Part shown: in pieces, positions 1 through 64,000 of the stretch
How positions within the stretch are numbered: position 1 is the stretch's first letter
How the letters are laid out: every line of letters begins with the position of its first letter
Source: Sphaerisporangium album
Lineage (GTDB): Bacteria; Actinomycetota; Actinomycetes; Streptosporangiales; Streptosporangiaceae
DNA length: 64,000 nucleotides
Assembly (NCBI RefSeq): GCF_003323745.1
Contig: NZ_QOIL01000034.1
Coordinates: 1 to 64,000 of the forward strand
Direction: 5' to 3'
Notes under the pieces: generated by a model
Seen by the model: only the letters and a program-made list of their open reading frames with translations
Told to the model about the DNA's origin: nothing
Database searches by the model: none
Translations under genes and position numbers: made by a program

Positions 1-264
1 TGCCCTTCGTCGGCGAGGTGCCGCCGCCGACGAACTCCCCGGTCACCCGGAACATGCATCCGATCTTGTCGGCAGACAGGATGCCGCATTCCGCCCACTA
101 CATCGGCATCTTCAAAGTCGTTCAACACCTTCCCCGAGCTCGATGACGACCCCGGCTTCGCCGGCCGCCTCGCCGACGTCGCCGTCAACGCCCGCCCCGA
201 CCCGCACGAGGACCTCATGCCCACCACCGTGATCCGGCAGGTCCGCCCATGGGACCAGTGGTGA
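1..264 (+). pseudogene. 3' part of a CDS cut by the window edge, with a frame break
   Basis: Two reading frames with coding-like G/C-rich third positions follow each other. The frame starting at base 3 is convincing to about base 115, and the frame starting at base 1 is convincing from about base 120 to the TGA at 262-264. Joining them needs a one-base shift near 111-125. The tail ends in VRPWDQW and carries a DDDPGF stretch. The function is not recognisable. It could be a true frameshift, a sequencing error, or two unrelated fragments; the 5' end lies outside the window. Confidence 0.3.
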
Positions 265-293
265 GCCTGCCGCGTCGACCCAGGAGGACACTC

Positions 294-689
294 ATGACCT
301 TCGGCCTGCGCGGCCGGCACCAGTGCCCCGACTGCGCCCGCAGCGTGTACGTGACCACCGGCGAGACCGGCCACGTGCTCGTCGACATCGAGCCCGACCA
401 GCAGGGCGACACCGCCGTTTGGCGCGACCCGGAGGGCGTCCTGCGCTCGCGCCCGCTCAGCGTCGAGCTGCCTCTACGGCCCTACGAGGAGCGGACGACC
501 CTCCACGACGCCACCTGCCCGGCGGCTCACCGCCCGCGCCTTCCGGTGTGGATCTGGGAGCGCATCCTGCGGCCCGTCGCCGCGCTGTGCGGTATCTGCG
601 GCCAGCCGCAGTGGGCCGACGGCCGCTGGCGGGTCTGCACGCGCTGCGACCGCGCCCCGGGCACCCCGCTCCCACCCAACTACCGCTGA
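294..689 (+). CDS. zinc-ribbon phage protein (131 aa)
   Basis: The start is ATG 294, behind an AGGAGG at 282-287; an in-frame ATG at 249 lacks a ribosome site. The protein has an N-terminal CPDC knuckle and a C-terminal pair, CGIC and CTRC, so it probably binds zinc. Its first half aligns by eye with the protein at 1164-1499 (CxDC, then LVDxxPD, then a late HxxxC), so the two are paralogues separated by the ASCH gene. It is the first complete gene of the plus-strand early cluster. Family members are unknown to me; a nucleic-acid-binding role is inference from the zinc ribbons. Confidence 0.7.
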   Translation: MTFGLRGRHQCPDCARSVYVTTGETGHVLVDIEPDQQGDTAVWRDPEGVLRSRPLSVELPLRPYEERTTLHDATCPAAHRPRLPVWIWERILRPVAALCGICGQPQWADGRWRVCTRCDRAPGTPLPPNYR

Positions 690-702
690 CCAGGAGAGTC
701 CG

Positions 703-1122
703 TTGAGAGCCCTGTCCATCCAGCAGCCCTGGGCCCACCTGATCGCCTCCGGTGTGAAGGACATCGAGAACCGGACCTGGAAGACCGCCCACCTGGGCCT
801 CATCGCCATCCACGCCAGCAAGACCGCGGACGGCGACGCCGTGATCCGCACCGAGGAGGGCCGCGCGCTCATCGCCGACGCGCTGGCCCGGGGCGCCATC
901 CGGTTCGGCGCCATCATCGCGGTCACCGAGATCACCGGCTGCCACCGCGACTGCGCCGCCGGCACCGGCATGTGCTCGGTGTGGGCGGTCCGCGGTCAAT
1001 GGCACTGGCACCTGGCCAACACCCGCGCCCTGGCCACCCCCATCCCCGCCGCCGGGCGCCTGGGCCTGTGGCCGCTTTCCGAGGGCATCGAGCGCCAGCT
1101 ACGCGACCAGTTGGCCGGCTGA
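703..1122 (+). CDS. ASCH-domain (PUA-like fold) RNA-binding protein
   Basis: 139 aa, TTG start at 703 with AGGAG six bases upstream. The N-terminus ALSIQQPWAHLIASGVKDIE, followed by NRTWKT, is the classic ASCH signature, which folds like PUA domains and binds RNA or modified nucleosides. An ASCH-type core fills most of the length and ends in AAGRLGLWPL. ASCH proteins are common in phages; some family members hydrolyse N4-acetylcytidine or bind RNA, but which activity applies here cannot be told. It lies 13 bp after the zinc-ribbon gene, probably in the same transcript. Confidence 0.8.
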   Translation: MRALSIQQPWAHLIASGVKDIENRTWKTAHLGLIAIHASKTADGDAVIRTEEGRALIADALARGAIRFGAIIAVTEITGCHRDCAAGTGMCSVWAVRGQWHWHLANTRALATPIPAAGRLGLWPLSEGIERQLRDQLAG

Positions 1123-1163
1123 CGGCCGGCAGAACCCCAGACCAGCAGAACCCAGGAGGCGAC

Positions 1164-1499
1164 GTGATCCCCCTGCCGCGCGAGTTGCGCCAATGCCGCG
1201 ACTGCGGCGAGTCGGTCCTGATCACCGTGACGCGCCTGGGTCGCTACCTGCTGGTCGACCCGCGGCCGGACGAGCGCGGCAACCAGGCCTGCTACCGCGT
1301 CGGCCCCAGAGTCTGGCACTCCCGCTCGCTCGACGCCGCCGGCGCCATGCCCCCTGCGGCGTGGGAGCACCGGTACGTGCCGCACGTGGCCACATGCAAG
1401 CCGAAGAAGCCCAAGGCGACACAGGAGGCCCTGCCGATCCTCCCCGCCAACGTCACCCGCCTGGACCCCAAGCGGCGCCGCCGGCGCCGGTCCCGATAG
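1164..1499 (+). CDS. zinc-ribbon-like early protein, paralogue of the 294-689 gene
   Basis: 111 aa. GTG 1164 is chosen because AGGAGG lies at 1154-1159. CRDC near the N-terminus, LLVDPRPDERG in the middle and HVATC further on mirror the same landmarks in the protein at 294-689, which supports common origin by duplication. Unlike that protein it lacks the C-terminal double CxxC and instead ends in a basic tail (KRRRRRRSR) suited to contact nucleic acid. No enzymatic motif is seen. Confidence 0.65.
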   Translation: MIPLPRELRQCRDCGESVLITVTRLGRYLLVDPRPDERGNQACYRVGPRVWHSRSLDAAGAMPPAAWEHRYVPHVATCKPKKPKATQEALPILPANVTRLDPKRRRRRRSR

Positions 1500-1510
1500 G
1501 AGCACCACCG

Positions 1511-1741
1511 TTGATCAAAGCCTCAGGCACCACCACCGACGGCGCCCCACTGGTCATCATCGGCCTGTCCGGCGAGAACATGACCAGGCTGATGGCCGAC
1601 GAGCCGATCACCTTCAACCTCACCGAACTCGGCCTGCCCGACGTCCGCGTGCTGATCGTGGGAGGACGCACCGAGGAGACCATCGCCGCCAAACTCGGCC
1701 AGATTCGCACCACCCGCACCCGGGGAGGCGAGCGTGGCTGA
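1511..1741 (+). CDS. small early protein (76 aa), unknown function
   Basis: TTG start at 1511, preceded by an AGG-rich site overlapping the end of the upstream gene. The sequence is acidic and soluble (GLSGENMTRLMADEPITF), with a glycine-rich turn VGGRTEETI near the end. Its stop overlaps the GTG of the next gene by 8 bp, so the two are translationally coupled. I do not recognise the family. Compact size and position fit a phage early accessory protein. Confidence 0.6.
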   Translation: MIKASGTTTDGAPLVIIGLSGENMTRLMADEPITFNLTELGLPDVRVLIVGGRTEETIAAKLGQIRTTRTRGGERG

Positions 1742-2285
1742 GCAGACCCCCGCCGACACCACCGACGCGATCTGGGTCCAGTCCAACCTGCTCCCGGACG
1801 GCACCTACGCCGCCTCCATCCACTACGACCAGGACCGCTCACGCGTCCTGGACCGCCACGCCGGCCTGGCCTACGCAGCCGCCGTCATCGATGTGGCCAG
1901 CCAGGCCGAACACGATGCCGCCGTGATCCGGCAGCTCACCGCCACCGGCGTGAGGCTCACGCACGCAGCGGCAACGGTCGCGGAACTGCGTGCCGACCGG
2001 CCGCCCATCGACGACGCCGTCACCGCTCCGCTGCGCCTGGTCCCGGGCGTGTCGCAGAAGACCGGCAACGCCTTCCTGGCCGTCTTCATCGGCGCGCGCC
2101 AGGTCGGCCAGTGGGACCCCGGCGACGCCCGCGAGCACGCCACCGCCGTGCTGGAGGCGCTCGCCGCCGCCGACCTGGACGCCGCCTATCGCCGCCACCT
2201 GATCGGCATCGTCGGCCTTGACCCCGGCAGCGCGCAGGCCGCCGTCAACGACCTCGCCAACCACAGACAGGCCCGCCATGAGTAA
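1734..2285 (+). CDS. hypothetical early protein (183 aa)
   Basis: GTG start at 1734 inside the end of the previous gene; the stop overlaps the next ATG by 8 bp. It is a soluble alanine-rich protein, mostly helical. The middle segment LRLVPGVSQKTGNAFLAVFI and the following QWDPGDAREHA suggest a small mixed alpha/beta domain. No catalytic motif, membrane segment or zinc site is visible. Function unknown; it belongs to the early operon by overlap. Confidence 0.65.
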   Translation: MAEQTPADTTDAIWVQSNLLPDGTYAASIHYDQDRSRVLDRHAGLAYAAAVIDVASQAEHDAAVIRQLTATGVRLTHAAATVAELRADRPPIDDAVTAPLRLVPGVSQKTGNAFLAVFIGARQVGQWDPGDAREHATAVLEALAAADLDAAYRRHLIGIVGLDPGSAQAAVNDLANHRQARHE

Positions 2286-3417
2286 GCACACCCCTACGAC
2301 CGGGCAGCACAGCACGCCGTCCTTCGAGGCCGCCGACGTCCCCGCGCTGCGCCGCGAGCTGCTGGGCTGGCTCGGCGACGGCCGCGGATTCCGCTTCCAC
2401 GCCGTGATGTCAAAGTGCGCCGGCAGCATGATGGGCCACCCCGAACTGGACGGCCACCCGGGCATGATGCGCGCCTACGCCGAAATGGTCTGTGAACAGG
2501 AGACACGCACTCTGCGCGACGCGGAGCTGTACTACGTGACCGCGGAGATGACCCAGCTCGTACGGTCCGCCGCAGCCGAGCTGCCCGCGTTCGTTCCGGA
2601 CGCCGGCGACTTCCCGACGCCTCGCGGACTGATCGTGTTCGGGGCGCCGCTGGTGACCCACCGCCGGCCCGAGAGGGGCTTGGTGCTGGTCGACGGGCGT
2701 CTGACACTGGACTACCGCGAGCACGCGTACGAGGACATCAACGTCAGCGCCTGCACCTGGGGCCCCTACGACGCGGGCGGCCAGTGGAAGCACGGCGGTG
2801 TGTGGATGAGCTTCTACCGCGATCGCGCCGAGATGCTCGCGAAGCTCCAGCATGACCGGGTCCGTGACGGCCTGCGCGCGGATCATGCGCGGCTGGTGCC
2901 GGACAACGAATACGGCATCAAGTACCTGGACGAAGGCGCAGAGAAGGCCCGTCTGCAGGAGGACCTGGCCGCCAAGGATGACCCCGCGTGGACCTCGCAC
3001 TGGGCCAAGCACCTGATGGCCACGCTGCTGCTGATGCGCCAGCCGCTGGTCTACCAGCGCACCGAGCCGATCCGGCGAGGCCTTCGCCGGCAGCTGGAGC
3101 GTTCCGGATTACCGACCGGGGACATCCGGATCGTGGACGCCCGTCCGCGCCGGTACACCACCGCGCCGCGCGACCAGGAGGCCGGCGAGCGACCGCAGTC
3201 CGGCGACCACGGGGCCGAGGAGACCGGCCGCAAGGTCCGCGTTCGCTTCCCGGTCGACGGGTTCTGGCGCAACCAGTGGTACCCGAGCAGAGGCGTGCAC
3301 CGGCCCAAGTGGATCGAAGAGCACTGGCGTGGCCCGGAGGACGCCCCGATCGTCCACCCCGAGCGCGTCCGCGTCCTGCGCACCCACCCCGACCAGCAGG
3401 CGATCGGAGATGCGTGA
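2278..3417 (+). CDS. conserved mobile-element protein, unknown function (379 aa)
   Basis: ATG 2278 overlaps the previous stop. The protein has an N-terminal helical region (about residues 15-110), a central alpha/beta part (GLIVFGAPL, LVLVDGRLTLDY) and a linker near residues 285-310. The C-terminal block contains FWRNQWYPSRGVHRPKWI followed by HWRGPEDAP. A block of this kind recurs, as I remember it, in proteins of actinomycete phages and conjugative elements, usually annotated hypothetical. The clustered W, R and H suggest a nucleic-acid contact. Function is not assigned. Confidence 0.7.
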   Translation: MSKHTPTTGQHSTPSFEAADVPALRRELLGWLGDGRGFRFHAVMSKCAGSMMGHPELDGHPGMMRAYAEMVCEQETRTLRDAELYYVTAEMTQLVRSAAAELPAFVPDAGDFPTPRGLIVFGAPLVTHRRPERGLVLVDGRLTLDYREHAYEDINVSACTWGPYDAGGQWKHGGVWMSFYRDRAEMLAKLQHDRVRDGLRADHARLVPDNEYGIKYLDEGAEKARLQEDLAAKDDPAWTSHWAKHLMATLLLMRQPLVYQRTEPIRRGLRRQLERSGLPTGDIRIVDARPRRYTTAPRDQEAGERPQSGDHGAEETGRKVRVRFPVDGFWRNQWYPSRGVHRPKWIEEHWRGPEDAPIVHPERVRVLRTHPDQQAIGDA

Positions 3418-3622
3418 CCTCGACGAGGTCCTCAACCTCGGCAGGTGCACGACCTGCGGCAAACAGATCTACGCATCCCGCGCGAGAGCCAAGAAGGCAG
3501 CGAAGACCTTCCACCCGGACGGCAAGCTGCGCCCCTACAAGTGCGGCACCTTCTGGCATATCGGACACCTGAGCAGGAACCGGCGCCAAGGCAACCTTCA
3601 CCAGGGAGGCAACAGTGAGTAA
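3410..3622 (+). CDS. small cysteine-containing early protein (70 aa)
   Basis: ATG 3410 overlaps the TGA of the preceding gene (3415-3417). It contains CTTCGKQIY, a basic helix (RARAKKAAK) and YKCGTFWHIGH, so Cys and His ligands for one zinc ion are plausible. The pattern resembles zinc-ribbon proteins that actinophages carry in early operons. It overlaps the next gene by 8 bp. The exact role is unknown. Confidence 0.65.
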   Translation: MRDLDEVLNLGRCTTCGKQIYASRARAKKAAKTFHPDGKLRPYKCGTFWHIGHLSRNRRQGNLHQGGNSE

Positions 3623-4091
3623 CCGGCCCCTCATCGCGATTCCACTCCCGGCGGATCTTGGCCACGTCGCCGCGCTACTCGGCGCGGCGGCCGAGGTCTG
3701 GCAGACCGCCCATGGCCTGACGCTGACCACCGACCAGCTCCGCCAGGAGGAAGCCGTCTGGGGCCCGGTACTCGCGCTGTACCCGCCGGCCGGGGAAAGC
3801 TCGTGGACCGTCCGCATCACCTTCGCCTGGACCGGCCCGCGCCAGGCGCTCGAACGGCTCGGCGAGATCGGCACTCTCGAGCACCTGGAGGGCGACGAGC
3901 ACGCCTGGACCCTCACCCTGTCCGGCGACCTCGGCCCCGGCACCGACGAAGAGCGAGCCGGCCGCGCGGCCTGGGTGGCCCAGGACGCTCTGGAGGCCCA
4001 GCTGGGGGAGGCGCTCGGCGAGGACGCCGACCCCGCGCGGTTCTTCACCCACCGCTCCACCGAGCACCTGCAGGCGGACCGGCATGGCTGA
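3615..4091 (+). CDS. hypothetical early protein (158 aa)
   Basis: GTG 3615 has AGGAGG eight bases upstream. Acidic and soluble, with LPADLGHVAALLGAAAEVW as a helix and a repeated beta pattern (SWTVRITFAWTG and HAWTLTLSGDLG). This gives an alpha/beta fold of unknown family. The gene overlaps its neighbours on both sides, so it is part of one transcript. No catalytic residues can be picked out. Confidence 0.6.
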   Translation: MSNRPLIAIPLPADLGHVAALLGAAAEVWQTAHGLTLTTDQLRQEEAVWGPVLALYPPAGESSWTVRITFAWTGPRQALERLGEIGTLEHLEGDEHAWTLTLSGDLGPGTDEERAGRAAWVAQDALEAQLGEALGEDADPARFFTHRSTEHLQADRHG

Positions 4092-4476
4092 GACGCCCCC
4101 GCTGTTCGAGCTGCCCGACGCCGGGCCACCGGCGCCGCCGGTGCCGCGCGAATCCGCCACCGTGCGGCGGACCCGCCGCCAGGCCGAGATGCTCGGCCGC
4201 GGCATCCACCCGCTGTCGGCTGTGCTCACCGTCACGCTGCGCCTGCACCCCGAGGCTCCCCGGCACGACGACCGCGAGGCCGAGGGCCGCCGGTGCGGCA
4301 ACTGCGTGCACCGTGAGCTCACCGGCCGGGGTCGGCGCAGATGGCCGAAGTGCCTGATCGGGTGGAGCAGCGAACCGTACATCGAACCGCCCCGGGCCAG
4401 CCACGGCGAGGCCACCGACTGCCGCGCCTGGTGGCCCGCCTGCGTCGACCACCAATGGAAGGACGACCGTGACTGA
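4084..4476 (+). CDS. cysteine/tryptophan-rich phage protein (130 aa)
   Basis: ATG 4084. After a disordered proline-rich N-terminus, a basic helix is followed by a compact Cys motif: RCGNCVHR, then WPKC, then SHGEATDCRAWWPAC. The spacing fits a zinc-binding module. Proteins with this GNCxxR...DCRxWWPAC pattern are, to my knowledge, frequent hypothetical proteins of Streptomyces and related phages. Overlaps on both sides put it in the early operon. Confidence 0.65.
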   Translation: MAETPPLFELPDAGPPAPPVPRESATVRRTRRQAEMLGRGIHPLSAVLTVTLRLHPEAPRHDDREAEGRRCGNCVHRELTGRGRRRWPKCLIGWSSEPYIEPPRASHGEATDCRAWWPACVDHQWKDDRD

Positions 4477-4867
4477 CCTGCATCATCTCGCGCTGCTCGA
4501 CGTCGACCCCACCCACCTGTACCGGACGCTCCGCCGTGCAGGCCTGCGCCCCTGGCCTCCCGAGCCGTACGGACCGGCAGGCATCATCGTCACCTTTCGC
4601 GACCGTGCCGGATCCGTGGTCGTAACGCAGTGCGAGCTCGATGGCGCCCAGTGGATCCACGCCTCCATCTCCTGGACTGACCACATGCCGTCCTACGAGG
4701 ACCTCGCCACCCTGAAGGCCGGCGTGTTCGGGGACCAGAGGGAGGCCTACCAGGTGTTCCCGCGGGCAGCCCGGCACGTGAACATTCACGGCTTCGCACT
4801 GCACCTGTGGGGCCGCGCGGACGGCGCCCAGGTGCTGCCCGACCTCGGTGCAATGGGGACGATCTGA
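4469..4867 (+). CDS. small phage protein resembling the DUF7694 group (132 aa)
   Basis: GTG 4469, stop sharing one base with the next ATG. The middle (WIHASISWTDHMPSYEDLAT) and the end (REAYQVFPRAARHVNIHGFALHLW) match the pattern of a widespread small phage family: an S-x-S strand, a helix, then xVNxHxxxLHLW. The biochemical role of the family is not known to me. The DUF number is recalled, not checked. Confidence 0.6.
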   Translation: MTDLHHLALLDVDPTHLYRTLRRAGLRPWPPEPYGPAGIIVTFRDRAGSVVVTQCELDGAQWIHASISWTDHMPSYEDLATLKAGVFGDQREAYQVFPRAARHVNIHGFALHLWGRADGAQVLPDLGAMGTI

Positions 4868-5298
4868 TGGCCCGCGTCCGAGTGATCGGCGACCTCTGGC
4901 ACGGCCGTGTGCCCGACGGCGCCGTCTACATCGGCCGTGCCGCCCCCGGCCTGCCTCGCTCGGTCTTCGCCAACCCGCACCCCGTCGACAAGCCCTGCCG
5001 CCCCTGCGGCGGCCTGGTGCACGACCGCCCCGGCGCGGTCGAGGCCTACCGCGCCGGCCTGACACCCGAGCTGGTCGCCCGCGCCCGCGTCGAGATCGGG
5101 GACGCCGACGTCGCGTGCTGGTGCGCCGAGGAGGAGCCGTGCCATGGTGACCCGCTGCTGGAGGCCATTCACGCACAGACACCACCACGCGCCCCTCAGT
5201 CGCCACTGACGGCCTGCGGGGAACTATCCGATATCTCGGCACCCTCACCGTCCCCATCAGCCCCCACAGGCACTCACAGCGCAGAAAGGCGCCCGTGA
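4867..5298 (+). CDS. DUF4326-domain protein
   Basis: 143 aa, ATG 4867. The landmarks YIGRAAPGLPRSVFANP, AVEAYRAGL and ACWCAEEEPCHGDPLLEAI are those of DUF4326, a small domain common in phages and mobile elements of high-G+C bacteria. The CWC...CHGD cluster is probably a metal site. The last 40 residues are low complexity and look dispensable. The activity of the domain is not established. Confidence 0.8.
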   Translation: MARVRVIGDLWHGRVPDGAVYIGRAAPGLPRSVFANPHPVDKPCRPCGGLVHDRPGAVEAYRAGLTPELVARARVEIGDADVACWCAEEEPCHGDPLLEAIHAQTPPRAPQSPLTACGELSDISAPSPSPSAPTGTHSAERRP

Positions 5299-6185
5299 CC
5301 CTGCCCTGCCCCGTCCCCGGCTGCGACCGCAGCATGCCCGGCCACCGCCGAGTCTGCGCCGCCTGCGCCGCCCGCACCGTCCGCGACCTGGACGATGTGC
5401 TCTCCCTGGCCCTCCACCTGGAGATCTCCCGCACCCGGCAGGCCAGGCTCGGCGAGCCCGGCGCCGGCCACAGCGGGGAACGCGCGATCCCGTGGGACCA
5501 GCGCGCCCGCGAGGCGGCCTACGTCCTGCGCTCGGCCTTGCTCGGCTGGTACCGCGTGCTGTCCGAGGGCGCGCCGCGCGTCGCCGGGCCGGTCTGCATC
5601 CTCTGCGAGCACCCCTCCTGCGAGTGGGCCGACCTCGGCCGCCCACCCGCCGACACCCTGCCGGGCCTCGCCCGCTGGTTGATCCGCCATCGCGTCCGTC
5701 TGCTGCGCCATCCCGCCGCGCCTGAGGCGGTCGACGAGTTGCGCGCTGCGGTCAACCTGGCCCGGCGGGCGATCGACCGCCCGCCCGCCGCGTGGTACGC
5801 CGGCCCGTGCGGCGCCGGGGACTGTACGGCCGACCTGTACACACGCCACGGCGCCGCGCGCATCACCTGCCGCGCCTGCGGCGCCGACCACGATTCTCAG
5901 GCCCGTCAGGCCTGGCTGATGGACCAGGCCGCCGATCACCTGGGCACGGCCACCGAGATCGCCCGGGCCCTGCACGGCTGGCACCCCGAGCTGACGCCGT
6001 CCGTGGTCCGCGGCTATGCCCACCGCCGGCGCATCCAGGCCCGAGGTCGCGACCAGGCGGGCCGGCCGCTGTACCGGGTGGGCGATGTCATGGACCTGCT
6101 CACCGGCGAGACGGCCTTACACGGGCCCGCCTGCTCAGTGTGCGTGCACGCCACCTGCAAGGAAATCCGAGGAGACATCACCTAG
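5295..6185 (+). CDS. zinc-ribbon plus helix-turn-helix phage protein (296 aa)
   Basis: GTG 5295. The N-terminus carries CPVPGCDR and CAACAAR; the middle has CGAGDC followed by ITCRACGADH, giving two zinc modules. A C-terminal winged or HTH-like part follows (ATEIARALHGWHPELTPS, then HRRRIQARGR and YRVGDVMDLL), ending with another Cys group. This domain order is common in actinophage early regions. A DNA-binding regulatory or replication-accessory role is inferred. Its stop shares a CTAG with the stop of the convergent methyltransferase gene. Confidence 0.7.
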   Translation: MTLPCPVPGCDRSMPGHRRVCAACAARTVRDLDDVLSLALHLEISRTRQARLGEPGAGHSGERAIPWDQRAREAAYVLRSALLGWYRVLSEGAPRVAGPVCILCEHPSCEWADLGRPPADTLPGLARWLIRHRVRLLRHPAAPEAVDELRAAVNLARRAIDRPPAAWYAGPCGAGDCTADLYTRHGAARITCRACGADHDSQARQAWLMDQAADHLGTATEIARALHGWHPELTPSVVRGYAHRRRIQARGRDQAGRPLYRVGDVMDLLTGETALHGPACSVCVHATCKEIRGDIT

Positions 6186-7813
6186 AAGAGGCTGCTCTGA
6201 TCCGCTGCGTCGTCGTATCTCCGTTTGGCCTGGAAGTACGGCAAGAGGGTCGCTGGCATCGATGGGCGCTTGCCCGCGATCAGCTCTTCCACGGTGATGA
6301 TCTGAACCACGGGATACTTCACGCCGTTGACGGGATACGTGTAGACCCCAGAGTGGTTAGCAGCATCGATCATCGCCTTCGTGGGCTTCTGCATACAGAC
6401 GAAGACGCCCATAGCGGCCCGCTGAGACTGAATGGTCCCGACCAGGTCTCGGACGTGTCCCGGATTCGTTGCCCCGCCCTTAACGGAGACAAGGATCTTC
6501 TCAGAGTTTCCCTTGGCGTCGATCGGGAACCGAATCACGCCGTCAACACCCTTGTCGCCTGCTTGCTTCTCGTTCGGCTGTCCGTCCAGCATCATGACGC
6601 ACCAGCGCTCGAACTCGAATGGGGAGCGCTTGAAAAGCGACTGGGCACCGCCGAGATCGCGCGGGATCCCGAGTAGCTCGTAGCTATCCCGGATGCCTTC
6701 GCCGTAGGTGTGTCGCAGGCGAGCGTCGATCAGGTCGACTGCCAGGGTCGTGACGTCGATTCCGACCCACTTCCGCCCTAGGTTCTGGGCGGCGTCCACG
6801 GTGGTTCCGCAGCCACAGAAAGGGTCGAGGACAACGTCTCCCGCATTACTGCTTGCCGTGAGAATTCGCTCCAGCAGGGCGCGAGGCTTCTGCGTCGGAT
6901 AACCAAGTCTCTCTTTGTCGGCGGACGTAAGCCGGATGTCGGTCCAGACGTCTTGCAGCGCCACGCCCGGTTGCTCGTCTAGGTAGCGCTTGTAGACGGG
7001 CATGCCGGTACTACGGAACTCAATCCGCCCTTCGGCGAGCATTTGATCAAGCTTTTCGCGCGAGTACGCCCAATAGCGCCCCTTGTAGGGAAGGACTCCG
7101 TGCCATTCAAAGCTTACATCGCCTCCCGATTTGCCCGCCGTAAGATCACCGCGTCGGTATCGGCGCCCAGTCACCGGCTCTACGTGCGTGTAGTTCTTAG
7201 CTATTGACGCCTCGTCGAAGGGCGTATATTGAGTGTTCCACGTGAATGTGCGACTCTTGCTGTAGAAGTAAATGACATCGTGGCTGCGGCCATAGCGGTG
7301 CGGATCATTCTTCGCACCGGCGCGTTGCCAGCTTATTTCGTTCTGGAAGTTTTCGGCGCCAAAGATGGTGTCGAGTATGATCTTGAGGTAATGACCGGCT
7401 GTCGGGTCGCAATGCAGGTAGATGGAACCTGTGGGCTTGAGGACGCGGTATAGCTCGATCAACCGCGCGGTCATCATCACAAGGTAGGCCAAGACGTCAT
7501 TATCGCCAAGTAGCTTACGCATTGCCTCCAGCGCGTCTTTGACCTTGTTCGACGCCGAACCGTTCATCATCTCGATATACAACGACTCGGTCTCGTGGCT
7601 CCACGTCCACGTGTCGCCGAAGGCTTCAATCTGGGCGTGCGCCTCGTCGCCGCTCTTCTCTTTGAAGAGAACGTTGTATGAGCGATTGGAATTGAAAGGC
7701 GGATCGAGGTAGATCAGGTCTACGCTCTCGGAGGGTAGGTGCTCACGCAGAACTTCCAGGTTGTCGCCGTAGTAGAGCTTGTTCAACCATTCACCGCGCT
7801 TCTTCTTCGCCAT
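6182..7813 (-). CDS. N6-adenine/N4-cytosine DNA methyltransferase fused to an Mrr-like nuclease domain
   Basis: 543 aa. Motif IV (DLIYLDPPF, residues 33-40) precedes motif I (VVLDPFCGCGTT, near 330), the order of beta-class amino-methyltransferases that use S-adenosylmethionine. After the methylase part, about residues 395-480 read as a PD-(D/E)xK fold: FEFERW, GDKGVDG and VSVKGG, like Mrr-type endonucleases. The product may therefore both cut and protect DNA, as single-chain restriction-modification enzymes do. No separate endonuclease or specificity gene is adjacent. Base composition is clearly less G+C-rich than its neighbours, and the gene is convergent to the early operon: signs of recent acquisition. 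Methylation alone remains possible. Confidence 0.85.
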   Translation of the reverse strand: MAKKKRGEWLNKLYYGDNLEVLREHLPSESVDLIYLDPPFNSNRSYNVLFKEKSGDEAHAQIEAFGDTWTWSHETESLYIEMMNGSASNKVKDALEAMRKLLGDNDVLAYLVMMTARLIELYRVLKPTGSIYLHCDPTAGHYLKIILDTIFGAENFQNEISWQRAGAKNDPHRYGRSHDVIYFYSKSRTFTWNTQYTPFDEASIAKNYTHVEPVTGRRYRRGDLTAGKSGGDVSFEWHGVLPYKGRYWAYSREKLDQMLAEGRIEFRSTGMPVYKRYLDEQPGVALQDVWTDIRLTSADKERLGYPTQKPRALLERILTASSNAGDVVLDPFCGCGTTVDAAQNLGRKWVGIDVTTLAVDLIDARLRHTYGEGIRDSYELLGIPRDLGGAQSLFKRSPFEFERWCVMMLDGQPNEKQAGDKGVDGVIRFPIDAKGNSEKILVSVKGGATNPGHVRDLVGTIQSQRAAMGVFVCMQKPTKAMIDAANHSGVYTYPVNGVKYPVVQIITVEELIAGKRPSMPATLLPYFQAKRRYDDAADQSSLF

Positions 7814-8077
7814 GCTCTGGAGCGTGCCATGAGCATGGGGACCATGTCAGCGCTAAACCCGTGATTGCGATCAAGACGCAACAGAAGCGGACATAGCGTG
7901 TACCGTCTGCTACCGCACGGCCAGTACAGCCAATGTAGACCAGCAGCGCCGGGCGCCCACGTATCGGCCCCGACGAGATCGCGAACTGGAGCGGCGGTTG
8001 ACCCGGGCGAATGCGAGCCAGTGCTCGGCAACACGTTGTAGGCCAGCCCCCGAAGCGAGCCTTGGTTCAGTGCGAGG
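7814..8077. other. intergenic region upstream of the methyltransferase
   Basis: 264 bp. A minus-strand open frame crosses it but has poor third-position bias and ignores the neighbouring gene boundaries, so I see no gene. It must hold the methyltransferase promoter (reading leftward), but I could not pick a convincing -10/-35 pair. Confidence 0.4.
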
Positions 8078-8512
8078 TCATTCCGAACGCTGAATGCTAC
8101 GGGGACGGCCGCCACCGACACCCCGTCCCGGCCGCGCGGCGATCAGCTCGTCCAGGTCACCGCGGCGGATGTGCGCCACACCGCCGATCTGAGTCCAGGC
8201 GTCGCCGAGCCGTTCGGTGGCCCGGTCGTGCCTGACCGTGGCGTAGCTCACACCGAGGTACTCGGCGGCGTCCTGCTCGTCCAGCAGATCGGCGGGGTGC
8301 TGGGTGGTGCCGACCGGCCAGGCGGGGAGCGGGCGGCCGTCGCAGGCGGCTTCGACCTGGGCCCGGTCGTACAGCAACGTCCGGCGGCCGGGGTTGAACG
8401 GCCGCAACCCGAGCTTGTCGGCCATCCTGGCGTTGCGCCAGGTCTTGTAGCTCTTGCCGAGCATCTGCGCGGCCTCCTGGCCGTTGACCGCGTCACGACC
8501 GTGCGGGATCAC
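8078..8512 (-). CDS. excisionase-like DNA-binding protein with two HTH modules
   Basis: 144 aa. The start is GTG 8512, with AGGAGG seven bases upstream. Two similar helix-turn-helix units are seen: VNGQEAAQMLGKSYKTWRN and, in the second half, LDEQDAAEYLGVSYATVRHD, the typical MerR/excisionase-type winged-helix opening. The tail ends in a basic GGGRPRS. The protein at 13764-14105 has the same end and one such module, so they are related. It overlaps the upstream small gene by 4 bp. It probably controls nearby promoters or recombination. Confidence 0.7.
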   Translation of the reverse strand: MIPHGRDAVNGQEAAQMLGKSYKTWRNARMADKLGLRPFNPGRRTLLYDRAQVEAACDGRPLPAWPVGTTQHPADLLDEQDAAEYLGVSYATVRHDRATERLGDAWTQIGGVAHIRRGDLDELIAARPGRGVGGGRPRSIQRSE

Positions 8513-8760
8513 GCGTCGTCCTCCTGGTCGTTGAGTGGCATGTACGGCCTGGTCGGGTCGGGGTTGTAGTTGCGGAACATGACCGTCTCGCCGCAGTCGT
8601 CGACCACGCGCAGGCGCACCCACAGCTCGCCGGCGCCTTCGCCGTTGCGGACGGCCTGGGCGTGCGCCTGCTCGCACAGGTCCTCCATGGCCTGCTCGGC
8701 GGCCGGGATCGTCGCGGGTTTGGCCAGCACGTTGTTCAGGTCGTCGCGGATCTCATACAT
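8509..8760 (-). CDS. small soluble protein cotranscribed with the HTH gene (83 aa)
   Basis: I chose ATG 8760 because the AAAGGA lies at a proper distance; ATG 8766 would be too close. The protein (MYEIRDDLNNVLAKP...) has a helical acidic first half and a short beta half (ELWVRLRVVDDCGETVMF). Its stop overlaps the GTG of the HTH gene downstream. No family recognised. Confidence 0.6.
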   Translation of the reverse strand: MYEIRDDLNNVLAKPATIPAAEQAMEDLCEQAHAQAVRNGEGAGELWVRLRVVDDCGETVMFRNYNPDPTRPYMPLNDQEDDA

Positions 8761-8878
8761 GATCATCCTTTCTCTGTCGGGGCATCAGCATGGGCGGGGA
8801 CGGCTCGCCGAGGGGAGCCTGAACGGGGTTCTGTGGATAAGCCCCTCGGGGGCGGGCCACCGCCCGCCCCCGCGAGGC

Positions 8879-9337
8879 TCACTGGAAGAAGATCTCCATC
8901 AGCTCGCACGCTTCGAGCCAGACCGGGATCTGGCTGCGCGCGGCCGCCTGATCGTCCATGACGATCACCAGCTCTCCCATCCGGACCCGAAGCTCACCGC
9001 AGTGGCTGCGGCTGAACTTGGGGGCCTTGCCCTGGACATCGCGGCCGCTGATGCGGCCGGTCAGGGCCACCGACACCCACGTCGTGCTCCCGGTCGTGAT
9101 CGGGTAGCTCGGGGCGCGCAGGTCGGTGGGGAAGAGGCGGCGCCAGGACTCGGCCGCGTCCCGCCAGAGCGAGACGATGGACCGGGAGGCCTTGGTGTCG
9201 CCGATGGTGATCACGGCGCCGGGGATGTTCACCCGGACCCCGTTGGGGCTGACCTCCGTGGTGGCCTGGTGTGGTCCGGCGAGCCGGACGATCACCTGGG
9301 TCTGACGGTGACGGTAGGTCTTCGGCCGTGCGCCCAC
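8879..9337 (-). CDS. hypothetical protein transcribed from the leftward copy of a duplicated leader
   Basis: 152 aa, GTG 9337 behind an AGGAG. The sequence looks like a small beta-rich protein: VIVRLAGPHQATTEVSPNG, VNIPGAVITIGDT and WVSVALTGRISGRDV. The C-terminus (ELVIVMDDQAAARSQ...) is helical. No known domain recognised. The key context is its 5' region: 71 bp almost identical to the leader of the gene at 9830-10201, which faces the other way, so the two genes should be co-regulated. Confidence 0.6.
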   Translation of the reverse strand: MGARPKTYRHRQTQVIVRLAGPHQATTEVSPNGVRVNIPGAVITIGDTKASRSIVSLWRDAAESWRRLFPTDLRAPSYPITTGSTTWVSVALTGRISGRDVQGKAPKFSRSHCGELRVRMGELVIVMDDQAAARSQIPVWLEACELMEIFFQ

Positions 9338-9344
9338 CTGAGGC

Positions 9345-9415
9345 TCCTCTCTTGAGTTTTCAACCGGTGCCGTTCGGGGTTCCGACCCCCTCCCGACACC
9401 TGAAACTATACCGCA
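9345..9415 (-). promoter_or_regulatory. promoter-leader repeat, leftward copy
   Basis: Read on the minus strand it carries GCGGTATAGTTTCA (a TATAGT -10 hexamer at 9405-9410), then a GGGG..CCCC stem-loop around GTCGGAA, then CACCGGTTGAAAACTCAA and AGAGGAG as ribosome site. It matches the rightward copy at 9753-9823 at all but about five of 71 positions. Confidence 0.7.
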
Positions 9416-9476
9416 CTCATGCCCCCATGGCGAGGTGTTCGCCTCCCCGGATGCATGCGTGTCCCACACTGGACAG

Positions 9477-9698
9477 ATGGCCACCCACCACGTACGCGTC
9501 CTGATGACCGCGGGCGACCAAGCGGAACTCGTCACGCCCATGCACCCGGCATCCGCGCCCCTGCGCGTGCCCGCCGAGCGCATCGCCCGGCAAGCCGGCC
9601 TGCCCGCCAACGAACTGCCCGGCCGCGAGTTCACGGTGACGCACCTCGGCGCCGACGACGCCGACGGCTTCCATCTGGTCAACGACCCCCGGCTCTGA
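9477..9698 (+). CDS. small protein between the two leaders (73 aa)
   Basis: ATG 9477 with only a weak GGA upstream. It encodes a 73-residue soluble protein (RVLMTAGDQAELVTPMHP, LPGREFTVTHLG) with good codon bias. It sits between the two diverging promoter-leaders and its own promoter is unclear. Function unknown; a regulator of the flanking pair is possible but unsupported by any DNA-binding motif. Confidence 0.5.
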   Translation: MATHHVRVLMTAGDQAELVTPMHPASAPLRVPAERIARQAGLPANELPGREFTVTHLGADDADGFHLVNDPRL

Positions 9699-9734
9699 CT
9701 CCGGATTTCTTTACCTTTCCACATCCCCGAGCTC

Positions 9735-9823
9735 CTGACATCGGGGCATGACTGCGGTATAGTTTCAAGTGTCGGGAGGGGGTCGGAACCCCAAGCGACA
9801 CCGGTTGAAAACTCAACAGAGGA
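9735..9823 (+). promoter_or_regulatory. promoter-leader repeat, rightward copy, with -35 and -10
   Basis: CTGACA at 9735-9740 and TATAGT at 9759-9764 are 18 bp apart, a good sigma-70-type promoter. The transcribed leader 9765-9829 contains the same GGGG/CCCC hairpin and GGTTGAAAACTC block as the leftward copy (9345-9415), ending in a GAGGAGG ribosome site before GTG 9830. Confidence 0.7.
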
Positions 9824-9829
9824 GGAACG

Positions 9830-10201
9830 GTGGAAGATCTTCCGCCGGAGGACGAGTACTCCGCACTCGTCCAGGCCGTGATCAGGTTCTACGCCCTGAT
9901 CAGCAAGATCTGCGAGAAGCTCCCCGTCCCCATCGGCCTCCCGCCGATGGGCGAGGACTTCGACTCCGAGACCATCGTCCCCGCCGTCCAGCGCGCCCGG
10001 GTGCTCATCCGGGACATGCCGCTGGAGGAGGACACGGCTCGCATGCTCGGTCACGTCCTGCTGGACTGGATCACAGCACACGAGATCGTGGCCATGGTGG
10101 ACGAGTTCGGGCCAGCACCGTGGCGCTTGGACGCGCTGCACTACTCGCTGGACCGGGTCTCCACCCTCGCCAAGGTCGTGATCGCGAGACTCGACCTGTA
10201 G
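9830..10201 (+). CDS. hypothetical helical protein (123 aa), rightward leader gene
   Basis: GTG 9830 after GAGGAGG. The protein is acidic and all-helical (YSALVQAVIRFYALISKICE, ARMLGHVLLDWITAHEIVAM). No transmembrane stretch or metal motif is seen. It shares its promoter-leader with the oppositely oriented 8879-9337 gene although the two proteins are not similar. Function unknown. Confidence 0.6.
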   Translation: MEDLPPEDEYSALVQAVIRFYALISKICEKLPVPIGLPPMGEDFDSETIVPAVQRARVLIRDMPLEEDTARMLGHVLLDWITAHEIVAMVDEFGPAPWRLDALHYSLDRVSTLAKVVIARLDL

Positions 10202-10444
10202 CGAGCCACCCCCGCCCCGCGCAGCCAGCCCGGGGCGGGCCCCCTCCCTTGGTTGAGTTGACCCCGGAAACAACCAGGACCGGCGAGCGGAGCCCGAAGG
10301 CTCAGATTCGGAAGCTCGCCGGTCCCAGGGTTGAAAACTCCTCCACAGAGGAGAGGCCCCCATCGTAACCCCGTGCGCCGCGGTATCGCTGCGACTCGGT
10401 CTCGACGCAAGCACGACGGCTCGGCGGCCGCCAGGTGTGTGCGA
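10202..10444. other. intergenic region with a partial third copy of the leader motif
   Basis: GGTTGAAAACTC recurs at 10329-10340, followed by AGAGGAG at 10347-10353, as in the two leaders at 9345-9415 and 9753-9823, but the -10 part is absent and no plus-strand gene follows. It may be the remnant of a lost leader-gene unit. Confidence 0.45.
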
Positions 10445-11617
10445 TCAGGTCAGCCAGCCGTGATATCGGAGGCTGGATGCACGGCTGCTACAGAACCGTG
10501 AGCAGTACAGGCGGGGGCGAGTGGCGCTGATCATCGGGCGGGCAAGGGGCTGCGCGCAAACCCGGCAGCAGCCTTCGTCGATCGCTGGGGCCAGCTCAGA
10601 TAGGAGTGCTTCGACGCCGGGCAGTTCGCCGGGCAGCGGGTCATTGTCGGCCCCGTATTCGGGATGGCTCAGCAGTTTTTCGAACGCGGCCCGCAGCTCG
10701 GCGAGGTCGCGTCGGCGGGCACCCAGCAGGGCCAGGTAGTCCTCCAGCGGCCAGAGGATCAACGCGCCGGCGCGGGTCATGTACACCCCGAGGCTGTCGA
10801 TGCGATACCGGTCGCTGAAGTCCATCAAGGCGTAGCCGAGCAATTGCAAGATCACCGGCTTGTAGAACTGCTCGACCCGCCGAGTGCTCTTGAATTCCAG
10901 CAAGAAGCCGTCGACGATCAGGTCAGCGTCGGCGGCCAGGTAGGAGCTGCCATCAAACGTCGGTCCCGGCGAGCACACCGCACGGTCGCTCTGGGCGCGG
11001 AGCCGGCCGAGGGTGCCATGCTCGGCGGCGCGCAGCTGCGCCAGGATGTCGTCGACCAGGTGGCGGTGCGGGAGCGCCAGAAGCGTGGCGAGGTCGAAGC
11101 CGCCGGGGTCGGCGAAGGCCGCCTTGCACAACGGCGTAAGCGGGAATGCCATGAAGTTTCGGGTGTTGAGCGCGAACCACGCCGCCGCGATCAGCATCCG
11201 GGCAAGTCGTTCTTCGTCCTCGTCCGTGCGCGTGAACGGTCGTGCCCGATCATCCAGCGCCAGATCAGGGATGGCGGAGTGCATGAGCCGGCCCAGCTCA
11301 CTGCCGACGGCTTCGATCGCCTCCCACGCCGGATGCGGTCCAAGGTAGTCAGCGGTGAGTTTCACGGTGGCGATGCCGTCTTTGGTGGCCTGGTCGATGG
11401 GCGCGGCCGCGGTGAAGGCCAGTCGCAGCCGCTGATCGATCGCGGTCCCGACGGTACCCGCTTCGTAGCCCACTCCCTCGCCGGGCAGGATCAGCGGCCC
11501 GGAAGGCAGCCGCGCGCGGTAGGTCGCGCGCAGGCGACGGCACCCGGCCGACAGCTCACGATCAAGGAACCGCCGAAGTGGCGTACGCGGGGAGTCCAAG
11601 CCGCGCGTCAGGCTCAT
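10445..11617 (-). CDS. predicted PD-(D/E)xK-type protein with C-terminal zinc knuckle
   Basis: 390 aa from ATG 11617; the ribosome site is weak. Around residues 228-242, DADLIVDGFLLEFKST has the spacing of a PD-(D/E)xK nuclease core (Asp, then E-x-K). The first half is helical. The C-terminus (CCRVCAQPL, then LYCSRFC) is a four-cysteine zinc knuckle. Proteins of this build are conserved but uncharacterised in actinomycetes. A nuclease role in defence or element stability is inference. It stands alone on the minus strand with its own promoter region. Confidence 0.6.
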   Translation of the reverse strand: MSLTRGLDSPRTPLRRFLDRELSAGCRRLRATYRARLPSGPLILPGEGVGYEAGTVGTAIDQRLRLAFTAAAPIDQATKDGIATVKLTADYLGPHPAWEAIEAVGSELGRLMHSAIPDLALDDRARPFTRTDEDEERLARMLIAAAWFALNTRNFMAFPLTPLCKAAFADPGGFDLATLLALPHRHLVDDILAQLRAAEHGTLGRLRAQSDRAVCSPGPTFDGSSYLAADADLIVDGFLLEFKSTRRVEQFYKPVILQLLGYALMDFSDRYRIDSLGVYMTRAGALILWPLEDYLALLGARRRDLAELRAAFEKLLSHPEYGADNDPLPGELPGVEALLSELAPAIDEGCCRVCAQPLARPMISATRPRLYCSRFCSSRASSLRYHGWLT

Positions 11618-11993
11618 AGTGCGGAGCGTAATTTCCGCCTTTGGTGGTCTCGGTACAGGTGCGGTCGGTGGCGTCGCAATAGTTCTTAAAGAGTCGAGGG
11701 CCTGGCGCGAAGACGGCGCGGGCCGCGACGTTGCTCGGCGCTGCAGGCCCCGGCATCTGACGCGCCTCTCACCGGTGGCGTGGGCCGCCGGGCTTCTGAC
11801 CTGCATGGAAGCGGCAACTTGGAGTGCCAGGAAACTTCATTGTACTCATTGCAATCTCAGATGCCGCCGCGCATACTTAATTGTAGTCAGAACAAGGAAG
11901 TTACAAGTCAACAGTGGACCCCGCCCCCGGGCGGACGTGGCCCTCCCCGAGGCGTACGGCCTCCGCGAGATCCACCAATCACGGGAGGCCGTC
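11618..11993. other. divergent intergenic region, locally A+T-rich
   Basis: 376 bp without a gene. The 11820-11910 part is much less G+C-rich than its surroundings and contains the promoter candidate at 11849-11877. The left part should hold the start signals of the 10445-11617 gene. No hairpin of note. Confidence 0.5.
11849..11877 (+). promoter_or_regulatory. sigma-70-like promoter candidate for the DUF932 operon
   Basis: TTGCAA at 11849-11854 and CATACT at 11872-11877 are spaced by 17 bp, in an A+T-rich patch 117 bp upstream of ATG 11994. It would drive the 11994-13620 gene pair. Confidence 0.45.
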
Positions 11994-12311
11994 ATGTCCA
12001 TCACCTTCACCACCACCGGCGGACCCGAGCTCAACCTGGCCAGCGGCAACGCCGCCCGCCTGCTGGAGCTGCTGGGCCTGACCGAACCGTGGGGCGAGTG
12101 CGAGGCCGAGGACTTCCTGGGCTGCGTGCTCACCGCCCGGGGCCTGCTCGACGTCGCCACCGACGACGAGCAGGGGCGGCCGACCGTCACCGACGACGGT
12201 CGGTGGACCTGGTGCGGCACACCCCCCGGCTACCTGGCCGGGAGGCTCGCCGAACTCCAGGACATCGCCACCTGGGCGCATCAACACCACGGGCCGGTGT
12301 TCTGGGGCTGA
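11994..12311 (+). CDS. small protein upstream of the DUF932 gene (105 aa)
   Basis: ATG 11994 with GGGAGG upstream. MSITFTTTGGPELNLASGNA is followed by LLELLGLTEPWGECEAEDFL; the C-terminal part has a WTWCGTPPGYLAGRL turn. Soluble and acidic. Genes of this type sit directly before DUF932 genes in actinomycete mobile elements, as here, which suggests a functional pair, but the function is unknown. Confidence 0.65.
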   Translation: MSITFTTTGGPELNLASGNAARLLELLGLTEPWGECEAEDFLGCVLTARGLLDVATDDEQGRPTVTDDGRWTWCGTPPGYLAGRLAELQDIATWAHQHHGPVFWG

Positions 12312-12363
12312 CCCCCAAGAACACCACCGCCCGAGGGGCGGGGTTCACGAAAGGGGGAGCACC

Positions 12364-13620
12364 ATGACCGTCACCGACGTCAACGCCGCATTCGCCGCCG
12401 AGAAGACCGCCCAGCTCGCCGCCCAGCGCGCCGAACGCGACCGCCGCATCCAGGCCCAGGCCGACAAGGCCGCGTGGATCGACCGCGAGGTCGCCGAGGG
12501 CCGCATGACCCCGATCGGCGGCGACCGCTACCGCGTCACCCAAGGCATCGACGCCGGAGAAGTCTTCACCGTCCGCCGTAACCTCGCCGGTCAGATCGCC
12601 AAGGTCGTCGGCGAGCACGGCCTGGACCTCGCCGCCGACGGCACCGCGGCCCTCTACTCCGCCGTCCCGGCCTGGCACGGCCTCGGCCAGGTCATCCCCG
12701 GCGGCACCGACAGCATCGACGAGGTCCTCGCCCTGGGCCGCATCGACTGGGAGGTGACCAAGCGCGAGGTCCGCTACAGCTTCATGGGCGACGGCGAGAG
12801 CACCCCGACGCTGCGCACCATGCCCGACCGGTACGTCACCGTCCGCGAGGACACCGGGACCGCGCTCGGCGTGGTCGGCGCCCGCTACGAGGTGATCCCC
12901 AACCGCAAGATCTTCGAGTTCCTGGAGGACCTCGTAGGCCAGCACGGCGTCATCTGGGAGACTGCGGGCGCACTGCGCGGCGGCCGCCGCGTGTTCGTCT
13001 CCATGCGCGTCCCGGAGACCGTCACCGTCGACCCTGGCGGCCTGAACGAGGAGATCCTCCTGTTCCTCGCCGCCATGAACAGCCACGACGCCAGCAGCGA
13101 GGCCGAGACCGTCCTGTCGCCGTGGCGGCCACTGTGCAAGAACACCGAGCGCTTCGCCCTGCGCGACGCGGTGGCCCGCTGGGGCATCCGCCACACCTCC
13201 GGCGCGCTGGACCGCCTGGAGGAGGCACGCCGCAGCCTCGGCCTGACCCTCAAGTACGCCGACGCCTTCGCCGCCGAGGAGACCGCCCTGGCCCGCGCGC
13301 AGATCGCGATGGACGACATGCGCAACCTGATCGACGAGCTGTGGCCGGTGCCGCAGGACGCCCCGACGCGCACCCGCAACACCGCCGACCGCCGCCGCAC
13401 CGCCCTCATGGGCATGTTCGAGACCGAGGCCGAACGCCTGGGCCGCACCGCCTACGCCGCCGAGCGCGTCATCACCGACTACCTCGACCACCTCGCGCCC
13501 CGCCGCCCCGGCAAGACGATGACCGAGGAGATCGCCCGCGCGACCGCGTTGCTGGAGGGCACCGACGACGGCCTCAAGAACAAGGCCCACCGGCACCTCA
13601 TGACGCTGACCCGCCACTGA
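12364..13620 (+). CDS. DUF932 phage/plasmid-like protein
   Basis: 418 aa, ATG 12364 after GGGGGAG. WHGLGQVIPGGTDSIDEVL near residue 100 and the following VTKREVRY..., DRYVTVREDTGTALGVVG, and RVFVSMRVPETV are hallmarks of the DUF932 (TIGR03299) family found in phages, plasmids and ICEs. The first 45 residues form a charged helix. Its molecular role is unknown; some relatives sit near replication or ssDNA functions. It follows the 105-aa gene in one operon and ends at a strong hairpin. Confidence 0.85.
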   Translation: MTVTDVNAAFAAEKTAQLAAQRAERDRRIQAQADKAAWIDREVAEGRMTPIGGDRYRVTQGIDAGEVFTVRRNLAGQIAKVVGEHGLDLAADGTAALYSAVPAWHGLGQVIPGGTDSIDEVLALGRIDWEVTKREVRYSFMGDGESTPTLRTMPDRYVTVREDTGTALGVVGARYEVIPNRKIFEFLEDLVGQHGVIWETAGALRGGRRVFVSMRVPETVTVDPGGLNEEILLFLAAMNSHDASSEAETVLSPWRPLCKNTERFALRDAVARWGIRHTSGALDRLEEARRSLGLTLKYADAFAAEETALARAQIAMDDMRNLIDELWPVPQDAPTRTRNTADRRRTALMGMFETEAERLGRTAYAAERVITDYLDHLAPRRPGKTMTEEIARATALLEGTDDGLKNKAHRHLMTLTRH

Positions 13621-13630
13621 TCACCCCTCG

Positions 13631-13662
13631 GGGGCGGCCCGGCTGGGGGGACGGGCCGCCCC
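13631..13662 (+). terminator. terminator hairpin after the DUF932 gene
   Basis: An 11-bp perfect stem (13631-13641 with 13652-13662, GGGGCGGCCCG and its complement) begins 10 bp after the stop codon. It lacks a T-run, as is common in actinomycetes. Confidence 0.7.
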
Positions 13663-13680
13663 ACCAACACCCCTGAGCCC

Positions 13681-13737
13681 CTGAGGGCCGGACATGCGAC
13701 CTGGGCGAAAGCCCATCGACTCGCTTCCGGCCCTCAG
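13681..13737 (+). ncRNA. structured 5' leader element with a GAAA tetraloop
   Basis: An 11-bp outer stem (13681-13691 with 13727-13737) encloses an inner stem TGGGC/GCCCA capped by GAAA, with internal loops between. It ends 26 bases before ATG 13764. Two-tier stems with a GNRA loop suggest a folded RNA (cis-regulator or small RNA) more than a plain terminator. Confidence 0.45.
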
Positions 13738-13763
13738 GCGTGTCCGCACCAGGAAGGACGACG

Positions 13764-14105
13764 ATGGCCGCCGGTGCCGATGCACCCCCGCAACGCCGCC
13801 CCCATAATCTTCATGTGACTGAGGACAACGCCGAACCCGACGACGCCGGCGCCGGCAACCCGCCGGGCGACTGGTGGACCATGGCCGACATCGCCAGACA
13901 CCTCGGCATAGGAGTGCGCAGCGTCCGCACCTACCGAACCGCCAAGATCTTGCCCAAGGAAGACCGGATGATCGGCCGGACCCCGGTATGGCGGCCGTCG
14001 ACCATCACCGGCTGGCAGCGCCCCGGGCAAGGTGCCGGTGGCGGCCGGCCTCGCAAGGACGCCTCTGCTTCCCCCGATGAGCGTGGACAGGACGAAGATG
14101 GCTGA
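13764..14105 (+). CDS. excisionase/MerR-type HTH protein (113 aa)
   Basis: ATG 13764 with AGGAAGGA upstream. Residues 38-90 (WWTMADIARHLGIGVRSVRT ... RMIGRTPVWRPSTITGWQRP) are a helix-turn-helix with the wing typical of small excisionase-like proteins. The tail GGGRPRK is AT-hook-like and shared with the 8078-8512 protein. It probably binds DNA as a local regulator or recombination directionality factor. It may be controlled by the folded leader in front. Confidence 0.7.
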   Translation: MAAGADAPPQRRPHNLHVTEDNAEPDDAGAGNPPGDWWTMADIARHLGIGVRSVRTYRTAKILPKEDRMIGRTPVWRPSTITGWQRPGQGAGGGRPRKDASASPDERGQDEDG

Positions 14106-14217
14106 GTGCCTGGCCGTGCGATGTGCATTCAAGCTGACCATCGTGGTGACGTCACGGTCACACACAGCTCGAAACGGATAGACCTGGAGAAGCCCAGACG
14201 AACGGCAGAATCTCTGC

Positions 14218-14832
14218 ATGAACATGCCTTCGCTTCCGGATCTACGATCAGCCCTTGCTGCACCGTCCCCCACGCCGAACGATGTACCTTTCACCGACCA
14301 GCTGCAGGGCTGGGGAACCGTAGCTGCAGTGATCGTTGCGCTGGTCATCGCCTTGGTCGACAACCGCAGGCGAGAAAGAGATCGAACGGACGGCGAGACG
14401 CAGCGGGCTGCGGATCGGGAAGACGCGGATCGGCGCCTACGTGAGGAACGGGACGCGGCAGATGCACGACTCCGGTTGCAACTGGAGGAACAGCGCAGGC
14501 GGGACGTGAATTACTCCCTAATCAGGCAACTACAGGAGGTCGGTGATCTCTATGCGGAATTCCTCGTCACGCAAGACACCGACAAAAAGCAGGTGGCCAG
14601 CCAGCGTCTGCTCCTGCGCCTACCTCTCATTCCGGCCCGCTATGCCGCGCTGCTCAAGCAGAAGATGCAGGTTGAAATCGATGGCGATTCGGCGGCGGAA
14701 GGCGCTCGCCGGATGCATGAGCTCAAGATCACCAACATAGTTCATATCAGCAACGTCGAGATCTACAGGGAACTGGCACAGAACATCACCGAGCTCCTTG
14801 GCCCAGCAACACTGAAGACCACGCCCCGTTAA
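14218..14832 (+). CDS. membrane-anchored coiled-coil protein (204 aa)
   Basis: ATG 14218; the upstream ribosome site is poor. One membrane segment (VAAVIVALVIALV, residues 35-48) is followed by a highly charged heptad-like helix of about 60 residues (RRRERDRT... to LEEQRRRD), then a helical cytoplasmic domain. Its layout recalls the protein at 24910-25551, although the sequences differ. Third-position G+C is lower than in the phage genes. No enzymatic motif. It could be a sensor or scaffold; no family is assigned. Confidence 0.55.
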   Translation: MNMPSLPDLRSALAAPSPTPNDVPFTDQLQGWGTVAAVIVALVIALVDNRRRERDRTDGETQRAADREDADRRLREERDAADARLRLQLEEQRRRDVNYSLIRQLQEVGDLYAEFLVTQDTDKKQVASQRLLLRLPLIPARYAALLKQKMQVEIDGDSAAEGARRMHELKITNIVHISNVEIYRELAQNITELLGPATLKTTPR

Positions 14833-14854
14833 TCTCGCGCGCCCCAAGTCGACA

Positions 14855-14905
14855 TGTGACCAGCGCGAACGCCGGTCAGGCCCGCCACAGCGCGGGCCTT
14901 CGTCG
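14855..14905. repeat. interspersed hairpin repeat, copy 1 (internally shortened)
   Basis: Contains GACCAGCGCGAACGCC and then, after a deletion relative to the other copies, the GGCCCGC/GCGGGCC hairpin. The fuller copies are at 24720-24783 and 25743-25806. It lies 22 bp after the 14218-14832 gene and could act as its terminator. Confidence 0.6.
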
Positions 14906-14992
14906 TTTCAACTGTGGCCCGAGGGTCCGTGAGATGGCGAGGAGGGCTCAGGTCGCACCGATCCGTGCTGAAATGTCGGTGTTGTAGTGCAT

Positions 14993-15014
14993 CCTTCCGT
15001 GAGGACACGGAAGG
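14993..15014 (+). promoter_or_regulatory. hairpin masking a ribosome binding site
   Basis: A perfect 9-bp stem (CCTTCCGTG 14993-15001 with CACGGAAGG 15006-15014, loop AGGA) includes the first part of the AAGGAGG ribosome site for ATG 15022. Translation of the next gene should depend on opening this stem. Confidence 0.5.
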
Positions 15015-15021
15015 AGGATTA

Positions 15022-15192
15022 ATGGACAAGCAAGCACATATCGCTGCGGCGGAGAAGAGTCTGTCCGCTGCGTGGAAGGGCTTCATCCCCACCGCTGGAG
15101 TTACCCCAGAGCAGCGGACCGCTTACCTGCTCGACGCCATCGCGCACGCCCTGCTGGCGAATCTGGCCGATAAGCCCGCCGACCAGCAGTAA
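15022..15192 (+). CDS. short helical protein (56 aa)
   Basis: ATG 15022, eight bases after the AAGGAGG of the hairpin. MDKQAHIAAAEKSLSAAW is followed by a proline turn and a second helix (RTAYLLDAIAHALLANLADK): a helical hairpin without Cys or His. Its size and RBS control fit a toxin/antitoxin-like or regulatory peptide, but nothing proves it. Confidence 0.5.
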   Translation: MDKQAHIAAAEKSLSAAWKGFIPTAGVTPEQRTAYLLDAIAHALLANLADKPADQQ

Positions 15193-15252
15193 TCCGGAAC
15201 TCCCACTCACGGGACGCTCAGGGAAGGGACGCGAGCCCCAGGCCACACGGCT

Positions 15253-15436
15253 GTAGCGCGGGCCGGCGCCCGCAGCCGCGACGCGGGTCCCTGTCTCCCG
15301 ACCGCGAGATAACGCACCCGGCACCCGCTGCCCCCTGGGTGGGTGCCGGACCCACGTACCTGCCCGCCCCGTGCAGCGCGGGCAGGTACGTGACACAGAC
15401 TCCCTGATCCTTCGGGACGGCCAGGGAGACGAGGGA
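15253..15436. repeat. duplicated intergenic structured element, copy A
   Basis: Block 1 (15253-15287) shares about 32 of 35 bases with 26888-26922. Block 2 (around 15413-15428) shares the 16-mer GGGACGGCCAGGGAGA with 27030-27045. Between them both copies have a CxGCACCC/GGGTGCxG stem with a compensated base pair. Copy A also holds a 15-bp inverted repeat (15353-15367/15378-15392), likely the terminator between the convergent genes ending at 15192 and 15443. Confidence 0.6.
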
Positions 15437-15442
15437 TCTGGA

Positions 15443-16921
15443 TCAGGCGGTGGTCAGGGTGCTCAGCGTCTCGCGATAGTGGTCGTAGGAGGCCGCGCCT
15501 CGGTGACCGGGGCGGGAGGTGTCGAGCAGTTCGTGTGCCCGCGACAGCACCAGGGGCGTCCGGTAGCCCTCGGGCATGGCCAGGAGATGCTGGCCTGCGA
15601 GCTGGTAGCCGCTGGCGGGGTCGCCGGAGCGGATGAGGCATGAGGCCTCGTCGAGCCGGATCAGGGCGGGGTTGACGTGCTCGGTGGGCGGGTAGAGGGC
15701 GAGGGCTTCCCGCTGGGCCTGGCGTGCTTCCTTCACCCGCCCGATCGCGGTCAGGGTGGCCTCGAGGTGGAAGGCCATCTGCTGCCGGGGGTAGCCGAAG
15801 ATCGAGTTTTCCAGGTGCGCGTCAGGGAGCTTCTCGGTGATGGCCTGTGCCTGCCGCAGCGCCTCCAGGCCGCGGGCCGCATCGCCGAGGCGGGCGTAGG
15901 CGCGGGCCTCGGTGGCGGCCGCCAGCGCGGCGCCGGCGCAGGGTGCCTGCCCGGCCCACTGCCGTGCCTCGCCTGCCAGAGCGATCGCGGTCTGGGGCGG
16001 CTGGTGGTGGTAGAGGCTCACGGTCGCCTCCCGCGCGCGTACCCATGCCTTCAGGAACCGGTCGCCGGTCTCGTCGGCCGCGATCTGTGCTGTTGAGAAC
16101 CAGCGGCGGGCGTGCCGGTGGTGGCCGAGGTCGGCCAGGATGTTGCCCGCCATGCCGGCGAGCTGGGCGCTGAGCCGGCACAGCCGCGTCTGGTGGTCGA
16201 CGGGCTGGCGGCTGGCGGCGTGCTGGTGGAGCTCGGCGAAGTCCAGCAGCACGTCTTCCAGAAGTTGGCGGGGCGGCCGGGATTTGAAGCCGTAGGCGTA
16301 GCCGTGGACCGTCTCCTCCCAGCGGTCCAAGGTCGCGGCGCTGATCGAGGATGAGGCGAGAAGGGCGTCCATGCGGCCGCGGATTTGGTCCAGCTCGTCC
16401 AGGACCAGGAACGGCAGGGTGCCGCCGGCAGTAAGAATGCTGCGCAGCATTTCACGTCGTTTCACGGCTGCCTCACCGTCGTCACCGTTTGTCCCTATCG
16501 AAACACGGCGGGCCGGTGTTTGGCGACCACCGGCCGGAGGCGGAGATGATTTCGTCCCGGGCAGGGAGTAGTCCTTGGCCCAGCCCATCTGCACCGGCCC
16601 GGTCCGGTAGAGGCGGCACAGCAGGTCACCGTACTGCCGGCCTGGCTGCAGGCCGTTCTCGAAGTGCGACAACTGCTCGCGGGTCATCCCGCAGGGCAGT
16701 GCCTGCGTCCGGCACAGCCTGTGCAGGGCATCGACGGCCTCTTGCACCTTCCACCCTCGGGCCAGGCGGTGGGCCTTAACAGGGAGCACCGCGCAGCAGT
16801 CGACTATCTCGGCGACGAGGGCGACAAGGTGGGCGCTCCCCTCCGCCAGAGAGCATCCGTCGTCGAGGTACCGCTGACGAAGCTCTTTCGCGCAAGTGAA
16901 CTGATGACCTCGTGGGCGCAT
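15443..16921 (-). CDS. Streptomyces-type HTH/TPR transcriptional regulator of the cargo operon
   Basis: 492 aa, ATG 16921. Residues 45-115 (LPVKAHRLARGWKVQEAVDA ... LPCGMTREQLSHFENGLQPG) form the XRE-like DNA-binding domain common in actinomycete regulators (KAHRLARGW). About residues 150-490 are all-helical repeats (EARQWAGQAPC, ARAYARLGDAARGLEALRQA, AREEALALYP-like), i.e. TPR modules that usually sense a peptide or small ligand. It is divergent from the operon at 17162 and shares a 240-bp control region, so it is the probable regulator. Third positions are G/C-rich like the operon, so both probably moved together. Confidence 0.75.
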   Translation of the reverse strand: MRPRGHQFTCAKELRQRYLDDGCSLAEGSAHLVALVAEIVDCCAVLPVKAHRLARGWKVQEAVDALHRLCRTQALPCGMTREQLSHFENGLQPGRQYGDLLCRLYRTGPVQMGWAKDYSLPGTKSSPPPAGGRQTPARRVSIGTNGDDGEAAVKRREMLRSILTAGGTLPFLVLDELDQIRGRMDALLASSSISAATLDRWEETVHGYAYGFKSRPPRQLLEDVLLDFAELHQHAASRQPVDHQTRLCRLSAQLAGMAGNILADLGHHRHARRWFSTAQIAADETGDRFLKAWVRAREATVSLYHHQPPQTAIALAGEARQWAGQAPCAGAALAAATEARAYARLGDAARGLEALRQAQAITEKLPDAHLENSIFGYPRQQMAFHLEATLTAIGRVKEARQAQREALALYPPTEHVNPALIRLDEASCLIRSGDPASGYQLAGQHLLAMPEGYRTPLVLSRAHELLDTSRPGHRGAASYDHYRETLSTLTTA

Positions 16922-16992
16922 CGCGCTCGTCTCCTCACGCTCCGGCCCCTACCAACGTAGTCAGCTCCTTACGCGACGTCATGGGTTTGTTC

Positions 16993-17011
16993 GGTGCGAG
17001 TTGCTCGCACC
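16993..17011. promoter_or_regulatory. candidate operator between regulator and cargo operon
   Basis: Perfect 8-bp inverted repeat GGTGCGAG/CTCGCACC with a 3-bp centre, in the middle of the 16922-17161 divergent spacer. It is a plausible binding site for the HTH/TPR regulator; it could also be a hairpin in the regulator leader. Confidence 0.4.
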
Positions 17012-17161
17012 CTCACCGGCCGTAGGTGTGAGCGGCTCTCGCAACGGTGTGATGTGCGAAAGGGTCGCTCTGGCCTGCGCTCCCCGCCGCGACCACTGTG
17101 AGTGCACACGGCCGGGTAGCAGCGCTCGGCCCGAGGCCTCTCTCAAGGTTCTGGAGGTCTG

Positions 17162-18178
17162 ATGGATCAGGTCCAGTCCTGTGCGCGTTGCCCCAACACC
17201 ACCCGCAACCCGACGGTGCGGATCCTGCCCAGCGGCCTGTGCGCCATCTGCCATTGGTGGGCTGAGTCGCCTCACGCTTCCATCCGCCGGCGGGAGCTGC
17301 AGCACGTGCGCGCGCTGGCCGGCGGCGGCCGGGGCGAGGTCGACGCGCTGGTCGGCCTGTCCGGCGGGAAGGACTCGACCGCCACCCTGGTGCGGGTCCT
17401 GAAGATGGGCTTCACTCCGGTGGCGATCACGTTCGACACCGGTTACTACCCTGCGCACATCACCCAGCGCGCCGCCCGGGTCGCCGCCCAGCTGGGGGTG
17501 CGCCACGAGGTGGTCGACCTGCGGCCGCATATCCAGCCCGAGGACCGTGCGAGCTACGTGCTCACCGCGGAGCTGTACGACCGCGAGGAGACCCCGCTGC
17601 TCGCCGAGCGGTTCCGGGAGTTGTACCTGCTGGGCCGCGAACGCTACTCGGTGAAGCAGCGCGAACCGATGGCCTACGTGCGAACCTGCCAGCTGTGCCG
17701 TCGCCTGGTCGTTCCGGCCTACCACCGTGAGGCGGCCCGCCACGGCGCGCGGGTGTTCTTCCTCGGCACCAACGAGTGGGTCGGCCTGTCGCAGAACCCG
17801 GGCAACGGCCGGTACACCTTCTCCGCGGTGCGCCGGCTGCAACCGCCTGGCGCGCACGAGCCGGTGCTGGTGGTGCATCTGCCGTTCCTGCTCGGCGCCG
17901 GCCTGGAGGACACGGTCAGCGTGCTGCGGGAGGTCGGGTGGGAGCCGCCCGCCGGCGAGCGGGTGGTGGAGTCCAGCGCGAACTCCTGTCTGCTGGGCCG
18001 GGTGGCCGAGGCCAAGGCGGCGCGGCTTCTGGGGTTCCATCCCGACACTGTTCGCCTGGCCCGGGAGGTCACCTGCGGGTTTCTGCCGCGGGAGGAGGCC
18101 GAGCGGGCGCTGGCGGCCCCGCACGAGGCGACCGGCTCGGTGCGCCAGGTCCTCACCGGCGCGGGGATCCTGTCATGA
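17162..18178 (+). CDS. PP-loop ATP pyrophosphatase with N-terminal zinc site
   Basis: 338 aa, ATG 17162 after GGAGG. The PP-loop GLSGGKDSTA (residues 65-74) binds ATP and normally adenylates a carbonyl or nucleobase for amidation or thiolation. Ahead of it, CARCPNTTRNP ... GLCAICHWW is a four-Cys knuckle as in N-acetyl-sugar amidotransferases and some tRNA thiolases. Later Cys residues (RTCQLCRRL, SSANSCLLG, REVTCGF) could hold an Fe-S cluster. It is the first gene of the operon and overlaps the next by 4 bp. The substrate is unknown; no QueD/QueE partners are seen, so queuosine-type chemistry is not supported. Confidence 0.8.
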   Translation: MDQVQSCARCPNTTRNPTVRILPSGLCAICHWWAESPHASIRRRELQHVRALAGGGRGEVDALVGLSGGKDSTATLVRVLKMGFTPVAITFDTGYYPAHITQRAARVAAQLGVRHEVVDLRPHIQPEDRASYVLTAELYDREETPLLAERFRELYLLGRERYSVKQREPMAYVRTCQLCRRLVVPAYHREAARHGARVFFLGTNEWVGLSQNPGNGRYTFSAVRRLQPPGAHEPVLVVHLPFLLGAGLEDTVSVLREVGWEPPAGERVVESSANSCLLGRVAEAKAARLLGFHPDTVRLAREVTCGFLPREEAERALAAPHEATGSVRQVLTGAGILS

Positions 18179-19554
18179 CTGCGGCGACGATGGCCCAGAC
18201 GATGCCGGTCCTGGACGGCCATGCCCGCCGCTGCGCCGGCACCCTGGCAGGGGTCGAGGTCCTGTTCATCGGGCACGGCATCTGCGACGCCGCCGTGACC
18301 GCCCACGCGTTGGCCGCGGCCGGCGCCCGCCTGGTCAGCGTGGTGATCCCCTACGGGCCGGCCAAGCCGGAGGTGGTTGACGCCTACCAGCGGCTCGGCC
18401 CGGTGATCGCCCCGCCCGCGCCGCACCCGCTGCGGTTCGCCCAGGTGATGCGGGCGGCGGTCACCGAGGCCATCCACCTGGTCGCCACGCAAGCCCGCAC
18501 CGCCGATGCCCGGTGGATGATCGTCGAGGACGGCGGATACGCGGTGCCGCTGCTGCACGATACCCCTGAGCTGCGGCCCTACCTGCCCAGCTGCCTGGGC
18601 GCGGTGGAGCACACCAGCCGCGGCGCCTGGAACTACCAGTACGCCGAGGTCGACGGGCCGGTTCCCGGCACCCCGCGCACGCTGGAGCTTCCGGCGGTGA
18701 CCATCTCCGGGTGCGCGCTCAAGACCTGCCACGAGGGGGCGTTCGTCGCCGAGACCACCGTGGACGAGATCCTGCTCGCGCTCCGCGAGGATCACGTGTT
18801 CGTCCGGCACCTTCCGGTGGCCGTCGCCGGGTACGGCCGCATCGGCGCGGCCATCGCCGCCGAGCTCGCGGCGCGCGGCTGCCAGGTCGCCGTGATCGAC
18901 CCGCGCCGGCCCCAGCTCGCTGACGGCATGACGCTGGTGGACTGGCGTCAGGTGGCCGAGCGCGGCACGGTGCTGCTGGTGGGCGCCACCGGGACGGCCG
19001 CGACCCCGCCGGAACTGGTCAGCGCGTTCCTCGCCAGAGGGCGGCGGCGCATGTATCTGGCGAGCGCCTCCTCCAAGGCGGTGGAGTTCTCCCACCTCAT
19101 CGCAGCGCTGGAATCCCCATCGGTGATCGAGGCCCTCGCCCCGGCGCCGGGGATTCGGCTCACCCGATCGCCGGGCCCCGCCGGGCGCCGCTACCAGTTC
19201 ACGGCTCCGGCATGGCCGCAGGCGCGGGAGCTGGTCATGCTGGCCGACGGGTACCCGGTCCTGTTCCATCGGGCCGCCAGCCACGGGGCGACCAACGCGG
19301 CGATGGACCCGGTGATGACCCTGCTGTTCCTGGCGGCGGCCGGGCTGCCCGCCGCCGCGCACCGGCTGGGCCACCGGCTGCACACGGTCGCCGACGTAGC
19401 CGACCTGCCCGACCTGCCGGCCCCGTGGCGGGCACTGATCGAGCAGGAAGGGCTGCTGCGTACCTGGTGCGTTCTCCACGGTATCGACGCCGGCGACTAC
19501 CTGGCCCGGATCGGATTGCGCGCCCCGGAGGAGGTCGCGGCATGGCGTGGGTGA
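18175..19554 (+). CDS. S-adenosylhomocysteine-hydrolase-like NAD-dependent enzyme
   Basis: 459 aa, ATG 18175. The first half has MIVEDGGYAVPLLHD and GAVEHTSRGAWNY, matching the DDGGDLxxLLH and GxxExTTxG positions of SAH hydrolase. The middle is a Rossmann domain (VAVAGYGRIGAAIA, near residue 216) with the family-like pattern GTVLLVGATG. The C-terminal ADGYPVLFHRAASH occupies the place of LAEGRLxNLxxGHP. So it is a divergent relative, with several canonical residues changed. It may act on another adenosine thioether or nucleoside by the same 3'-oxidation chemistry; this is inference. It overlaps both neighbours. Confidence 0.7.
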   Translation: MTAATMAQTMPVLDGHARRCAGTLAGVEVLFIGHGICDAAVTAHALAAAGARLVSVVIPYGPAKPEVVDAYQRLGPVIAPPAPHPLRFAQVMRAAVTEAIHLVATQARTADARWMIVEDGGYAVPLLHDTPELRPYLPSCLGAVEHTSRGAWNYQYAEVDGPVPGTPRTLELPAVTISGCALKTCHEGAFVAETTVDEILLALREDHVFVRHLPVAVAGYGRIGAAIAAELAARGCQVAVIDPRRPQLADGMTLVDWRQVAERGTVLLVGATGTAATPPELVSAFLARGRRRMYLASASSKAVEFSHLIAALESPSVIEALAPAPGIRLTRSPGPAGRRYQFTAPAWPQARELVMLADGYPVLFHRAASHGATNAAMDPVMTLLFLAAAGLPAAAHRLGHRLHTVADVADLPDLPAPWRALIEQEGLLRTWCVLHGIDAGDYLARIGLRAPEEVAAWRG

Positions 19555-20159
19555 TCTGGGTGACCGGGCCGGCCGCGTGCGGCAAGTCCACCCTCACCAG
19601 GACCGTCGTGGAGCTATTGACGCACGAACGGCCGGAGGCCGCCGTGACGGTGCTGAGCGACGAGCAGCTGCTGCTGGAGGCCGTGGCGGCCGACCTCGGT
19701 CACACCCACCACCGGCACCCGTTCGGCGATTGGCGGTTCGTCGCCGACGGGTACCTGTTCGACGAGGGGGTCCGGCGGATCAGCGACCGCCTCGCCGACC
19801 TGGTCGCCGCCGACCCCGACGCGGTCGCCGTGGTCGAGCTCGCGCGGGGCGGCCACGCCGACGGCGTGGACGTCACCTACCGCCACGCCCTGGACCTCAT
19901 CGATCCCCGCCTGTGGCAGCACTCCACCGTGGTGGCCCTGGCCGTGCCGTGGCCGGAGCGGTGCCGGCGCAACCTCGCCCGGATCCGCACCAGCGGCCAC
20001 GGCACCGCCGCCGAGGTCATGGAGGCGCTGTACCGGGGCGCCGACCCGGGCGAGTGGCGCAGGGCCGGGATCACGGCGCACGTCCTGGATGGACGCACTC
20101 ACCCGCGCGAGCTCGCGCGCCAGATCCTCACCCGGGCGCGGCTGCCCGCTACGCGGTGA
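19542..20159 (+). CDS. P-loop kinase, nucleoside/nucleotide-kinase type (205 aa)
   Basis: ATG 19542, 13 bp inside the end of the preceding gene. The Walker A motif is TGPAACGKST (residues 8-17). DGYLFDEGVRRI and VVELARGGHAD occupy the acceptor/Walker B region, and RRNLARIRTSGHGT looks like a lid with arginines. Length fits small-molecule kinases acting on nucleosides or sugars. The acceptor is not predictable. It ends inside the convergent TSCPD gene (11-bp overlap). Confidence 0.75.
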   Translation: MAWVIWVTGPAACGKSTLTRTVVELLTHERPEAAVTVLSDEQLLLEAVAADLGHTHHRHPFGDWRFVADGYLFDEGVRRISDRLADLVAADPDAVAVVELARGGHADGVDVTYRHALDLIDPRLWQHSTVVALAVPWPERCRRNLARIRTSGHGTAAEVMEALYRGADPGEWRRAGITAHVLDGRTHPRELARQILTRARLPATR

Positions 20160-20604
20160 CCAGGGCGCTGCTGCGCGGCTGGGGCACGCCGGCACCGGAG
20201 CTCTGCTGGTCGGCCTGCGCGGTCCGCTCCTCGGCGGTCAGCACGCCCAGCTCGGCGCGGTCGGCGCGTGGCAGGTAGTCCAGGGCCAGGCGGCGGCCGA
20301 TGTAGTCGGTGATCGAGGCCGCGATGCGGATATCGGGGTCGTCGGTCAGGCCGCGCGGCTCGTAGGCCACGCCCACCAGGTCGTTGACGATCTTCACGAG
20401 AGGAACACCGTGATCGAGCGCCACATTGATCATGTTGTAGAGGGCATCGGTGAGTCCGCGCAGCGTGGACCCGTGCTTGCCCAGGTGCACCACCACTCGC
20501 CCCAGCGAGCCGTCCGCGTTGGCGGAGGTGATCAGGTGGCCTTGCGCGCCACCGATGCTGAAACGCCGGGTGTGGCCGTTCGGCCGGGCAGTGCGAGAGG
20601 TCAT
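20149..20604 (-). CDS. stand-alone TSCPD-domain protein resembling the C-terminus of class II ribonucleotide reductase
   Basis: 151 aa, start ATG 20604 with GGGAGC upstream. RVVVHLGKHGSTLRGLTDAL, YEPRGLTDDPDIRIAASI and DYIGRRLALDYLP match the C-terminal region of B12-dependent NrdJ, where the TSCPD domain sits. The catalytic barrel is absent, and the Cys motif near the NrdJ C-terminus is also missing. It lies antisense inside the operon. It might serve as a regulatory or subunit partner of a reductase, or bind nucleotides for the cargo pathway. The domain call is firm; the role is open. Confidence 0.75.
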   Translation of the reverse strand: MTSRTARPNGHTRRFSIGGAQGHLITSANADGSLGRVVVHLGKHGSTLRGLTDALYNMINVALDHGVPLVKIVNDLVGVAYEPRGLTDDPDIRIAASITDYIGRRLALDYLPRADRAELGVLTAEERTAQADQQSSGAGVPQPRSSALVTA

Positions 20605-20705
20605 ATCGGCTCCCTGTGGGCGGAGGTCGGATGGGCACGCCGCATCATGCCGCACCCGCGGCGCGCCGGCACGGATTCCCGCAGACGCGCCGTAAGGAGC
20701 GTGAG

Positions 20706-21443
20706 GTGCTCCTAGCTCAGCAATCGGCTCGCCAGGGGCCTGTGGCCGTGAGCGTGCTCGGGCCGCCGGCGGCCGGCAAGTCCAGCCTCACCGCCACCCT
20801 GGCGTCCCGCCATAGGGGCCTGATCTTCCGGCTGCGCGAGTATGCCCGCCACCGGGCGGCGCACGACGAGGGCCTGGCCCAGACGATGCGAACCAGCACC
20901 GACCCCCTGGGGTGGGTGCCCGATCCCGTGGCCCTGAGCCTGATCGATCATGCTCTTCACGGTCCCTTCCGCCCATCACCCGGCATCTTGCTGCTGCTGG
21001 AGGGCTTTCCCGGTAACCCCGTCCAGGCCGTCCATACCGCCGGGGTGCTGGACCGGATGGGCGTGGAGCTGCATGTCGTGGAGCTCCTGGTGGACCAGGA
21101 GAGCGCCCGGCGGCGCGCACAGACACGGCGGGTCTGCCCGGCCTGCGAGAGCGGCTCGGCCGACGAACCGCACCGGCCCGCCACGGCCGGGCCCGACGGC
21201 GGGTGCGCCCGCTGCGGCGGGCCGCTGCGAGCGCGCCGCGACGACACCGCCGACCTGCTGGCGGCCCGCACCGGCCGCTTCCGCCAGCACCACCCGCGCA
21301 TCCGCCGCGAGTTCCAGACGCGCGGTGTGCCCTGGCACACCATCGACACCCGGTGCTCACCCGCGGCCGTCGTGGCGGCGGCTGAGGCCGCCCTCGGCAT
21401 CTGTCCGTCCCTGCACCCCGACCCCGGAGCGCTGATCCCATGA
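20706..21443 (+). CDS. adenylate-kinase-like protein with zinc lid (245 aa)
   Basis: GTG 20706 behind AAGGAG. The landmarks are SVLGPPAAGKSS (P-loop, residues 15-26), RLREYARHRA, LLLEGFPGNPVQA (adenylate kinase has LDGFPRTxxQA) and a Cys4 lid: RVCPACES ... GCARCGGPL followed by RARRDDT. So it keeps the nucleoside-monophosphate kinase plan, but the R of GFPR is replaced, which could change substrate or activity. With the other kinase and the NUDIX enzyme it points to a nucleotide-like intermediate. It overlaps the radical SAM gene by 4 bp. Confidence 0.8.
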   Translation: MLLAQQSARQGPVAVSVLGPPAAGKSSLTATLASRHRGLIFRLREYARHRAAHDEGLAQTMRTSTDPLGWVPDPVALSLIDHALHGPFRPSPGILLLLEGFPGNPVQAVHTAGVLDRMGVELHVVELLVDQESARRRAQTRRVCPACESGSADEPHRPATAGPDGGCARCGGPLRARRDDTADLLAARTGRFRQHHPRIRREFQTRGVPWHTIDTRCSPAAVVAAAEAALGICPSLHPDPGALIP

Positions 21444-22576
21444 CCGTCGACCTGCCCATGCCGGCCCGGGGCCGCGCAGATGCCTACGGGCACGCCCGCA
21501 TGCCCGCGCCCGGCAACTCCGCAGACTTCCTGCGCATCGACCGCGTGCCCTACGGCCGGTTCCGCAACGTCTACCTGTACATCACCGAGGCGTGCCAGCT
21601 GCGATGCGGCTCCTGCTACATGGGCGACCGGCTGGAGCGAGCGCTGAAGATGCCTTTCGAGCAGATCCGCGCCACGCTCATCGCCTGGCGGCAGATGGGA
21701 GGCTCCAAGCTGACCATCCTGGGTGGCGAGCCGACGCTGCACCCTCGCTACGAGGACACCATCCGCCTGGCCGGGCAGATCGGCTACGAGCAGGTCATCA
21801 CCACCAGCAACGGCCTGGCCCCCGCGCGCCGCAAGTTCGCGCGGATGGAGCCCGGTGACTTCGCGTACGTGCAGATCAGCTTGGACGGCGGCTCGCCGGC
21901 CACGCACGACGTCGTCCGCGGCCCGGGCTCCTTCGCCACCACCTTGGAGACCGTCGAGGAGTTGGCGCAGCGGGGGTTCGACACTCGGATCATCTGCACC
22001 GTCAACAAGGCCAACGTCGGCGACTGCCTGAACCTGCTGGACATCGCCGACCGCCTGGGGGTGTCGCTGGTCAAGTTCCATGTTTTCTCGGTGATCGGCC
22101 GTGGCCACGGCAACGACGACTGGGGCATGCGCCCGCATGAGTGGCTGGAGTTCTGCGACGCGCTGCCCGCCGCCTCGGCCGGCCGCCGCACTCGCGTCTG
22201 GTACCAGCCGACATTCGCACGCCGGCAGGAGATGCCTCGATACCAGGCCGAGGGGTACAGCGGGTGTATCGGCCGGACCCTGGACCGCATCAGCATCTTC
22301 CCCGACGGGCGCGCCTACGTGTGCTCGTTCCTATTCGACACAGATCTGCACTTCGCCACCGTCACCTCCGAAGGCCGCATCGAGTTGAACCGGGGCCCCA
22401 ACGAGTTCGATCTGTTCACCGGCGCGCTCGTCCAGCACGGCTGCGGGAGTTGCAAGGCCCCCGGCTCCTGCATGGGCGGCTGCCCCGCTGAGCAGATCGT
22501 CGATGGCGCTTCCTCCTGCGCCGAAGAGGAGATCTTCCCGGTGTGCCGGCTGTGGAAGTCCGTCCCGGCCAACTGA
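21440..22576 (+). CDS. radical SAM enzyme with SPASM-type C-terminal cluster site
   Basis: 378 aa, ATG 21440. CQLRCGSC at residues 52-59 is the CX3CX2C site for the catalytic [4Fe-4S] cluster; GGEPTLHPRY and VQISLDGGSPATHD follow in the usual order. The C-terminus has GCIGR...DGRAYVC, CGSCKAPGSCMGGC and two later Cys, a SPASM-like set for auxiliary clusters. SPASM enzymes modify peptides or small molecules by radical chemistry. No precursor-peptide gene is seen nearby, so a small-molecule or nucleotide substrate is more likely. It is the central enzyme of the operon. Confidence 0.9.
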   Translation: MTVDLPMPARGRADAYGHARMPAPGNSADFLRIDRVPYGRFRNVYLYITEACQLRCGSCYMGDRLERALKMPFEQIRATLIAWRQMGGSKLTILGGEPTLHPRYEDTIRLAGQIGYEQVITTSNGLAPARRKFARMEPGDFAYVQISLDGGSPATHDVVRGPGSFATTLETVEELAQRGFDTRIICTVNKANVGDCLNLLDIADRLGVSLVKFHVFSVIGRGHGNDDWGMRPHEWLEFCDALPAASAGRRTRVWYQPTFARRQEMPRYQAEGYSGCIGRTLDRISIFPDGRAYVCSFLFDTDLHFATVTSEGRIELNRGPNEFDLFTGALVQHGCGSCKAPGSCMGGCPAEQIVDGASSCAEEEIFPVCRLWKSVPAN

Positions 22577-22671
22577 CCGATCCGCCCGCCGCCCGTCGAC
22601 CGGCTCCGGCATCCTTGCCCTCCTGCGGCGACGCCCGCCGCAGCCAGCGCAAACACGATAAGAGGCACATC

Positions 22672-23109
22672 ATGGCCAAAGAGCGTTACAAGACCTGCGT
22701 CGACGTCCACCTCATCCTTCGCCGAGGCGACGAGATCCTGCTCGGCGAGCGGCGGAACACCGGCTGGCGCGACGGCGACTGGCACCTGCCGTCCGGGCAC
22801 CTGGACCCGGGCGAAGCGGCGAGCGCCGCGCTGATCCGCGAGACCGCCGAAGAGATCGGCGTGGCCGTCGATGCGGCCGCGGTGCGCTTCGCGCACCTGA
22901 TGCACCACTTCACCGACGACGCTCGCACCGCCATGTTCTTCGAGGTCACGCAGTGGACCGGCGAGGTCGTCAACCGCGAGCCGGACAAGTGCGCCGGATG
23001 GGACTGGTTCCCGCTCGACGCCCTGCCCGAGCAGATGATTCCCTACGCCGCCGAGGCCCTCACCCTCTACGCCAAGGGCACTGTCTACTCCGAGCGCGGC
23101 TGGAGCTGA
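22672..23109 (+). CDS. NUDIX hydrolase (145 aa)
   Basis: ATG 22672. The NUDIX box is complete: GHLDPGEAASAALIRETAEE plus IGV, with G, E, REXXEE in register. HLILRRGDEILLGERRN before it is the usual first strand pair. NUDIX enzymes cleave nucleoside diphosphates linked to another group, giving a phosphate and a nucleotide. Here it may trim an activated intermediate made by the kinases. It is separated from the radical SAM gene by 95 bp and from the next gene by one base. Confidence 0.9.
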   Translation: MAKERYKTCVDVHLILRRGDEILLGERRNTGWRDGDWHLPSGHLDPGEAASAALIRETAEEIGVAVDAAAVRFAHLMHHFTDDARTAMFFEVTQWTGEVVNREPDKCAGWDWFPLDALPEQMIPYAAEALTLYAKGTVYSERGWS

Positions 23110-23110
23110 C

Positions 23111-24019
23111 ATGGACGGCGCTGTGGACCTCGCCTGCTTCAGCTACCTCGCCGGCGCCCGCCTGCTGGCCGTCGACCGCTACCCCGCCGCCGATACCGGC
23201 GCCGAGGTCCACAGCGTCACCCACTCCCTTGCCGGAGACGGCCCGATCACCGCGATCACCGCCCGAGGCCTCGGGCTGCGCACCGCGTTGGCGGCTAACC
23301 ACGTCGGCAGCGACGTCACCGGATCGGCACTGCTGTCCCGCCTGGACGGCGCCGGCGTTCAGCATCAGCTGTCCCTGCAGGCCGCCACCATGACCGCCGA
23401 GCTCACGATCATCACCGACCGCACCGGCACCCGCACCTGGTTCGCCTACCTCGCCCCCGCCTACGCGGGCCTGGCCGACGTCGATCTGTCCGCGCTGACC
23501 ACCGCCCGGCTCACCTACATCGACTGCTACGCGGTTCTCACTGCGGCGGCCACCCGCGCCATCACCGCGACCGCCCGCGCGGGCGTCCCGCTGATGCTCA
23601 ACCTCGGCGGCGACCCGCTACACCCCGACATCGCACAGGCCGCCGCCGGATCCCGTCCCATCGTGCAGACCAGCCTCCCTGAAAACCAGGCGCACCACGC
23701 CGGCGACCTGGCCGACGACCTCGCCCGGCGCCTGGCCCCGGACGTGGTGCTGGTCACCCTGGGTAGCCTCGGCGCGATCGCCCATCAGGTCGGCGCACGC
23801 CACCGCGCCCCCGCCGGGGACGGCCCGATCATCCACACCCACGGCGCCGGGGCCGCGTTCTCCGCCGGGTTCGCCGCCGCCCACCTCAACGGCCACGACA
23901 CCTCCACCGCGCTGCGCCAGGCCTGCCTCATCGGCACGGCGCACTGCGGCCCACCGGGCAGCCACCCCGGCCGCTCCGGAACCCCGCCCTCACCGACAGG
24001 AGTACCGGCATGTCCGTAA
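23111..24019 (+). CDS. PfkB/ribokinase-family protein lacking the catalytic aspartate
   Basis: 302 aa, ATG 23111. The fold is readable: GLRTALAANHVGSDVTGSAL, MTAELTIITDRTGTRTW, and an anion-hole region HTHGAGAAFSAGF (residues 242-254). In active PfkB kinases this reads DTTGAGDxF; here the catalytic Asp is Ala 248 and the first Asp is His. Unless another residue substitutes, phosphotransfer should be lost or changed. It overlaps the cupin gene by 10 bp. It might bind sugar or nucleoside as an allosteric subunit. Family call is firm; activity doubtful. Confidence 0.75.
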   Translation: MDGAVDLACFSYLAGARLLAVDRYPAADTGAEVHSVTHSLAGDGPITAITARGLGLRTALAANHVGSDVTGSALLSRLDGAGVQHQLSLQAATMTAELTIITDRTGTRTWFAYLAPAYAGLADVDLSALTTARLTYIDCYAVLTAAATRAITATARAGVPLMLNLGGDPLHPDIAQAAAGSRPIVQTSLPENQAHHAGDLADDLARRLAPDVVLVTLGSLGAIAHQVGARHRAPAGDGPIIHTHGAGAAFSAGFAAAHLNGHDTSTALRQACLIGTAHCGPPGSHPGRSGTPPSPTGVPACP

Positions 24020-24666
24020 TCGACCCCCACCTGCCCGCCCTGCGCGCCCTCGACTGGGACGACACCTCACAGGTCCAGCTCACCACCGCCGGGCTGCTCG
24101 CCGACCTCGCGCAGGACCGCGCCGCGCTGCGCGCCGCCGTCGAGGCGATCCGCGGCGACGCACACCTGCAGGGGCTGTGCGAGCACTACGACATCCTCGA
24201 CAAGCTCGTCCTGCACGACGACCGGGAATCCGGGTTCCGGCTCCGGCTGCACCTGTTCGGCCCGGACCACTACGACCGGCCGCACAACCACCGATGGACC
24301 TACTCCGCCCGTCTCCTCACGGGCAGCTACACCCACACCCTTTACGGGACCGAGGAAGGGTTCAACGAGTCGATCGACGTCAGGAAGCTGCACGCCAAGA
24401 TGGTGCGCACAGAGAAGGCCGGTGACAGCTACACGCTGCACCACACGATGGTCCATGCCGCGGTCGCCGAGCCCGACACGGTGTCCCTCATCGCCCGCGG
24501 CCCCGCCGTCAAGGACCGGTTCCTGGTCACCGACCGAGCCACAGGCCAGGTGTGGTGGCAGTACGGCGCAGCGCAGGAATCCCCCGAGCAGGCAGCCGCG
24601 AAGCGCATGACCCTAGACCAGTTCGACGAATGCCTGCGCACGCTCCATAAGCTGCACCTCCTCTGA
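24010..24666 (+). CDS. cupin-like metalloenzyme, last gene of the cargo operon (218 aa)
   Basis: ATG 24010. After a helical N-terminal 70 residues, FRLRLHLFGPDHYDRPHNHR followed by WTYSARLLTGSYTHTLYG is a cupin core with several His (HNH, then THT) able to hold a metal ion; HHTMVHAAVAEPDT is the second half-motif. Cysteine-dioxygenase-like proteins look like this. It may oxidise or isomerise the pathway product; unproven. It ends just before the interspersed hairpin repeat at 24720. Confidence 0.65.
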   Translation: MSVIDPHLPALRALDWDDTSQVQLTTAGLLADLAQDRAALRAAVEAIRGDAHLQGLCEHYDILDKLVLHDDRESGFRLRLHLFGPDHYDRPHNHRWTYSARLLTGSYTHTLYGTEEGFNESIDVRKLHAKMVRTEKAGDSYTLHHTMVHAAVAEPDTVSLIARGPAVKDRFLVTDRATGQVWWQYGAAQESPEQAAAKRMTLDQFDECLRTLHKLHLL

Positions 24667-24719
24667 CCGCTGAACCACCAAGGCCGGAGTCCGATCCAGT
24701 AAGGCTGGCCTGGTTGGCC

Positions 24720-24783
24720 TTTGACCAGGGCGAACGCGATCCGCTGATCGGCTAGCACGATCAGGCCTGCCACCGCGCGGGTC
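24720..24783. repeat. interspersed hairpin repeat, copy 2
   Basis: About 57 of 64 bases match 25743-25806. The GGCCTGC/GCGGGTC arms differ from the other copies but still pair if G-U wobbles are allowed, suggesting selection at the RNA level. It begins 54 bp after the cargo operon stop and may terminate it. Confidence 0.65.
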
Positions 24784-24909
24784 TGCTGCGTCTCTGGCCT
24801 GGGCGTGATGGGGACAAGTCGGCTATAACCGCGCCCGCTCGGAATGGGTACCACCGCTGGTCACTGGGGTGACGGCCATAGTTTGCCAAGGTCGCTACTC
24901 TGGACGTTT

Positions 24910-25551
24910 ATGAACAACACGGACCTCCTGAGGGAGGCCGCCATCTTGACACAGGTCAACAAGTTCGTAGGCGTTGCCATCGCGCTGATCGGCGCCTTCA
25001 TCGTCGCGCCAGACGGTGCCAGCAGGATTCTCCAGATCTCGGGAACCCGGATCCGGTCAAGGGTCAATCGCTTCCGTCGTTCAACACAGAAGATCACTTT
25101 GCAGGGGCTCTCTGAGGAGGGCCGTGCCTCCGACGCCATGAGCGTCCAGAAGAACAACTACCCGTGGATGTCGGATGCGCCCATCGACGAGCGCATCGAA
25201 ACGCTCCACCGATACATCATTGATCTCGAAAAGCGGCTGAACGACACCATGAGCGCGGTAAGCCAGGAACGAGGTGCGCGAGAAGAAGCCCTCACCGAGC
25301 TCAACCGCACGTTCACGGCGAGACTGGACGAACTTCATCGTCTGCTGCAGGAGAAGGAACGGCAGACTGCCACCATCGACGCTCGCGGACTTCCCGTCAT
25401 CGGTTTCGGCGTCGTCCTCAGTGGGATTCCTGAGGCTTTGGCGGAGATTCCCTTGCATGTCGGGTGGGCCCTGCCCTTCGCGGGCTTCGCCTGGATGGTC
25501 GTAGCGGCGCGGGATGGTATACGGGATCGGCGCGCAACCAGCGCATCATGA
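24910..25551 (+). CDS. membrane protein with central coiled coil (213 aa)
   Basis: The start chosen is ATG 24910, in-frame with an upstream GTG-rich extension that has poor bias. An N-terminal hydrophobic helix (FVGVAIALIGAFIVAP), a charged helical region with heptads (DERIETLHRYIIDLEKRLND ... LDELHRLLQEKERQ) and a C-terminal hydrophobic pair (LPVIGFGVVLSGIP, HVGWALPFAGFAWMVVAA) are visible. The general plan resembles 14218-14832. Codon bias is weaker than in the phage genes. Family unknown. Confidence 0.55.
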   Translation: MNNTDLLREAAILTQVNKFVGVAIALIGAFIVAPDGASRILQISGTRIRSRVNRFRRSTQKITLQGLSEEGRASDAMSVQKNNYPWMSDAPIDERIETLHRYIIDLEKRLNDTMSAVSQERGAREEALTELNRTFTARLDELHRLLQEKERQTATIDARGLPVIGFGVVLSGIPEALAEIPLHVGWALPFAGFAWMVVAARDGIRDRRATSAS

Positions 25552-25580
25552 AAGGTACAGAAGGGCAGGCGGCAATGGTC

Positions 25581-25608
25581 ATGGGCCCGGCATGAAAGCC
25601 GGGCCCAT
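25581..25608 (+). terminator. terminator hairpin
   Basis: Perfect 11-bp stem ATGGGCCCGGC/GCCGGGCCCAT with a six-base loop, 30 bp downstream of the 24910-25551 stop. Confidence 0.7.
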
Positions 25609-25742
25609 AGTGCGGCGGCTGCGCTGTTCCCGAGGGAGAGGCCGCGCGCCAGCCCAAGTGGGTGAGCTTGGGTCGGCGTACAGCGCTGCTCCCGCTACCC
25701 GGCACAGCCCCCAACGCGACGCGTCCCCAGTGCCAGTTGACA

Positions 25743-25806
25743 TTTGACCAGGGCGAACGCCATCCTGTGATCAGCTAGCACGATCAGGCCCGCCACCGCG
25801 CGGGCC
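25743..25806. repeat. interspersed hairpin repeat, copy 3
   Basis: Starts TTTGACCAGGGCGAACGCC and ends with the GGCCCGC/GCGGGCC hairpin. Copies 2 and 3 lie in direct orientation about 1 kb apart and flank the 24910-25551 gene. The 25552-25927 stretch otherwise holds only the terminator at 25581. Confidence 0.65.
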
Positions 25807-25927
25807 TTCGTCATCTTGCGTAAAAATTTCCATCGGCGGGTGCTCGGGGAAGGTGCTCGCGCACTGCGAGAGCTAATCGGGGCCGCTGAGCTGCGTGCAG
25901 CCGTATGCAACCCCGAGCGAGCCGCGG

Positions 25928-26701
25928 TCAAGATCGGGGCCGCACCTCCAGTTCGACCCTCATCGAGAGCAGCGCACACACGTCTACCCCAGGAGAAGGA
26001 CTGACCACCTCGAACCCTGCCCGTCCGAGTTCGTCAACCACGCTCTTGGCGATCTCGTAAGCGTTTCGCCATTGCTCGTCCATCAGCAAGCGGATCTCGT
26101 AGGAGTTGGACAGCCAGAGCGCAACATCGCGGTCATCCCCCTGCCGACCACTGGTTGACAGCCGCGCTCCTTCCTCGATCGCCCGCGTGGCGCGGTCCAG
26201 GAGTTCGATGGCTCGGAAGAGACCCTGACGGTCGAGCTCTTGCATGACCGTTGCGGCGAGGAGGCTGCGCGCCGGGCGTCCGCTCTCGCTGCCCAGCCGA
26301 TCGAGCAGTTCGGCATCCAGATGCCGAGAGGGCTGCCTGGCGAGCTGAAGTTCTCCGCGCGCCACGTCGATCACGCGAAGGAGCCGGTCCGGATCGAGAG
26401 AGCGAACGCGGTAATCCCGATATCTCTTCAGCGCCTTGGCCGGGTTGTGGCTGATCCATCGTGCGAGCAACTCGGTGGCGGGACGTACCTCCTCGGCTAC
26501 CCGGCCCCACTCGGAGACGGGAAGCTCGATCGGTCCGCCGAAAAGACCGAGAGAGCTGGCGAGCAGGTCTCGTACCTCGGCGGCCCGCGTGCCGCCGGAC
26601 ATGGCGGCACGCCTGTCAATCTCGGCGAGGAGTTCGTCTGGGATGGTGGTGGTGATGGGTGTGCCGACCGGCGGCCGGCCACCTCTGGTGGAGTCGGACA
26701 A
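25928..26701 (-). CDS. ribbon-helix-helix regulator with helical C-terminal domain (257 aa)
   Basis: TTG 26701. Residues 8-55 (GRPPVGTPITTTIPDELLAE ... TRAAEVRDLLASSL) form a CopG/Arc-type ribbon-helix-helix preceded by a basic GRPP arm. The rest is a long helical domain, perhaps for ligand binding or oligomerisation. An extensive palindrome starts 18 bp upstream of the start codon (26720-26764), so autoregulation is likely. Being divergent from the terminase operon, it may also control late gene entry. Confidence 0.65.
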   Translation of the reverse strand: MSDSTRGGRPPVGTPITTTIPDELLAEIDRRAAMSGGTRAAEVRDLLASSLGLFGGPIELPVSEWGRVAEEVRPATELLARWISHNPAKALKRYRDYRVRSLDPDRLLRVIDVARGELQLARQPSRHLDAELLDRLGSESGRPARSLLAATVMQELDRQGLFRAIELLDRATRAIEEGARLSTSGRQGDDRDVALWLSNSYEIRLLMDEQWRNAYEIAKSVVDELGRAGFEVVSPSPGVDVCALLSMRVELEVRPRS

Positions 26702-26719
26702 CGGAACCCCCGAGTAGTG

Positions 26720-26764
26720 GTTTTCGATGCGGAAACTAGCGTACTAGGTTTTCGCATTGAAAAC
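26720..26764. promoter_or_regulatory. 45-bp palindromic operator
   Basis: Arms of 20-21 bp (GTTTTCGATGCGG-AAACTAG at 26720-26739 and CTAGGTTTTCGCATTGAAAAC at 26744-26764 read inversely) match with two or three differences around a CGTA centre. Four TTTTCxxTG-like half-sites suit cooperative ribbon-helix-helix dimers. Confidence 0.7.
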
Positions 26765-26887
26765 TACGGGTGTGATCATTTCGGCGCCAGCAGGCCCGCC
26801 ACCTCCGCTGGGGCCGCTTCTGGAGCCTGGAGAATTTCCACAGCGGGGGACGCACAGGGAAGGGCGTGCCAGCGGAGCTGAAGGGCC

Positions 26888-27046
26888 GTAGCGCTGGCCG
26901 GTGCCCGCAGCCGCGACGCGGGCTGTCTCCTGCTCGTCAGAAACACCCAGCAGCACCCGTCCACGCTTCGGACAGGGTGCTGGGCCCGCCTGTCCGGGCC
27001 TTCGCATGTCACGGACTTCCTGGCCCCTCGGGACGGCCAGGGAGAT
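26888..27046. repeat. duplicated intergenic structured element, copy B
   Basis: Second copy of the element at 15253-15436, with the same two conserved blocks and, between them, an 8-bp CAGCACCC/GGGTGCTG stem extended by GTCC/GGAC. It lies in the 412-bp spacer between the RHH gene and the terminase genes and ends 68 bp before ATG 27114. Confidence 0.6.
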
Positions 27047-27113
27047 GGGGAAGAGGGAAGGGCGGCGGGACGGCGACCCCGCCGCCCGCTCCGTCGGGAG
27101 GGCGGGGATCGCC

Positions 27114-27689
27114 ATGTCCGAGGTGCGAGGTGGGGACGGCCGTTACCACCGCGACCCCAGGACGGCCAAACGCGACGCCGAGGCATGCCGTCTACGCGCA
27201 CGCGGCTACACCTACGAACAGATCGCCGTCGAGCTCAAGATGTCCGGCAAGGGCCGCGCGTACGACGCCGTGCAGCGCGCCCTGGCCGACACGGTCAGGG
27301 AGCCGGCCGAGGAGGTTCGCCAGCTCGAAGTCCTCCGCTTAGACGAGCTGTACCGCGCCGCCCTGGCGGTGATGGAGAACACGCATTACGTGGTGTCACA
27401 CGGCAAGATCGTGCGCCTCGGCGAGCCGTACATCGACGACGACGGCGAAGCCGCCGTGGATGACGACCAGGGCGCGCCCTTGGTCGACGACGCCCCGGTG
27501 CTCGCGGCGATCGACCGCATGCTGCGGATCCAGGAACGGCGGGCCCGTCTGCTGGGCTTGGACTCCCCGCAGCGGGTCAGCATCGACGCGCAGAACCTCG
27601 GCGACGACATCCGCGGCCTGATCTCCGCTCTCACCGGCGAGGACGACGATGACGACGCCGACGAAGAGGAGCCCGACGAGACCGGCTGA
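27114..27689 (+). CDS. terS: terminase small subunit-like protein
   Basis: 191 aa, ATG 27114. The N-terminus (RTAKRDAEACRLRARGYTYE followed by QIAVELKM) is a helix-turn-helix that would recognise the packaging site. The middle is a helical oligomerisation part and the tail is very acidic (EDDDDDADEEEPDE). Position directly before the large terminase and overlap with it support the call. Sequence alone would leave it as a DNA-binding phage protein. Confidence 0.7.
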   Translation: MSEVRGGDGRYHRDPRTAKRDAEACRLRARGYTYEQIAVELKMSGKGRAYDAVQRALADTVREPAEEVRQLEVLRLDELYRAALAVMENTHYVVSHGKIVRLGEPYIDDDGEAAVDDDQGAPLVDDAPVLAAIDRMLRIQERRARLLGLDSPQRVSIDAQNLGDDIRGLISALTGEDDDDDADEEEPDETG

Positions 27690-29199
27690 CCTGGAACGCA
27701 TCCAGGCCGGCATCGACGAGCTGGTGCGCGCCGGAGACACCCGGCGCCTGCGCGCGGCGCAGCGACTGCTCACCAGCGCGGTCGATCGCAAGCGGGTCGC
27801 CGAGCGGGCCCGCAAGTACGTCCGCGACCCGATCGCCTGGGTGATCCGGCGGCTCAAGCAGATCGTCTGGAGCAAGCAGCAGGAGATTCTGCTTGCGGTC
27901 CGCGACCACCGGCGGGTGGCGGTGCGCAGCGGGCACGGCGTCGGGAAGTCGCACACCGCCTCCCTGGTGGCGGCGTGGTGGTTGGACACCCACGAGCCCG
28001 GGACCGCGTTCGTCGTCACCACCGCCCCGACCTTCCCCCAGGTGCGGGCAATCCTCTGGCGGTACATCCGGCGGATCCACAAGGCGGCGCGACTGCCGGG
28101 CAAGGTCAACCAAGTCGAGTGGCTGATCGACGACGAGCTCGTCGCGTACGGCCGGAAGCCAGCCGACCACGACGAGTCCGCGTTTCAGGGCATCCACGCG
28201 GAATTCGTCTTAGTGATCATCGACGAAGCGTGCGGCATCCCCGAGCAGCTGTGGATCGCGGCCGACGCCCTGGCCACCGGGCCCGAGTGCCGCATCTTCG
28301 CGATCGGAAATCCGGACAACCCGGCGAGCCACTTCAAGCGGGTGTGCCTGCCGGGCTCGGGCTGGCATGTGATCGGCATCAGCGCGTTCGACAGCCCGAA
28401 TCTGACTGGGGAGGCCGTCCCGCCGAAGGTCGGCAAGGCCTTGGTGAGCCGCGAGTGGGTCGAAGAGAAACGGCGGGAATGGGGCGAGGACAACCCCCTT
28501 TATCGCTCGAAGGTGCTCGGAGAGTTCAGCGAGGACAGCCAGTGGCAGGTCGTGCGCACCTCCGACGTCGCCGCCTGCCGCATCGACCTGGACAAGCCGT
28601 ACGCGCCGGTGGAGCTGCTGCCGGTGGAGCTCGGCGTGGACGTCGGGGGCGGGCGAGACGAGACCGTGATCCGTGAGCGCCGCGGCCAGGTCGCCGGCCG
28701 CGAGTGGCGCGAGCACACCGACCGGCCCGAGGTCATCGCGCCGATGGTCCTGCAGGCCATCCGGGAGACCGGCGCCACCTCGGTCAAGATCGACTCCAAC
28801 GGGGTCGGGTTCGGCGTCGTCGGCGAACTGCGCAACATGGCCGCCCGCGGCCTGCATACCGCGCGGATCTCCGCCGTGAACGTCAGCGAGGCCCCGCGCG
28901 ACCCGGCCCGCTTCGCGAACCTGCGCGCCGAGATCTGGTGGTGCATCGGCCGCGAGCTGTCTGAGGCCCGCGAGTGGGACCTGTCCACCATGGACAACGC
29001 TGACGACACCGTGGCCCAGCTGCTGGAACCGCAATGGAGCCTGGACCCCAAGGGCCGGGTCCTGGTCGAGAAGAAGGACGACATCATCGAGCGCCTCGGC
29101 CGGTCACCCGACAACGCCGACGCGCTGCTGCTGGCGTTCTTCTGCCCGGCCGACGCTGTAACCGACTACATGGAGCACCTGCTCAGGAGGGGGTCGTGA
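27649..29199 (+). CDS. terL: terminase large subunit (packaging ATPase-nuclease)
   Basis: 516 aa. ATG 27649 overlaps the small subunit by 41 bp. Walker A is SGHGVGKSHT (near residue 94) and Walker B LVIIDEACG. AFQGIHAEF lies between them. The nuclease half has LGVDVGGGRDETVI and IDSNGVGFGV, then a late Asp (SPDNADALLLAF), the three acidic positions of the RNase-H-like nuclease. It drives DNA into the prohead and cuts it. The stop overlaps the portal start. Confidence 0.95.
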   Translation: MTTPTKRSPTRPADLERIQAGIDELVRAGDTRRLRAAQRLLTSAVDRKRVAERARKYVRDPIAWVIRRLKQIVWSKQQEILLAVRDHRRVAVRSGHGVGKSHTASLVAAWWLDTHEPGTAFVVTTAPTFPQVRAILWRYIRRIHKAARLPGKVNQVEWLIDDELVAYGRKPADHDESAFQGIHAEFVLVIIDEACGIPEQLWIAADALATGPECRIFAIGNPDNPASHFKRVCLPGSGWHVIGISAFDSPNLTGEAVPPKVGKALVSREWVEEKRREWGEDNPLYRSKVLGEFSEDSQWQVVRTSDVAACRIDLDKPYAPVELLPVELGVDVGGGRDETVIRERRGQVAGREWREHTDRPEVIAPMVLQAIRETGATSVKIDSNGVGFGVVGELRNMAARGLHTARISAVNVSEAPRDPARFANLRAEIWWCIGRELSEAREWDLSTMDNADDTVAQLLEPQWSLDPKGRVLVEKKDDIIERLGRSPDNADALLLAFFCPADAVTDYMEHLLRRGS

Positions 29200-31412
29200 T
29201 GGCCTGGTGGCGCCGCCGTGTCCCCCCGGACGATGTGGAGAAGGCCGCCCCGCCTCCCCAGGCGCACATGGTGCCGCTGTCGGAGGTCGTCGCCGCGCTC
29301 ACCCAACGGCCCCCTGCGGAGGCCGCCGCCGTCACGCCGATGCCGCGACCCGAGGGGTGGTTCGCCGCGCCGTTCGGCCCGGGGACGCCCCTGATCCCTG
29401 AGGCGATAAACCGGCCGCGCACCGACACCGGCCGGCCCGAACCTCGGCTGTGGGACTACCCCGTCAGCTGGAACCTGCAACCCGGCGGGCAACGCCTGGT
29501 GCCATGGGCCATCCTGCGCAGCGCGGCGGACGCGCCGGTGATCCGGCAGTGCATCCAGGTTCGCAAACGGGGCATCATCGACCTCGGGTGGGACATCACC
29601 ATCAGCCAGGACGCCGTAGAGGCTGCGCAGGCCGAGGGCACCAGCCGAGCCGACGCCGACAGCAGGCTACGTGATCGCTTCGCGGGGGATGTCGCCCGGC
29701 TGGTGGAGTTCTGGAAGGAGCCTGACCGGGGCAACGGGCTCGGCTTCGCCGCCTGGCTAAGCGCGCTCTTGGAGGAGCACCTGGTGCTCGACGCCGTGGC
29801 GATCTACCCGCGCATGACCTACGGCGGAGAGTTGTTCTCCTACGAGTTGATCGACGGCTCGACCATCAAGCCGCTGCTCACCGAGCGCGGCGGCCGCCCG
29901 CTTCCTCCCCACCCGGCCTACCAGCAGATCGTCAAGGGCTTCCCCCGCGGAGAGTTCACCGCGGCCGTCGCCGACGACGGCACCGTGCAAGGTCTGGCGG
30001 CTGACCAGCTCGTCTACGAGCGGTACAACGTCCGCACCTGGACCCCGTACGGCTACAGCCCGGTCGAGCAGGCGCTGATCGACATGGACATCTACCTCAA
30101 GCGGCTGGCGTGGATGCGGGATGAGTACACCCCGGGCGTGCAGCGCGAATCGTTCATGGTCAACAGCGGGACCGTGCACTGGTCGCCGGATCAGCTGCGC
30201 GAGTACGAGCGCGCCTTCAACGACGATGTCTCCAGTAACCGGGCGCGGTGGAGGTTCCTGCCCCCGGGCCTTCAGCCGGACGACTCGGCCGACCAGGGCG
30301 AGAGGTACAAGCCCGACTACGACCTGCACCTGATCAAGCTGGTCGCCTCGCATTTCGGGGTTCCTCTGCCCGAGCTCGGGTTCTCCGAGGCCAAGGGGCT
30401 CGGCAGCTCGGGGTGGAGCGAGGGCCAGGAGGCCGTTCAGCACCGCCAGGGCGTGCTACCCACGGCCCGATGGCTGGAGGCGCTGCTCACGGGCATCTCC
30501 CGCCGCTTCCTCGGCATGCCGCGCGAGCTGGAGTTCCGTTTCCTCGGCCTGGAGGACCAGGATGAGGAAACGGCCGACAAGATCGTGGAAGCGCGGGTGA
30601 AGTCGGGCCGGCTCACCTACAACGAAGGCAGGGATCAACTGGGCCTGCCGCGGTACGCGATCCCCGAGGCCGACCGGCCCGCCATCGTCACCAGCTCGGG
30701 CCTGGTCTTCCTGGAAGGGGCGCTGGCCACGCAGGAGGCGCAGCGCGCGGCCGGGGGACACGACCAGACCGCCCGCCCTGGCGCCCCAGGTGAGGACCGG
30801 CCAGCGCAGGACCGGCCGCCAGCGAGCGATGCGGCCAAGGCCGAGCTGGCGACGTTCCGCCGCTGGGCCCGCAAGCACGTCGGCGCCGATCGGCGCTTCC
30901 AGTTCACCACCGAGCGCGACGTCGTGCTCACGCTCGCGCCCGACCTGGCCGACGACAACCGCGTCACCTGGAAGGCGGCGAGCCCGGCCCCAAAAGCCCG
31001 GTGGGCGGGCTGGGAGCATGACCAGGCCCTGGCCCGGCACTACGCCCCACTGATCGCCGACGCTCTCGCCGACGCGGTCGACGCCGAGCGGCTCGCCCGC
31101 GCCTGGCTCGCGGCGCGCGGCCAGAAGGCGGCCGACCCAGGGGACGCACGCTCCTGGCTGGACGCGCGCGGCATCTGGTCGCGCATCCGCGACGCCCTGG
31201 GGCGGGTGCTGCGCCGGCTGTGGCCCGAGGCATGGCACCTGGGCATCCGCGCGGCGCAGGCTGCGGCCACCAGCGCGCCCGTGGACTGGGTGCCTGGACG
31301 CCCGGCGACCACGAGGCGGCCGCGCGGTTGTACTCCGGGCACCGCGGACTGCAGGACCTGCTGGACCGGGACGGCATCGAGACGATCCGCAGCGTTGCGG
31401 CCACCCGGATGA
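29199..31412 (+). CDS. portal protein, C-terminus shifted out of frame
   Basis: 737 aa as read. ATG 29199 follows AGGAGGGGG. Residues 85-480 have the phage portal pattern: APVIRQCIQVRKRGIIDLGW, LDAVAIYPRMTYGGELFSYE, GYSPVEQALIDMDIYLKRLA and the clip/stem region GSSGWSEGQEAVQHRQGVL. From about base 31290 the reading frame gives an Arg/Pro-rich nonsense tail, while the -1 frame encodes the MuF domain. The native product is probably a portal-MuF fusion of about 855 residues. Confidence 0.9.
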   Translation: MAWWRRRVPPDDVEKAAPPPQAHMVPLSEVVAALTQRPPAEAAAVTPMPRPEGWFAAPFGPGTPLIPEAINRPRTDTGRPEPRLWDYPVSWNLQPGGQRLVPWAILRSAADAPVIRQCIQVRKRGIIDLGWDITISQDAVEAAQAEGTSRADADSRLRDRFAGDVARLVEFWKEPDRGNGLGFAAWLSALLEEHLVLDAVAIYPRMTYGGELFSYELIDGSTIKPLLTERGGRPLPPHPAYQQIVKGFPRGEFTAAVADDGTVQGLAADQLVYERYNVRTWTPYGYSPVEQALIDMDIYLKRLAWMRDEYTPGVQRESFMVNSGTVHWSPDQLREYERAFNDDVSSNRARWRFLPPGLQPDDSADQGERYKPDYDLHLIKLVASHFGVPLPELGFSEAKGLGSSGWSEGQEAVQHRQGVLPTARWLEALLTGISRRFLGMPRELEFRFLGLEDQDEETADKIVEARVKSGRLTYNEGRDQLGLPRYAIPEADRPAIVTSSGLVFLEGALATQEAQRAAGGHDQTARPGAPGEDRPAQDRPPASDAAKAELATFRRWARKHVGADRRFQFTTERDVVLTLAPDLADDNRVTWKAASPAPKARWAGWEHDQALARHYAPLIADALADAVDAERLARAWLAARGQKAADPGDARSWLDARGIWSRIRDALGRVLRRLWPEAWHLGIRAAQAAATSAPVDWVPGRPATTRRPRGCTPGTADCRTCWTGTASRRSAALRPPG

Positions 31413-31765
31413 ACGACCTGGCCGCCAAGCTCGCCCAGGCCGTGGATGAGGGCTGGTCGGCCGACCGGCTCGCGGACGAGATCCGCGGCATGCTGAGGCG
31501 GCCGGACCGCGCCGAAATGATCGCGACCACCGAGATCGCGCGGGTGGTGTCGACCGCGTCCCTGGAGCGCTACCGAGATGCCGGTATCGAGTTCGTGGAG
31601 TGGGATACCGCCTACGACGAGCGGGTCTGCCCGGTGTGCCAGGAGAACGAGGAGGCAGGTCCGGTGCGGATCGGTCAGGTCTTTCCAGGCGATGCGTTCG
31701 CGCCGCCGCAGCACCCCTGGTGCCGATGTGCGCCGCAGCCGGTACTGGAGGTCATCCCGGTGTGA
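31220..31765 (+). pseudogene. MuF (phage head morphogenesis) domain, in the -1 frame relative to the portal
   Basis: From about 31290 this frame reads AWTPGDHEAAARLYSGHRGL ... STASLERYRDAGIEFVEW, then DERVCPVCQENE and HPWCRCAPQP, the classic SPP1-gp7/MuF C-terminus with its Cys/His cluster. There is no ribosome site for a separate start. A re-read of one G in TGGGTGCC would join it to the portal. So it is either a one-base deletion or a -1 slip. MuF proteins help prohead assembly. Confidence 0.75.
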
Positions 31766-31920
31766 CGGACCAAGATCGGCCCGAGGCAGGCTGCGCATAC
31801 CGGCCACTGTGTCGTCTGTTCAAACCCCCAGCATGCCTGGTCATCGACGTACCACTCGAACAAGGCCAGAGCTGGCAGGGCGGCGCAGTTGACGCATTCG
31901 ACGTCGCCAGGGTGGGCCAC
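31675..31920 (-). CDS. possible antisense zinc-knuckle gene (81 aa)
   Basis: A minus-strand frame with GTG 31920. CVNCAALPALALFEWYVDD followed by PVCAACLGP is a plausible two-CxxC protein, and the 31766-31980 stretch has no plus-strand gene. Its last 30 codons overlap the MuF end, and the ribosome site is weak. It could be a moron gene in the late operon or chance. Confidence 0.35.
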   Translation of the reverse strand: MAHPGDVECVNCAALPALALFEWYVDDQACWGFEQTTQWPVCAACLGPILVRHTGMTSSTGCGAHRHQGCCGGANASPGKT

Positions 31921-32021
31921 GACCTTCGCAGTACTCCCTCACGACGTCAGAGGTTAGGGATCGCAGGGTGAGGTGTTTTCCCTGCTCAAGCAGTTCTCAT
32001 GTCAAATTTCCGGGGAGAAGC

Positions 32022-33458
32022 ATGGACATCACGCACGCCTACGCGGCGACCGTCACGAAGGCCGAGCGGGATGCCGCCGGCGACCTCATCGTGTACGGCA
32101 AGGCCACCGGGCCCGACATCGACCTCGACGCGCAGATCTGTGACCCGAAGTGGCTCAAGTCCGCGATGCCCAAGTGGATGACTTGGGGCAATTTGCGTGA
32201 AATGCACCAGCCGATCGCGGCCGGCATCGGCATCGAACTCGCCGCCGAGGGCGACGACTGGATGCTGAAGTCCAAGGTCGTGGACGACGGCACCGCGAAG
32301 AAGATCGAAGCCGGTGCCTTGAAGGGCTACAGCGTGGGCATCAAGAACGCGCAGGTCGTCAAGGACGCGCAGGCCCCGGGCGGGCGCATCGTCGGCGGTG
32401 AGATCGTCGAGGTGTCCTATGTGGACCGGCCGTGCAACCCGACCGCGACGATGGCGATCGCCAAGGCGGCCGGCGCGCAGGAGGTCCTGGCCCCCGTGGA
32501 CACCGCCGGGCACCCCATCTTGGGCTCGGACGACCAGCAGGACGGGTTCGACCGTGCCCGGGCGGTGCGCTTGGTCAAGGCGATCGCCGCCGACGGCACG
32601 GTGGACGAGCAGCCCGACATCGAGGGCGCCGCTCAGGCCATTGCGTTGATCGCGGGCCTGATTCAGGCCGAGGCGGCCGAGCTGGCCGCGGGGTGCTACG
32701 ACGAGACCTACGACATCAGTCTGCTGCTGCGGGCGGTGGAGGCGCTGAAGGTCTTCCTGGCGCGCGAGCGCGCGGGCACGGGTACGACGGCGATGAGCGA
32801 GACGGCCGGGTATCTCTCCCTGGCCGCAGGCGCCGACACGACCAAGGGCCCGGCCGGTGAGAGCGTCCCGGGCGCCGCCACGCTGGAAGGGCTGGCCTCG
32901 CAGGTCGCCGAACTCGGCGCGCTGGTCAAGCGCGCCTACTCCAAGACCCAGCGCGATGAGGCGGCCGGCAGCGGGGAGGCCCTGCCCGACGGGTCGTTCC
33001 CGATCAAGACCCGCGAGGATCTGAAGAACGCGATCGGGGCGGTCGGCCGCGCCAAGGACCCGGCCGCCGCGCGGAGGCACATCATCAGCCGGGCCCGCGC
33101 GCTGGAGGCCGCCGATCTGGTCCCGCAGGACTGGACCAAGGCCGCGGTGCCGGACACCATCAAGCTGAGCGAGATCGCCGATCTCGTGCGGGACGCCGTA
33201 GCAGAGGCCACACGTCCGCTGGAGGAGCGCGCCAAGACGCTCGAAGCGGAGCTGGCGAAGGTCAAGGCGACCCCGATTCCCGGCGGGCCGGTCATCACCC
33301 GGACCGCCGTCACCACCCCCGCGCGAGGTGAGGCCGCCGACAAGGCCGCCTACTACCGGCAGCAGGCCGGCCAGGTCACCGACGCGCAGGCCCGGGCGGG
33401 CTACCTCAAGCTCGCCGCCGACGCCGAGCGCGGCCTGACCGCCGACGGCGGCAACTGA
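32022..33458 (+). CDS. prohead protease/scaffold protein
   Basis: 478 aa, ATG 32022 after GGGGAGAAG. Residues 1-145 (YAATVTKAERDAAGDLIVYG, REMHQPIAAGIGIEL, GALKGYSVGIKNAQV, IVEVSYVDRPCNPTA) are an HK97-type prohead protease: the H of EMHQ and the S of GYSVG are the likely catalytic pair. The rest is a long Ala/Glu-rich helical region, including EERAKTLEAELAKVK, that fits a scaffold fused to the protease. It precedes the capsid gene as expected. Confidence 0.8.
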   Translation: MDITHAYAATVTKAERDAAGDLIVYGKATGPDIDLDAQICDPKWLKSAMPKWMTWGNLREMHQPIAAGIGIELAAEGDDWMLKSKVVDDGTAKKIEAGALKGYSVGIKNAQVVKDAQAPGGRIVGGEIVEVSYVDRPCNPTATMAIAKAAGAQEVLAPVDTAGHPILGSDDQQDGFDRARAVRLVKAIAADGTVDEQPDIEGAAQAIALIAGLIQAEAAELAAGCYDETYDISLLLRAVEALKVFLARERAGTGTTAMSETAGYLSLAAGADTTKGPAGESVPGAATLEGLASQVAELGALVKRAYSKTQRDEAAGSGEALPDGSFPIKTREDLKNAIGAVGRAKDPAAARRHIISRARALEAADLVPQDWTKAAVPDTIKLSEIADLVRDAVAEATRPLEERAKTLEAELAKVKATPIPGGPVITRTAVTTPARGEAADKAAYYRQQAGQVTDAQARAGYLKLAADAERGLTADGGN

Positions 33459-33484
33459 CCTTCAGCCAGCAAAGGAAGATCACC

Positions 33485-35155
33485 ATGCCTTACGCAGTTC
33501 CCACCCCGTCGGAGATGTTCTCCGACGCCACCTCCGGCGCCGAGGTGGCGCAGCGGTTCGAGACCTACAAGTCCGCGCTGTCGACGCAGCATGCGCGGGC
33601 GCAGTCCGGCGCCGAGGTGTTCATGCCCGGCGTGGGCATCGTCGCCGACGCCGGCCGCCAGGCCGAGCTGGTCGGCGCCCGCGTGGAGGCGATCACCAAG
33701 GGCCTGTCGGCCGATGCCCTGGCCGCCGTGCAGGGCGAGCTGGACGCGCTCAAGGCGGTCACCGCGGACATCGGCAAGGACTGGACGCTCACCAACCCCA
33801 ACTCCACGGGCCTGGTCCCCTACGACCTGGAGGCGCCGGCCAAGCTGCTGGTGCCCCGGGCGACGCCGCTGCGCAACTCGCTGCCACGCAGCAAGGGGCA
33901 GGGCACGGCCCGCCAGTTCAAGCGGATCCTCGGCTGGTCCAACTCCGGCACCGGCGGCGTGGCCGACCAGATGGCGTTCATGGATTCGGGGTCGATCAGC
34001 ACGGCGTTCGGGCCGGTCAACCTGCGCCGCGGCGCGAAGATCGCCTACACGTCGGATTCGAAGTCGGTCGCCTATGTCGAACAGGGCCTGTCCGACAGCG
34101 TGATCTGGAAGGCCCAGTTCGCCGGCCAGGGGTTCCAGGACATCCGCAGCCTGTCGCAGACGGCGCTGCTGTGGGCCACGCTCGGCGCCGAGGAGCGCGG
34201 CATCCTGCTGGGCCGCGGCGCCTCCGGCAACGGCTACGCCGGCGCCATCTCGGCACCGGTCATCTCCATCACCTCCTCGGCGAACGGCGGCGCGGTCGCG
34301 GCGGGCACCTACTACGTGAAGGTCACCGCGCGCGGCGGCGGCGGGGAGTCGGTGGTCTCCAACGAGGTCAACACCGGCGCCCTGTCCGGCGGGGCGAACC
34401 AGTTCACCGTGACGGTCGCCACCGAACCCACCGGCGCGCTCGGCTACAACCTGTACGTCGGCACCGCCTCAGGGGCCGAGACGTTCGTCACCAGCTTCGC
34501 CGGGAACACGATCACGGTCCTGACCACCCCGGTCACGGGCGGCGCGGCCATGCCCGTCTCCGACGGCACGGCCAACGCCAACGGCTACGACGGGTTCCTC
34601 ACCGTTCAGGCCGACCCGGCGGTGTCGGGGTACTTCAAGCGGCACAACGCCTCCATCGCCACCACCGGGGACGAGTTCCTCCAGGCCGCGTTCATCGGCA
34701 TGTACGGGGCCAACGCCATCGGCAACGCCGACCGGCGGCTGGCCGACCCCGACGAGGTGTGGCTCGACGGGCAGATCAGGAAGGTGCTGGGCGACTACCT
34801 GAAGAAGACCGCCACCAGCTCGGCGTACCGGATCGCGCTCACCGAGAGCGACGCCGCGGGCGGGGCGACCATCGGCTCGGTGGTCAACGCGATCGCCAAC
34901 CAGGTCACCGGCAAGATGGTCGACCTGCAGGTGCATCCGTACATGCCGCTCGGCTGCGTGCTGATCCGCTCCCGGAGCCTCCCGGTGCCCGACTCGGAGG
35001 TGTCGAACACCTCCGAGATCGTCAACGTGCAGGACTACATGGCGATCGACTGGCCGGTTATCCAGTACACCTACGACTCCTCGACCTACATGTACGGATC
35101 CCTGGTGCACTACGCGCCTGGATGGTCCGGTCTGGTCGTCGGCGTCCTGCCGTAG
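33485..35155 (+). CDS. major capsid protein with inserted Ig/FN3-like domain
   Basis: 556 aa, ATG 33485 after AAGGAAG. The N-terminal helical arm is followed by NSTGLVPYDLEAPAKLLVP and FKRILGWSNSGTGG, a HK97-fold capsid. Residues 257-352 (APVISITSSANGGAVAAGTY ... NTITVLTTPVTGG) form a beta-sandwich of the Ig/FN3 kind that would decorate the outside of the shell. The core resumes with GFLTVQADPAVSGYFKRHNA and ends VQDYMAIDWPVIQY. Assignment also rests on gene order. Confidence 0.85.
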   Translation: MPYAVPTPSEMFSDATSGAEVAQRFETYKSALSTQHARAQSGAEVFMPGVGIVADAGRQAELVGARVEAITKGLSADALAAVQGELDALKAVTADIGKDWTLTNPNSTGLVPYDLEAPAKLLVPRATPLRNSLPRSKGQGTARQFKRILGWSNSGTGGVADQMAFMDSGSISTAFGPVNLRRGAKIAYTSDSKSVAYVEQGLSDSVIWKAQFAGQGFQDIRSLSQTALLWATLGAEERGILLGRGASGNGYAGAISAPVISITSSANGGAVAAGTYYVKVTARGGGGESVVSNEVNTGALSGGANQFTVTVATEPTGALGYNLYVGTASGAETFVTSFAGNTITVLTTPVTGGAAMPVSDGTANANGYDGFLTVQADPAVSGYFKRHNASIATTGDEFLQAAFIGMYGANAIGNADRRLADPDEVWLDGQIRKVLGDYLKKTATSSAYRIALTESDAAGGATIGSVVNAIANQVTGKMVDLQVHPYMPLGCVLIRSRSLPVPDSEVSNTSEIVNVQDYMAIDWPVIQYTYDSSTYMYGSLVHYAPGWSGLVVGVLP

Positions 35156-35187
35156 CAGAGCCACGCCAGGCAGCCCCTCCTGTCGTC

Positions 35188-35225
35188 GTGAGGCCCCGAG
35201 CGCTCCCCTGAGCCCGGGGCCTCAC
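35188..35225 (+). terminator. hairpin after the capsid gene
   Basis: Perfect 11-bp stem GTGAGGCCCCG/CGGGGCCTCAC, 32 bp after the capsid stop. A partial terminator here would raise capsid mRNA over downstream genes. Confidence 0.65.
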
Positions 35226-35246
35226 CCATACCTCGAAGGAACCACA

Positions 35247-35585
35247 GTGCAGCAGCCCACCATCGGCGACATGGTCCACGTCCTGGTCGATCCCGCCGGC
35301 AACAACGGCAGCGACATCGCCGCCGGGATCGTCACCCGCGCCTGGGAGCCCATCAAGGTCAACAACCGGGGTGAGCGCGTCGACCGCCTTGACCCGGAGG
35401 ACCTCAAGGAGGAGCCGGGGGTCCGCGACGCGTGGCTGATCAACGCCCGGGTGCAGTACGACACCAACCAGTCCGACTGGCTCACCTCGCTGACGCTGTA
35501 CGCCGACGAGGACTCCGCGCGCGAGCGTTTCCCCGACCTGCCGCCCGCCGTCCCGCAGCGCGCGTTCTGGCCTCGGAGGGGTTGA
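35247..35585 (+). CDS. small virion-region protein (112 aa)
   Basis: GTG 35247 with AAGGAA upstream. MVHVLVDPAGNNGSDIAAG, WEPIKVNNRGERVD and WLINARVQYDTNQSDW suggest a compact beta protein. Similar short genes follow capsid genes in many actinophages; their role is unknown. It might be a decoration or accessory protein. Confidence 0.6.
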   Translation: MQQPTIGDMVHVLVDPAGNNGSDIAAGIVTRAWEPIKVNNRGERVDRLDPEDLKEEPGVRDAWLINARVQYDTNQSDWLTSLTLYADEDSARERFPDLPPAVPQRAFWPRRG

Positions 35586-35587
35586 CC

Positions 35588-35812
35588 ATGGACCTGTCCG
35601 GACGCGCATCCGAGACGGCGCACTACGCCGAGTTGTTCGGCTTCGGGCACCTGCCGCCGCACCAGCAGGCCGTGGGCAAGCCGTGCCACGACCTCGCCAT
35701 GCAGATGATCAAGGCGCTGCCGGACGGTCACCACCTCGCCGCCGGCCTGCACTCCCTGTTGCAGGCCAGGGAATCCTTCATCCGCGCCGCGGACGCCCGG
35801 AAACCCTCGTGA
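35588..35812 (+). CDS. candidate Acb2/Tad1-type helical-hairpin protein (74 aa)
   Basis: ATG 35588. The core GHLPPHQQAVGKPCHDLAMQ ... LPDGHHLAAGLHSLLQARES then FIRAADA predicts two long helices. It resembles the hairpin domain of Acb2/Tad1 sponges, which bind cyclic nucleotides or gcADPR and block CBASS or Thoeris defence: an xHxPP start, LA.., then LxxLxxAxxxxxxAA. Location as an extra gene in the late operon suits an anti-defence moron. The similarity is by eye and the family is short, so this is a hypothesis. Confidence 0.5.
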   Translation: MDLSGRASETAHYAELFGFGHLPPHQQAVGKPCHDLAMQMIKALPDGHHLAAGLHSLLQARESFIRAADARKPS

Positions 35813-36057
35813 GGGTCGTCGCCCCCGCCGCGGCGTGCGTCCAGGTCGATGGCCTGTCCGGGCGCCGCTACACCGCGCGCGACGGCATCTACGAAACCTC
35901 CGAGCGCGACGGTCGCGCCCTGCTGGCGGCGGGAGGGTTCCTGCCGTCGCTGTCAGGCGCCACGTCCCGCTCCACCGGCTACCGGTGTCAGGCCTGCGGG
36001 TTCGGGGCGTTCATCAAAACCTGCAGCCGCTGCGGCGGCCTGTGCGAAAGGGAGTGA
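35809..36057 (+). CDS. small zinc-ribbon protein (82 aa)
   Basis: GTG 35809 overlaps the previous stop. GRRYTARDGIYETSERDGRA with LLAAGGF is followed by a C-terminal ribbon YRCQACGFGAFIKTCSRCGG. The N-terminal part resembles short phage domains that read YxxRxGxYxVxxxHARALxxAGG. Function unknown. Confidence 0.6.
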   Translation: MRVVAPAAACVQVDGLSGRRYTARDGIYETSERDGRALLAAGGFLPSLSGATSRSTGYRCQACGFGAFIKTCSRCGGLCERE

Positions 36058-36060
36058 GCC

Positions 36061-36333
36061 ATGCCACCGACCAGGCGCGGGCAGACCAGGGCCTCGGCGC
36101 CCGCGGCCGAGCCCGCCGACCTTGCCGAGCCCGCAGAGCCTGCGGGGCTCGCCACGATGGCCGAGCAGCCGTGTTCCGAGCATTTCCCGGCCGGTTTCGG
36201 CGAGGGCGTCTTCTCGGCCGGGTGCGAGCACGGCATCTGGTACGCACCCCAGGGCGAGCCCCCCGGCGACGCGCGGGAAGACGCCGGCGGGGGCGGACGG
36301 CAGGCGCCAGCCTCCGATGGCGAGAGCCAGTGA
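36061..36333 (+). CDS. small low-complexity protein (90 aa)
   Basis: ATG 36061 after GGGAGTG. A disordered Ala/Glu/Pro N-terminus (AEPADLAEPAEPAG) is followed by CSEHFPAGFGEGVFSAGCEH, which could bind a metal through two Cys and two His. It overlaps the next gene by 4 bp. Unknown function. Confidence 0.5.
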   Translation: MPPTRRGQTRASAPAAEPADLAEPAEPAGLATMAEQPCSEHFPAGFGEGVFSAGCEHGIWYAPQGEPPGDAREDAGGGGRQAPASDGESQ

Positions 36334-37202
36334 CGTTCCTGCTCACCGAGCCGTACGTCACGGCCGCCGAGTTCCGCGCGTCGCCCACGTGGCTGGACAC
36401 CCAGAACCTCGTGCCCGGCGGCGCCGAATCCGCCCAGGACGCCGAGCTGGTGAACGTGCTGCTGCGCGCGAGCTCGTGGGCGGACGGGCAGGTGAATCAG
36501 CCGCTCGGCGCACACCCCCACACCGAGCAGATGCGCGTCCAGATCGGCCGAGCAGGCCGCCTGTCGGTGCATGCCGAGCACTCCCCGGTGCGCCAGGTCA
36601 CGGCCCTGTCCTACGGTCCCACTCCCGGCAGCCTGACGGCGATCGCGGACCTGTCCGCGCTGTGGGTCGAGGACGGCGTGCAGATCGTGTGCGGTCTCAC
36701 CGTGGCGGGGAACTGGGGCGGGTTCCTGGAGTTCGGGGCTCCCAGCGCCGGCGCCGAGGTACACCTGCGAATGTCATATGTCGCCGGGTACGCCTCCACC
36801 ACGCTGGCGGCCGATGTCGCCGCGGCGGCGACCTCCATCACGGTGGCCGACCCGATCGGCATCTACCCCGGGGACGTGCTGCGGATCTGGGACCCGGGCG
36901 CCGAGGAGGCCGTCACCGTGGCGCCCGGGTACCTCCCCGGCTCGACGACCGTGGCACTGGCCGGGCCGGTGCGCGCCGGGCACGCGGCGGGCGCGGGAAC
37001 CTCGGCGCTGCCCGCCGACGCCCACCAGGCCGTCATCTGCCACGCCGCCGCCTCGCTGCTGCGCGAGCCCACCGCCGGCAGCGGCGACTACCCCGAGGCG
37101 CCCTACGAGCCGGCCGCCCGGCGCGCCGACGGCAGCACCCGGCGCCGGGACCTGCTCAGCGAGGCGGCCCGGCTGCTGCTGCCGCATCGGAGGGTCCGGT
37201 GA
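36330..37202 (+). CDS. head-tail connector protein (290 aa)
   Basis: GTG 36330. FLLTEPYVTAAEFRASPTWL and the helical AQDAELVNVLLRASSWADGQ fit the gp6/gp15-like adaptor fold. A beta insertion follows, and YASTTLAADVAAAATSITVA then GIYPGDVLRIWDPGAEE is a short repeat-like domain of phage connectors. AHQAVICHAAASLLREP closes the helical adaptor. Order after capsid and before tail genes supports the call. Confidence 0.7.
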   Translation: MTFLLTEPYVTAAEFRASPTWLDTQNLVPGGAESAQDAELVNVLLRASSWADGQVNQPLGAHPHTEQMRVQIGRAGRLSVHAEHSPVRQVTALSYGPTPGSLTAIADLSALWVEDGVQIVCGLTVAGNWGGFLEFGAPSAGAEVHLRMSYVAGYASTTLAADVAAAATSITVADPIGIYPGDVLRIWDPGAEEAVTVAPGYLPGSTTVALAGPVRAGHAAGAGTSALPADAHQAVICHAAASLLREPTAGSGDYPEAPYEPAARRADGSTRRRDLLSEAARLLLPHRRVR

Positions 37203-37729
37203 CCCGGGCGCAGGTACGCGACGGCATCGCCACGTTCTTCGGCGGCCCGTTCGATGCCGGCCAGCGGCTCTACCGGGGCGGCCCGCTGCACTCCTACGGC
37301 CTGGCCACCGTGCGGTCCTACTTCGCCAAGCGGGTGCCGGACACCGACTACACCGCCGGCCTGGAGCCCGGCCGGGCGATGGGCACGGTCGGCGTGGTCC
37401 ACCTGGGGGACGCGGTGGAGCGGCGGACCGCGATCGGCGGGGCGACCGGCGGGTGGAAGGCCCGCGTCTACTCGGTGAGCCTGCACCTGTACCACCTGGC
37501 CACCACGCCCACCGCCGAACAGGCCCAGGCTGACCTCGACGAGCTCCTGGAGGCCGCCGCCGCTCTCATCCACGGGGACCGGACGCTCGGCGAGGTCGTC
37601 CTGCAGGCCGGCGAGTCCACCAACGGAATCCGGTTCTTCCTGGGCCAGCCGGCCTATGGCCCGGGCACCGAGCACATCCGCACCTACGCGTCGCTGACGT
37701 TCGACGCCGACGTCTACATCCAGGCATAG
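37199..37729 (+). CDS. neck/tail-completion protein (176 aa)
   Basis: GTG 37199 overlaps the connector stop. TRAQVRDGIATFFGGPF, YSVSLHLYHLATTPTAEQAQ and IRTYASLTFDADVYIQ resemble tail-terminator or neck proteins: helix, central beta sheet, closing strand. Location between connector and tail tube agrees. The precise class (tail terminator or stopper) is inferred from order. Confidence 0.6.
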   Translation: MTRAQVRDGIATFFGGPFDAGQRLYRGGPLHSYGLATVRSYFAKRVPDTDYTAGLEPGRAMGTVGVVHLGDAVERRTAIGGATGGWKARVYSVSLHLYHLATTPTAEQAQADLDELLEAAAALIHGDRTLGEVVLQAGESTNGIRFFLGQPAYGPGTEHIRTYASLTFDADVYIQA

Positions 37730-37738
37730 GAGAGCGCC

Positions 37739-37990
37739 GTGAGCTGGCGATACACGGGCGAGACGCCCGCGACCTACCCCGCCTATCTCGCGGTCGGCGA
37801 GGACGGCGAGGTCACCACCCTGCTCGCCGAACCGGGCCAGGTGTACAACATCCGGCCCGCCGACGGCACCGAGACCGTCACGCCGGGCGAGAAGGAAGGT
37901 GACAAGCCGACCGTGCGGAAACTTCCCGTCCCGCCTGATGGGCCGTGGGAGCGCGTCAAGGCGACCACCAGCGACAAGGGCAAGGAGTAG
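37739..37990 (+). CDS. small tail-region protein (83 aa)
   Basis: GTG 37739. SWRYTGETPATYPAYLAVGE ... LLAEPGQVYNIRPADG is a small beta protein seen in front of tail tube genes of many actinophages. The tail (VKATTSDKGKE) is charged. Function unknown; perhaps a tail accessory. Confidence 0.65.
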   Translation: MSWRYTGETPATYPAYLAVGEDGEVTTLLAEPGQVYNIRPADGTETVTPGEKEGDKPTVRKLPVPPDGPWERVKATTSDKGKE

Positions 37991-37992
37991 CC

Positions 37993-38982
37993 GTGGGCGT
38001 CTTCGCAGGGGCGCGGCGATGGGTCGGCATCGCCAAGGAGGTCACCCCCGGCACGGCGGTCGCGCCCGCGCTGACCATCCCCGTCGACAAGTTCGACCCC
38101 TCCGACGACGTGACGCAGCTGGACGACCAGGCGCTGCGCGGGTCGATGTCCAAGCAGTACGGCCAGTACTCCGGGCCGATCATGTCGAGCTGGGACCTGG
38201 GCGGGCCGATGTTCGGCGACGCGCTGGGGTACCTGCTGCACAACGTGCTCGGCGGGTACGCGGTCACCGGCGCCAGCGCGCCGTACAGTCACACGTTCTC
38301 GCTGCTCAACAGCGGTGACGGGCAGCCGGTGACGCACACGCTCACCGACGCCACGGGCATCCCGGCCACCGGGCTGGCTCGCCAGTACCCCTACAGCTGC
38401 GTCAGCGAGTTGACGATCACGTGGAATGCCGAGCAGCTGTGCAGCTGGGAGGCTAAGGCCACCGGCTGGCCCAGTGTCGTCCCTGGGGCGCCGCCGACCA
38501 ACACGCTGTCCACGGTGCCGCCGATCCCCTCGTGGCGGGGTGCGGTGGGCATCGGCGGCCCGGCGTCGGCCGGCACGCTGGTGACGGATGTGACCGAGTT
38601 CTCGGTGACGCTGTCGCGCGAGGTCACCCCGTACAACACCGCCGACGGGTCGCAGGCGCCGTTCGTGATCGCGCGCGGCGCGCTGGACGTGACGGGGAAG
38701 TTCACGCAGATCGCGCAGTCCGAGCAGCGGCTGCTGGATCTGCTGGCCAACACCCAGCCGCAGCTGCAGTTCCTGCTGTCCAACGGCGGCACGCTCGGCG
38801 GCCTGGTGTCGGTGCAGTTCGACTTCCAGAAGGTCGGCTACCGCACCACGAAGATCAACCAGGGGACGATCTTCGTCTATGACGTCGAGTTCCAGGCCAT
38901 CGCCAACGCCACCAACGCCGGCGCGAGCGGCGGCCTGGCCCCGGCCAAGGTCGTGCTGAACAACGCCGTCACGACCTACTGA
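37993..38982 (+). CDS. major tail (tube) protein
   Basis: 329 aa, GTG 37993. ARRWVGIAKEVTPGTAVAPA is the standard N-terminus of siphovirus tail tube proteins; FSVTLSREVTPYNTADGSQA and QFDFQKVGYRTTKINQGTIF are the beta-barrel strands. Length and its place before the tail chaperones support the call. It polymerises around the tape measure. Confidence 0.85.
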   Translation: MGVFAGARRWVGIAKEVTPGTAVAPALTIPVDKFDPSDDVTQLDDQALRGSMSKQYGQYSGPIMSSWDLGGPMFGDALGYLLHNVLGGYAVTGASAPYSHTFSLLNSGDGQPVTHTLTDATGIPATGLARQYPYSCVSELTITWNAEQLCSWEAKATGWPSVVPGAPPTNTLSTVPPIPSWRGAVGIGGPASAGTLVTDVTEFSVTLSREVTPYNTADGSQAPFVIARGALDVTGKFTQIAQSEQRLLDLLANTQPQLQFLLSNGGTLGGLVSVQFDFQKVGYRTTKINQGTIFVYDVEFQAIANATNAGASGGLAPAKVVLNNAVTTY

Positions 38983-39013
38983 CCCCCGCCCCCCGGTTAC
39001 TCGAGGAGTCCCG

Positions 39014-39400
39014 ATGCGCGTACCCCTGCCCGACGACCAGTGGGCCGAGATCCTGGAACCATCCGACCTGCGCGCCGGCGACCTCAAGGCCGTCCACCGG
39101 GCCGTGCCGATCGGTGCCAGGTCGGCGGCCTTCCTGGACGAGATGGACTGCGTGATGCTGCGGCGCGTCATCACCGCCTGGTCCCTGGAGCTCCCGCTGC
39201 CCAAGGACCTGCCCGGCGACGCGGACACCGGAGAGCCGGGCAGCCTCGACAAGATCACGATCCCGCAGTATCGGGCGCTGGTCGCCGCGATCGCCCCGCA
39301 CATGGCGCTGATCCACGAGGACCCGGCCTCGGACCCAAAACCCTCCAGCGAATCCGCTGGTACCTCTCCGGGCAGCCCGTCGACCTCGGCGAGCACCTGA
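39014..39400 (+). CDS. tail assembly chaperone, short form (G-like)
   Basis: 128 aa, ATG 39014 after GAGGAG. Acidic, with PDDQWAEILEPSDLRAGDLK and a central helix CVMLRRVITAWSLELP, as in actinophage gpG-type chaperones. The zero frame ends in a Ser-rich tail. At 39334-39340 it contains the slippery heptamer C-CCA-AAA, where a fraction of ribosomes shift to produce the long form. Confidence 0.8.
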   Translation: MRVPLPDDQWAEILEPSDLRAGDLKAVHRAVPIGARSAAFLDEMDCVMLRRVITAWSLELPLPKDLPGDADTGEPGSLDKITIPQYRALVAAIAPHMALIHEDPASDPKPSSESAGTSPGSPSTSAST

Positions 39401-39540
39401 CCGAGATCGTCGACTACGCCCTGTACGCCGACCGGTACGGCTGGACCCCCGCCCAGGTCGACGAACTCCCCGCCACGGTAGAGCCGTGGCTGCTCCCGAT
39501 CGCCGGTGAGATCGACAAGGTGAGGAGTGGCAGTGGCTGA
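39014..39540 (+). CDS. tail assembly chaperone, frameshifted long form (GT-like)
   Basis: Formed by a -1 shift at CCCAAAA (39334-39340), giving about 175 residues. The added part reads LQRIRWYLSGQPVDLGEHLT ... YGWTPAQVDELPATVEPWLL. This segment has no start of its own, is clearly coding, and follows the TFD/IRW pattern of the T domain. The two forms are made in a fixed ratio and guide tube polymerisation on the tape measure. Confidence 0.8.
39334..39340 (+). promoter_or_regulatory. -1 ribosomal frameshift site
   Basis: Heptamer C CCA AAA in X XXY YYZ register with the short chaperone frame (codon CCA at 39335). The downstream CCCTCCAGCGAATCCGCTGG can fold into a CCAGCG...CGCTGG stem as stimulator (39345-39350/39355-39360). 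Confidence 0.75.
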
Positions 39541-39979
39541 TGTCCAGGTCGGCGCCCTCGTTGTGGCGCTGGAAGGGTACGGCCGGCGCGCCTCGGACGG
39601 CGCCCGGGCGGCCGCCGATGTGATGGCGCTGGCCTCCGAGCGGGAGATCAAGACGACGCTGCGGACGTACACCCACTCCAAGGGCACGCTGACGCCGTCG
39701 CCGCCGGGGTCGCCGCCCGCGCTTGTCTCCGGCGGCCTGCGACGGTCGGTGAAGGCGCGTAGGCCCCGCCAGACCGGCGCAGCCCGCTGGGAGGCCCACA
39801 CCGCGCCCAGCATCGAGTATTCGCGCATCCAGGAGCTCGGTGGGTGGACCGGCCGCGGCCACCTCTCCTATCTGCCGCCCCGCCCCTACGTCGGGCCCTC
39901 CCATATCCGGCTGATGGCTTCTGGGGAGCTGGAGCGGCAGGCCCGCGCGGCGTTCGCAGCCAAGGTCGGGCTGACGTGA
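39533..39979 (+). CDS. HK97-gp10-like tail completion protein (148 aa)
   Basis: GTG 39533 is preferred to GTG 39527 because GAGGAG is at a better distance. VALEGYGRRASDGARAAADV ... TYTHSKGTLTPSPPGSPPA then SGGLRRSVKA and PRPYVGPSH make the gp10/virion-morphogenesis pattern (SPxGxPPxxxxGxLxxS). Such proteins complete the tail end that joins the head. It sits between chaperones and tape measure, an order found in some actinophages. Confidence 0.7.
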   Translation: MADVQVGALVVALEGYGRRASDGARAAADVMALASEREIKTTLRTYTHSKGTLTPSPPGSPPALVSGGLRRSVKARRPRQTGAARWEAHTAPSIEYSRIQELGGWTGRGHLSYLPPRPYVGPSHIRLMASGELERQARAAFAAKVGLT

Positions 39980-42900
39980 CCGAGCTGCCCCCGGCGGTAG
40001 CGAAGTACATCGCCGACGCTGACCCCTTCGTCCGCGGTACCAGCACCGCGGTCGAGGCGGCCAAGAAGTTCGACCGCGACGCGAGCAAGGCCGCTCTCAG
40101 CGCCCGCCGGATGGGCCTGGCGGCCAAGGAGGCCGGCGAGAAGGCCGCCCTGGCCACCCGGGCCGCGGCGGAGGGCGCCGAGAAGGCCGCCAAGGGCCTG
40201 CTGAAGGAGGAGCAGGCCGCCCGGCTCGCGGCCCGCGCGGTGCGCGAGCTGGAGCGCGCGTCCCTGGCCGAGGCGGCCGCCGCGATCGCCTCGGCCGAGG
40301 CCTCCGACAAGGCCGCCTCCGCCTACCGCAAGCAGGCCGCCGGGTCGGCCTCGGCGACCAAGAGCGCGACCCTGATGCGCAGCGAGCTGGTGACGCTGGC
40401 CGCCGCCGCGGTGGCCATCGCCCCGGCGTTCATCGCCGCCGGCGGCGGGGCCGTCGCGTTCGGCGCGCTCGCGATCCCCGCGGTGAAGAAGGTCATCGAC
40501 GCACAGACCGAGATGGCCGACACCTGGGACAGCCTCTCGGCCCGGCAAAAGGTCTCCGCGGCCGCGACCCGCACCCTGGTCACCGACTACAAGAGCCTGG
40601 CCAAGGCCGTCGAGCCGGACACCTTGAAGGTCTACAACGGCGCCCTGGCGGTCACCGCGCAGATCATGCCCCGCCTGGAGCCGATCACCCGGGCCACCTC
40701 GCGGGCCCTGCTCGACTTCGAGGACAACCTCGGCCGGGCGCTCGACAGCCCCGAGGCCCGGCAGTTCACCACCTGGATCGAGTCGCAGGCCGGCCCCTCG
40801 ATCGGCGTGCTCGGCGACACCCTCGGGTCGACCGCGCATCTGGCCGCGAGCCTGACCCAGTCGCTGGCCCCGCTGGCCACCACCGGCCTGTCCCTGATCG
40901 GCATCACCGCGAACCTGGCCGCCAAGCTCAGCGACTTGTCGCCCGAGCTCGCCCAGCTCGCCGTGCTCGGCATCGGCCTGCGCGGCCCGATATCCGGCGC
41001 CGGCAACATGCTCGGCAAACTCGGCGACAGGGCCAGGACCTACACCGCGGCGTCCAAGGGTGCCTCGGTGGCCACCAAGGCGCTGAACCTGGCCACCGCC
41101 GCCGGGCCCGCCCTGTACGTGGCGGCCGGGGTCGCCATCGGCTACTTCGCCCTGAAGGCGATCAACGCCAAGAGCTCGACCGACAAGCTGGTCGAGTCCA
41201 TGACCGTGGCCAACCGGGCGCTCGGCAACAACCTGGCCGGCTACGAGGCGATGAACCGCGCGCTGACCGCCCAACTGGTCCCGGCGACCCAGCGGGTCGA
41301 CGCCATGACCAAGCAGCTCGCCGGCGACGTCAACGCCAGCAACATCCAGCTGTACCAGGGCGCGCAGGCCGCCCAGGCGCTGACCAACGAGTGGGTCTCG
41401 GCCGCCAAGTCCGACGTCGACAAGAAGATGGCCAACGTACGGGCCGGGGCGGCGGCGCTGGCCCGCCAGTACGGCATCACCTCCGATGAGGCGATCACCC
41501 TGGCCGACGCGGTGGGCGTCGACATGTCCAAGGGGATCTTGGAGAACGGCCGCGTCGTCGCGTCCACCGCGGCGAAGTTCGACCGCTACCGCCAGGCCGT
41601 GGAGATGGCCCGCAACCCCACGGCCGTGGTCACCCAGGCCTGGAAGGATGCGGCCAACGAGGGGCTGGTCCTTGAGCAGCGCGTCCAGGCGGTCAGCAAT
41701 GCCATGAACGCGTTCTTCACCCCGGCGCTCGGGGTGCTCAGCGCGACGAACCGGATGCGGGATGCGTTCGCCGCGACCGAGCAGGTACTGAAGAAGCGCA
41801 ACCGGACGGCGGCCGAAAGCAGCCGTCAGCTGGAAGCCGACCTCGGCACCATCGGCCAGTGGGTCACGGCGCAGAGCCAGGCCAAGCGCAGCGTCCAGCT
41901 CACCGACGCGGCCATCGCCTCACATCTGCCCAAGCTGCTGACACTGGCCGGTAACAGCCGGGTCGGGTCGGCGGCGATCGAGGGGCTCGCGAGTTCGCTG
42001 GGCGGCACCATCACCCGGGTCAAGGGCGCGATCATCGTCACCGACCGGCTGGGCAACCGCGTCAAGGTCCTGCCCAACGGCAAGATCATCAAGCTTAAGG
42101 CCGACAACGCCCAAGCGAACGCCGCGATCTCGGCGACGCAGGCGAAGATCAACGCTTTGCAGGGCCGGACCGTGTACATCAACATGGTCCGGCGGGATTT
42201 CGGCATCGACGTCTCCCAGACCGGAGTGCCGTGGGCGCCCAAGAGGGCCGCCGGTGGCATCGTGCGCCGAGCGGGCGGCGGCCTGGTGCGCGGGCCGGGC
42301 ACCACCACCAGCGACAGCATCCCCGCCATGGTGGACGGCGGCGGCCTGGTCATGCTGTCGGACCAGGAGTACGTGATCAACGCCGAGCAGACCCGCCGGC
42401 ACCGCGCGCTCATCGAGGCGATCAACGCCGGGAAGTTCGCTGGCGGCGGCCTGGTCGAGCGGTACGCCGGCGGCGGCCCGATCGGCTACGCCTCCGGGGG
42501 GAAGGTGAGCGTCGGCGGCGTCTACGTCTCGGCGGCCCAGTGGCGGAGCTTGGGCCAGCAGCTCGGCAAGGACTTCCTCAAGACCATGTCCGACGGCACC
42601 GCCCGGCAGATCGCCTCCTTGGACTCGCGGCTGGAGAAGGCGATCGCCAAGCTGTTCGGCGGCAAGCGCACCCAGCTGGACAACAAGCTCATCGCCTACC
42701 TGGACCGCAACAGTGCCCGCCTGGAGTCGCTGGCCAAGCAGCGTGACGCGGCCTCCAAGGCGCTGGCGGCGGGCAAGGAGTACGCCTCCGGGCTGACCAG
42801 CAACGCCCGGTCGTTCGCCGGGCTCAGCGCGCTGGACGGCCCGACCGACGCCCGCCAGATCCGCCAGGGCCTGGGCATGAAGCTCTCCCAGATGACCCGG

Positions 42901-43569
42901 TTCGCCTCCCTGGTGGCCGCCCTGGGCAAGCGCGGGCTGTCCAAGAGCCTGCTGCGCCAGGTCCTGGACATGGGCCCCGACGACGGCCTGAAGTACGCCG
43001 AGATGCTGATGGCTGCCGACAAGGGCACCTTCTCGCAGATCAACACCGTGCAGAAGCAGATCGACTCGGCGTCGACCGCGCTGGGCCGCTCGGGGGCGGA
43101 CATGCTGTACGACGCGGGAAAGGACGCCGGGCGCGGCTTCCTCGCCGGGTTGCAGTCGGAGCTGAAGTCCCTGGACAAGACCATGGACACCCTGGCCCAG
43201 CGGATGGCCAAGAGCCTCAAGAAGGCATTGAAGATCAAGAGCCCGTCGCAGCATCCGGAGATCCGCGCGGCCGGCGCCATGACGGTCGCCGGCGTCGCCG
43301 TCGGTGTCACCTCCAGCCTCGGCGCGCTGGACCAGGCGAGCGCGCTGATGGCCCCGCGGCTGGCCCGCCCGCGCGCCCGCCCGGTCATCGCGCCGGTCGT
43401 CGCGCATCGCGGCTCTTCCACCGCGGCGGCGGTGTCCGCTTCGGTGCCCGCGGTGAACGTGAAGGTGTTCGTCGGCGGCCGGGAGGTCCGCGCGGCCGTC
43501 CAGGTCGAGACGCTGCGCTACGCCCGGCGTAACCCGAGTAACGGGCTGTCGCTGCCGGGCGGTGGCTGA
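39976..43569 (+). CDS. tape measure protein
   Basis: 1197 aa, GTG 39976. Long Ala/Lys/Glu helices at the N-terminus are followed by hydrophobic stretches (VTLAAAAVAIAPAFIAAGGG and LYVAAGVAIGYFALKAI). A glycine-rich region has GGIVRRAGGGLVRGPGTTTS and DQEYVINAEQTRRHRALIEA, the hallmark of tape measures. A second coiled coil closes it. At about 1.5 Å per residue it would set a tail of roughly 180 nm. It is the longest gene of the window. Confidence 0.95.
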   Translation: MTELPPAVAKYIADADPFVRGTSTAVEAAKKFDRDASKAALSARRMGLAAKEAGEKAALATRAAAEGAEKAAKGLLKEEQAARLAARAVRELERASLAEAAAAIASAEASDKAASAYRKQAAGSASATKSATLMRSELVTLAAAAVAIAPAFIAAGGGAVAFGALAIPAVKKVIDAQTEMADTWDSLSARQKVSAAATRTLVTDYKSLAKAVEPDTLKVYNGALAVTAQIMPRLEPITRATSRALLDFEDNLGRALDSPEARQFTTWIESQAGPSIGVLGDTLGSTAHLAASLTQSLAPLATTGLSLIGITANLAAKLSDLSPELAQLAVLGIGLRGPISGAGNMLGKLGDRARTYTAASKGASVATKALNLATAAGPALYVAAGVAIGYFALKAINAKSSTDKLVESMTVANRALGNNLAGYEAMNRALTAQLVPATQRVDAMTKQLAGDVNASNIQLYQGAQAAQALTNEWVSAAKSDVDKKMANVRAGAAALARQYGITSDEAITLADAVGVDMSKGILENGRVVASTAAKFDRYRQAVEMARNPTAVVTQAWKDAANEGLVLEQRVQAVSNAMNAFFTPALGVLSATNRMRDAFAATEQVLKKRNRTAAESSRQLEADLGTIGQWVTAQSQAKRSVQLTDAAIASHLPKLLTLAGNSRVGSAAIEGLASSLGGTITRVKGAIIVTDRLGNRVKVLPNGKIIKLKADNAQANAAISATQAKINALQGRTVYINMVRRDFGIDVSQTGVPWAPKRAAGGIVRRAGGGLVRGPGTTTSDSIPAMVDGGGLVMLSDQEYVINAEQTRRHRALIEAINAGKFAGGGLVERYAGGGPIGYASGGKVSVGGVYVSAAQWRSLGQQLGKDFLKTMSDGTARQIASLDSRLEKAIAKLFGGKRTQLDNKLIAYLDRNSARLESLAKQRDAASKALAAGKEYASGLTSNARSFAGLSALDGPTDARQIRQGLGMKLSQMTRFASLVAALGKRGLSKSLLRQVLDMGPDDGLKYAEMLMAADKGTFSQINTVQKQIDSASTALGRSGADMLYDAGKDAGRGFLAGLQSELKSLDKTMDTLAQRMAKSLKKALKIKSPSQHPEIRAAGAMTVAGVAVGVTSSLGALDQASALMAPRLARPRARPVIAPVVAHRGSSTAAAVSASVPAVNVKVFVGGREVRAAVQVETLRYARRNPSNGLSLPGGG

Positions 43570-46175
43570 TGGCGCTGGTCAATCAGTGGGTGGACTCCTA
43601 CGCGCTGTCCGCCGGGTTCGTCATCCCCGACCCGATCATCTCCACCCGGCAGATCGCGGTCGCCAACACCGCCGGGAACTGGCTGGTCTGCTCGGTGTCC
43701 TGGCACACCGGGGCCGGCGCGCAGAGCGTGCCGACGGTGCACGTCGGGGACGACGTCCACAACTACTGGGTTCCCCTGATCCGGATCTCGGGTGTGGGCG
43801 GCGGGGTGGCGATCTGGGCCGCGCCCAACGCCCGTGCCGCCTCCCGGGTATACCTGTCACCCACCGACTACGTGACCGGCCTGGCGGCCAACGTGGAGGA
43901 GCACTCCGGGCTCGGTAACTACCTGCAGGTCGCCGACCGTAAGACCGCCACCATCTCACCGGGCACCACGGCCTCCATCACCCTGGCCGCGCCGCCTTCC
44001 CAGGCGCTGGCGCTGGTGGCTGGCGGCTCGGACAGCGCGACCGCGACCCTGGCCAGCGCGACGGCCGGATGGTCCTCAGCCGCCCCGGTGTCGGGCACCA
44101 ACGGCGTCGACCAGACCTCCGACACCCGGCTGCTGCCGCGCTTCCAGACCACCAGCGGAAGCGTCAGCGTCACCTACACCACCTCGGCGGCCGCGAACAT
44201 TGTCGTGGCGGGCATGACCGTGCTCACCGCGGCGGCGGCTCCGGCGCAGCCGAACCCGAACTGGCCCGTGGTCGAGCTGGCGGCCGGGTTCGGCTCCGGT
44301 GCGCAGACCCCGCGTGACGCCATCACCTGGACCCCGCTGCCGGGCCGGCTGCTGGAGCTCGACGCCAGCCGCGGCCGCCAGTTCGAGCTCGGCACGCTGG
44401 AGGCTGGGGAGGCGCAACTGCGGCTGCGCAACGACGATGGTGCGTTGAACCCCGCCAACAGCTCGGGCCCGTTCTATCCGAACGTGACCGACATGACGCC
44501 GGTCCGGGTGCTGGCCACCTGGGGCGGCCGGGTCTATCCGGTGCTGCACTCCTTCATGGAGCGTTGGCCGCAGACCTGGCGCGATCCGCACTGGGGTGAG
44601 GTCAACGCCACGGCGGTGGACGCCTGGGCCACGATGACGACCGAGCTGCCCAACATCGCCCAGGGCGAGATCCTGGTGGATGCGCCGTACGGGTACTGGC
44701 CGCTGTCGGACCCCGACACCGCGACCTCGGGCAGCAACCTCGCCGAGGGCAACACCGAGCCCATGGTGCAGTACGTGTCCAAGTACGGCCCCGGCTCGGC
44801 GGCTGCGACGTTCGGCGTCGACCAGGGCATGCTGACTGGGTCGCCGAACAACACCGCGTGGGAGAACCGCGGCCTGACCTCGTTGCAGGTCAGCAACGGC
44901 TACTCGCTGCGGTACGGCCCCGTCCCGCAGATGCCTCCGGTCGCCGCCGGGTACACCGCGGAGTTCTGGGCGCGGCTGGACGTCGCCGCCTCGCAGCCCG
45001 CGGCGAACCTCGGCTTGATCGCCATCAAGAACTCCGGCCTGACCGTGATCATCGTCTATGTCGACATCGCGACCGGGAACGTCGCGGTCGGGGATTGGGA
45101 CCCGGTCACCAAGGCGCGTACTAACAGCGTGAGTTCGTGGCCGGCGCTCACCGGCAAGTACCTGCACTATGCGCTGACCTTCAACACCGCCGGGTGGAAG
45201 CTGTACGTCAACGCGCAGCTCGTCGCAAGCCGGGTGTGCCCGCTGGACTCCACGGCGACGTTCGTGTCGGTGTGCGGGCAGGCCGATGAGGTCTACCACG
45301 GCCGCATGTGCAACGGCAGTTTCGCGCACGTGGCCATCTACCCGCGGATCCTGCCCTACGGCCGGATCCTCGCGCACTGGTGGGCCGCCAGCTCCGGCAA
45401 CGAGAACGACTCCCCCGACCAGCGGATCAACAAGCTGATGGAGATCGCCGGATGGGGCGGCCCCCGGAACATCTCCTACACCACCGGCGGGTACGTCGTC
45501 CCGGCCAGCGGCATCCAGGGCCAGGCCCTGGCGAGCGCCGTGGAGGAGATCGCCGCGACCGACGGCGCAGGGCTGTACGTGGACGACATGGGGTATGTGT
45601 GCGAGACCAGCAAGACCTACCGCTACAACCGCACCCCCGCCTACGTCTTCGGAGACCGGCCCGACCTCGGCGAGGTCCCCTACGCCGTCGGCATGGGCGT
45701 CGACCGTGATCCCGGGCAGGTCGCCAACGACATCACCGCCACCCAGGCCCACTACGGCCGTCAGGCCCGCGCGGTCGACGACGCGTCGGTCCAGCAGCGC
45801 GGCTGGCGCACCCGCGACGCGGTCACGCACGTCAACGACCCGCTCGGCGTGACCGACATGGCCAACTACCTGCTGATGCGCAACAAGGCCCCCGGCCAGC
45901 GCATCGCGGAGATCGTGCTGGACCCGGCATCCAACCCCGCCATCTGGCCGACCGCCCTTGGGATCGAGACCGGCGACATCGTGGCCGTGAACCGGCGGCC
46001 GATGGGCGGGGTGCTGATCACCGGGACGTTCGAGGTCATCGGCGTCGGCCACCACGTCGTGCCGCACCAGGAATGGCGCGTACGCCTGTCGCTGGCCCCC
46101 GCCGACCCGTTCTTCTTCCGACTCGACGACGCCACCTATGGCGTCCTGGATGGCCCGGGGGTGCTCGGATGGTGA
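43569..46175 (+). CDS. minor tail protein with concanavalin/LamG-like domain (868 aa)
   Basis: ATG 43569. The N-terminal beta domain (about 1-225) precedes a distal-tail-like part (PNWPVVELAAGFGSG, RGRQFELGTLEAGEAQLRLR then NPANSSGPFYPN). Residues 460-595 (YTAEFWARLDVAASQPAANL ... HYALTFNTAGWKLYVNAQLV) form a LamG/ConA jelly roll that may bind surface sugars. The C-terminus (VANDITATQAHYGRQARAVD) resembles siphovirus tail hub proteins. It is probably a combined distal tail and baseplate hub protein. Confidence 0.8.
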   Translation: MALVNQWVDSYALSAGFVIPDPIISTRQIAVANTAGNWLVCSVSWHTGAGAQSVPTVHVGDDVHNYWVPLIRISGVGGGVAIWAAPNARAASRVYLSPTDYVTGLAANVEEHSGLGNYLQVADRKTATISPGTTASITLAAPPSQALALVAGGSDSATATLASATAGWSSAAPVSGTNGVDQTSDTRLLPRFQTTSGSVSVTYTTSAAANIVVAGMTVLTAAAAPAQPNPNWPVVELAAGFGSGAQTPRDAITWTPLPGRLLELDASRGRQFELGTLEAGEAQLRLRNDDGALNPANSSGPFYPNVTDMTPVRVLATWGGRVYPVLHSFMERWPQTWRDPHWGEVNATAVDAWATMTTELPNIAQGEILVDAPYGYWPLSDPDTATSGSNLAEGNTEPMVQYVSKYGPGSAAATFGVDQGMLTGSPNNTAWENRGLTSLQVSNGYSLRYGPVPQMPPVAAGYTAEFWARLDVAASQPAANLGLIAIKNSGLTVIIVYVDIATGNVAVGDWDPVTKARTNSVSSWPALTGKYLHYALTFNTAGWKLYVNAQLVASRVCPLDSTATFVSVCGQADEVYHGRMCNGSFAHVAIYPRILPYGRILAHWWAASSGNENDSPDQRINKLMEIAGWGGPRNISYTTGGYVVPASGIQGQALASAVEEIAATDGAGLYVDDMGYVCETSKTYRYNRTPAYVFGDRPDLGEVPYAVGMGVDRDPGQVANDITATQAHYGRQARAVDDASVQQRGWRTRDAVTHVNDPLGVTDMANYLLMRNKAPGQRIAEIVLDPASNPAIWPTALGIETGDIVAVNRRPMGGVLITGTFEVIGVGHHVVPHQEWRVRLSLAPADPFFFRLDDATYGVLDGPGVLGW

Positions 46176-46636
46176 TGCCCGCGCCGGCACGGCGCAGCGT
46201 GATTCAGGCGGCCGACGAGATGTTCGGCGTCACCTCCCTGGAGGCGTACCTGGACTACCTGGACGCCAACGTGGACCGGCTCGGCGTGCCGTTCGTCCCC
46301 CGGCCCGAGGGGGACGCGCCAGAGTCGGGCACCGCGTACGCGCGGGTGGACCACGCCCGGTGGATCGCCGACTGCCCGTGGCAGTGCGGCGCCTCCCACG
46401 CCGTCCCGCGCACCGAGACCCGGTTCTGGTGCACCGGCTGCGCCAACGGCGCCAACGGCGCCACCGGCAAGACCTGCGCCCTGGCGTGGCCGGCGGCGCG
46501 GCAGCGGATCGAGGCCAACCTGTCCACGCTGCCCGCCTCGCTGGCCTCCTGGCCGTGCGCCGAGGACATCGCCCGCTACCAGGCCGGGCAGACCGCGGCG
46601 ATGTGCCAGGCCTGCCGCACGATCGGGGAGGTGTAG
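46169..46636 (+). CDS. Cys-rich tail-region protein (155 aa)
   Basis: ATG 46169 overlaps the previous stop (ATG 46175 is an alternative). An N-terminal helix (EAYLDYLDANVDRLG) is followed by CPWQCGASHAV, FWCTGCANG and a final CQACRTIGEV, three paired-Cys groups likely to bind zinc. Such proteins occur among tail genes of actinophages with no known function. Confidence 0.6.
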   Translation: MVMPAPARRSVIQAADEMFGVTSLEAYLDYLDANVDRLGVPFVPRPEGDAPESGTAYARVDHARWIADCPWQCGASHAVPRTETRFWCTGCANGANGATGKTCALAWPAARQRIEANLSTLPASLASWPCAEDIARYQAGQTAAMCQACRTIGEV

Positions 46637-47155
46637 ATGGCGACCGTCCCGGCCCCGCGAACCTGGGTCGTCGGGGAGGTCGTCACCGCGGCCAAGATGA
46701 ACGAGCTCCGTGACGCGCTGAACTTCATGCTGTCGCCGCCGCTGTTCATCCTGGGCCACTCGGTCGCCCAGGCCACCCCCAACAGCGCGAACTACAACCT
46801 GCTGTTCGACACCGAGGTCGTCGACCGTGACAACGGGCACAGCACGGTGACCAACACCTCCCGGTACGTTTCGCAGACCGCGGGCTACTACGCGTTGTCG
46901 GCCAACGTCCCGTGGGTGACCAACGGCACCGGCGTCCGGCAGGTGTTCTTCCTCATCAACGGGACGACCCTGGCCGGATGGGTGTCGCTCCAGGCCGGCG
47001 CGTCCGGATCCATGGGCCTGAGCCTCAGCCGCCGCATCTACCTGGCCGTCGCCGACTTCGTGGAGGTGCAGACCTTCCAATCCTCCGGGGCTGCGCTGAA
47101 CACCCAGACCGCCAACGGCGGCATCTCCTTCGAGGGGCAGTGGAGCAGCAAATGA
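46637..47155 (+). CDS. tail tip/fibre protein with C1q/TNF-like jelly roll (172 aa)
   Basis: ATG 46637 directly after the preceding stop. The opening [20 protein letters not shown] is the standard start of many actinophage tail proteins. Residues 60-172 ([20 protein letters not shown] ... [33 protein letters not shown]) match a C1q/TNF-like trimeric jelly roll used for receptor contact. Confidence 0.75.
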
Positions 47156-48342
47156 CCGTCGTCCACGGCACCATCACCGCCCCGGGCGCCGGAACCCCGC
47201 GCGGCGCGTCGGTGGTCATCACGCTGGTCGACCTGGAAGGCCGCCCCGTCGCCGGTTTCGACCAGGCCGCCGACGCCGAGGTCCTGGGCATGGCGAGCGT
47301 CCAGGTCGCCGCCGGCGGGACGTGGGCCCTCCCGCTAACGCCCACCGCCCATATCACCAGCCCACGCGGCGACACCCTGTACCACGTGCAGGAACGCGTC
47401 CTAACAGGGGTGGGCGCGTCGTACTACATCGTGGTCCCGGACTCCGGGACGCCCTGGGCCGGCGACCTGCGGGTGCCGCTGCCCGGGGCGGCCGGCCAGG
47501 AGCTGGCCGGGTTCCTGCCGCTCGGTGGCGGCGCACTGTCGGGCCCGCTGCTGCTCCAGGACGGCTTCCCGGCCGCCTCCCAGGCGTACGTGGCGGCCAA
47601 CGGCGGCGGTGGAGGCGGCGGGCACACCCCGCAGCTGTACTCCGGCACCAACGCGCCGAGCACGCTGCGCGTGGACGGAGACCTGTACCTGCGCACCAGC
47701 AACGGGGACCTGTACCAGCAGCAGGCCGGCGCCTGGGTGCTGGCCGGCAACCTGCGCGGACCGCAGGGCGCCACCGGGCCCGCCGGCGCGGCCGGCGCCC
47801 AAGGCCCCACCGGCCCGACCGGCCCCACCGGAGCAACGGGCGCGCAGGGCCCCAAGGGCGACCCGGGCGAGCAAGGCCCGGCCGGGCCACCGGGCGCCGG
47901 CGGCGGCGCGCTGGCCACCGCGGACACCGGATACATCGACACCGGGAACATCACCGTCGGCACCGCCTGGACGCAACTCGGCCCCGAGCGCACCGTCGCC
48001 GCGGCCACCGGCGACGTCCTGGTGCTCGATCCAGACCTGATGGCCAACAACGCCGGGTCCGATCTGCAGCTGGAGGCGGCGACCCGGGTCTCCGGCACCG
48101 ACACCGGGTGGTGGTCGACGGGCACCACGTCCTCGAGGTGGCCGGGCGGTATCGGCACCTGGTACGTGCCGACCGGCGACTTCACCGGCCCGCGCGGCGG
48201 AGAGCGCTACACCGTGCAGCCCGGCGACGTCACCGGCGGGCAGGTCACCGTGCGGCTGTACGGCCGGGTCGGCGCCGGGTCGCGCACGGTGTTCGCGAAC
48301 GCGACCTACGCGCTGCGCTGGACCCTCACCAACCTGGGATAG
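47152..48342 (+). CDS. tail fibre with collagen-like triple-helix repeats (396 aa)
   Basis: ATG 47152. The N-terminal beta domain (1-120) probably attaches to the tail. Residues 201-249 are uninterrupted Gly-X-Y triplets ([20 protein letters not shown] onwards to GPPGAGGG), a collagen-like trimeric rod. The C-terminal 145 residues form a beta tip ([20 protein letters not shown] ... [17 protein letters not shown]). It should be a receptor-binding fibre. The gene overlaps the previous one. Confidence 0.8.
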
Positions 48343-48350
48343 GAGCGGAC

Positions 48351-48596
48351 ATGGTCATCACCTACGTGGACGACCGCGGCCTGGTCCTCACCGCGCCCGA
48401 CGTCGCGCAGGCGCGCCGCGAGGCCGAGCGGTGGCTGCTCGAAGAAGGGATGCCGCCCCTGCAGGTGGCGCAGCTCGACGTTCCCCGCGCGCCGGCGTCG
48501 GGCGCGTGGTGGAGCGGCGAGCAACTCCTCAGCGCCGAGGAGCCCGGCGCCCAGGCCGTCATCGTGGTCGACGTCCCCCGCCCGGCACCTGCGTGA
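48351..48596 (+). CDS. small protein after the fibre gene (81 aa)
   Basis: ATG 48351 with AGGAG upstream. MVITYVDDRGLVLTAPDVAQ is followed by a helix REAERWLLEEGMPPLQVAQL. Acidic and soluble. It overlaps the next gene by 4 bp. It may be a fibre chaperone by position, but this is conjecture. Confidence 0.55.
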   Translation: MVITYVDDRGLVLTAPDVAQARREAERWLLEEGMPPLQVAQLDVPRAPASGAWWSGEQLLSAEEPGAQAVIVVDVPRPAPA

Positions 48597-49045
48597 GGCG
48601 CCTGGTCCTGCGCCTGCCGGCCTGGGTGCGCACCCAGCCCATGGACACGATGTTCGCCGTCATGGGCCTGCCCTCCGCGGTCGCGACGCTGTGCAACCTG
48701 ACCAGCTCCCGCGCGCTGGACACCTTGCTGCCGTGGTGGGCGACCCGGCTGTGGGCGGTGTGCCTGCTGGTGGGCTGCGCGGCGTGGCTGACCGGGCTGG
48801 CCAGCGTCCGTGAGCACGAGGGACGCCTGGTGGTCACCCGTCTGCCGGTGCTCGCCCTGGGCTTGCAGCTACTGTCCATCACCTGCCTGGTGTACGCGGT
48901 GGCCATCATCGCGGTGGCCGGATGGGACGGCGTGCTGGCCGCGTACCCGCTGATCGTCGCCACCCTGGCCACCTACATGCGCAGGGTGGACCTGACCATC
49001 CGCCGCGACGCCACGGGAGGCCCGGGAGACCGCGATGGCGGGTGA
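48593..49045 (+). CDS. multi-pass membrane protein of the late operon (150 aa)
   Basis: GTG 48593. Hydrophobic segments are TMFAVMGLPSAVATLC, LWAVCLLVGCAAWLTGL, LPVLALGLQLLSITCLVYAV and IIAVAGWDGVLAAYPLIVAT; about four helices with a cytoplasmic basic end (MRRVDLTIRRD). Similar proteins accompany holins in actinophages. A role in lysis is inferred from place and topology. Confidence 0.6.
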   Translation: MRRLVLRLPAWVRTQPMDTMFAVMGLPSAVATLCNLTSSRALDTLLPWWATRLWAVCLLVGCAAWLTGLASVREHEGRLVVTRLPVLALGLQLLSITCLVYAVAIIAVAGWDGVLAAYPLIVATLATYMRRVDLTIRRDATGGPGDRDGG

Positions 49046-49364
49046 CACCCTGACCACCCTGGGCACCATCGTCACCGCGGTGCTCGGCGGTGGAGCGATC
49101 ACCGCGATCACCAGCTACCTGCGGGACCGGCGAAAAGACAAGGGCGACTTCACCGTCTCCACCTTCTCCACGCTCAAGGAGATGAACGACCGCCTGAACG
49201 TGCAGCTGGTGGAGTTGCAGTCCCGGCTGGACACCGAACGCGCCCAGCGCCGCGAGCTGGAGGACACCGTGGCGCGCGAACGCCGCGAGCGCCGGGCGCT
49301 GGAGGACCGCGTCAGCGCCTTGGAGCGCGAGCTCGCCGCCCGGGATCCACGCCGCGAGGCATGA
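49035..49364 (+). CDS. single-pass membrane coiled-coil protein, holin/spanin-like (109 aa)
   Basis: ATG 49035. A short N-terminal membrane helix (TIVTAVLGGGAITAITSYL) is followed by a long charged coiled coil (KEMNDRLNVQLVELQSRLDT ... RERRALEDRVSALERELAAR). This layout is typical of small proteins in phage lysis cassettes. It overlaps the upstream membrane gene. No enzyme domain. Confidence 0.6.
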   Translation: MAGDTLTTLGTIVTAVLGGGAITAITSYLRDRRKDKGDFTVSTFSTLKEMNDRLNVQLVELQSRLDTERAQRRELEDTVARERRERRALEDRVSALERELAARDPRREA

Positions 49365-49514
49365 CCATCTGATCGGCACCTCTGGCCTACGCCCGGCACG
49401 ACGAACCCGGGGTCGGCCGCCGTTTTGCCCCCTCCGGCCAGCCCTTCCGTCCGCTGGTGGCCTACGTGGCCGGCCGGTTCCTGTTTCTCGCCCACGAATG
49501 AGGTGATCATCCGC
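49365..49514. other. spacer with a coding-like remnant
   Basis: The frame ending at TGA 49499-49501 reads FRPLVAYVAGRFLFLAHE with good codon bias but has no start codon after the upstream TGA. It may be a remnant of a lost gene. Confidence 0.3.
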
Positions 49515-50102
49515 GTGACCGAACCCGAGACCGGCCCGCTCCCCGCGCTGACGGCCGACCCGATGGCCGTACGGATCGCGGCGCTGCAGGCCGCCGTCGA
49601 CACCCACGTGCGCCTGGGCAGCCTCACGCTGTGCCCCGGCGTCGACCGGGCCGCCACCATCGCCCAGGCCGAGACCAACATCCGCCGCACCGCACAGACC
49701 TACCTGGCCTGGCTGCAGGGCACCGTGCGCCTGCGCCTGATCCCTGGCCCCATCCGGAGCCAGTCCACCGGGGCGCCGACCGGCACCCCCATCCCCGAAG
49801 GAGAAACCGTGCAGCTGCACGACGACGAAGAGATCACCTACACCGTCGACACCGAGGACGCCAAGGGGTTCGACACCCCCGAGACCATCACCTGGTCGGT
49901 CGACAACCCCGAGGTCGCCACGCTGCGCGTGGCCGAGGACACCCGCTCGGCCGACGTCATCGCCGGCGTCCCCGGCAGCGCGACCGTGACGGCCAGCATC
50001 CCCGCGCTGGACCTCAGCGTGACCGAGGCCATCGACGTGGTCCCGGGCGGCACCGCCACCATCAAGATGGTCCCCGGCGAGGTCCGCAAGCAGCAGCAGT
50101 AG
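49515..50102 (+). CDS. late protein with BIG2/Ig-like domain (195 aa)
   Basis: GTG 49515 after AGGTGA. The first 95 residues are helical (AVRIAALQAAVDTHVRLGSL). Residues 100-190 (HDDEEITYTVDTEDAKGFDT ... ITWSVDNPEVATLRVAEDT, VTASIPALDLSVTEAIDVVP) are a bacterial Ig-like BIG2 domain as used on phage surfaces. It could be a virion decoration protein. Confidence 0.65.
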   Translation: MTEPETGPLPALTADPMAVRIAALQAAVDTHVRLGSLTLCPGVDRAATIAQAETNIRRTAQTYLAWLQGTVRLRLIPGPIRSQSTGAPTGTPIPEGETVQLHDDEEITYTVDTEDAKGFDTPETITWSVDNPEVATLRVAEDTRSADVIAGVPGSATVTASIPALDLSVTEAIDVVPGGTATIKMVPGEVRKQQQ

Positions 50103-50156
50103 CAGTCCACCGGCCGGCCGCCCCGGCGGCCGGCCTCACCCCGTGGAAGGAGCACA

Positions 50157-50435
50157 ATGCCAATCAGGTTGCGCATCCGCCAGCCGCTGGCGATCCGGGG
50201 AGCACTCGCCCTGATCGGCGTCGGCGCGCTCCGCCTAGCCGTCTGGGCAGGATGGCTGCCCGCCGAGTGGGCCCGAGTCGATCTGGTCAGCATCGAGCAG
50301 GTCATCGACGGCATCATCGTCGTGCTCGCGTGGTGGTCGGCCCATCGCGCGGTCACCCCCGTGGCCGATCCGCGTGACGCTACGGGCCGCGTGCTGATAC
50401 CAGTCACCACGCGCGCCTACGAGCAGGAAAGCTGA
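50157..50435 (+). CDS. small membrane protein, possible holin (92 aa)
   Basis: ATG 50157 after GGAAGGAG. Two hydrophobic segments (IRGALALIGVGALRLAVWAG and VIDGIIVVLAWWSAHRAV) and a short polar tail. It is the last gene of the late operon and is a better holin candidate than the longer neighbours. No lysin follows it. Confidence 0.6.
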   Translation: MPIRLRIRQPLAIRGALALIGVGALRLAVWAGWLPAEWARVDLVSIEQVIDGIIVVLAWWSAHRAVTPVADPRDATGRVLIPVTTRAYEQES

Positions 50436-50499
50436 ACGACCTGTGCGGATCCGGCCCCAGATCGCTGCGGCGCCGATAGGGTCTGGCCGTACCGGTGGA

Positions 50500-50568
50500 G
50501 GCACGTTCGCCTAGCTCAGCGCCGGTGGCTGGGTCTGGCCCTATCTGGACGACCAGCACCGACGTGCC
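50500..50568 (+). ncRNA. cloverleaf-like RNA or tRNA remnant
   Basis: GGCACGT (50500-50506) pairs perfectly with ACGTGCC (50562-50568), with a tRNA-like GCCTAGCTCAG D-arm start after two bases and a CTGG/CCAG stem near the 3' side. The T-loop consensus GTTCRA is absent, so it is not a normal tRNA. Confidence 0.3.
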
Positions 50569-50571
50569 TGC

Positions 50572-50603
50572 GTCCCCGTCTCCACTTGGCTGGAGACGGG
50601 GAC
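50572..50603 (+). terminator. late-operon terminator
   Basis: Perfect 13-bp stem GTCCCCGTCTCCA/TGGAGACGGGGAC with a six-base loop, followed by GCTTCGTCTTTCT. Confidence 0.8.
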
Positions 50604-50619
50604 GCTTCGTCTTTCTGGG

Positions 50620-51076
50620 ACTAATTCCTGCCGCGAGCTGACGGCGATCGAGGCCGACGGCAGCGACACCTTACGGTGAGGTTCTGCCACAAGGCGGGCA
50701 AGACCGAGCCGCTGCCCGTGTCGAAGCCTCTACGGCCGCTGCCTACAGACCACCCGGCCAGCGCGCTGCTCTTCGCACGCAAAGACGGGGGGTCGGTCGC
50801 CCCGAACGCGCCCATGCCCTGCATCCGTACATGGTGCGCACCACCCTGCTCACCGCGCTGCTGGAAGGCGGCATCCCCGCCGAGCAGGTCAAAGACATCG
50901 CGATGTATGCCTCGGTTGCGCTACGGCCGGCGCCGCACACCCTCAGCGGCACCCGGACGCGCCAACTCAAGGCCCAACACGCGGCAAGGTCGGCCGGGGA
51001 CTCTCGCGCTGGTTGGATCGCCCATGCGGAGACCAGGCCTGCCAGGCTGCTGGTGCAGCCGCAGCAGCAGGGTTAA
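50620..51076 (+). pseudogene. decayed tyrosine recombinase (integrase) remnant
   Basis: Three frames in turn carry integrase-like pieces: ELTAIEADGSDTL, then VRFCHKAGKTEPLPV (the K-beta-hairpin region), then HPYMVRTTLLTALLEGGIPA with EQVKDIAMYA, which corresponds to the HxLRHTxxT...G box. The box Arg-His has changed (MVRTT) and the C-terminal Tyr is not evident. At least two frameshifts separate the parts. So it is a dead integrase, perhaps that of an earlier element. Confidence 0.55.
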
Positions 51077-51190
51077 GTACCTGTTTATTGTAGATGTGAG
51101 CTGCGGCGAACTGTAATAGTCCGCCGCAGCTCACGGTATTGCGTTGTAGCGCCTATCCGCTATCTCGGCGATGCCTGCTCGATGCGGCCC

Positions 51191-51544
51191 CTAATTACTC
51201 AATAGGGGGGGCTCGGGGAACTCGTCGTGACCGATGTTGGACGAGGTCTCGTACAGACCACACCTAGCCGTAGAGGTTTGGTTTCCGCCTACGTACGGGC
51301 CGTAAATCCTGTAAGTTACGGGACTTCCTTGAGGCCTGCAGTCCATCCATACACGGTGTGTATGCTGGGCCGGCTTGGTGGGACACCAGGACTTGCCGGT
51401 AACGTAGCCTCCGCTCGAAGTTGCCTGATGCGTACAGAGGTTGGCTAAGGTGCTGGTGGCAGAGGCCGGCATGCTTGTTGCCAGCAGGGAGGCAGCGAAA
51501 GCCCCTCCCGTCAATACCGATGCCAGAACGAGTCGCTTCTTCAT
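51191..51544 (-). CDS. small secreted protein (117 aa)
   Basis: ATG 51544 with AAGGTAGG upstream. A clear Sec signal peptide MKKRLVLASVLTGGAFAASL continues to a likely cut after SASA-like ATSMPASA (residue 29). The mature part has five Cys (CTHQ, WCP, DCRP, RCGL), two disulphides likely, and YRIYGPYVGG. Secreted proteins of this size are common in actinomycetes; function unknown. Confidence 0.7.
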   Translation of the reverse strand: MKKRLVLASVLTGGAFAASLLATSMPASATSTLANLCTHQATSSGGYVTGKSWCPTKPAQHTHRVWMDCRPQGSPVTYRIYGPYVGGNQTSTARCGLYETSSNIGHDEFPEPPLLSN

Positions 51545-52161
51545 GTCCTACCTTTCGGGGAACGGATGACGAACCTTGCCGAACTGCACGCGCTACTCGC
51601 TGAAACTGCGCGTGCCGTGCGTGGCGGAGATCTGAGAATGACCGGGCTGCTATGAGCCCTCGACAAACCCGCGTCGCACTCCAGATATTAATCAATCGAG
51701 ATCTTGGTGGATATAGGGATGGCCATAGTATTTCTTTCAGGGTTAGAAACTATAACGTTTCGGAACGACGAGTATTCTATATTTGGAAGTGTGGTCTGAT
51801 GCGGTCATCGTCTACTCCTAGGGAGTGCTGCCGAATTGATGCACAGTCAGTAGCCTCGCCCGTACTATGTGTTGGGCTGCGACCTTGATGAGGGGTATCC
51901 GCTCCTACCGGGGGCCCATATCACAGTGAACGGCACTTCCTCAACACGATTTACTGGCAGCGCTACAGCGAGGCAGGTGCACGAGTTGCTGCCACTCTGA
52001 TGCTTGGGACGCTCGCCGGCTCAGCACAGCCACAGCAACTGAGGTATTTTCGACTGGCTTATGCCGGAGTCCTCACGCGATGGACCGGCGTCCAAGCGGA
52101 GTCAGTCCATGCAGGGCCCTCATCGTCGCTAATAAAAACACCGGTTGGAGTGTGAAACGTC
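51545..52161. other. 617-bp region without a recognisable gene
   Basis: Base composition is clearly less G+C-rich than elsewhere, particularly at 51680-51800. Open frames are short and lack codon bias. It probably contains the promoter of the flippase gene and sequence debris from past insertions. Confidence 0.5.
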
Positions 52162-53826
52162 ATGAGTCGCGGCCTGCGTGCCAGCGCCATCATGGCCGCA
52201 GGCACGACAGTGTCCAGGGTCACCGGATTCGTCCGTACCATGGTGCTCGCCTACGCCATCGGAACCGCAGCGATGGGCGACGCTTACAACGCGGCCTACG
52301 CCATTCCCTACAGCATCCTGGACCTGCTCCTGCTTGGCGTTCTGAGCAGTGTCGTGGTTCCCATGATCGTCAGAGCGCAGCAGGAGGACCCTGATGGCGG
52401 GCGGGCTTACGAGCAGCGGTTGTTGACGGTGGTCACGCTCGCACTGATCGTGGTTGCGGTTGCGGCCGTGCTTGCGGCGCCGTTGCTGATCGACCTCTAC
52501 ACCACCAACTGGGCGCCCGACAGCGACGAGTTCCAGGTGGCGGTGATGCTGGCCAGGTTCATCCTGCCGCAGCTTGCCTTCTTCGGCATTGGGGCTGTCG
52601 CCGGCGCCATCCTGAACACTCGCGATCGTTTCGCCGCGCCGATGTGGGCGCCGGTGGTCAACAACCTCGTAGTGATCTGCATACTGCTGGCCTTCGCGAT
52701 GGTCGCGGGTAGGGGGGGCAGCAACGTCTCACAGGTCACTGAGGCGCAGCTGGCACTTCTTGGCCTGGGTACGACGGCCGGGATCGTGGCGCAGTCGATC
52801 GTCTTGATCATCTCACTCAAGCGAGCCGGGTTCTCCTTCGTCCCCCGCTTCGATCTGCGGAACGCTCGGCTAGGTGAGATGGCCAAGATGGGCGTCTGGA
52901 CCATCGGGTACGTAGTGATCACCCAGCTCGGCTTCATGCTCACCACGAATCTGTCCAGCGCAGCCGGTGACCAGGCGCCTGGCCATGGCATCACCCCCTA
53001 CACCTTCGCCTTCCAGCTCTTCCAGCTGCCCTACGGCATCATCGGCGTCTCAGTGATCACAGCCATGCTGCCGCGTATGAGCCGGGCCGTCGGCAAGGGA
53101 CGGCTCGACGACGTCCGCGACGAATTTCAGTCGAGCGTGCGACTTATCAGTTCGGTGATGGTACCGGTCTCCATCCTGCTCATGGTTCTGGGCCCCGCCA
53201 TCACCGTGCCGATCTACGCCCATGGAGCTACCTCCGTGGCCGATGCCATCTACATCGGCAATGTCCTCCAGGTGTACGGGCTAGCACTGATGCCTTTTGC
53301 GGTGTTCCAGTTGCTGCTGCGCGTCTTTTACAGCTTCGGTGACACCCGTACGCCGGTGTTCGTGGGCGCGGGTACGACCGCAGTCAACGCATTGCTCATG
53401 GTGATCCTGTACGTCTCACTCCCCGCCCGGTATGTCGTCATGGGACTGGCCTTCGCCTACGCCATCGCCTACACGCTCGGTGGGATCGTCGCCTGGGTTC
53501 TGGCCAGCCGCCGCGTACAAGGCCTCGGTGGCTGGGCAGTCGGGGCGGCCATCACCCGGATGTACTGGTCATCGCTGCCCGCCGCTGTGCTGGCCTTGGC
53601 CTCGGTCTGGGCGGCCCAGCGCTTGTCCGGAGGCCTCGGATTCGTCAGCGCACTCGCCATCCTGGTCGTCGGTGGAGGCCTTGGAATGCTGCTCTATCTA
53701 GGTATCGCCCTCAAGACTCGCATCCCGGAGATCAGTTCGATCCTCGGGATGGTGACCAGGCGAGCAGCCCCACCGGTGAAACAAGACGCCGACGCGATCG
53801 ATGACACCGCGGTAGTACCTGATTGA
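52162..53826 (+). CDS. murJ: MurJ/MviN-family lipid II flippase
   Basis: 554 aa, ATG 52162. The N-terminus ASAIMAAGTTVSRVTGFVRT and GDAYNAAYAIPYSILDLLLL followed by VVVPMIV are diagnostic for MurJ; about 14 hydrophobic segments follow, with LPQLAFFGIGAVAGAILNTR and LPYGIIGVSVITAMLPRMSR. MurJ moves lipid-linked peptidoglycan precursor across the membrane. Chromosomal actinomycete MurJ usually has a long C-terminal extension, missing here, so this may be an accessory copy. No cell-wall operon surrounds it. Confidence 0.85.
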   Translation: MSRGLRASAIMAAGTTVSRVTGFVRTMVLAYAIGTAAMGDAYNAAYAIPYSILDLLLLGVLSSVVVPMIVRAQQEDPDGGRAYEQRLLTVVTLALIVVAVAAVLAAPLLIDLYTTNWAPDSDEFQVAVMLARFILPQLAFFGIGAVAGAILNTRDRFAAPMWAPVVNNLVVICILLAFAMVAGRGGSNVSQVTEAQLALLGLGTTAGIVAQSIVLIISLKRAGFSFVPRFDLRNARLGEMAKMGVWTIGYVVITQLGFMLTTNLSSAAGDQAPGHGITPYTFAFQLFQLPYGIIGVSVITAMLPRMSRAVGKGRLDDVRDEFQSSVRLISSVMVPVSILLMVLGPAITVPIYAHGATSVADAIYIGNVLQVYGLALMPFAVFQLLLRVFYSFGDTRTPVFVGAGTTAVNALLMVILYVSLPARYVVMGLAFAYAIAYTLGGIVAWVLASRRVQGLGGWAVGAAITRMYWSSLPAAVLALASVWAAQRLSGGLGFVSALAILVVGGGLGMLLYLGIALKTRIPEISSILGMVTRRAAPPVKQDADAIDDTAVVPD

Positions 53827-54245
53827 CCGAGGACCGGGTGAGTAAGAGGTCGATGTAAAGGATCGACGGCGTCCCGCATGAATCGGCGTAGCTCACCGGG
53901 TCCAGGGCCTCGACCTCACCCGACTCTGGGCCAGGCGCACAGATCGTGGCGCCATTCCCGCGCAGGTGGTAATGCCATGGCTCGCGTGACCGCTTTAGAC
54001 GCCTACCGCGTGAGGCCGACGCTGAAACGAGGCAGTGACCTGGCGGCCACCCCGTAAGGTCGGCATATCGCGCAGGACAGGGCGTTCGGATCGATCTCAT
54101 AACCTGGTGTGGACAGCCTCTCCTCGAGGAGCTGAGGCGGCGGGAGATTCCCGCCGCGCAGGTACTGTTCACCTGAGGCGACCAACCCGCCGATCAGCGG
54201 CTGCGAGTCCGGGCCAGCCCACGCCTGGGCAGGCCACACGCGGGA
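53827..54245 (-). pseudogene. possible remnant of a VanY/M15-like peptidase gene
   Basis: 419 bp without intact gene. On the minus strand two frames contain protein-like pieces: GYEIDPNALSCAICRPYGVA and, after a shift, SREPWHYHLRGNGATICAPG ... SGEVEALDPVSYADSCGTPS. EPWHY recalls the second metal-ligand motif of M15 peptidases. No start or full domain remains. Its link to peptidoglycan matches the MurJ neighbour, but the call is tentative. Confidence 0.3.
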
Positions 54246-54911
54246 TCAGCGGTTCTTGTCGCGTCGGTGGCGTAGCCACAAAAGGACGCTGGCCACCGAC
54301 CCGGCGATGGCGCCGATCTTTTCGGCACTGTCCATCACCCCGTCCCAGCCGCGGCCCTGCCCGTAGTAGTAGCGGCAGGTGAGCAGCGTGACCGCAGCGA
54401 TCAGCCACTCGGTACGAGGGGAGACCAGCAACCAGTCCAGCAGCTTCATCGCGGGGCGGGCCAGGTCGCGGATGCGGAACCGGATCGCGGCCACCAGCAA
54501 CCCGGCGGCGTGCCGCAACCGGATCAGGGTGCCGGAGCGGTCCAGGCCGGTGGCGTCCAGGCGTAGCAGGTCGGCCAGGAATTCCTCGATGCGCCAGGCG
54601 CGGTGGCACCCGGCGATGGCCACGGCCAGGGTGGCCAAGGTGACTGCGGTGGTATGGCTGAGCCGGTTCACGTCCACGCCGCGCAGCGCCTGGATGACAT
54701 CGCTGATCATGCTGACGGCGGCGATGAGCACACCGATGCCCAGGCTCATTCCGGCCACGGCGACGGCGGGGGTCCATCCGGCGATCAGCCCGGCGATCGC
54801 ACCGAAGAAGATCACCACACTCAGCGTGATGGTGATGATCAGGTTGTGGCCTTCGCTGAGTACGTCGGTGGCGAACGCCACGGTCAGGGCGATGAGCGCG
54901 GCGGTGAACAC
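54246..54911 (-). CDS. multi-pass membrane protein of the PadR operon (221 aa)
   Basis: GTG 54911. Hydrophobic helices are seen at LIITITLSVVIFFGAIAGLI, AVAVAGMSLGIGVLIAAVSM, TAVTLATLAVAIAG and, near the end, IAGSVASVLLWLRH. A long amphipathic middle lies between. No transporter motif recognised. It follows the PadR gene and the 66-aa gene in one minus-strand operon. Confidence 0.6.
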   Translation of the reverse strand: MFTAALIALTVAFATDVLSEGHNLIITITLSVVIFFGAIAGLIAGWTPAVAVAGMSLGIGVLIAAVSMISDVIQALRGVDVNRLSHTTAVTLATLAVAIAGCHRAWRIEEFLADLLRLDATGLDRSGTLIRLRHAAGLLVAAIRFRIRDLARPAMKLLDWLLVSPRTEWLIAAVTLLTCRYYYGQGRGWDGVMDSAEKIGAIAGSVASVLLWLRHRRDKNR

Positions 54912-54944
54912 CGCGCCGATGGCACAACCGGTAGGCCGAGCAGG

Positions 54945-55145
54945 CTATCTCCGTCGCTGTCCCGCCAGCTTCCCAACCGCGCGGGCGGCGCCGGTAGCGC
55001 CCAGGACGGCCATGCCGGCCACGGCGCAGCGCACCAGTCCGGCCAGGCGCATCAAGGTGTCCTTGGCCGGCACGGTTTTGTCGGGCCCCGCAGCTGAGGA
55101 GTTGTCCCGGGGTGTGTTCTGCCGGGGGGACAGATCAGTGGTCAC
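54945..55145 (-). CDS. small membrane protein (66 aa)
   Basis: GTG 55145 overlaps the PadR stop by 4 bp. A polar N-terminus is followed by a hydrophobic helix (LVRCAVAGMAVLGATGAARA) and a basic end. Translationally coupled to the PadR regulator, so probably a partner of the membrane protein downstream. Confidence 0.55.
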   Translation of the reverse strand: MTTDLSPRQNTPRDNSSAAGPDKTVPAKDTLMRLAGLVRCAVAGMAVLGATGAARAVGKLAGQRRR

Positions 55146-55468
55146 GTGCGTCCTTCTCGCAATAGCGCCGTGGCAGGCCACGCGCGGGCACGCCGGGAGT
55201 CCTCAGCGGCCTGGTACAGCCGCCGGCCTGTGCCGGTCAGGGCATAAAAGCGGCGGCGCGGCCGCCCGCTCGGATCGCCCTGTTCCCAGCCCCCGCTGAT
55301 CCACCCTGCCTCCTCTAACCGCTCCAGAACCGGGTACACCGTCCCAGAGCCCAGCCCGGCCAGCGCGCAGATGCGATACCCCCACACCGGGTCATCCGTG
55401 TCGGACGCCAGCAGCACATCGAGCACGAGCCGGGTGGCAGTCGTCAGTCTGATCCTCGCCGCGCTCAT
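55142..55468 (-). CDS. PadR-family transcriptional regulator
   Basis: 108 aa, ATG 55468. RLTTATRLVLDVLLASDTDD, GYRICALAGLGSGTVYPVLE and RLEEAGWISGGWE give the PadR winged helix; RRFYALTGTGRRLY is the wing. PadR regulators commonly control the membrane proteins encoded next to them, as here. Some plasmid-borne relatives sense stress or drugs. Confidence 0.9.
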   Translation of the reverse strand: MSAARIRLTTATRLVLDVLLASDTDDPVWGYRICALAGLGSGTVYPVLERLEEAGWISGGWEQGDPSGRPRRRFYALTGTGRRLYQAAEDSRRARAWPATALLREGRT

Positions 55469-55612
55469 GACCCCTAATCCTGAACCGCCACCGCTCGCCC
55501 TATGTCGAGAACGACGCACTCACCTGGAGTCACAGGCCGTACCACGCCCGTCTCGACGTGTATCTCTGGACGCCCCGGCGACGCGCTGCGGTGGACCAGG
55601 ACGGCACCTCGA

Positions 55613-56006
55613 GTGCTCAGTCCCACGACCGTGGGGAAGACGCGGCCGCAGCGAGGGCGTCGAGCGCCCTGTTCGGCTCACCCCCATGGGCATGGGGGGG
55701 ACCCGGATCATGAACGGGTAGGTGCCTATGCGGCCGGCTTACCCCCGCGGGCGTGGGGAGGACTCACGCGCAAATCCCGATCACGCGGAACGTCGCGGCT
55801 CGCCCCCACGGGCGTGGGGAGGACGGCGTGGTCACCGAGTTCGTGAACATCGCGACCGGCTCACCCCCACGGGCGTGGGGAGGACTCGAATCGCTCGGGG
55901 TATTCCTCCGCGAGTCGCGGCTCACCCCCACGGGCGTGGGGAGGACTCGTCGACCAGCAGCTCCGACCATCGGGGCGTCGGCTCACCCCCACGTGGGGGT
56001 GAGCCG
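55613..56006 (-). CRISPR. CRISPR array, left half, repeats on the minus strand
   Basis: 29-bp type I-E-like repeats at 55613-55641 (degenerate), 55674-55702, 55735-55763, 55796-55824, 55857-55885 and 55918-55946, then the palindromic junction at 55979-56006. All spacers are 32 bp. Match to the consensus improves from about 22 of 28 at the left end to perfect at the centre, so the leader-distal end is on the left. Confidence 0.95.
55979..56006. repeat. palindromic chimeric repeat joining two inverted CRISPR arrays
   Basis: 28 bp, perfect palindrome: the CGGCTCACCCCCAC half of the minus-strand repeat directly followed by its own reverse complement. It replaces a 29-bp repeat at exactly the expected 32-bp spacing on both sides. 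Confidence 0.95.
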
Positions 56007-56249
56007 GCCAGCCGCGACACCGCCCGCCGGGTGGCTGGGTCCTCCCCACGCCCGTGGGGGTGAGCCGTCATCGACCTCACGCGGGTCGGTGCCGCCGCGG
56101 TCCTCCCCACGCCCGTCGGGGTGAGCCGTACGCGACGTCGCCGTCGAAGTCAAAGGCACGTCCTCCCCATGCCCGTGGGGGTGAGCCGATCGCCTGCATG
56201 CAGCCGTTGGCCCGTCCCAGGTCCTCCCCACACCCGTGGGGGTGAGCGG
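55979..56249 (+). CRISPR. CRISPR array, right half, repeats on the plus strand
   Basis: Repeats reading GTCCTCCCCACGCCCGTGGG and onwards to GTGAGCCG lie at 56039-56067, 56100-56128, 56160-56188 and 56221-56249, with spacers of 32, 32, 31 and 32 bp counted from the junction. The last repeat has changes in its stem and 3' end, as expected of a trailer end. No leader and no cas genes are in the window. Confidence 0.95.
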
Positions 56250-56363
56250 CACGAGGGTAGACGGAAGGGAACGGGCGACGCCGTGGCGGCGGCCAAGCGC
56301 ACCCTGTGGCCCCAGGCATGCCGTCGCCCCGCCACCTGGATGGAGGGCGGGGCGACAGTGGCG

Positions 56364-56513
56364 TCAGATGCTGGAGTTGAACCTCACGCCGCTGCCCGAC
56401 TGGGCCAGCGTCCGGCCGTCGCGGTCCAGCCAGCCGGCCTGGGCTAGCGTGGCGAGTTGGCCGAGCGGCACCGCGCGCAGGTCCGGCAGGGCCGTGGCGT
56501 CTGCGTGTTCCAT
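56364..56513 (-). CDS. small protein downstream of the HU gene (49 aa)
   Basis: ATG 56513 follows the HU stop by 7 bp. It reads MEHADATALPDLRAVPLGQL ... AGWLDRDGRTLAQSGSGVRF, a short acidic protein with good codon bias. It is probably cotranscribed with HU. Function unknown. Confidence 0.45.
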   Translation of the reverse strand: MEHADATALPDLRAVPLGQLATLAQAGWLDRDGRTLAQSGSGVRFNSSI

Positions 56514-56520
56514 GGCGGCC

Positions 56521-56835
56521 TCAGGCGCTGGTGGCCGCGACGGCGTCCTTCAACGCCTTGGCCAGCCGCACGACGGGCACGTTCTTGGCGTCGAGCGGGA
56601 TCTGGTCGCCGGTCTGCGGGTTGCGGGCGGTGCGGGCCGACCGGGTCTTGCGCTCGAACACGCCGAGCCCTGGCAGGTCCACGCGCTCGCCAGCGGCGAC
56701 AGCCTCCTGGAGCGCGGCGGTGAGCGCCTTGAGCGCGAGGTCGATCTGGTTCTGGGTGAGTGCCTTCTGGGAAGCAGCCTCGGCGAGGGTACTGGGCTTG
56801 GCAGCGGCCTTAGCGATGAACTCGGCCTTCTTCAT
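56521..56835 (-). CDS. hup: HU-family DNA-binding protein, copy 1
   Basis: 104 aa, ATG 56835 with GGGAG upstream. KKAEFIAKAAAKPSTLAEAA begins the HU dimerisation helices and VDLPGLGVFERKTRSARTAR followed by NPQTGDQIP is the DNA-binding arm with its conserved RNPxTG. HU dimers bend DNA and assist replication, transfer or recombination. It closely resembles the HU gene at 59913-60224; both are on the minus strand. Confidence 0.95.
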   Translation of the reverse strand: MKKAEFIAKAAAKPSTLAEAASQKALTQNQIDLALKALTAALQEAVAAGERVDLPGLGVFERKTRSARTARNPQTGDQIPLDAKNVPVVRLAKALKDAVAATSA

Positions 56836-56961
56836 GATCTCCCGCATTTCTCCGGCTGACGGTGCTCCAGCATGTGACCTATTTCCGGAGTTTTGTCGCA
56901 AGCTCTCCTATCGTGAGCCTCTGGAGCCACACCGGCTCCATGGTCAAAGGAGACCCGCACG

Positions 56962-58383
56962 ATGTTGTACAGCCCCCGTCGCCTGGAGACCCTCTTCGGC
57001 GCCCCTTTGCATCTGGTCACCCATCAGCAGATCACCAGCCTGGTCGGCAACGCCGATGCCCGCGAGGCCGAAGATCTCGATTACAAGAGGCAATACGACT
57101 CTGGTGACAGGACGAAAAAGGAGAAGGGCAACGACGACATCGCCGTAGACATCGCCACCTTCGCCAACCATCTTGGCGGGCTGATCGTTGTGGGCATGGC
57201 CGAGGTCCAGGAGATTCCCTCGGCAGCGCTTGGCGTGCACCTGGTCGGCCTGGAGGGACGGATCACCAACGCCGCGGCCGCGCGAATCCATCCGCTCCCG
57301 CGTTTTGAATGCCGCCCTGTACCCGACCCCAACAACCCGAACCAGGGATTCTTGCTGATCGCCGTGCCGCCCAGCGCCTTGGCCCCTCATGCGGTGTCCA
57401 TTCCCTCCCAGCGGGAACAGGGCCTCCGCTGGCCCCGGCGGCACGGGGCGGACAAGGTGTGGCTTAGTGAGGCGGAGATTGCCGCCTCCTACCGGCGCCG
57501 GGTGATGGCCGCCACCGACCAGGCCGCTCGTCTGCTGGAAGTGGAGAACGACGCGGTCCTGGCTGCGGCGGTGACCAGTGCCAGCCGCCAGTATCCCTTG
57601 CCGCTGCTGGTGGTGACCTTGGTCCCCGACCTCCCCGGTGACCTGCTGCTGGACGGAGTCAAGATGCGGGCCTTTGAGGAGAGCACGCGGGACGAAGTGG
57701 CCATGGTCGGCAGCACGCTTCCGACGTTCACCTCTGCCAGTGTGGCGCACCGCCGACTGGTCGCTGAGGACGCTACCGACACCCCGTACGCGGTGCGCGC
57801 CCAGCTCTACACCGATGGAAGCGGCACCTTCGCCGTCCATCCGACGGCCATCACCCCGGCAGGCAGTGACAACTTCACTGTGCGTGTGCTGGACGCTGAG
57901 ATCGCCGCCAGGACGGCCAGCGCGCTGCGGTATATGGCTCGGCACGCGCGTGATCGGGCCGGAGTGAACGGGGCCGCTCTGGCACGCGCCATGCTGGTCG
58001 CCGATACCCATCTGCATCCAGCGGTGTCTCCGCAGCCGGAGATGGAAACTCTATGGCCGTTCAACAATCCCGACTTTGTGCGTTACCGCGTCGATCTGAA
58101 CGCTGCCACTAGGTACGCCGGTGCGGAACGGCCCCTGGGAACCCGTGTCGCCCGAATCGCCTTCGGTGAGGCTGGGGTATGGCTGGATGATCTAGCCGAC
58201 GATGGCCAGCCGCTGGCCAAGGCGGCCGCGCAGCTCACCGGCGATCTCTTCCAGACCTACGGCGTTCCGGAAAACCAGCAGATCGCCCGCGATGGCACCA
58301 TCAGGCCCTACGCCTGGGGAAGCCACTGGGAAACGGTCCAAAAGTGGGTGGTGAACACCGGGATCCCGTTGGCGGCGGATTAG
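56962..58383 (+). CDS. AlbA_2 (Schlafen-like) domain protein (473 aa)
   Basis: ATG 56962 after AAAGGAG. Residues 35-75 (EAEDLDYKRQYDSGDRTKKE ... DIAVDIATFANHLGGLIVVG) have the AlbA_2 signature: E...DxK, then DIxAFANxxGGxxxxG. The rest is an alpha/beta region (LPLLVVTLVPDLPGDLLLDG) of unknown class. AlbA_2 domains occur in regulators and in defence proteins with nuclease-like roles. It stands alone, ends at a hairpin, and is less G+C-rich than phage genes. Confidence 0.7.
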   Translation: MLYSPRRLETLFGAPLHLVTHQQITSLVGNADAREAEDLDYKRQYDSGDRTKKEKGNDDIAVDIATFANHLGGLIVVGMAEVQEIPSAALGVHLVGLEGRITNAAAARIHPLPRFECRPVPDPNNPNQGFLLIAVPPSALAPHAVSIPSQREQGLRWPRRHGADKVWLSEAEIAASYRRRVMAATDQAARLLEVENDAVLAAAVTSASRQYPLPLLVVTLVPDLPGDLLLDGVKMRAFEESTRDEVAMVGSTLPTFTSASVAHRRLVAEDATDTPYAVRAQLYTDGSGTFAVHPTAITPAGSDNFTVRVLDAEIAARTASALRYMARHARDRAGVNGAALARAMLVADTHLHPAVSPQPEMETLWPFNNPDFVRYRVDLNAATRYAGAERPLGTRVARIAFGEAGVWLDDLADDGQPLAKAAAQLTGDLFQTYGVPENQQIARDGTIRPYAWGSHWETVQKWVVNTGIPLAAD

Positions 58384-58462
58384 CTTTCGCTAAGCCGCTC
58401 CCGATGGAGGGCGCACCGGCTGGTGTCGATCACCTGCGCTCATGCCGTCCCGATATGAGGAA

Positions 58463-58495
58463 GCGCCCGCCCTCCGTCGCAGGAAGAGCGGGCGC
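58463..58495 (+). terminator. terminator hairpin after the AlbA_2 gene
   Basis: Stem GCGCCCGC/GCGGGCGC around a 17-base loop, followed by GTTCTGTTAT. Confidence 0.65.
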
Positions 58496-58524
58496 GTTCT
58501 GTTATATCGGCAGCCCGGGCGCAG

Positions 58525-58701
58525 TCAGTGTCTGAAGGCGTTGAGGATTAAGGGGAGGGTGCCGACGAGTGTCGCCAGCGCTAGCACGAGCTTGGCCATG
58601 CCGCTGGGTGCGACTGTGGACGCTCGGTGGATGGCATAGGCGGTGACCGCGAGGACGGCGAGAATGACGCCGGCCGCGCAGATGAGCAGCGTGAACTCCA
58701 T
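58525..58701 (-). CDS. two-helix membrane protein (58 aa)
   Basis: ATG 58701 behind GGAGAAGAA. EFTLLICAAGVILAVLAVTA and AKLVLALATLVGTLPLIL are two membrane helices joined by a short polar loop. Such tiny proteins are common in actinomycete plasmids and may belong to the transfer functions. Confidence 0.6.
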   Translation of the reverse strand: MEFTLLICAAGVILAVLAVTAYAIHRASTVAPSGMAKLVLALATLVGTLPLILNAFRH

Positions 58702-59010
58702 TTCTTCTCCTGGCGGGGGGTCGCTGAGCACAGGCCAGACGGCGCCCGAATTGCCACGGCTAGTGACGGTCCGCGTACGGTGCGCTGTCGGCAGTCGCAC
58801 TCTAGTGCAGCGATCGGCGGCGCGTATCAGGATCCCCGATCCATGCCCATGAAGCTGGCCTCCTGTGGTCGTAGGCCTCACGGTGTGTACCCGCACCCGC
58901 TATCGTCGCGTTGGCGTGAACTCAATCGCTGAGCGACGCGCTTAGGGCGGGGCGCCCCCGGGGTAGTGTCCGGAGCGCGCCCCGCCCGCTCACCGCCTTG
59001 GCGGCCTCGG

Positions 59011-59427
59011 CTACGTGGCCCTGGACGAAGCCTTGCCCAGCTTTCTGATCAGTTCTTCCACGAGCTTGGCATCCTCGTCGCCCAAGGCCATGATCGGCCC
59101 CTGCATCCGGCGGACCCGCGAGGGGATTTCGTCGGGCGGGACGATGCCGTACCAATCGGTCGCGATCATGGTGCGGACCGTCAGTTCGGAGGTGTCGAAC
59201 AGCTTCGCGATCCCGGCGAGGGCTTCCGGGGGCGGCGGGCTCACGCGGGCGTTGCTGGGCTCCCAGGCGCCGTACCGGACCAGGTTGTTCCACCAGGCCT
59301 GCGAGCGAGCCCGGTCACACATGGCTTCCATCTGGCTGTAGGTGTAGCCATCTTTTCTGTTAAGGGTGAGGGCCTCGTACCGAAACGGTTCGGTACGTTC
59401 GTCGATCTTTTTCACACCAGGAAGCAT
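59011..59427 (-). CDS. XRE-like HTH regulator (138 aa)
   Basis: ATG 59427. The middle part AWWNNLVRYGAWEPSNARVS then LAGIAKLFDTSELTVRTMIA is a degenerate XRE-type helix-turn-helix (LAGIAxLFxxSxxxV) as seen in actinomycete phage and plasmid regulators. ALTLNRKDGYTYSQMEAM precedes it. TTGACA lies about 27 bp upstream of the start on the minus strand and a TATAAT further out (59488-59493), so it has its own promoter region. Confidence 0.65.
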   Translation of the reverse strand: MLPGVKKIDERTEPFRYEALTLNRKDGYTYSQMEAMCDRARSQAWWNNLVRYGAWEPSNARVSPPPPEALAGIAKLFDTSELTVRTMIATDWYGIVPPDEIPSRVRRMQGPIMALGDEDAKLVEELIRKLGKASSRAT

Positions 59428-59448
59428 CTCAGAGGTTATGCGTCCCGT

Positions 59449-59896
59449 CTATCTGTCAAGGTAAACCTCTTGTAGGTCGTGTTCAGAATTATATGGCGCG
59501 AGCGAGGCGTGATGCCCACGCCTGCGCTGGCTAGGGGCGACCGCAGGTCTCCCGGGGGTGTGGTCCCGGCCCTGCGAGGGGCGGCAAGGCCGGGTCGTGA
59601 GGGGGACGCGGGGATCAGATGCCGGGAGGCCGCACGCCGCGCGGCGGCCCGCCGACGGCCCGTCGGCGAGCCGCCGCACGCCGCCATCGACACGCTCGGC
59701 CTGCACGCGCTGCGGGCCGCCCTCGTCGGCGGGGACGAGCTCGAACACGATACGCAGGCCGCCGTCACGACGGTTGGGCACTTCGGTCTGATCCCCCACC
59801 ACGAGCACGCCGAAGTCGCGCAGCAGCGGGAGCAGCAGCCGGGCCACCTGGGTGCACGCGCTGGGCGTCGGAGTGCATCAGCCGGACCTGGACCAT
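59449..59896 (-). pseudogene. plasmid-type small protein, broken by one extra base
   Basis: ATG 59896 with GGGAG upstream starts MVQVRLMHSDAQRV; the coding signal then continues one frame over as VARLLLPLLRDFGVLVVGDQ ... RRDGGLRIVFELVPADEGGP. Removing one C from CACCCAGG (near 59850) restores a continuous protein. Either a real disruption or a sequence error. It follows the second HU gene by 16 bp. Beyond about 59660 the frame looks non-coding. Confidence 0.5.
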
Positions 59897-59912
59897 GATG
59901 GGTCTCCCGGTG

Positions 59913-60224
59913 TCAGACGCCGGCCGCGACGGCGTCCTTGAACGCCTTGGCCAGCCGCACGATAGGCACGTTCTTGGCGGCGACCGCCATCGCGTCGCCG
60001 GTCTGCGGGTTGCGGCCGGTGCGGGCCGCCCGGGTCTTGCGCTCGAACACGCCGAGCCCTGGCAGGTCCACGCGCTCGCCGGCGGCCACGGCCTCCTGGA
60101 GGGCGGTGGTGAGCGACTTGAGCGCGAGGTCGATCTGGGTGGGGGTCAGCCCCTTCTGGGAGGCGGCCTTGGCCAGGTCGCTGGAGGTGGCGGCGGCCTT
60201 GGCGATGAGCTCGGCCTTCTTCAC
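59913..60224 (-). CDS. hup: HU-family DNA-binding protein, copy 2
   Basis: 103 aa, ATG 60224 with GGGAAC upstream. KKAELIAKAAATSSDLAKAA and VDLPGLGVFERKTRAARTGR with NPQTGDAM mark a complete HU protein. It differs from copy 1 at about a quarter of positions, many near the C-terminal strand. Two HU genes within 4 kb suggest a duplication inside the element, possibly for heterodimers. It lies in the transfer-type cluster. Confidence 0.95.
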   Translation of the reverse strand: MKKAELIAKAAATSSDLAKAASQKGLTPTQIDLALKSLTTALQEAVAAGERVDLPGLGVFERKTRAARTGRNPQTGDAMAVAAKNVPIVRLAKAFKDAVAAGV

Positions 60225-60320
60225 GGTGTTCCCTTCGGTCGGTGGGTGGAGTCGCGCGGACCGGCGCTCCGGGCGCGTCCCCGACCATCCTGGGCCGGGG
60301 GCGCGCCCGCGGCGCCGGTT

Positions 60321-60548
60321 TCAGGCGTGCTGGTTGTGCTGGTCGATCTGGTTGCCGCATTTGCCGCAGAACGTCCTGTGGCCCAGGGCCACGCCGGCGA
60401 GCAGGGCCAGGGCCGCGGCCAGGCCGTAGACGGCGGGCGTGTCGGTGAGGGCGGCGACGACCTCGGCCTCGAGGGCGAGGACCACCAGCGCGGCGGACGC
60501 GCTCCTGGTGGCGAGGATCCGCAGGATCTTGTTCACGATGATCTCCAT
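60321..60548 (-). CDS. membrane protein with C-terminal zinc knuckle (75 aa)
   Basis: ATG 60548; the ribosome site is weak. MEIIVNKILRILATRSASAA is followed by two hydrophobic helices (ALVVLALEAEVVAAL, GLAAALALLAGVALG) and CGKCGNQIDQHNQH, a small metal-binding end facing one side of the membrane. It lies between the iterons and HU copy 2. Possibly a transfer accessory. Confidence 0.6.
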   Translation of the reverse strand: MEIIVNKILRILATRSASAALVVLALEAEVVAALTDTPAVYGLAAALALLAGVALGHRTFCGKCGNQIDQHNQHA

Positions 60549-60623
60549 CGGTGGGTGGGGGTGTGGTCGCGCGTACGGCTGCGCGTGGGATACGCGCGCC
60601 CACGCTTTTTGATCTTGAGTTGG

Positions 60624-60787
60624 GGGGCCACGAAGGGGCCACGGTGTTCGGCGGACCAGGGGCCACGGCGGGGGCCACGGGGGGCCACGCGCCGGGGCCA
60701 CGAGCGGGGCCACGCATCGTGGCCCCGGCTGTGACCTGTAACTCCCTCCCCCAGCCCCCGCCCCCGGCCGCGCGCCGGGGGGCCACG
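60624..60787. repeat. iteron array GGGGCCACG (8 direct, 1 inverted)
   Basis: Direct copies start at 60624, 60635, 60659, 60671, 60681, 60694, 60706 and 60779; an inverted copy is at 60718-60726. Most start-to-start distances are 10-13 bp or about twice that, close to helical turns. The array ends 4 bp before the stop of the FtsK/TraB-like gene. It resembles the clt/TRS sites bound by TraB in Streptomyces plasmids, or an origin. Confidence 0.85.
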
Positions 60788-60790
60788 CGA

Positions 60791-63097
60791 TCATGGAAGC
60801 TCGGGGCGGTCGGGCATCGCGTACCGCTGGCCGGCCTCGTCGCGCTCGCCGATGATCCCGGCCTCCGAGAGGCGCTTCATCTGCTTTTGGATCCAGGACC
60901 GGGAGATGTCGGTGGTCTCCCACAGCGGCTTGAAGTCCCCGGTCGACACCTCGCGCGCCCCGCCGTCGTAGAGCTCCTGCAGGCGGGCCAGGAGCGCTTG
61001 GCCGCGCTGCTCGGGCGTCATCTTCACCCCGGGCGGGGCGAACCGCCACGGCGGCTCGCCGTCAGGGATATCGGGGATGTCGTCGTCGGGCCCGGCCGTG
61101 ACGGCGGGGTCGGGGTCGTCGGTCTTCAGGTACTCGGTGGCCACGTTCTTCACGTCGTCCTCGTCGTCGGGGTCCTCCTGGTCGTCCTGGCCCAGGCCGA
61201 TACGCCCTGTCTCCGGGTCGCCCAGCACCATGGCCAGCGCGAGCGGCAGGGCGCCGGGGGATGCCTTGACCTCGTAGGCGCCGTCCTCGCCGGGCGGGCC
61301 GACGATCCCGCCGTGCTCCATCGCGTCCAGCAGCCGGCCCGCGTCCTGGAAGCCGATGCGCAGCTTGCGCTGGAGCATCGCCGCGGAGGCGTACTGGTGG
61401 GTGACGACCAGCTCGACGGCCTGGAGTAGAAGGTCACGGTCGACCGGCGGCCGGGACGGCCCGTCCGCCGCTGCGGTAGGCGCCGAGGGCGCGTCTGTGA
61501 TGCGTGACAGCGCCGCGGTGGTCTCGTCGACCTGCTTGGCCGCGGCCGGGTAGGTGGCGGCGTAGGCGCGCATCGCGGCGTTGGCCCGCTCGTCGTCGAA
61601 CTCGCCCTTGTCGTCCAGGCCCCAGGCGAAGGTGCGCATCGGCATCGCGTACCGGCCCTCCTCGATGGACGGGGCATCCAGGTAGGCCATGCCGGGCTGG
61701 GCGTTGGTCCACAGCTCGGGCCGGCACCCGGCGTCCTGCTGCCGCTCGCTGAGCCCGAAGCCGGCGTCGGCGGAGTTCTCCACACCGAAGCACATCTTGG
61801 CGAGCTGACCCCGGGCCAGGGTGGGCATCTGGGTGTAGTCGCTGCGCTGCAGCGACATGACGATCGTGCCGCCCGCCGACCGGATCGCCTTCAGCATGGA
61901 CAGGAACGACTCCTGTTCCTTGTCGCTGAGCGCGTCGTAGATGTCGGGGAACTCCTCCAGCCAGATCAGCCAGTAGGTCAGGCCACAGCCGGGCTTCCAC
62001 TTGGCCAGGCCCTTGCTCGCCAGATGGTCGGTGCGCTCCTTCACCTTGGACTGCAACTCGGCCAGCATGGCCTTGACGCCGGCCTTGGTGGTCTCGAAGC
62101 GGTGCAACGCCGGACGCAGCGGGCCGAGGGTCTGCTCGCCCTTGGTGATGTCGCCGGCGAACACCGCGCCGCCGACGCGGCTGATGAACTCCGCGAGGTA
62201 GTTCCAGGCGCCGCCGAAGCCCTTGCCGGCGCCGGTCATGCCCATCATCTGCAGGTGGTGGCCGACGATGACGTAGGCGACCTCGTCCAGGTCCTGCCAC
62301 AGCGCGAGCCGGAACGGCTCGGCCACCGATCCGCCCGGCCGGGACGGGCCGGGCCAGGGGATCGGGTTCTTCATCACCCGCGGGTCGGAGATGACGACCT
62401 TGGCCTTGCTGGCGTCATCGGGATCGGCCGCGGGGTTGATGCTGCCGGGCGGCAGGCCCATGGCCGACTCGATGTAAGGGATCTTCTTGGCCAGGTCGTC
62501 GGCGATGTGCCTGCCGGGGTCGAGTTGAACATCGCCCTCCACCTTGTGCTCCAGGGCCTTGGTGGTACGGGCCTGGACGGCGCGCATCCCGGCGGCCTCG
62601 GTGCCGTGCCCGAACAGGAAGGCCAGCTTGTCGCTGATCGCGCCGGGGGCGTCCAGGCCGCGGGCGCGGATCGCCGAGCGGATGTTCCACGACAACGCCA
62701 AGGTGACCCCGCCGACCAGGGCGACGCGCCCCACGACCGGGTGCGTGGGGCCCTGCCAGGTCGCCGCCATGACCCACATGCCGGCCAGGAAGGTCGTGCT
62801 GGTGGTGTGCGTCTTGCCCCACGGGCCGCGGGCGTGGGACTGGCCGAAGGTGATCGCCGACAGCACCAGCGAGCAGCACGTCATGAAGACACTGATCCAG
62901 GCGACGGTGTCGGGGTCGTCGGAGTCCAGCGTCACGTGGAAGACCCAGCCCAGGCCGAAGCCGAGCGCGCCGACCAGCCACGGCGGCACGTACACCAGGA
63001 TCTTGGAGGTCTCGCGCGCCCACACGCGATCCCAGGAGGTCTCATGGGTCTCGTTCACCTGGACCCGGGTGGATTGGGCGGCCTGGCGGACGGCCAT
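60791..63097 (-). CDS. FtsK/SpoIIIE-type DNA translocase, TraB-like
   Basis: 768 aa; ATG 63097 is better spaced from GGAGG than ATG 63100. Four hydrophobic N-terminal helices (residues 30-150) anchor it. The motor has Walker A MGMTGAGKGFG (near 285) and Walker B LIWLEEFPD (near 390). Residues about 556-610 (LLLQAVELVVTHQYASAAML then QRKLRIGFQDAGRLLDAMEH) are an FtsK gamma winged helix that reads DNA repeats. After an acidic linker a second winged helix closes the protein. TraB pumps double-stranded plasmid DNA between mycelial cells. The iterons adjoin its 3' end. Confidence 0.9.
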   Translation of the reverse strand: MAVRQAAQSTRVQVNETHETSWDRVWARETSKILVYVPPWLVGALGFGLGWVFHVTLDSDDPDTVAWISVFMTCCSLVLSAITFGQSHARGPWGKTHTTSTTFLAGMWVMAATWQGPTHPVVGRVALVGGVTLALSWNIRSAIRARGLDAPGAISDKLAFLFGHGTEAAGMRAVQARTTKALEHKVEGDVQLDPGRHIADDLAKKIPYIESAMGLPPGSINPAADPDDASKAKVVISDPRVMKNPIPWPGPSRPGGSVAEPFRLALWQDLDEVAYVIVGHHLQMMGMTGAGKGFGGAWNYLAEFISRVGGAVFAGDITKGEQTLGPLRPALHRFETTKAGVKAMLAELQSKVKERTDHLASKGLAKWKPGCGLTYWLIWLEEFPDIYDALSDKEQESFLSMLKAIRSAGGTIVMSLQRSDYTQMPTLARGQLAKMCFGVENSADAGFGLSERQQDAGCRPELWTNAQPGMAYLDAPSIEEGRYAMPMRTFAWGLDDKGEFDDERANAAMRAYAATYPAAAKQVDETTAALSRITDAPSAPTAAADGPSRPPVDRDLLLQAVELVVTHQYASAAMLQRKLRIGFQDAGRLLDAMEHGGIVGPPGEDGAYEVKASPGALPLALAMVLGDPETGRIGLGQDDQEDPDDEDDVKNVATEYLKTDDPDPAVTAGPDDDIPDIPDGEPPWRFAPPGVKMTPEQRGQALLARLQELYDGGAREVSTGDFKPLWETTDISRSWIQKQMKRLSEAGIIGERDEAGQRYAMPDRPELP

Positions 63098-63131
63098 CAT
63101 CCCTCCTTCGCATCGTCGATCACGGGTGTGC

Positions 63132-63506
63132 TCACTCGTTCCAGTTGAATGGGGACTTGCGCTTGTCCGGCGGGGCCTCCGGGAGGATGTCGATGAACTC
63201 CTTGCGGAACTGCGCGTGGAACTTCACCATCTCGGTGGCGGACCCGGCCTGGAGCTCGGCCGCGCGCTTGAGCCGCTTGACCACGCGCCGGGCCCGCAGC
63301 CGCACGTCGGGGGCACCCAGCAGTGCGAGCACCGCATGGCCTTTGAAGCTGCGGATCAGCACGTGGTACAGCTCCTCGGATGCGGTGGCGAACTCCTCGC
63401 CCATGTCGCGTGACAGAACGCGGCCGACCTTGGCGTAGTCGGTGATCGCGGTCGGGCCCGTGAACGGGATGCTGGCCAGCTCCGGAATCCGGTTGCGGGT
63501 GCTCAA
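63132..63506 (-). CDS. transfer-cluster protein (124 aa)
   Basis: TTG 63506 with GGAGG upstream. STRNRIPELASIPFTGPTAI starts it; helices follow (EELYHVLIRSFKGHAVLALL, RARRVVKRLKRAAELQAGS) and a basic end FRKEFIDILPEAPPDKRKSP. Proteins like this are found next to TraB genes in actinomycete ICEs. Function unknown. It overlaps the upstream 73-aa gene by 4 bp. Confidence 0.65.
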   Translation of the reverse strand: MSTRNRIPELASIPFTGPTAITDYAKVGRVLSRDMGEEFATASEELYHVLIRSFKGHAVLALLGAPDVRLRARRVVKRLKRAAELQAGSATEMVKFHAQFRKEFIDILPEAPPDKRKSPFNWNE

Positions 63507-63724
63507 CGGTCCTCCAGTAGTTCGACGTCGAAGACGTACGGCTCGATCGCGCGGGAGTCGCTGGGGGTGCCGTAGAGGGCCAGCCGGTACACCTGGCGGC
63601 ACCAGTGGGCCATGCGGCGCGCGTGCCAGCGGATGGTGCGGGTGCCGAGCCAGGCGGCGATCAGCTCGTCGGCCGCCTCGGCGAGCAGGCACAGCACGGC
63701 CCAGGCGAGCCGCAGATCACTCAT
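63503..63724 (-). CDS. small transfer-cluster protein (73 aa)
   Basis: ATG 63724. MSDLRLAWAVLCLLAEAADE is an amphipathic or membrane-associated helix, followed by basic ARRMAHWCRQVYRLAL and an acidic tail VFDVELLEDR. It overlaps both neighbours. Role unknown, probably spread-related by context. Confidence 0.6.
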   Translation of the reverse strand: MSDLRLAWAVLCLLAEAADELIAAWLGTRTIRWHARRMAHWCRQVYRLALYGTPSDSRAIEPYVFDVELLEDR

Positions 63725-63954
63725 CGCAAGTCGTCCCTTCGGGAGTCGATGGAGGCGCGGGCCCACAGGCCGGCGCCCAGGGCGACGCCGAGCGCGACGG
63801 CCGCCGCCCAGACGCCGACGATCGGCCCGGCGCCGGCGCCGGTGAGGGCGAGCGCGGCGGACAGGCCGAGGCCGACCAGCGCGCCGAGGGTCGCAGCGAC
63901 CGCCAGGTACCGGGTGAGGAAGGGACCCTGCTCGGGCGGGCGGTGCACCATCAC
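63721..63954 (-). CDS. SpdB-like small membrane protein (77 aa)
   Basis: ATG 63954 or 63951. Two hydrophobic helices (YLAVAATLGALVGLGLSAAL and IVGVWAAAVALGVALGAGLW) end in a basic SIDSRRDDLR. Spread proteins of this topology accompany TraB in Streptomyces plasmids and help move DNA along hyphae. First gene of the visible minus-strand transfer operon; more genes may lie beyond the window. Confidence 0.6.
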   Translation of the reverse strand: MMVHRPPEQGPFLTRYLAVAATLGALVGLGLSAALALTGAGAGPIVGVWAAAVALGVALGAGLWARASIDSRRDDLR

Positions 63955-64000
63955 CCACCACCCCCGGTCGCGACCGGATCCGCGACCGGTCGCGGCGGTG

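Follow-up and report, generated by a model that had tools for sequence, protein, structure and literature searches.

A five-gene core within the window, i.e. the whole 64,000-nucleotide stretch of Sphaerisporangium album DNA analyzed here, probably, though by no means certainly, belongs to a mobile gene cluster for the biosynthesis of a small molecule, which a prophage carries as cargo. The core consists of genes for an adenylate-kinase-like (ADK-like) phosphotransferase, a radical SAM/SPASM enzyme, a NUDIX hydrolase, a PfkB-like protein, and a cupin; it is co-inherited across genera and phyla, usually beside an XRE/TPR regulator, and the genes in front of it differ by host and represent a swappable tailoring block. 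Judged from sequence, the enzyme types together with the swappable tailoring genes strongly suggest that the core would make a small molecule, and a nucleotide- or nucleoside-type product is plausible. A conserved multi-enzyme pathway that is found on unrelated phages and across phyla, and whose product is undescribed, offers a direct route to new chemistry, and it raises the question of why temperate phages carry biosynthesis. In a survey of 4,831 actinobacterial prophages, the only annotated gene named as falling outside replication and virion functions was one for Mn/Zn uptake (PMC9903846). The genes of the cluster and the phage genes on either side of it are as follows.

6182..7813, minus strand: phage-type DNA methyltransferase, early side (phrog_67, 7.3e-71)
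12364..13620, plus strand: DUF932 phage gene, early side (phrog_1221, 2.7e-79; PF06067, 3.7e-56)
15443..16921, minus strand: NsdA-family XRE/TPR regulator, divergent from the cluster
17162..18178, plus strand: PP-loop ATPase with N-terminal Cys4 motif, variable front block
18175..19554, plus strand: SAH-hydrolase-like (SAHH-like) NAD-binding enzyme, variable front block
19542..20159, plus strand: small P-loop kinase-like protein, variable front block
20149..20604 (ORF open to 20655), minus strand: stand-alone TSCPD-domain protein, antisense, mid-set
20706..21443, plus strand: ADK-like phosphotransferase with Cys4 LID, core
21440..22576, plus strand: radical SAM/SPASM enzyme, core
22672..23109, plus strand: NUDIX hydrolase, core
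23111..24019, plus strand: PfkB-fold protein without the catalytic Asp, core, sometimes absent
24010..24666, plus strand: cupin with thiol-dioxygenase-type fold, core
27649..29199, plus strand: terminase large subunit, late side (phrog_2, 4.9e-38)
29187..31412, plus strand: portal protein, late side (phrog_2662, 1e-59)

The eight plus-strand genes of the cluster that a preliminary description had listed were all found in place and densely packed, but a ninth, the TSCPD gene on the minus strand, had been overlooked. It divides the set into a front block (PP-loop, SAHH-like, and kinase-like genes), whose two junctions are overlaps of 4 and 13 bp, and an ADK-to-cupin block, preceded by its own 101-bp upstream gap, in which two junctions overlap (4 and 10 bp) and the other two are spaced by 95 and 1 bp. 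The NUDIX gene, previously started at 22543, begins at 22672 when aligned with its relatives. The family assignments were mostly correct, except that the PfkB protein lacks the catalytic Asp and the cupin has a thiol-dioxygenase-type fold, and the divergent TPR regulator proved to lie above the NsdA-family cut-off (NF053720, E 2.2e-41, 142.8 bits vs 75). Rfam and tRNA scans of the window gave no match, and a sigma-70 promoter scan found none.

An alignment search with the radical SAM protein identified 44 named genomic loci plus one provirus in IMG/VR, in Nocardia, Streptomyces, Herbidospora, Micromonosporaceae, and two Chlamydiae metagenome-assembled genomes (MAGs). The other core genes adjoined it with high frequency (ADK-like 42/44, NUDIX 42/44, cupin 39/44, PfkB-like 31/44), so that for the core the earlier proposal of one co-inherited pathway is borne out and the homologues are not merely scattered. 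Gene order and strand often differed between loci, and retention of the same partners despite this argues for function as opposed to recent shared descent. The core is rare: the cupin profile matched 2 of 396 sampled genomes of the phylum, the source genome included, and the radical SAM protein was found in 5 of 299 genomes of the family. The full eight-gene set, which had been presented as a unit, was found nowhere else, and of the two proteins proposed earlier as joint probes of gene neighborhood, the radical SAM protein recovered the core at these loci but the PP-loop protein recovered no relatives in the genome scan. In most Nocardia loci a related, divergent XRE/TPR gene lies beside the core, accompanied by either an APH-like kinase or an alpha/beta hydrolase. 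In two Herbidospora copies a SAHH-like gene and a small ORF stand alongside methyltransferase genes and a GNAT gene; S. fragilis combines a SAHH-like gene with one of GNAT type and perhaps a homologue of the Herbidospora small ORF; and in the two Chlamydiae MAGs the genes for the cupin and the radical SAM enzyme are accompanied by APH-like, NDK-like, and PGM-type genes (named by eye) plus NUDIX.

Catalytic motifs are retained in the radical SAM, ADK-like, NUDIX, and cupin proteins. The ADK-like protein is clearly homologous to adenylate kinases in the PDB (2.7e-25), matches TIGR01351 at 3.6e-18, and has relatives in which the P-loop and Cys4 LID are present without exception (43/43). It was rejected as an adenylate kinase proper, scoring 66 bits against a cut-off of 168 and having Gly, as did 14/14 aligned sequences, in place of the Arg of DGFPR, the residue that binds AMP in adenylate kinases. 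The radical SAM protein (PF04055, 2.3e-20) is 79% identical to its Herbidospora relative, about 66% to those in Nocardia, and 56% to those in the Chlamydiae MAGs, with CxxxCxxC in 45/45 and SPASM-type cysteines in 43/45. Its best match in the PDB was BlsE, a nucleoside-sugar enzyme of the blasticidin-type cytosylglucuronate decarboxylases (5.8e-13), but the score of 50 bits against a cut-off of 400 indicates general radical SAM similarity only. The NUDIX protein (PF00293, 1.8e-19) has an intact NUDIX box.

The PfkB-like protein (PF00294, 7e-17) reads HTHGAGAAF where active PfkB kinases have DTxGAGDxF, with Ala at the position of the catalytic Asp of GAGD in the window and in all 25 rows with an aligned motif; it was thus not accepted as a PfkB kinase, and the label "kinase" is doubtful. 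Loss of this Asp also weakens the nucleotide/sugar kinase argument. For the cupin, an AlphaFold2 model (pLDDT 91.1) found thiol dioxygenases as its best Foldseek matches (4tlf, 7.3e-8, TM 0.57/0.63), and as modeled the protein shares the overall fold and a His-rich, putatively metal-binding motif with cysteine and 3-mercaptopropionate dioxygenases. It is, however, 16–19% identical to the bacterial thiol dioxygenases and has its own motif, PHNHRW, conserved in 40/40; candidate metal-site residues predicted from the sequence are H92/H94 together with the invariant H145 and H149. Because the ADK-like and PfkB-like proteins have each lost key residues, specific and testable predictions about repurposed enzymes can be made.

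The full set matched no characterized pathway among curated families, and literature searches on the gene set, on the combination of Nocardia and prophage, and on defence systems built from these families turned up no described counterpart, in agreement with the earlier statement that no described cluster is known to have this set. Several steps may be proposed at least provisionally. The ADK-like enzyme would phosphorylate an acceptor other than AMP, and the radical SAM enzyme would carry out the key C-H abstraction on the acceptor so phosphorylated, which probably resembles a nucleotide or a sugar. The cupin might use O2 for an oxidation, with sulphur a possible target, the PfkB-fold protein could serve to bind a sugar or a nucleoside with no phosphoryl transfer of the usual kind, and the NUDIX hydrolase would cleave a diphosphate such that the product is released or detoxified. 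In this window the PP-loop ATPase may in addition activate the substrate so that N or S can be transferred, and an NAD-dependent oxidation/elimination at the sugar may fall to the SAHH-like enzyme, which would parallel AgmF in the angustmycin A pathway; the lysogen would presumably benefit from the product. The preliminary description of a modified-nucleoside or -nucleotide pathway is sustained insofar as the core is co-inherited and the curated families and papers searched offered no described pathway to match it, but a nucleotide product is a deduction, and the assertion that each family handles nucleotides was overstated for the PfkB-like protein and for the cupin, relatives of which turn up in larger clusters, alongside genes for aminotransferases and formyltransferases, or next to genes of cyclitol type. 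Occurrence of cupin relatives in such biosynthetic clusters favors secondary metabolism over a pure defence role. The core has no evident transporter or self-resistance gene, which counts against biosynthetic cargo.

One of the closest points of comparison is the nucleoside antibiotic angustmycin A, in the biosynthesis of which AgmF, an enzyme of SAH-hydrolase fold, acts as an NAD-dependent dehydratase (PMC8599513). The likeness would lie in a putatively NAD-dependent enzyme of this fold tailoring a nucleoside within an actinobacterial cluster (PMC8599513), but the window set has no LOG-type AMP phosphoribohydrolase, ribose-phosphate pyrophosphokinase-type, or phosphoribosyltransferase gene, and radical SAM, NUDIX, and cupin proteins are absent from the six Agm enzymes. 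The SAHH-like protein matched the ahcY model at 3.3e-9 and was rejected as an S-adenosylhomocysteine hydrolase (TIGR00936, 36 bits vs a cut-off of 497.6). With equivalences assigned by eye, it keeps the NAD site GYGRIG (GxGxxG) and the likely catalytic residues H34, D119, and K183, which are conserved, but has Glu187 where the last catalytic Asp is expected, likely equivalent to the essential Asp188 of AgmF. Relatives were present at three other loci (L013, L014, and L017), and a structure model built from 4 sequences (pLDDT 59.5) was too poor for structure search.

The placement of the cluster between phage early and late genes, as initially described, was confirmed, with the methyltransferase and DUF932 genes 5′ and the terminase, portal, and tape measure genes 3′. 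Terminase, portal, and tail genes were contiguous with early genes, which identifies the element as a prophage, with no integrase or att site identified. On an identical contig the IMG/VR provirus call has as its first base the start of the cupin gene, and it therefore does not settle the left phage boundary. This likely reflects CheckV-style trimming of host-like genes, which has been described for actinobacterial prophages (PMC9903846). A relative of the terminase (54%) in another order (G338) belongs to an element without the cluster and with a weak DUF932 homologue upstream. A second phage carries the core in Nocardia panacis (L053, identical to the IMG/VR locus L057), where RusA, ParB-like, PAPS-reductase-like, and HNH genes are followed by the regulator and core and then directly by terminase, portal, head, and major head genes. 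This prophage is unrelated to that of the window, and the core occupies the corresponding position, directly 5′ of the terminase and portal genes. In the radical SAM tree the panacis copy grouped with the Nocardia sequences and that of the window with those from Herbidospora and Streptomyces, and with the two phage copies in different clades the captures look independent. A phage collection contained no cupin relatives and radical SAM matches of about 20–29% only.

An alternative explanation, unlikely but worth keeping in view, is that the core is an antiviral or superinfection-exclusion nucleotide system resembling viperin, in which the radical SAM enzyme would produce a toxic analogue stopping phage polymerases, the kinase-like proteins would prepare the nucleotide, the NUDIX hydrolase would limit self-damage, and the XRE/TPR protein would control expression. 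Consistent with this are the compactness of a unit that lacks a transporter and pairs a radical SAM enzyme with NUDIX and a relative of nucleotide kinases, the carriage of this unit by two prophages and its sporadic, mobile distribution, and its neighbors in Nocardia. Prokaryotic viperins likewise are radical SAM enzymes in mobile, sparse sets, some of them, to go by PADLOC titles, with nucleotide kinases. The window protein is nevertheless not a viperin: it falls below the cut-off (NF038283, 45.6 bits vs 180), has SPASM cysteines, and is accompanied by several extra enzymes.

Some Nocardia copies are on conjugative or recombinase-bearing DNA, and relaxase, resolvase, and integrase-core families are frequent in the flanks. 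With PADLOC at 1e-10, 85 models, which are redundant, found matches among 96 proteins from the flanks of 14 Nocardia loci as opposed to 0 among 96 control proteins taken from randomly chosen stretches of the contigs concerned, and BREX (L056), type I restriction-modification (L042), MADS/specificity (L036), and Septu PtuA (L033) were individually confirmed. The enrichment is sharp by gene, but by locus the contrast was 3/14 vs 0/14, which is not significant, and so we regard it as suggestive only. Mobile islands collect defence genes whatever their cargo, the flanks of non-Nocardia copies gave only weak or generic matches, and the variable methyltransferase and acetyltransferase tailoring genes suit secondary metabolism better. 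A broader form of this explanation, that the core is an undescribed mobile antiviral system making a toxic nucleotide analogue and distributed among prophages, actinobacterial defence islands, and Chlamydiae, seems to us rather improbable. For those Nocardia copies with defence systems alongside, a defence role fits equally.

Returning to biosynthetic cargo, the product could in principle be a ribosomally synthesized peptide modified by the radical SAM/SPASM enzyme, and the best NCBIfam matches of that enzyme were indeed SPASM peptide maturases (among them ScmF and the mycofactocin maturase). We consider this RiPP explanation improbable and disfavored: the matches were far below cut-offs (83 vs 400 and 82.5 vs 265), the core genes overlap or abut with no precursor or conserved small ORF noticed by eye in the window or the loci inspected, and no PqqD-type recognition protein was recognized.

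It is quite improbable that the cluster is a chance accumulation of unrelated prophage cargo genes, and for the core this is refuted, the same partners recurring in varied order and strand at the 44 loci, across genera and in Chlamydiae. The idea draws on the PP-loop, small kinase-like, and TSCPD genes, which had no co-localized relatives. The front block is variable, and its PP-loop and kinase-like genes were found only in this window, so that their membership in the pathway depends on overlap and strand alone. The PP-loop protein has SGGKDS at residue 67 and an N-terminal Cys4 motif (CxxC...CxxC), matches PF06508 at 6e-6, and has the N-acetyl sugar amidotransferase WbuX as its best NCBIfam model at 37.1 bits vs a cut-off of 203, with the N-terminal Cys4 and SGGxDS motifs looked for in that family present. 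At 1e-15 it had zero relatives in the 299 family genomes; the genome scan and the phage collection likewise gave none, and plasmids gave weak N-terminal matches only. It was rejected as QueC (TIGR00364, 29.7 bits vs a cut-off of 150.3). The small kinase-like protein, with the P-loop GPAACGKST and weak matches to nucleoside/nucleotide kinases, had no relative at other core loci.

Synthesis of a modified base for the DNA or RNA of the phage itself is very improbable and, for DNA, likewise disfavored, since despite the early/late position in two phages and the nearby DNA methyltransferase and TSCPD genes, most core copies were not placed in phages and there was no queuosine/archaeosine-type or other hypermodification hallmark (no QueD, QueE, or FolE, no transglycosylase), as the preliminary description had noted in general terms for queuosine and known phage hypermodified bases, and the QueC score was below its cut-off. 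The antisense TSCPD gene occupies an ORF from 20149 to 20655 with a likely ATG at 20604. Its product, above the cut-off for PF12637 (1.9e-6), corresponds to the C-terminal domain of the B12-dependent ribonucleotide reductase NrdJ (residues 751–879 of the model PRK06556, 1.7e-34), but it is a small stand-alone protein from which the catalytic part of NrdJ is absent. A full-size NrdJ-type gene is present elsewhere in the host genome and is 51% identical to it across the TSCPD domain.

Relatives of the radical SAM, cupin and NUDIX genes were present in two Chlamydiae MAGs (L048 and L049), together with genes of APH-like, NDK-like and PGM-type appearance, family names given by eye; this cross-phylum transfer merits tracing. 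Related genes also occurred in other clusters and loci:

L086, 4893-12254: plasmid cluster with cupin relative
L087, 6721-13264: plasmid cluster with cupin relative
L088, 9977-12599: NUDIX gene with a pair of cupin relatives (30%)
L014 (Herbidospora), 16965-17498: further copy of the cupin gene, 4 kb downstream of the full core
L059, 8000-12615; L060, 7243-11692; L061, 7708-12147: tandem radical SAM set, actinobacterial plasmids

The plasmid cupins matched the window cupin at 42-47% and neighbored aminotransferase, formyltransferase-family, endonuclease/exonuclease/phosphatase-family and aldo/keto reductase genes. The L088 genes lie inside a large cluster in which two radical SAM genes accompany prenyl synthases and a dehydroquinate-synthase-type gene. 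The Herbidospora copy is probably truncated. The conserved set of L059-L061 was distinct from the window core, comprising a nucleotidyltransferase, a tandem pair of radical SAM proteins (34-39% to that of the window) and an additional glutamate-tRNA ligase gene, joined in two of the three loci by an FAD monooxygenase.

In IMG/VR (IMGVR_UViG_2856626968_000005, L084) the provirus call starts exactly at the cupin gene, window 24010, the metabolic genes apparently having been cut away as host sequence. Viral catalogues may systematically trim phage cargo of this kind.

Features of the right side of the window, and an integrase fragment at locus L065, were:

56962-58383: Schlafen/AlbA_2 domain protein
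60791-63100, minus strand: protein with FtsK gamma domain
L065, 7704-7985: integrase fragment

The Schlafen/AlbA_2 and FtsK gamma proteins suggest a second integrated element to the right of the phage.
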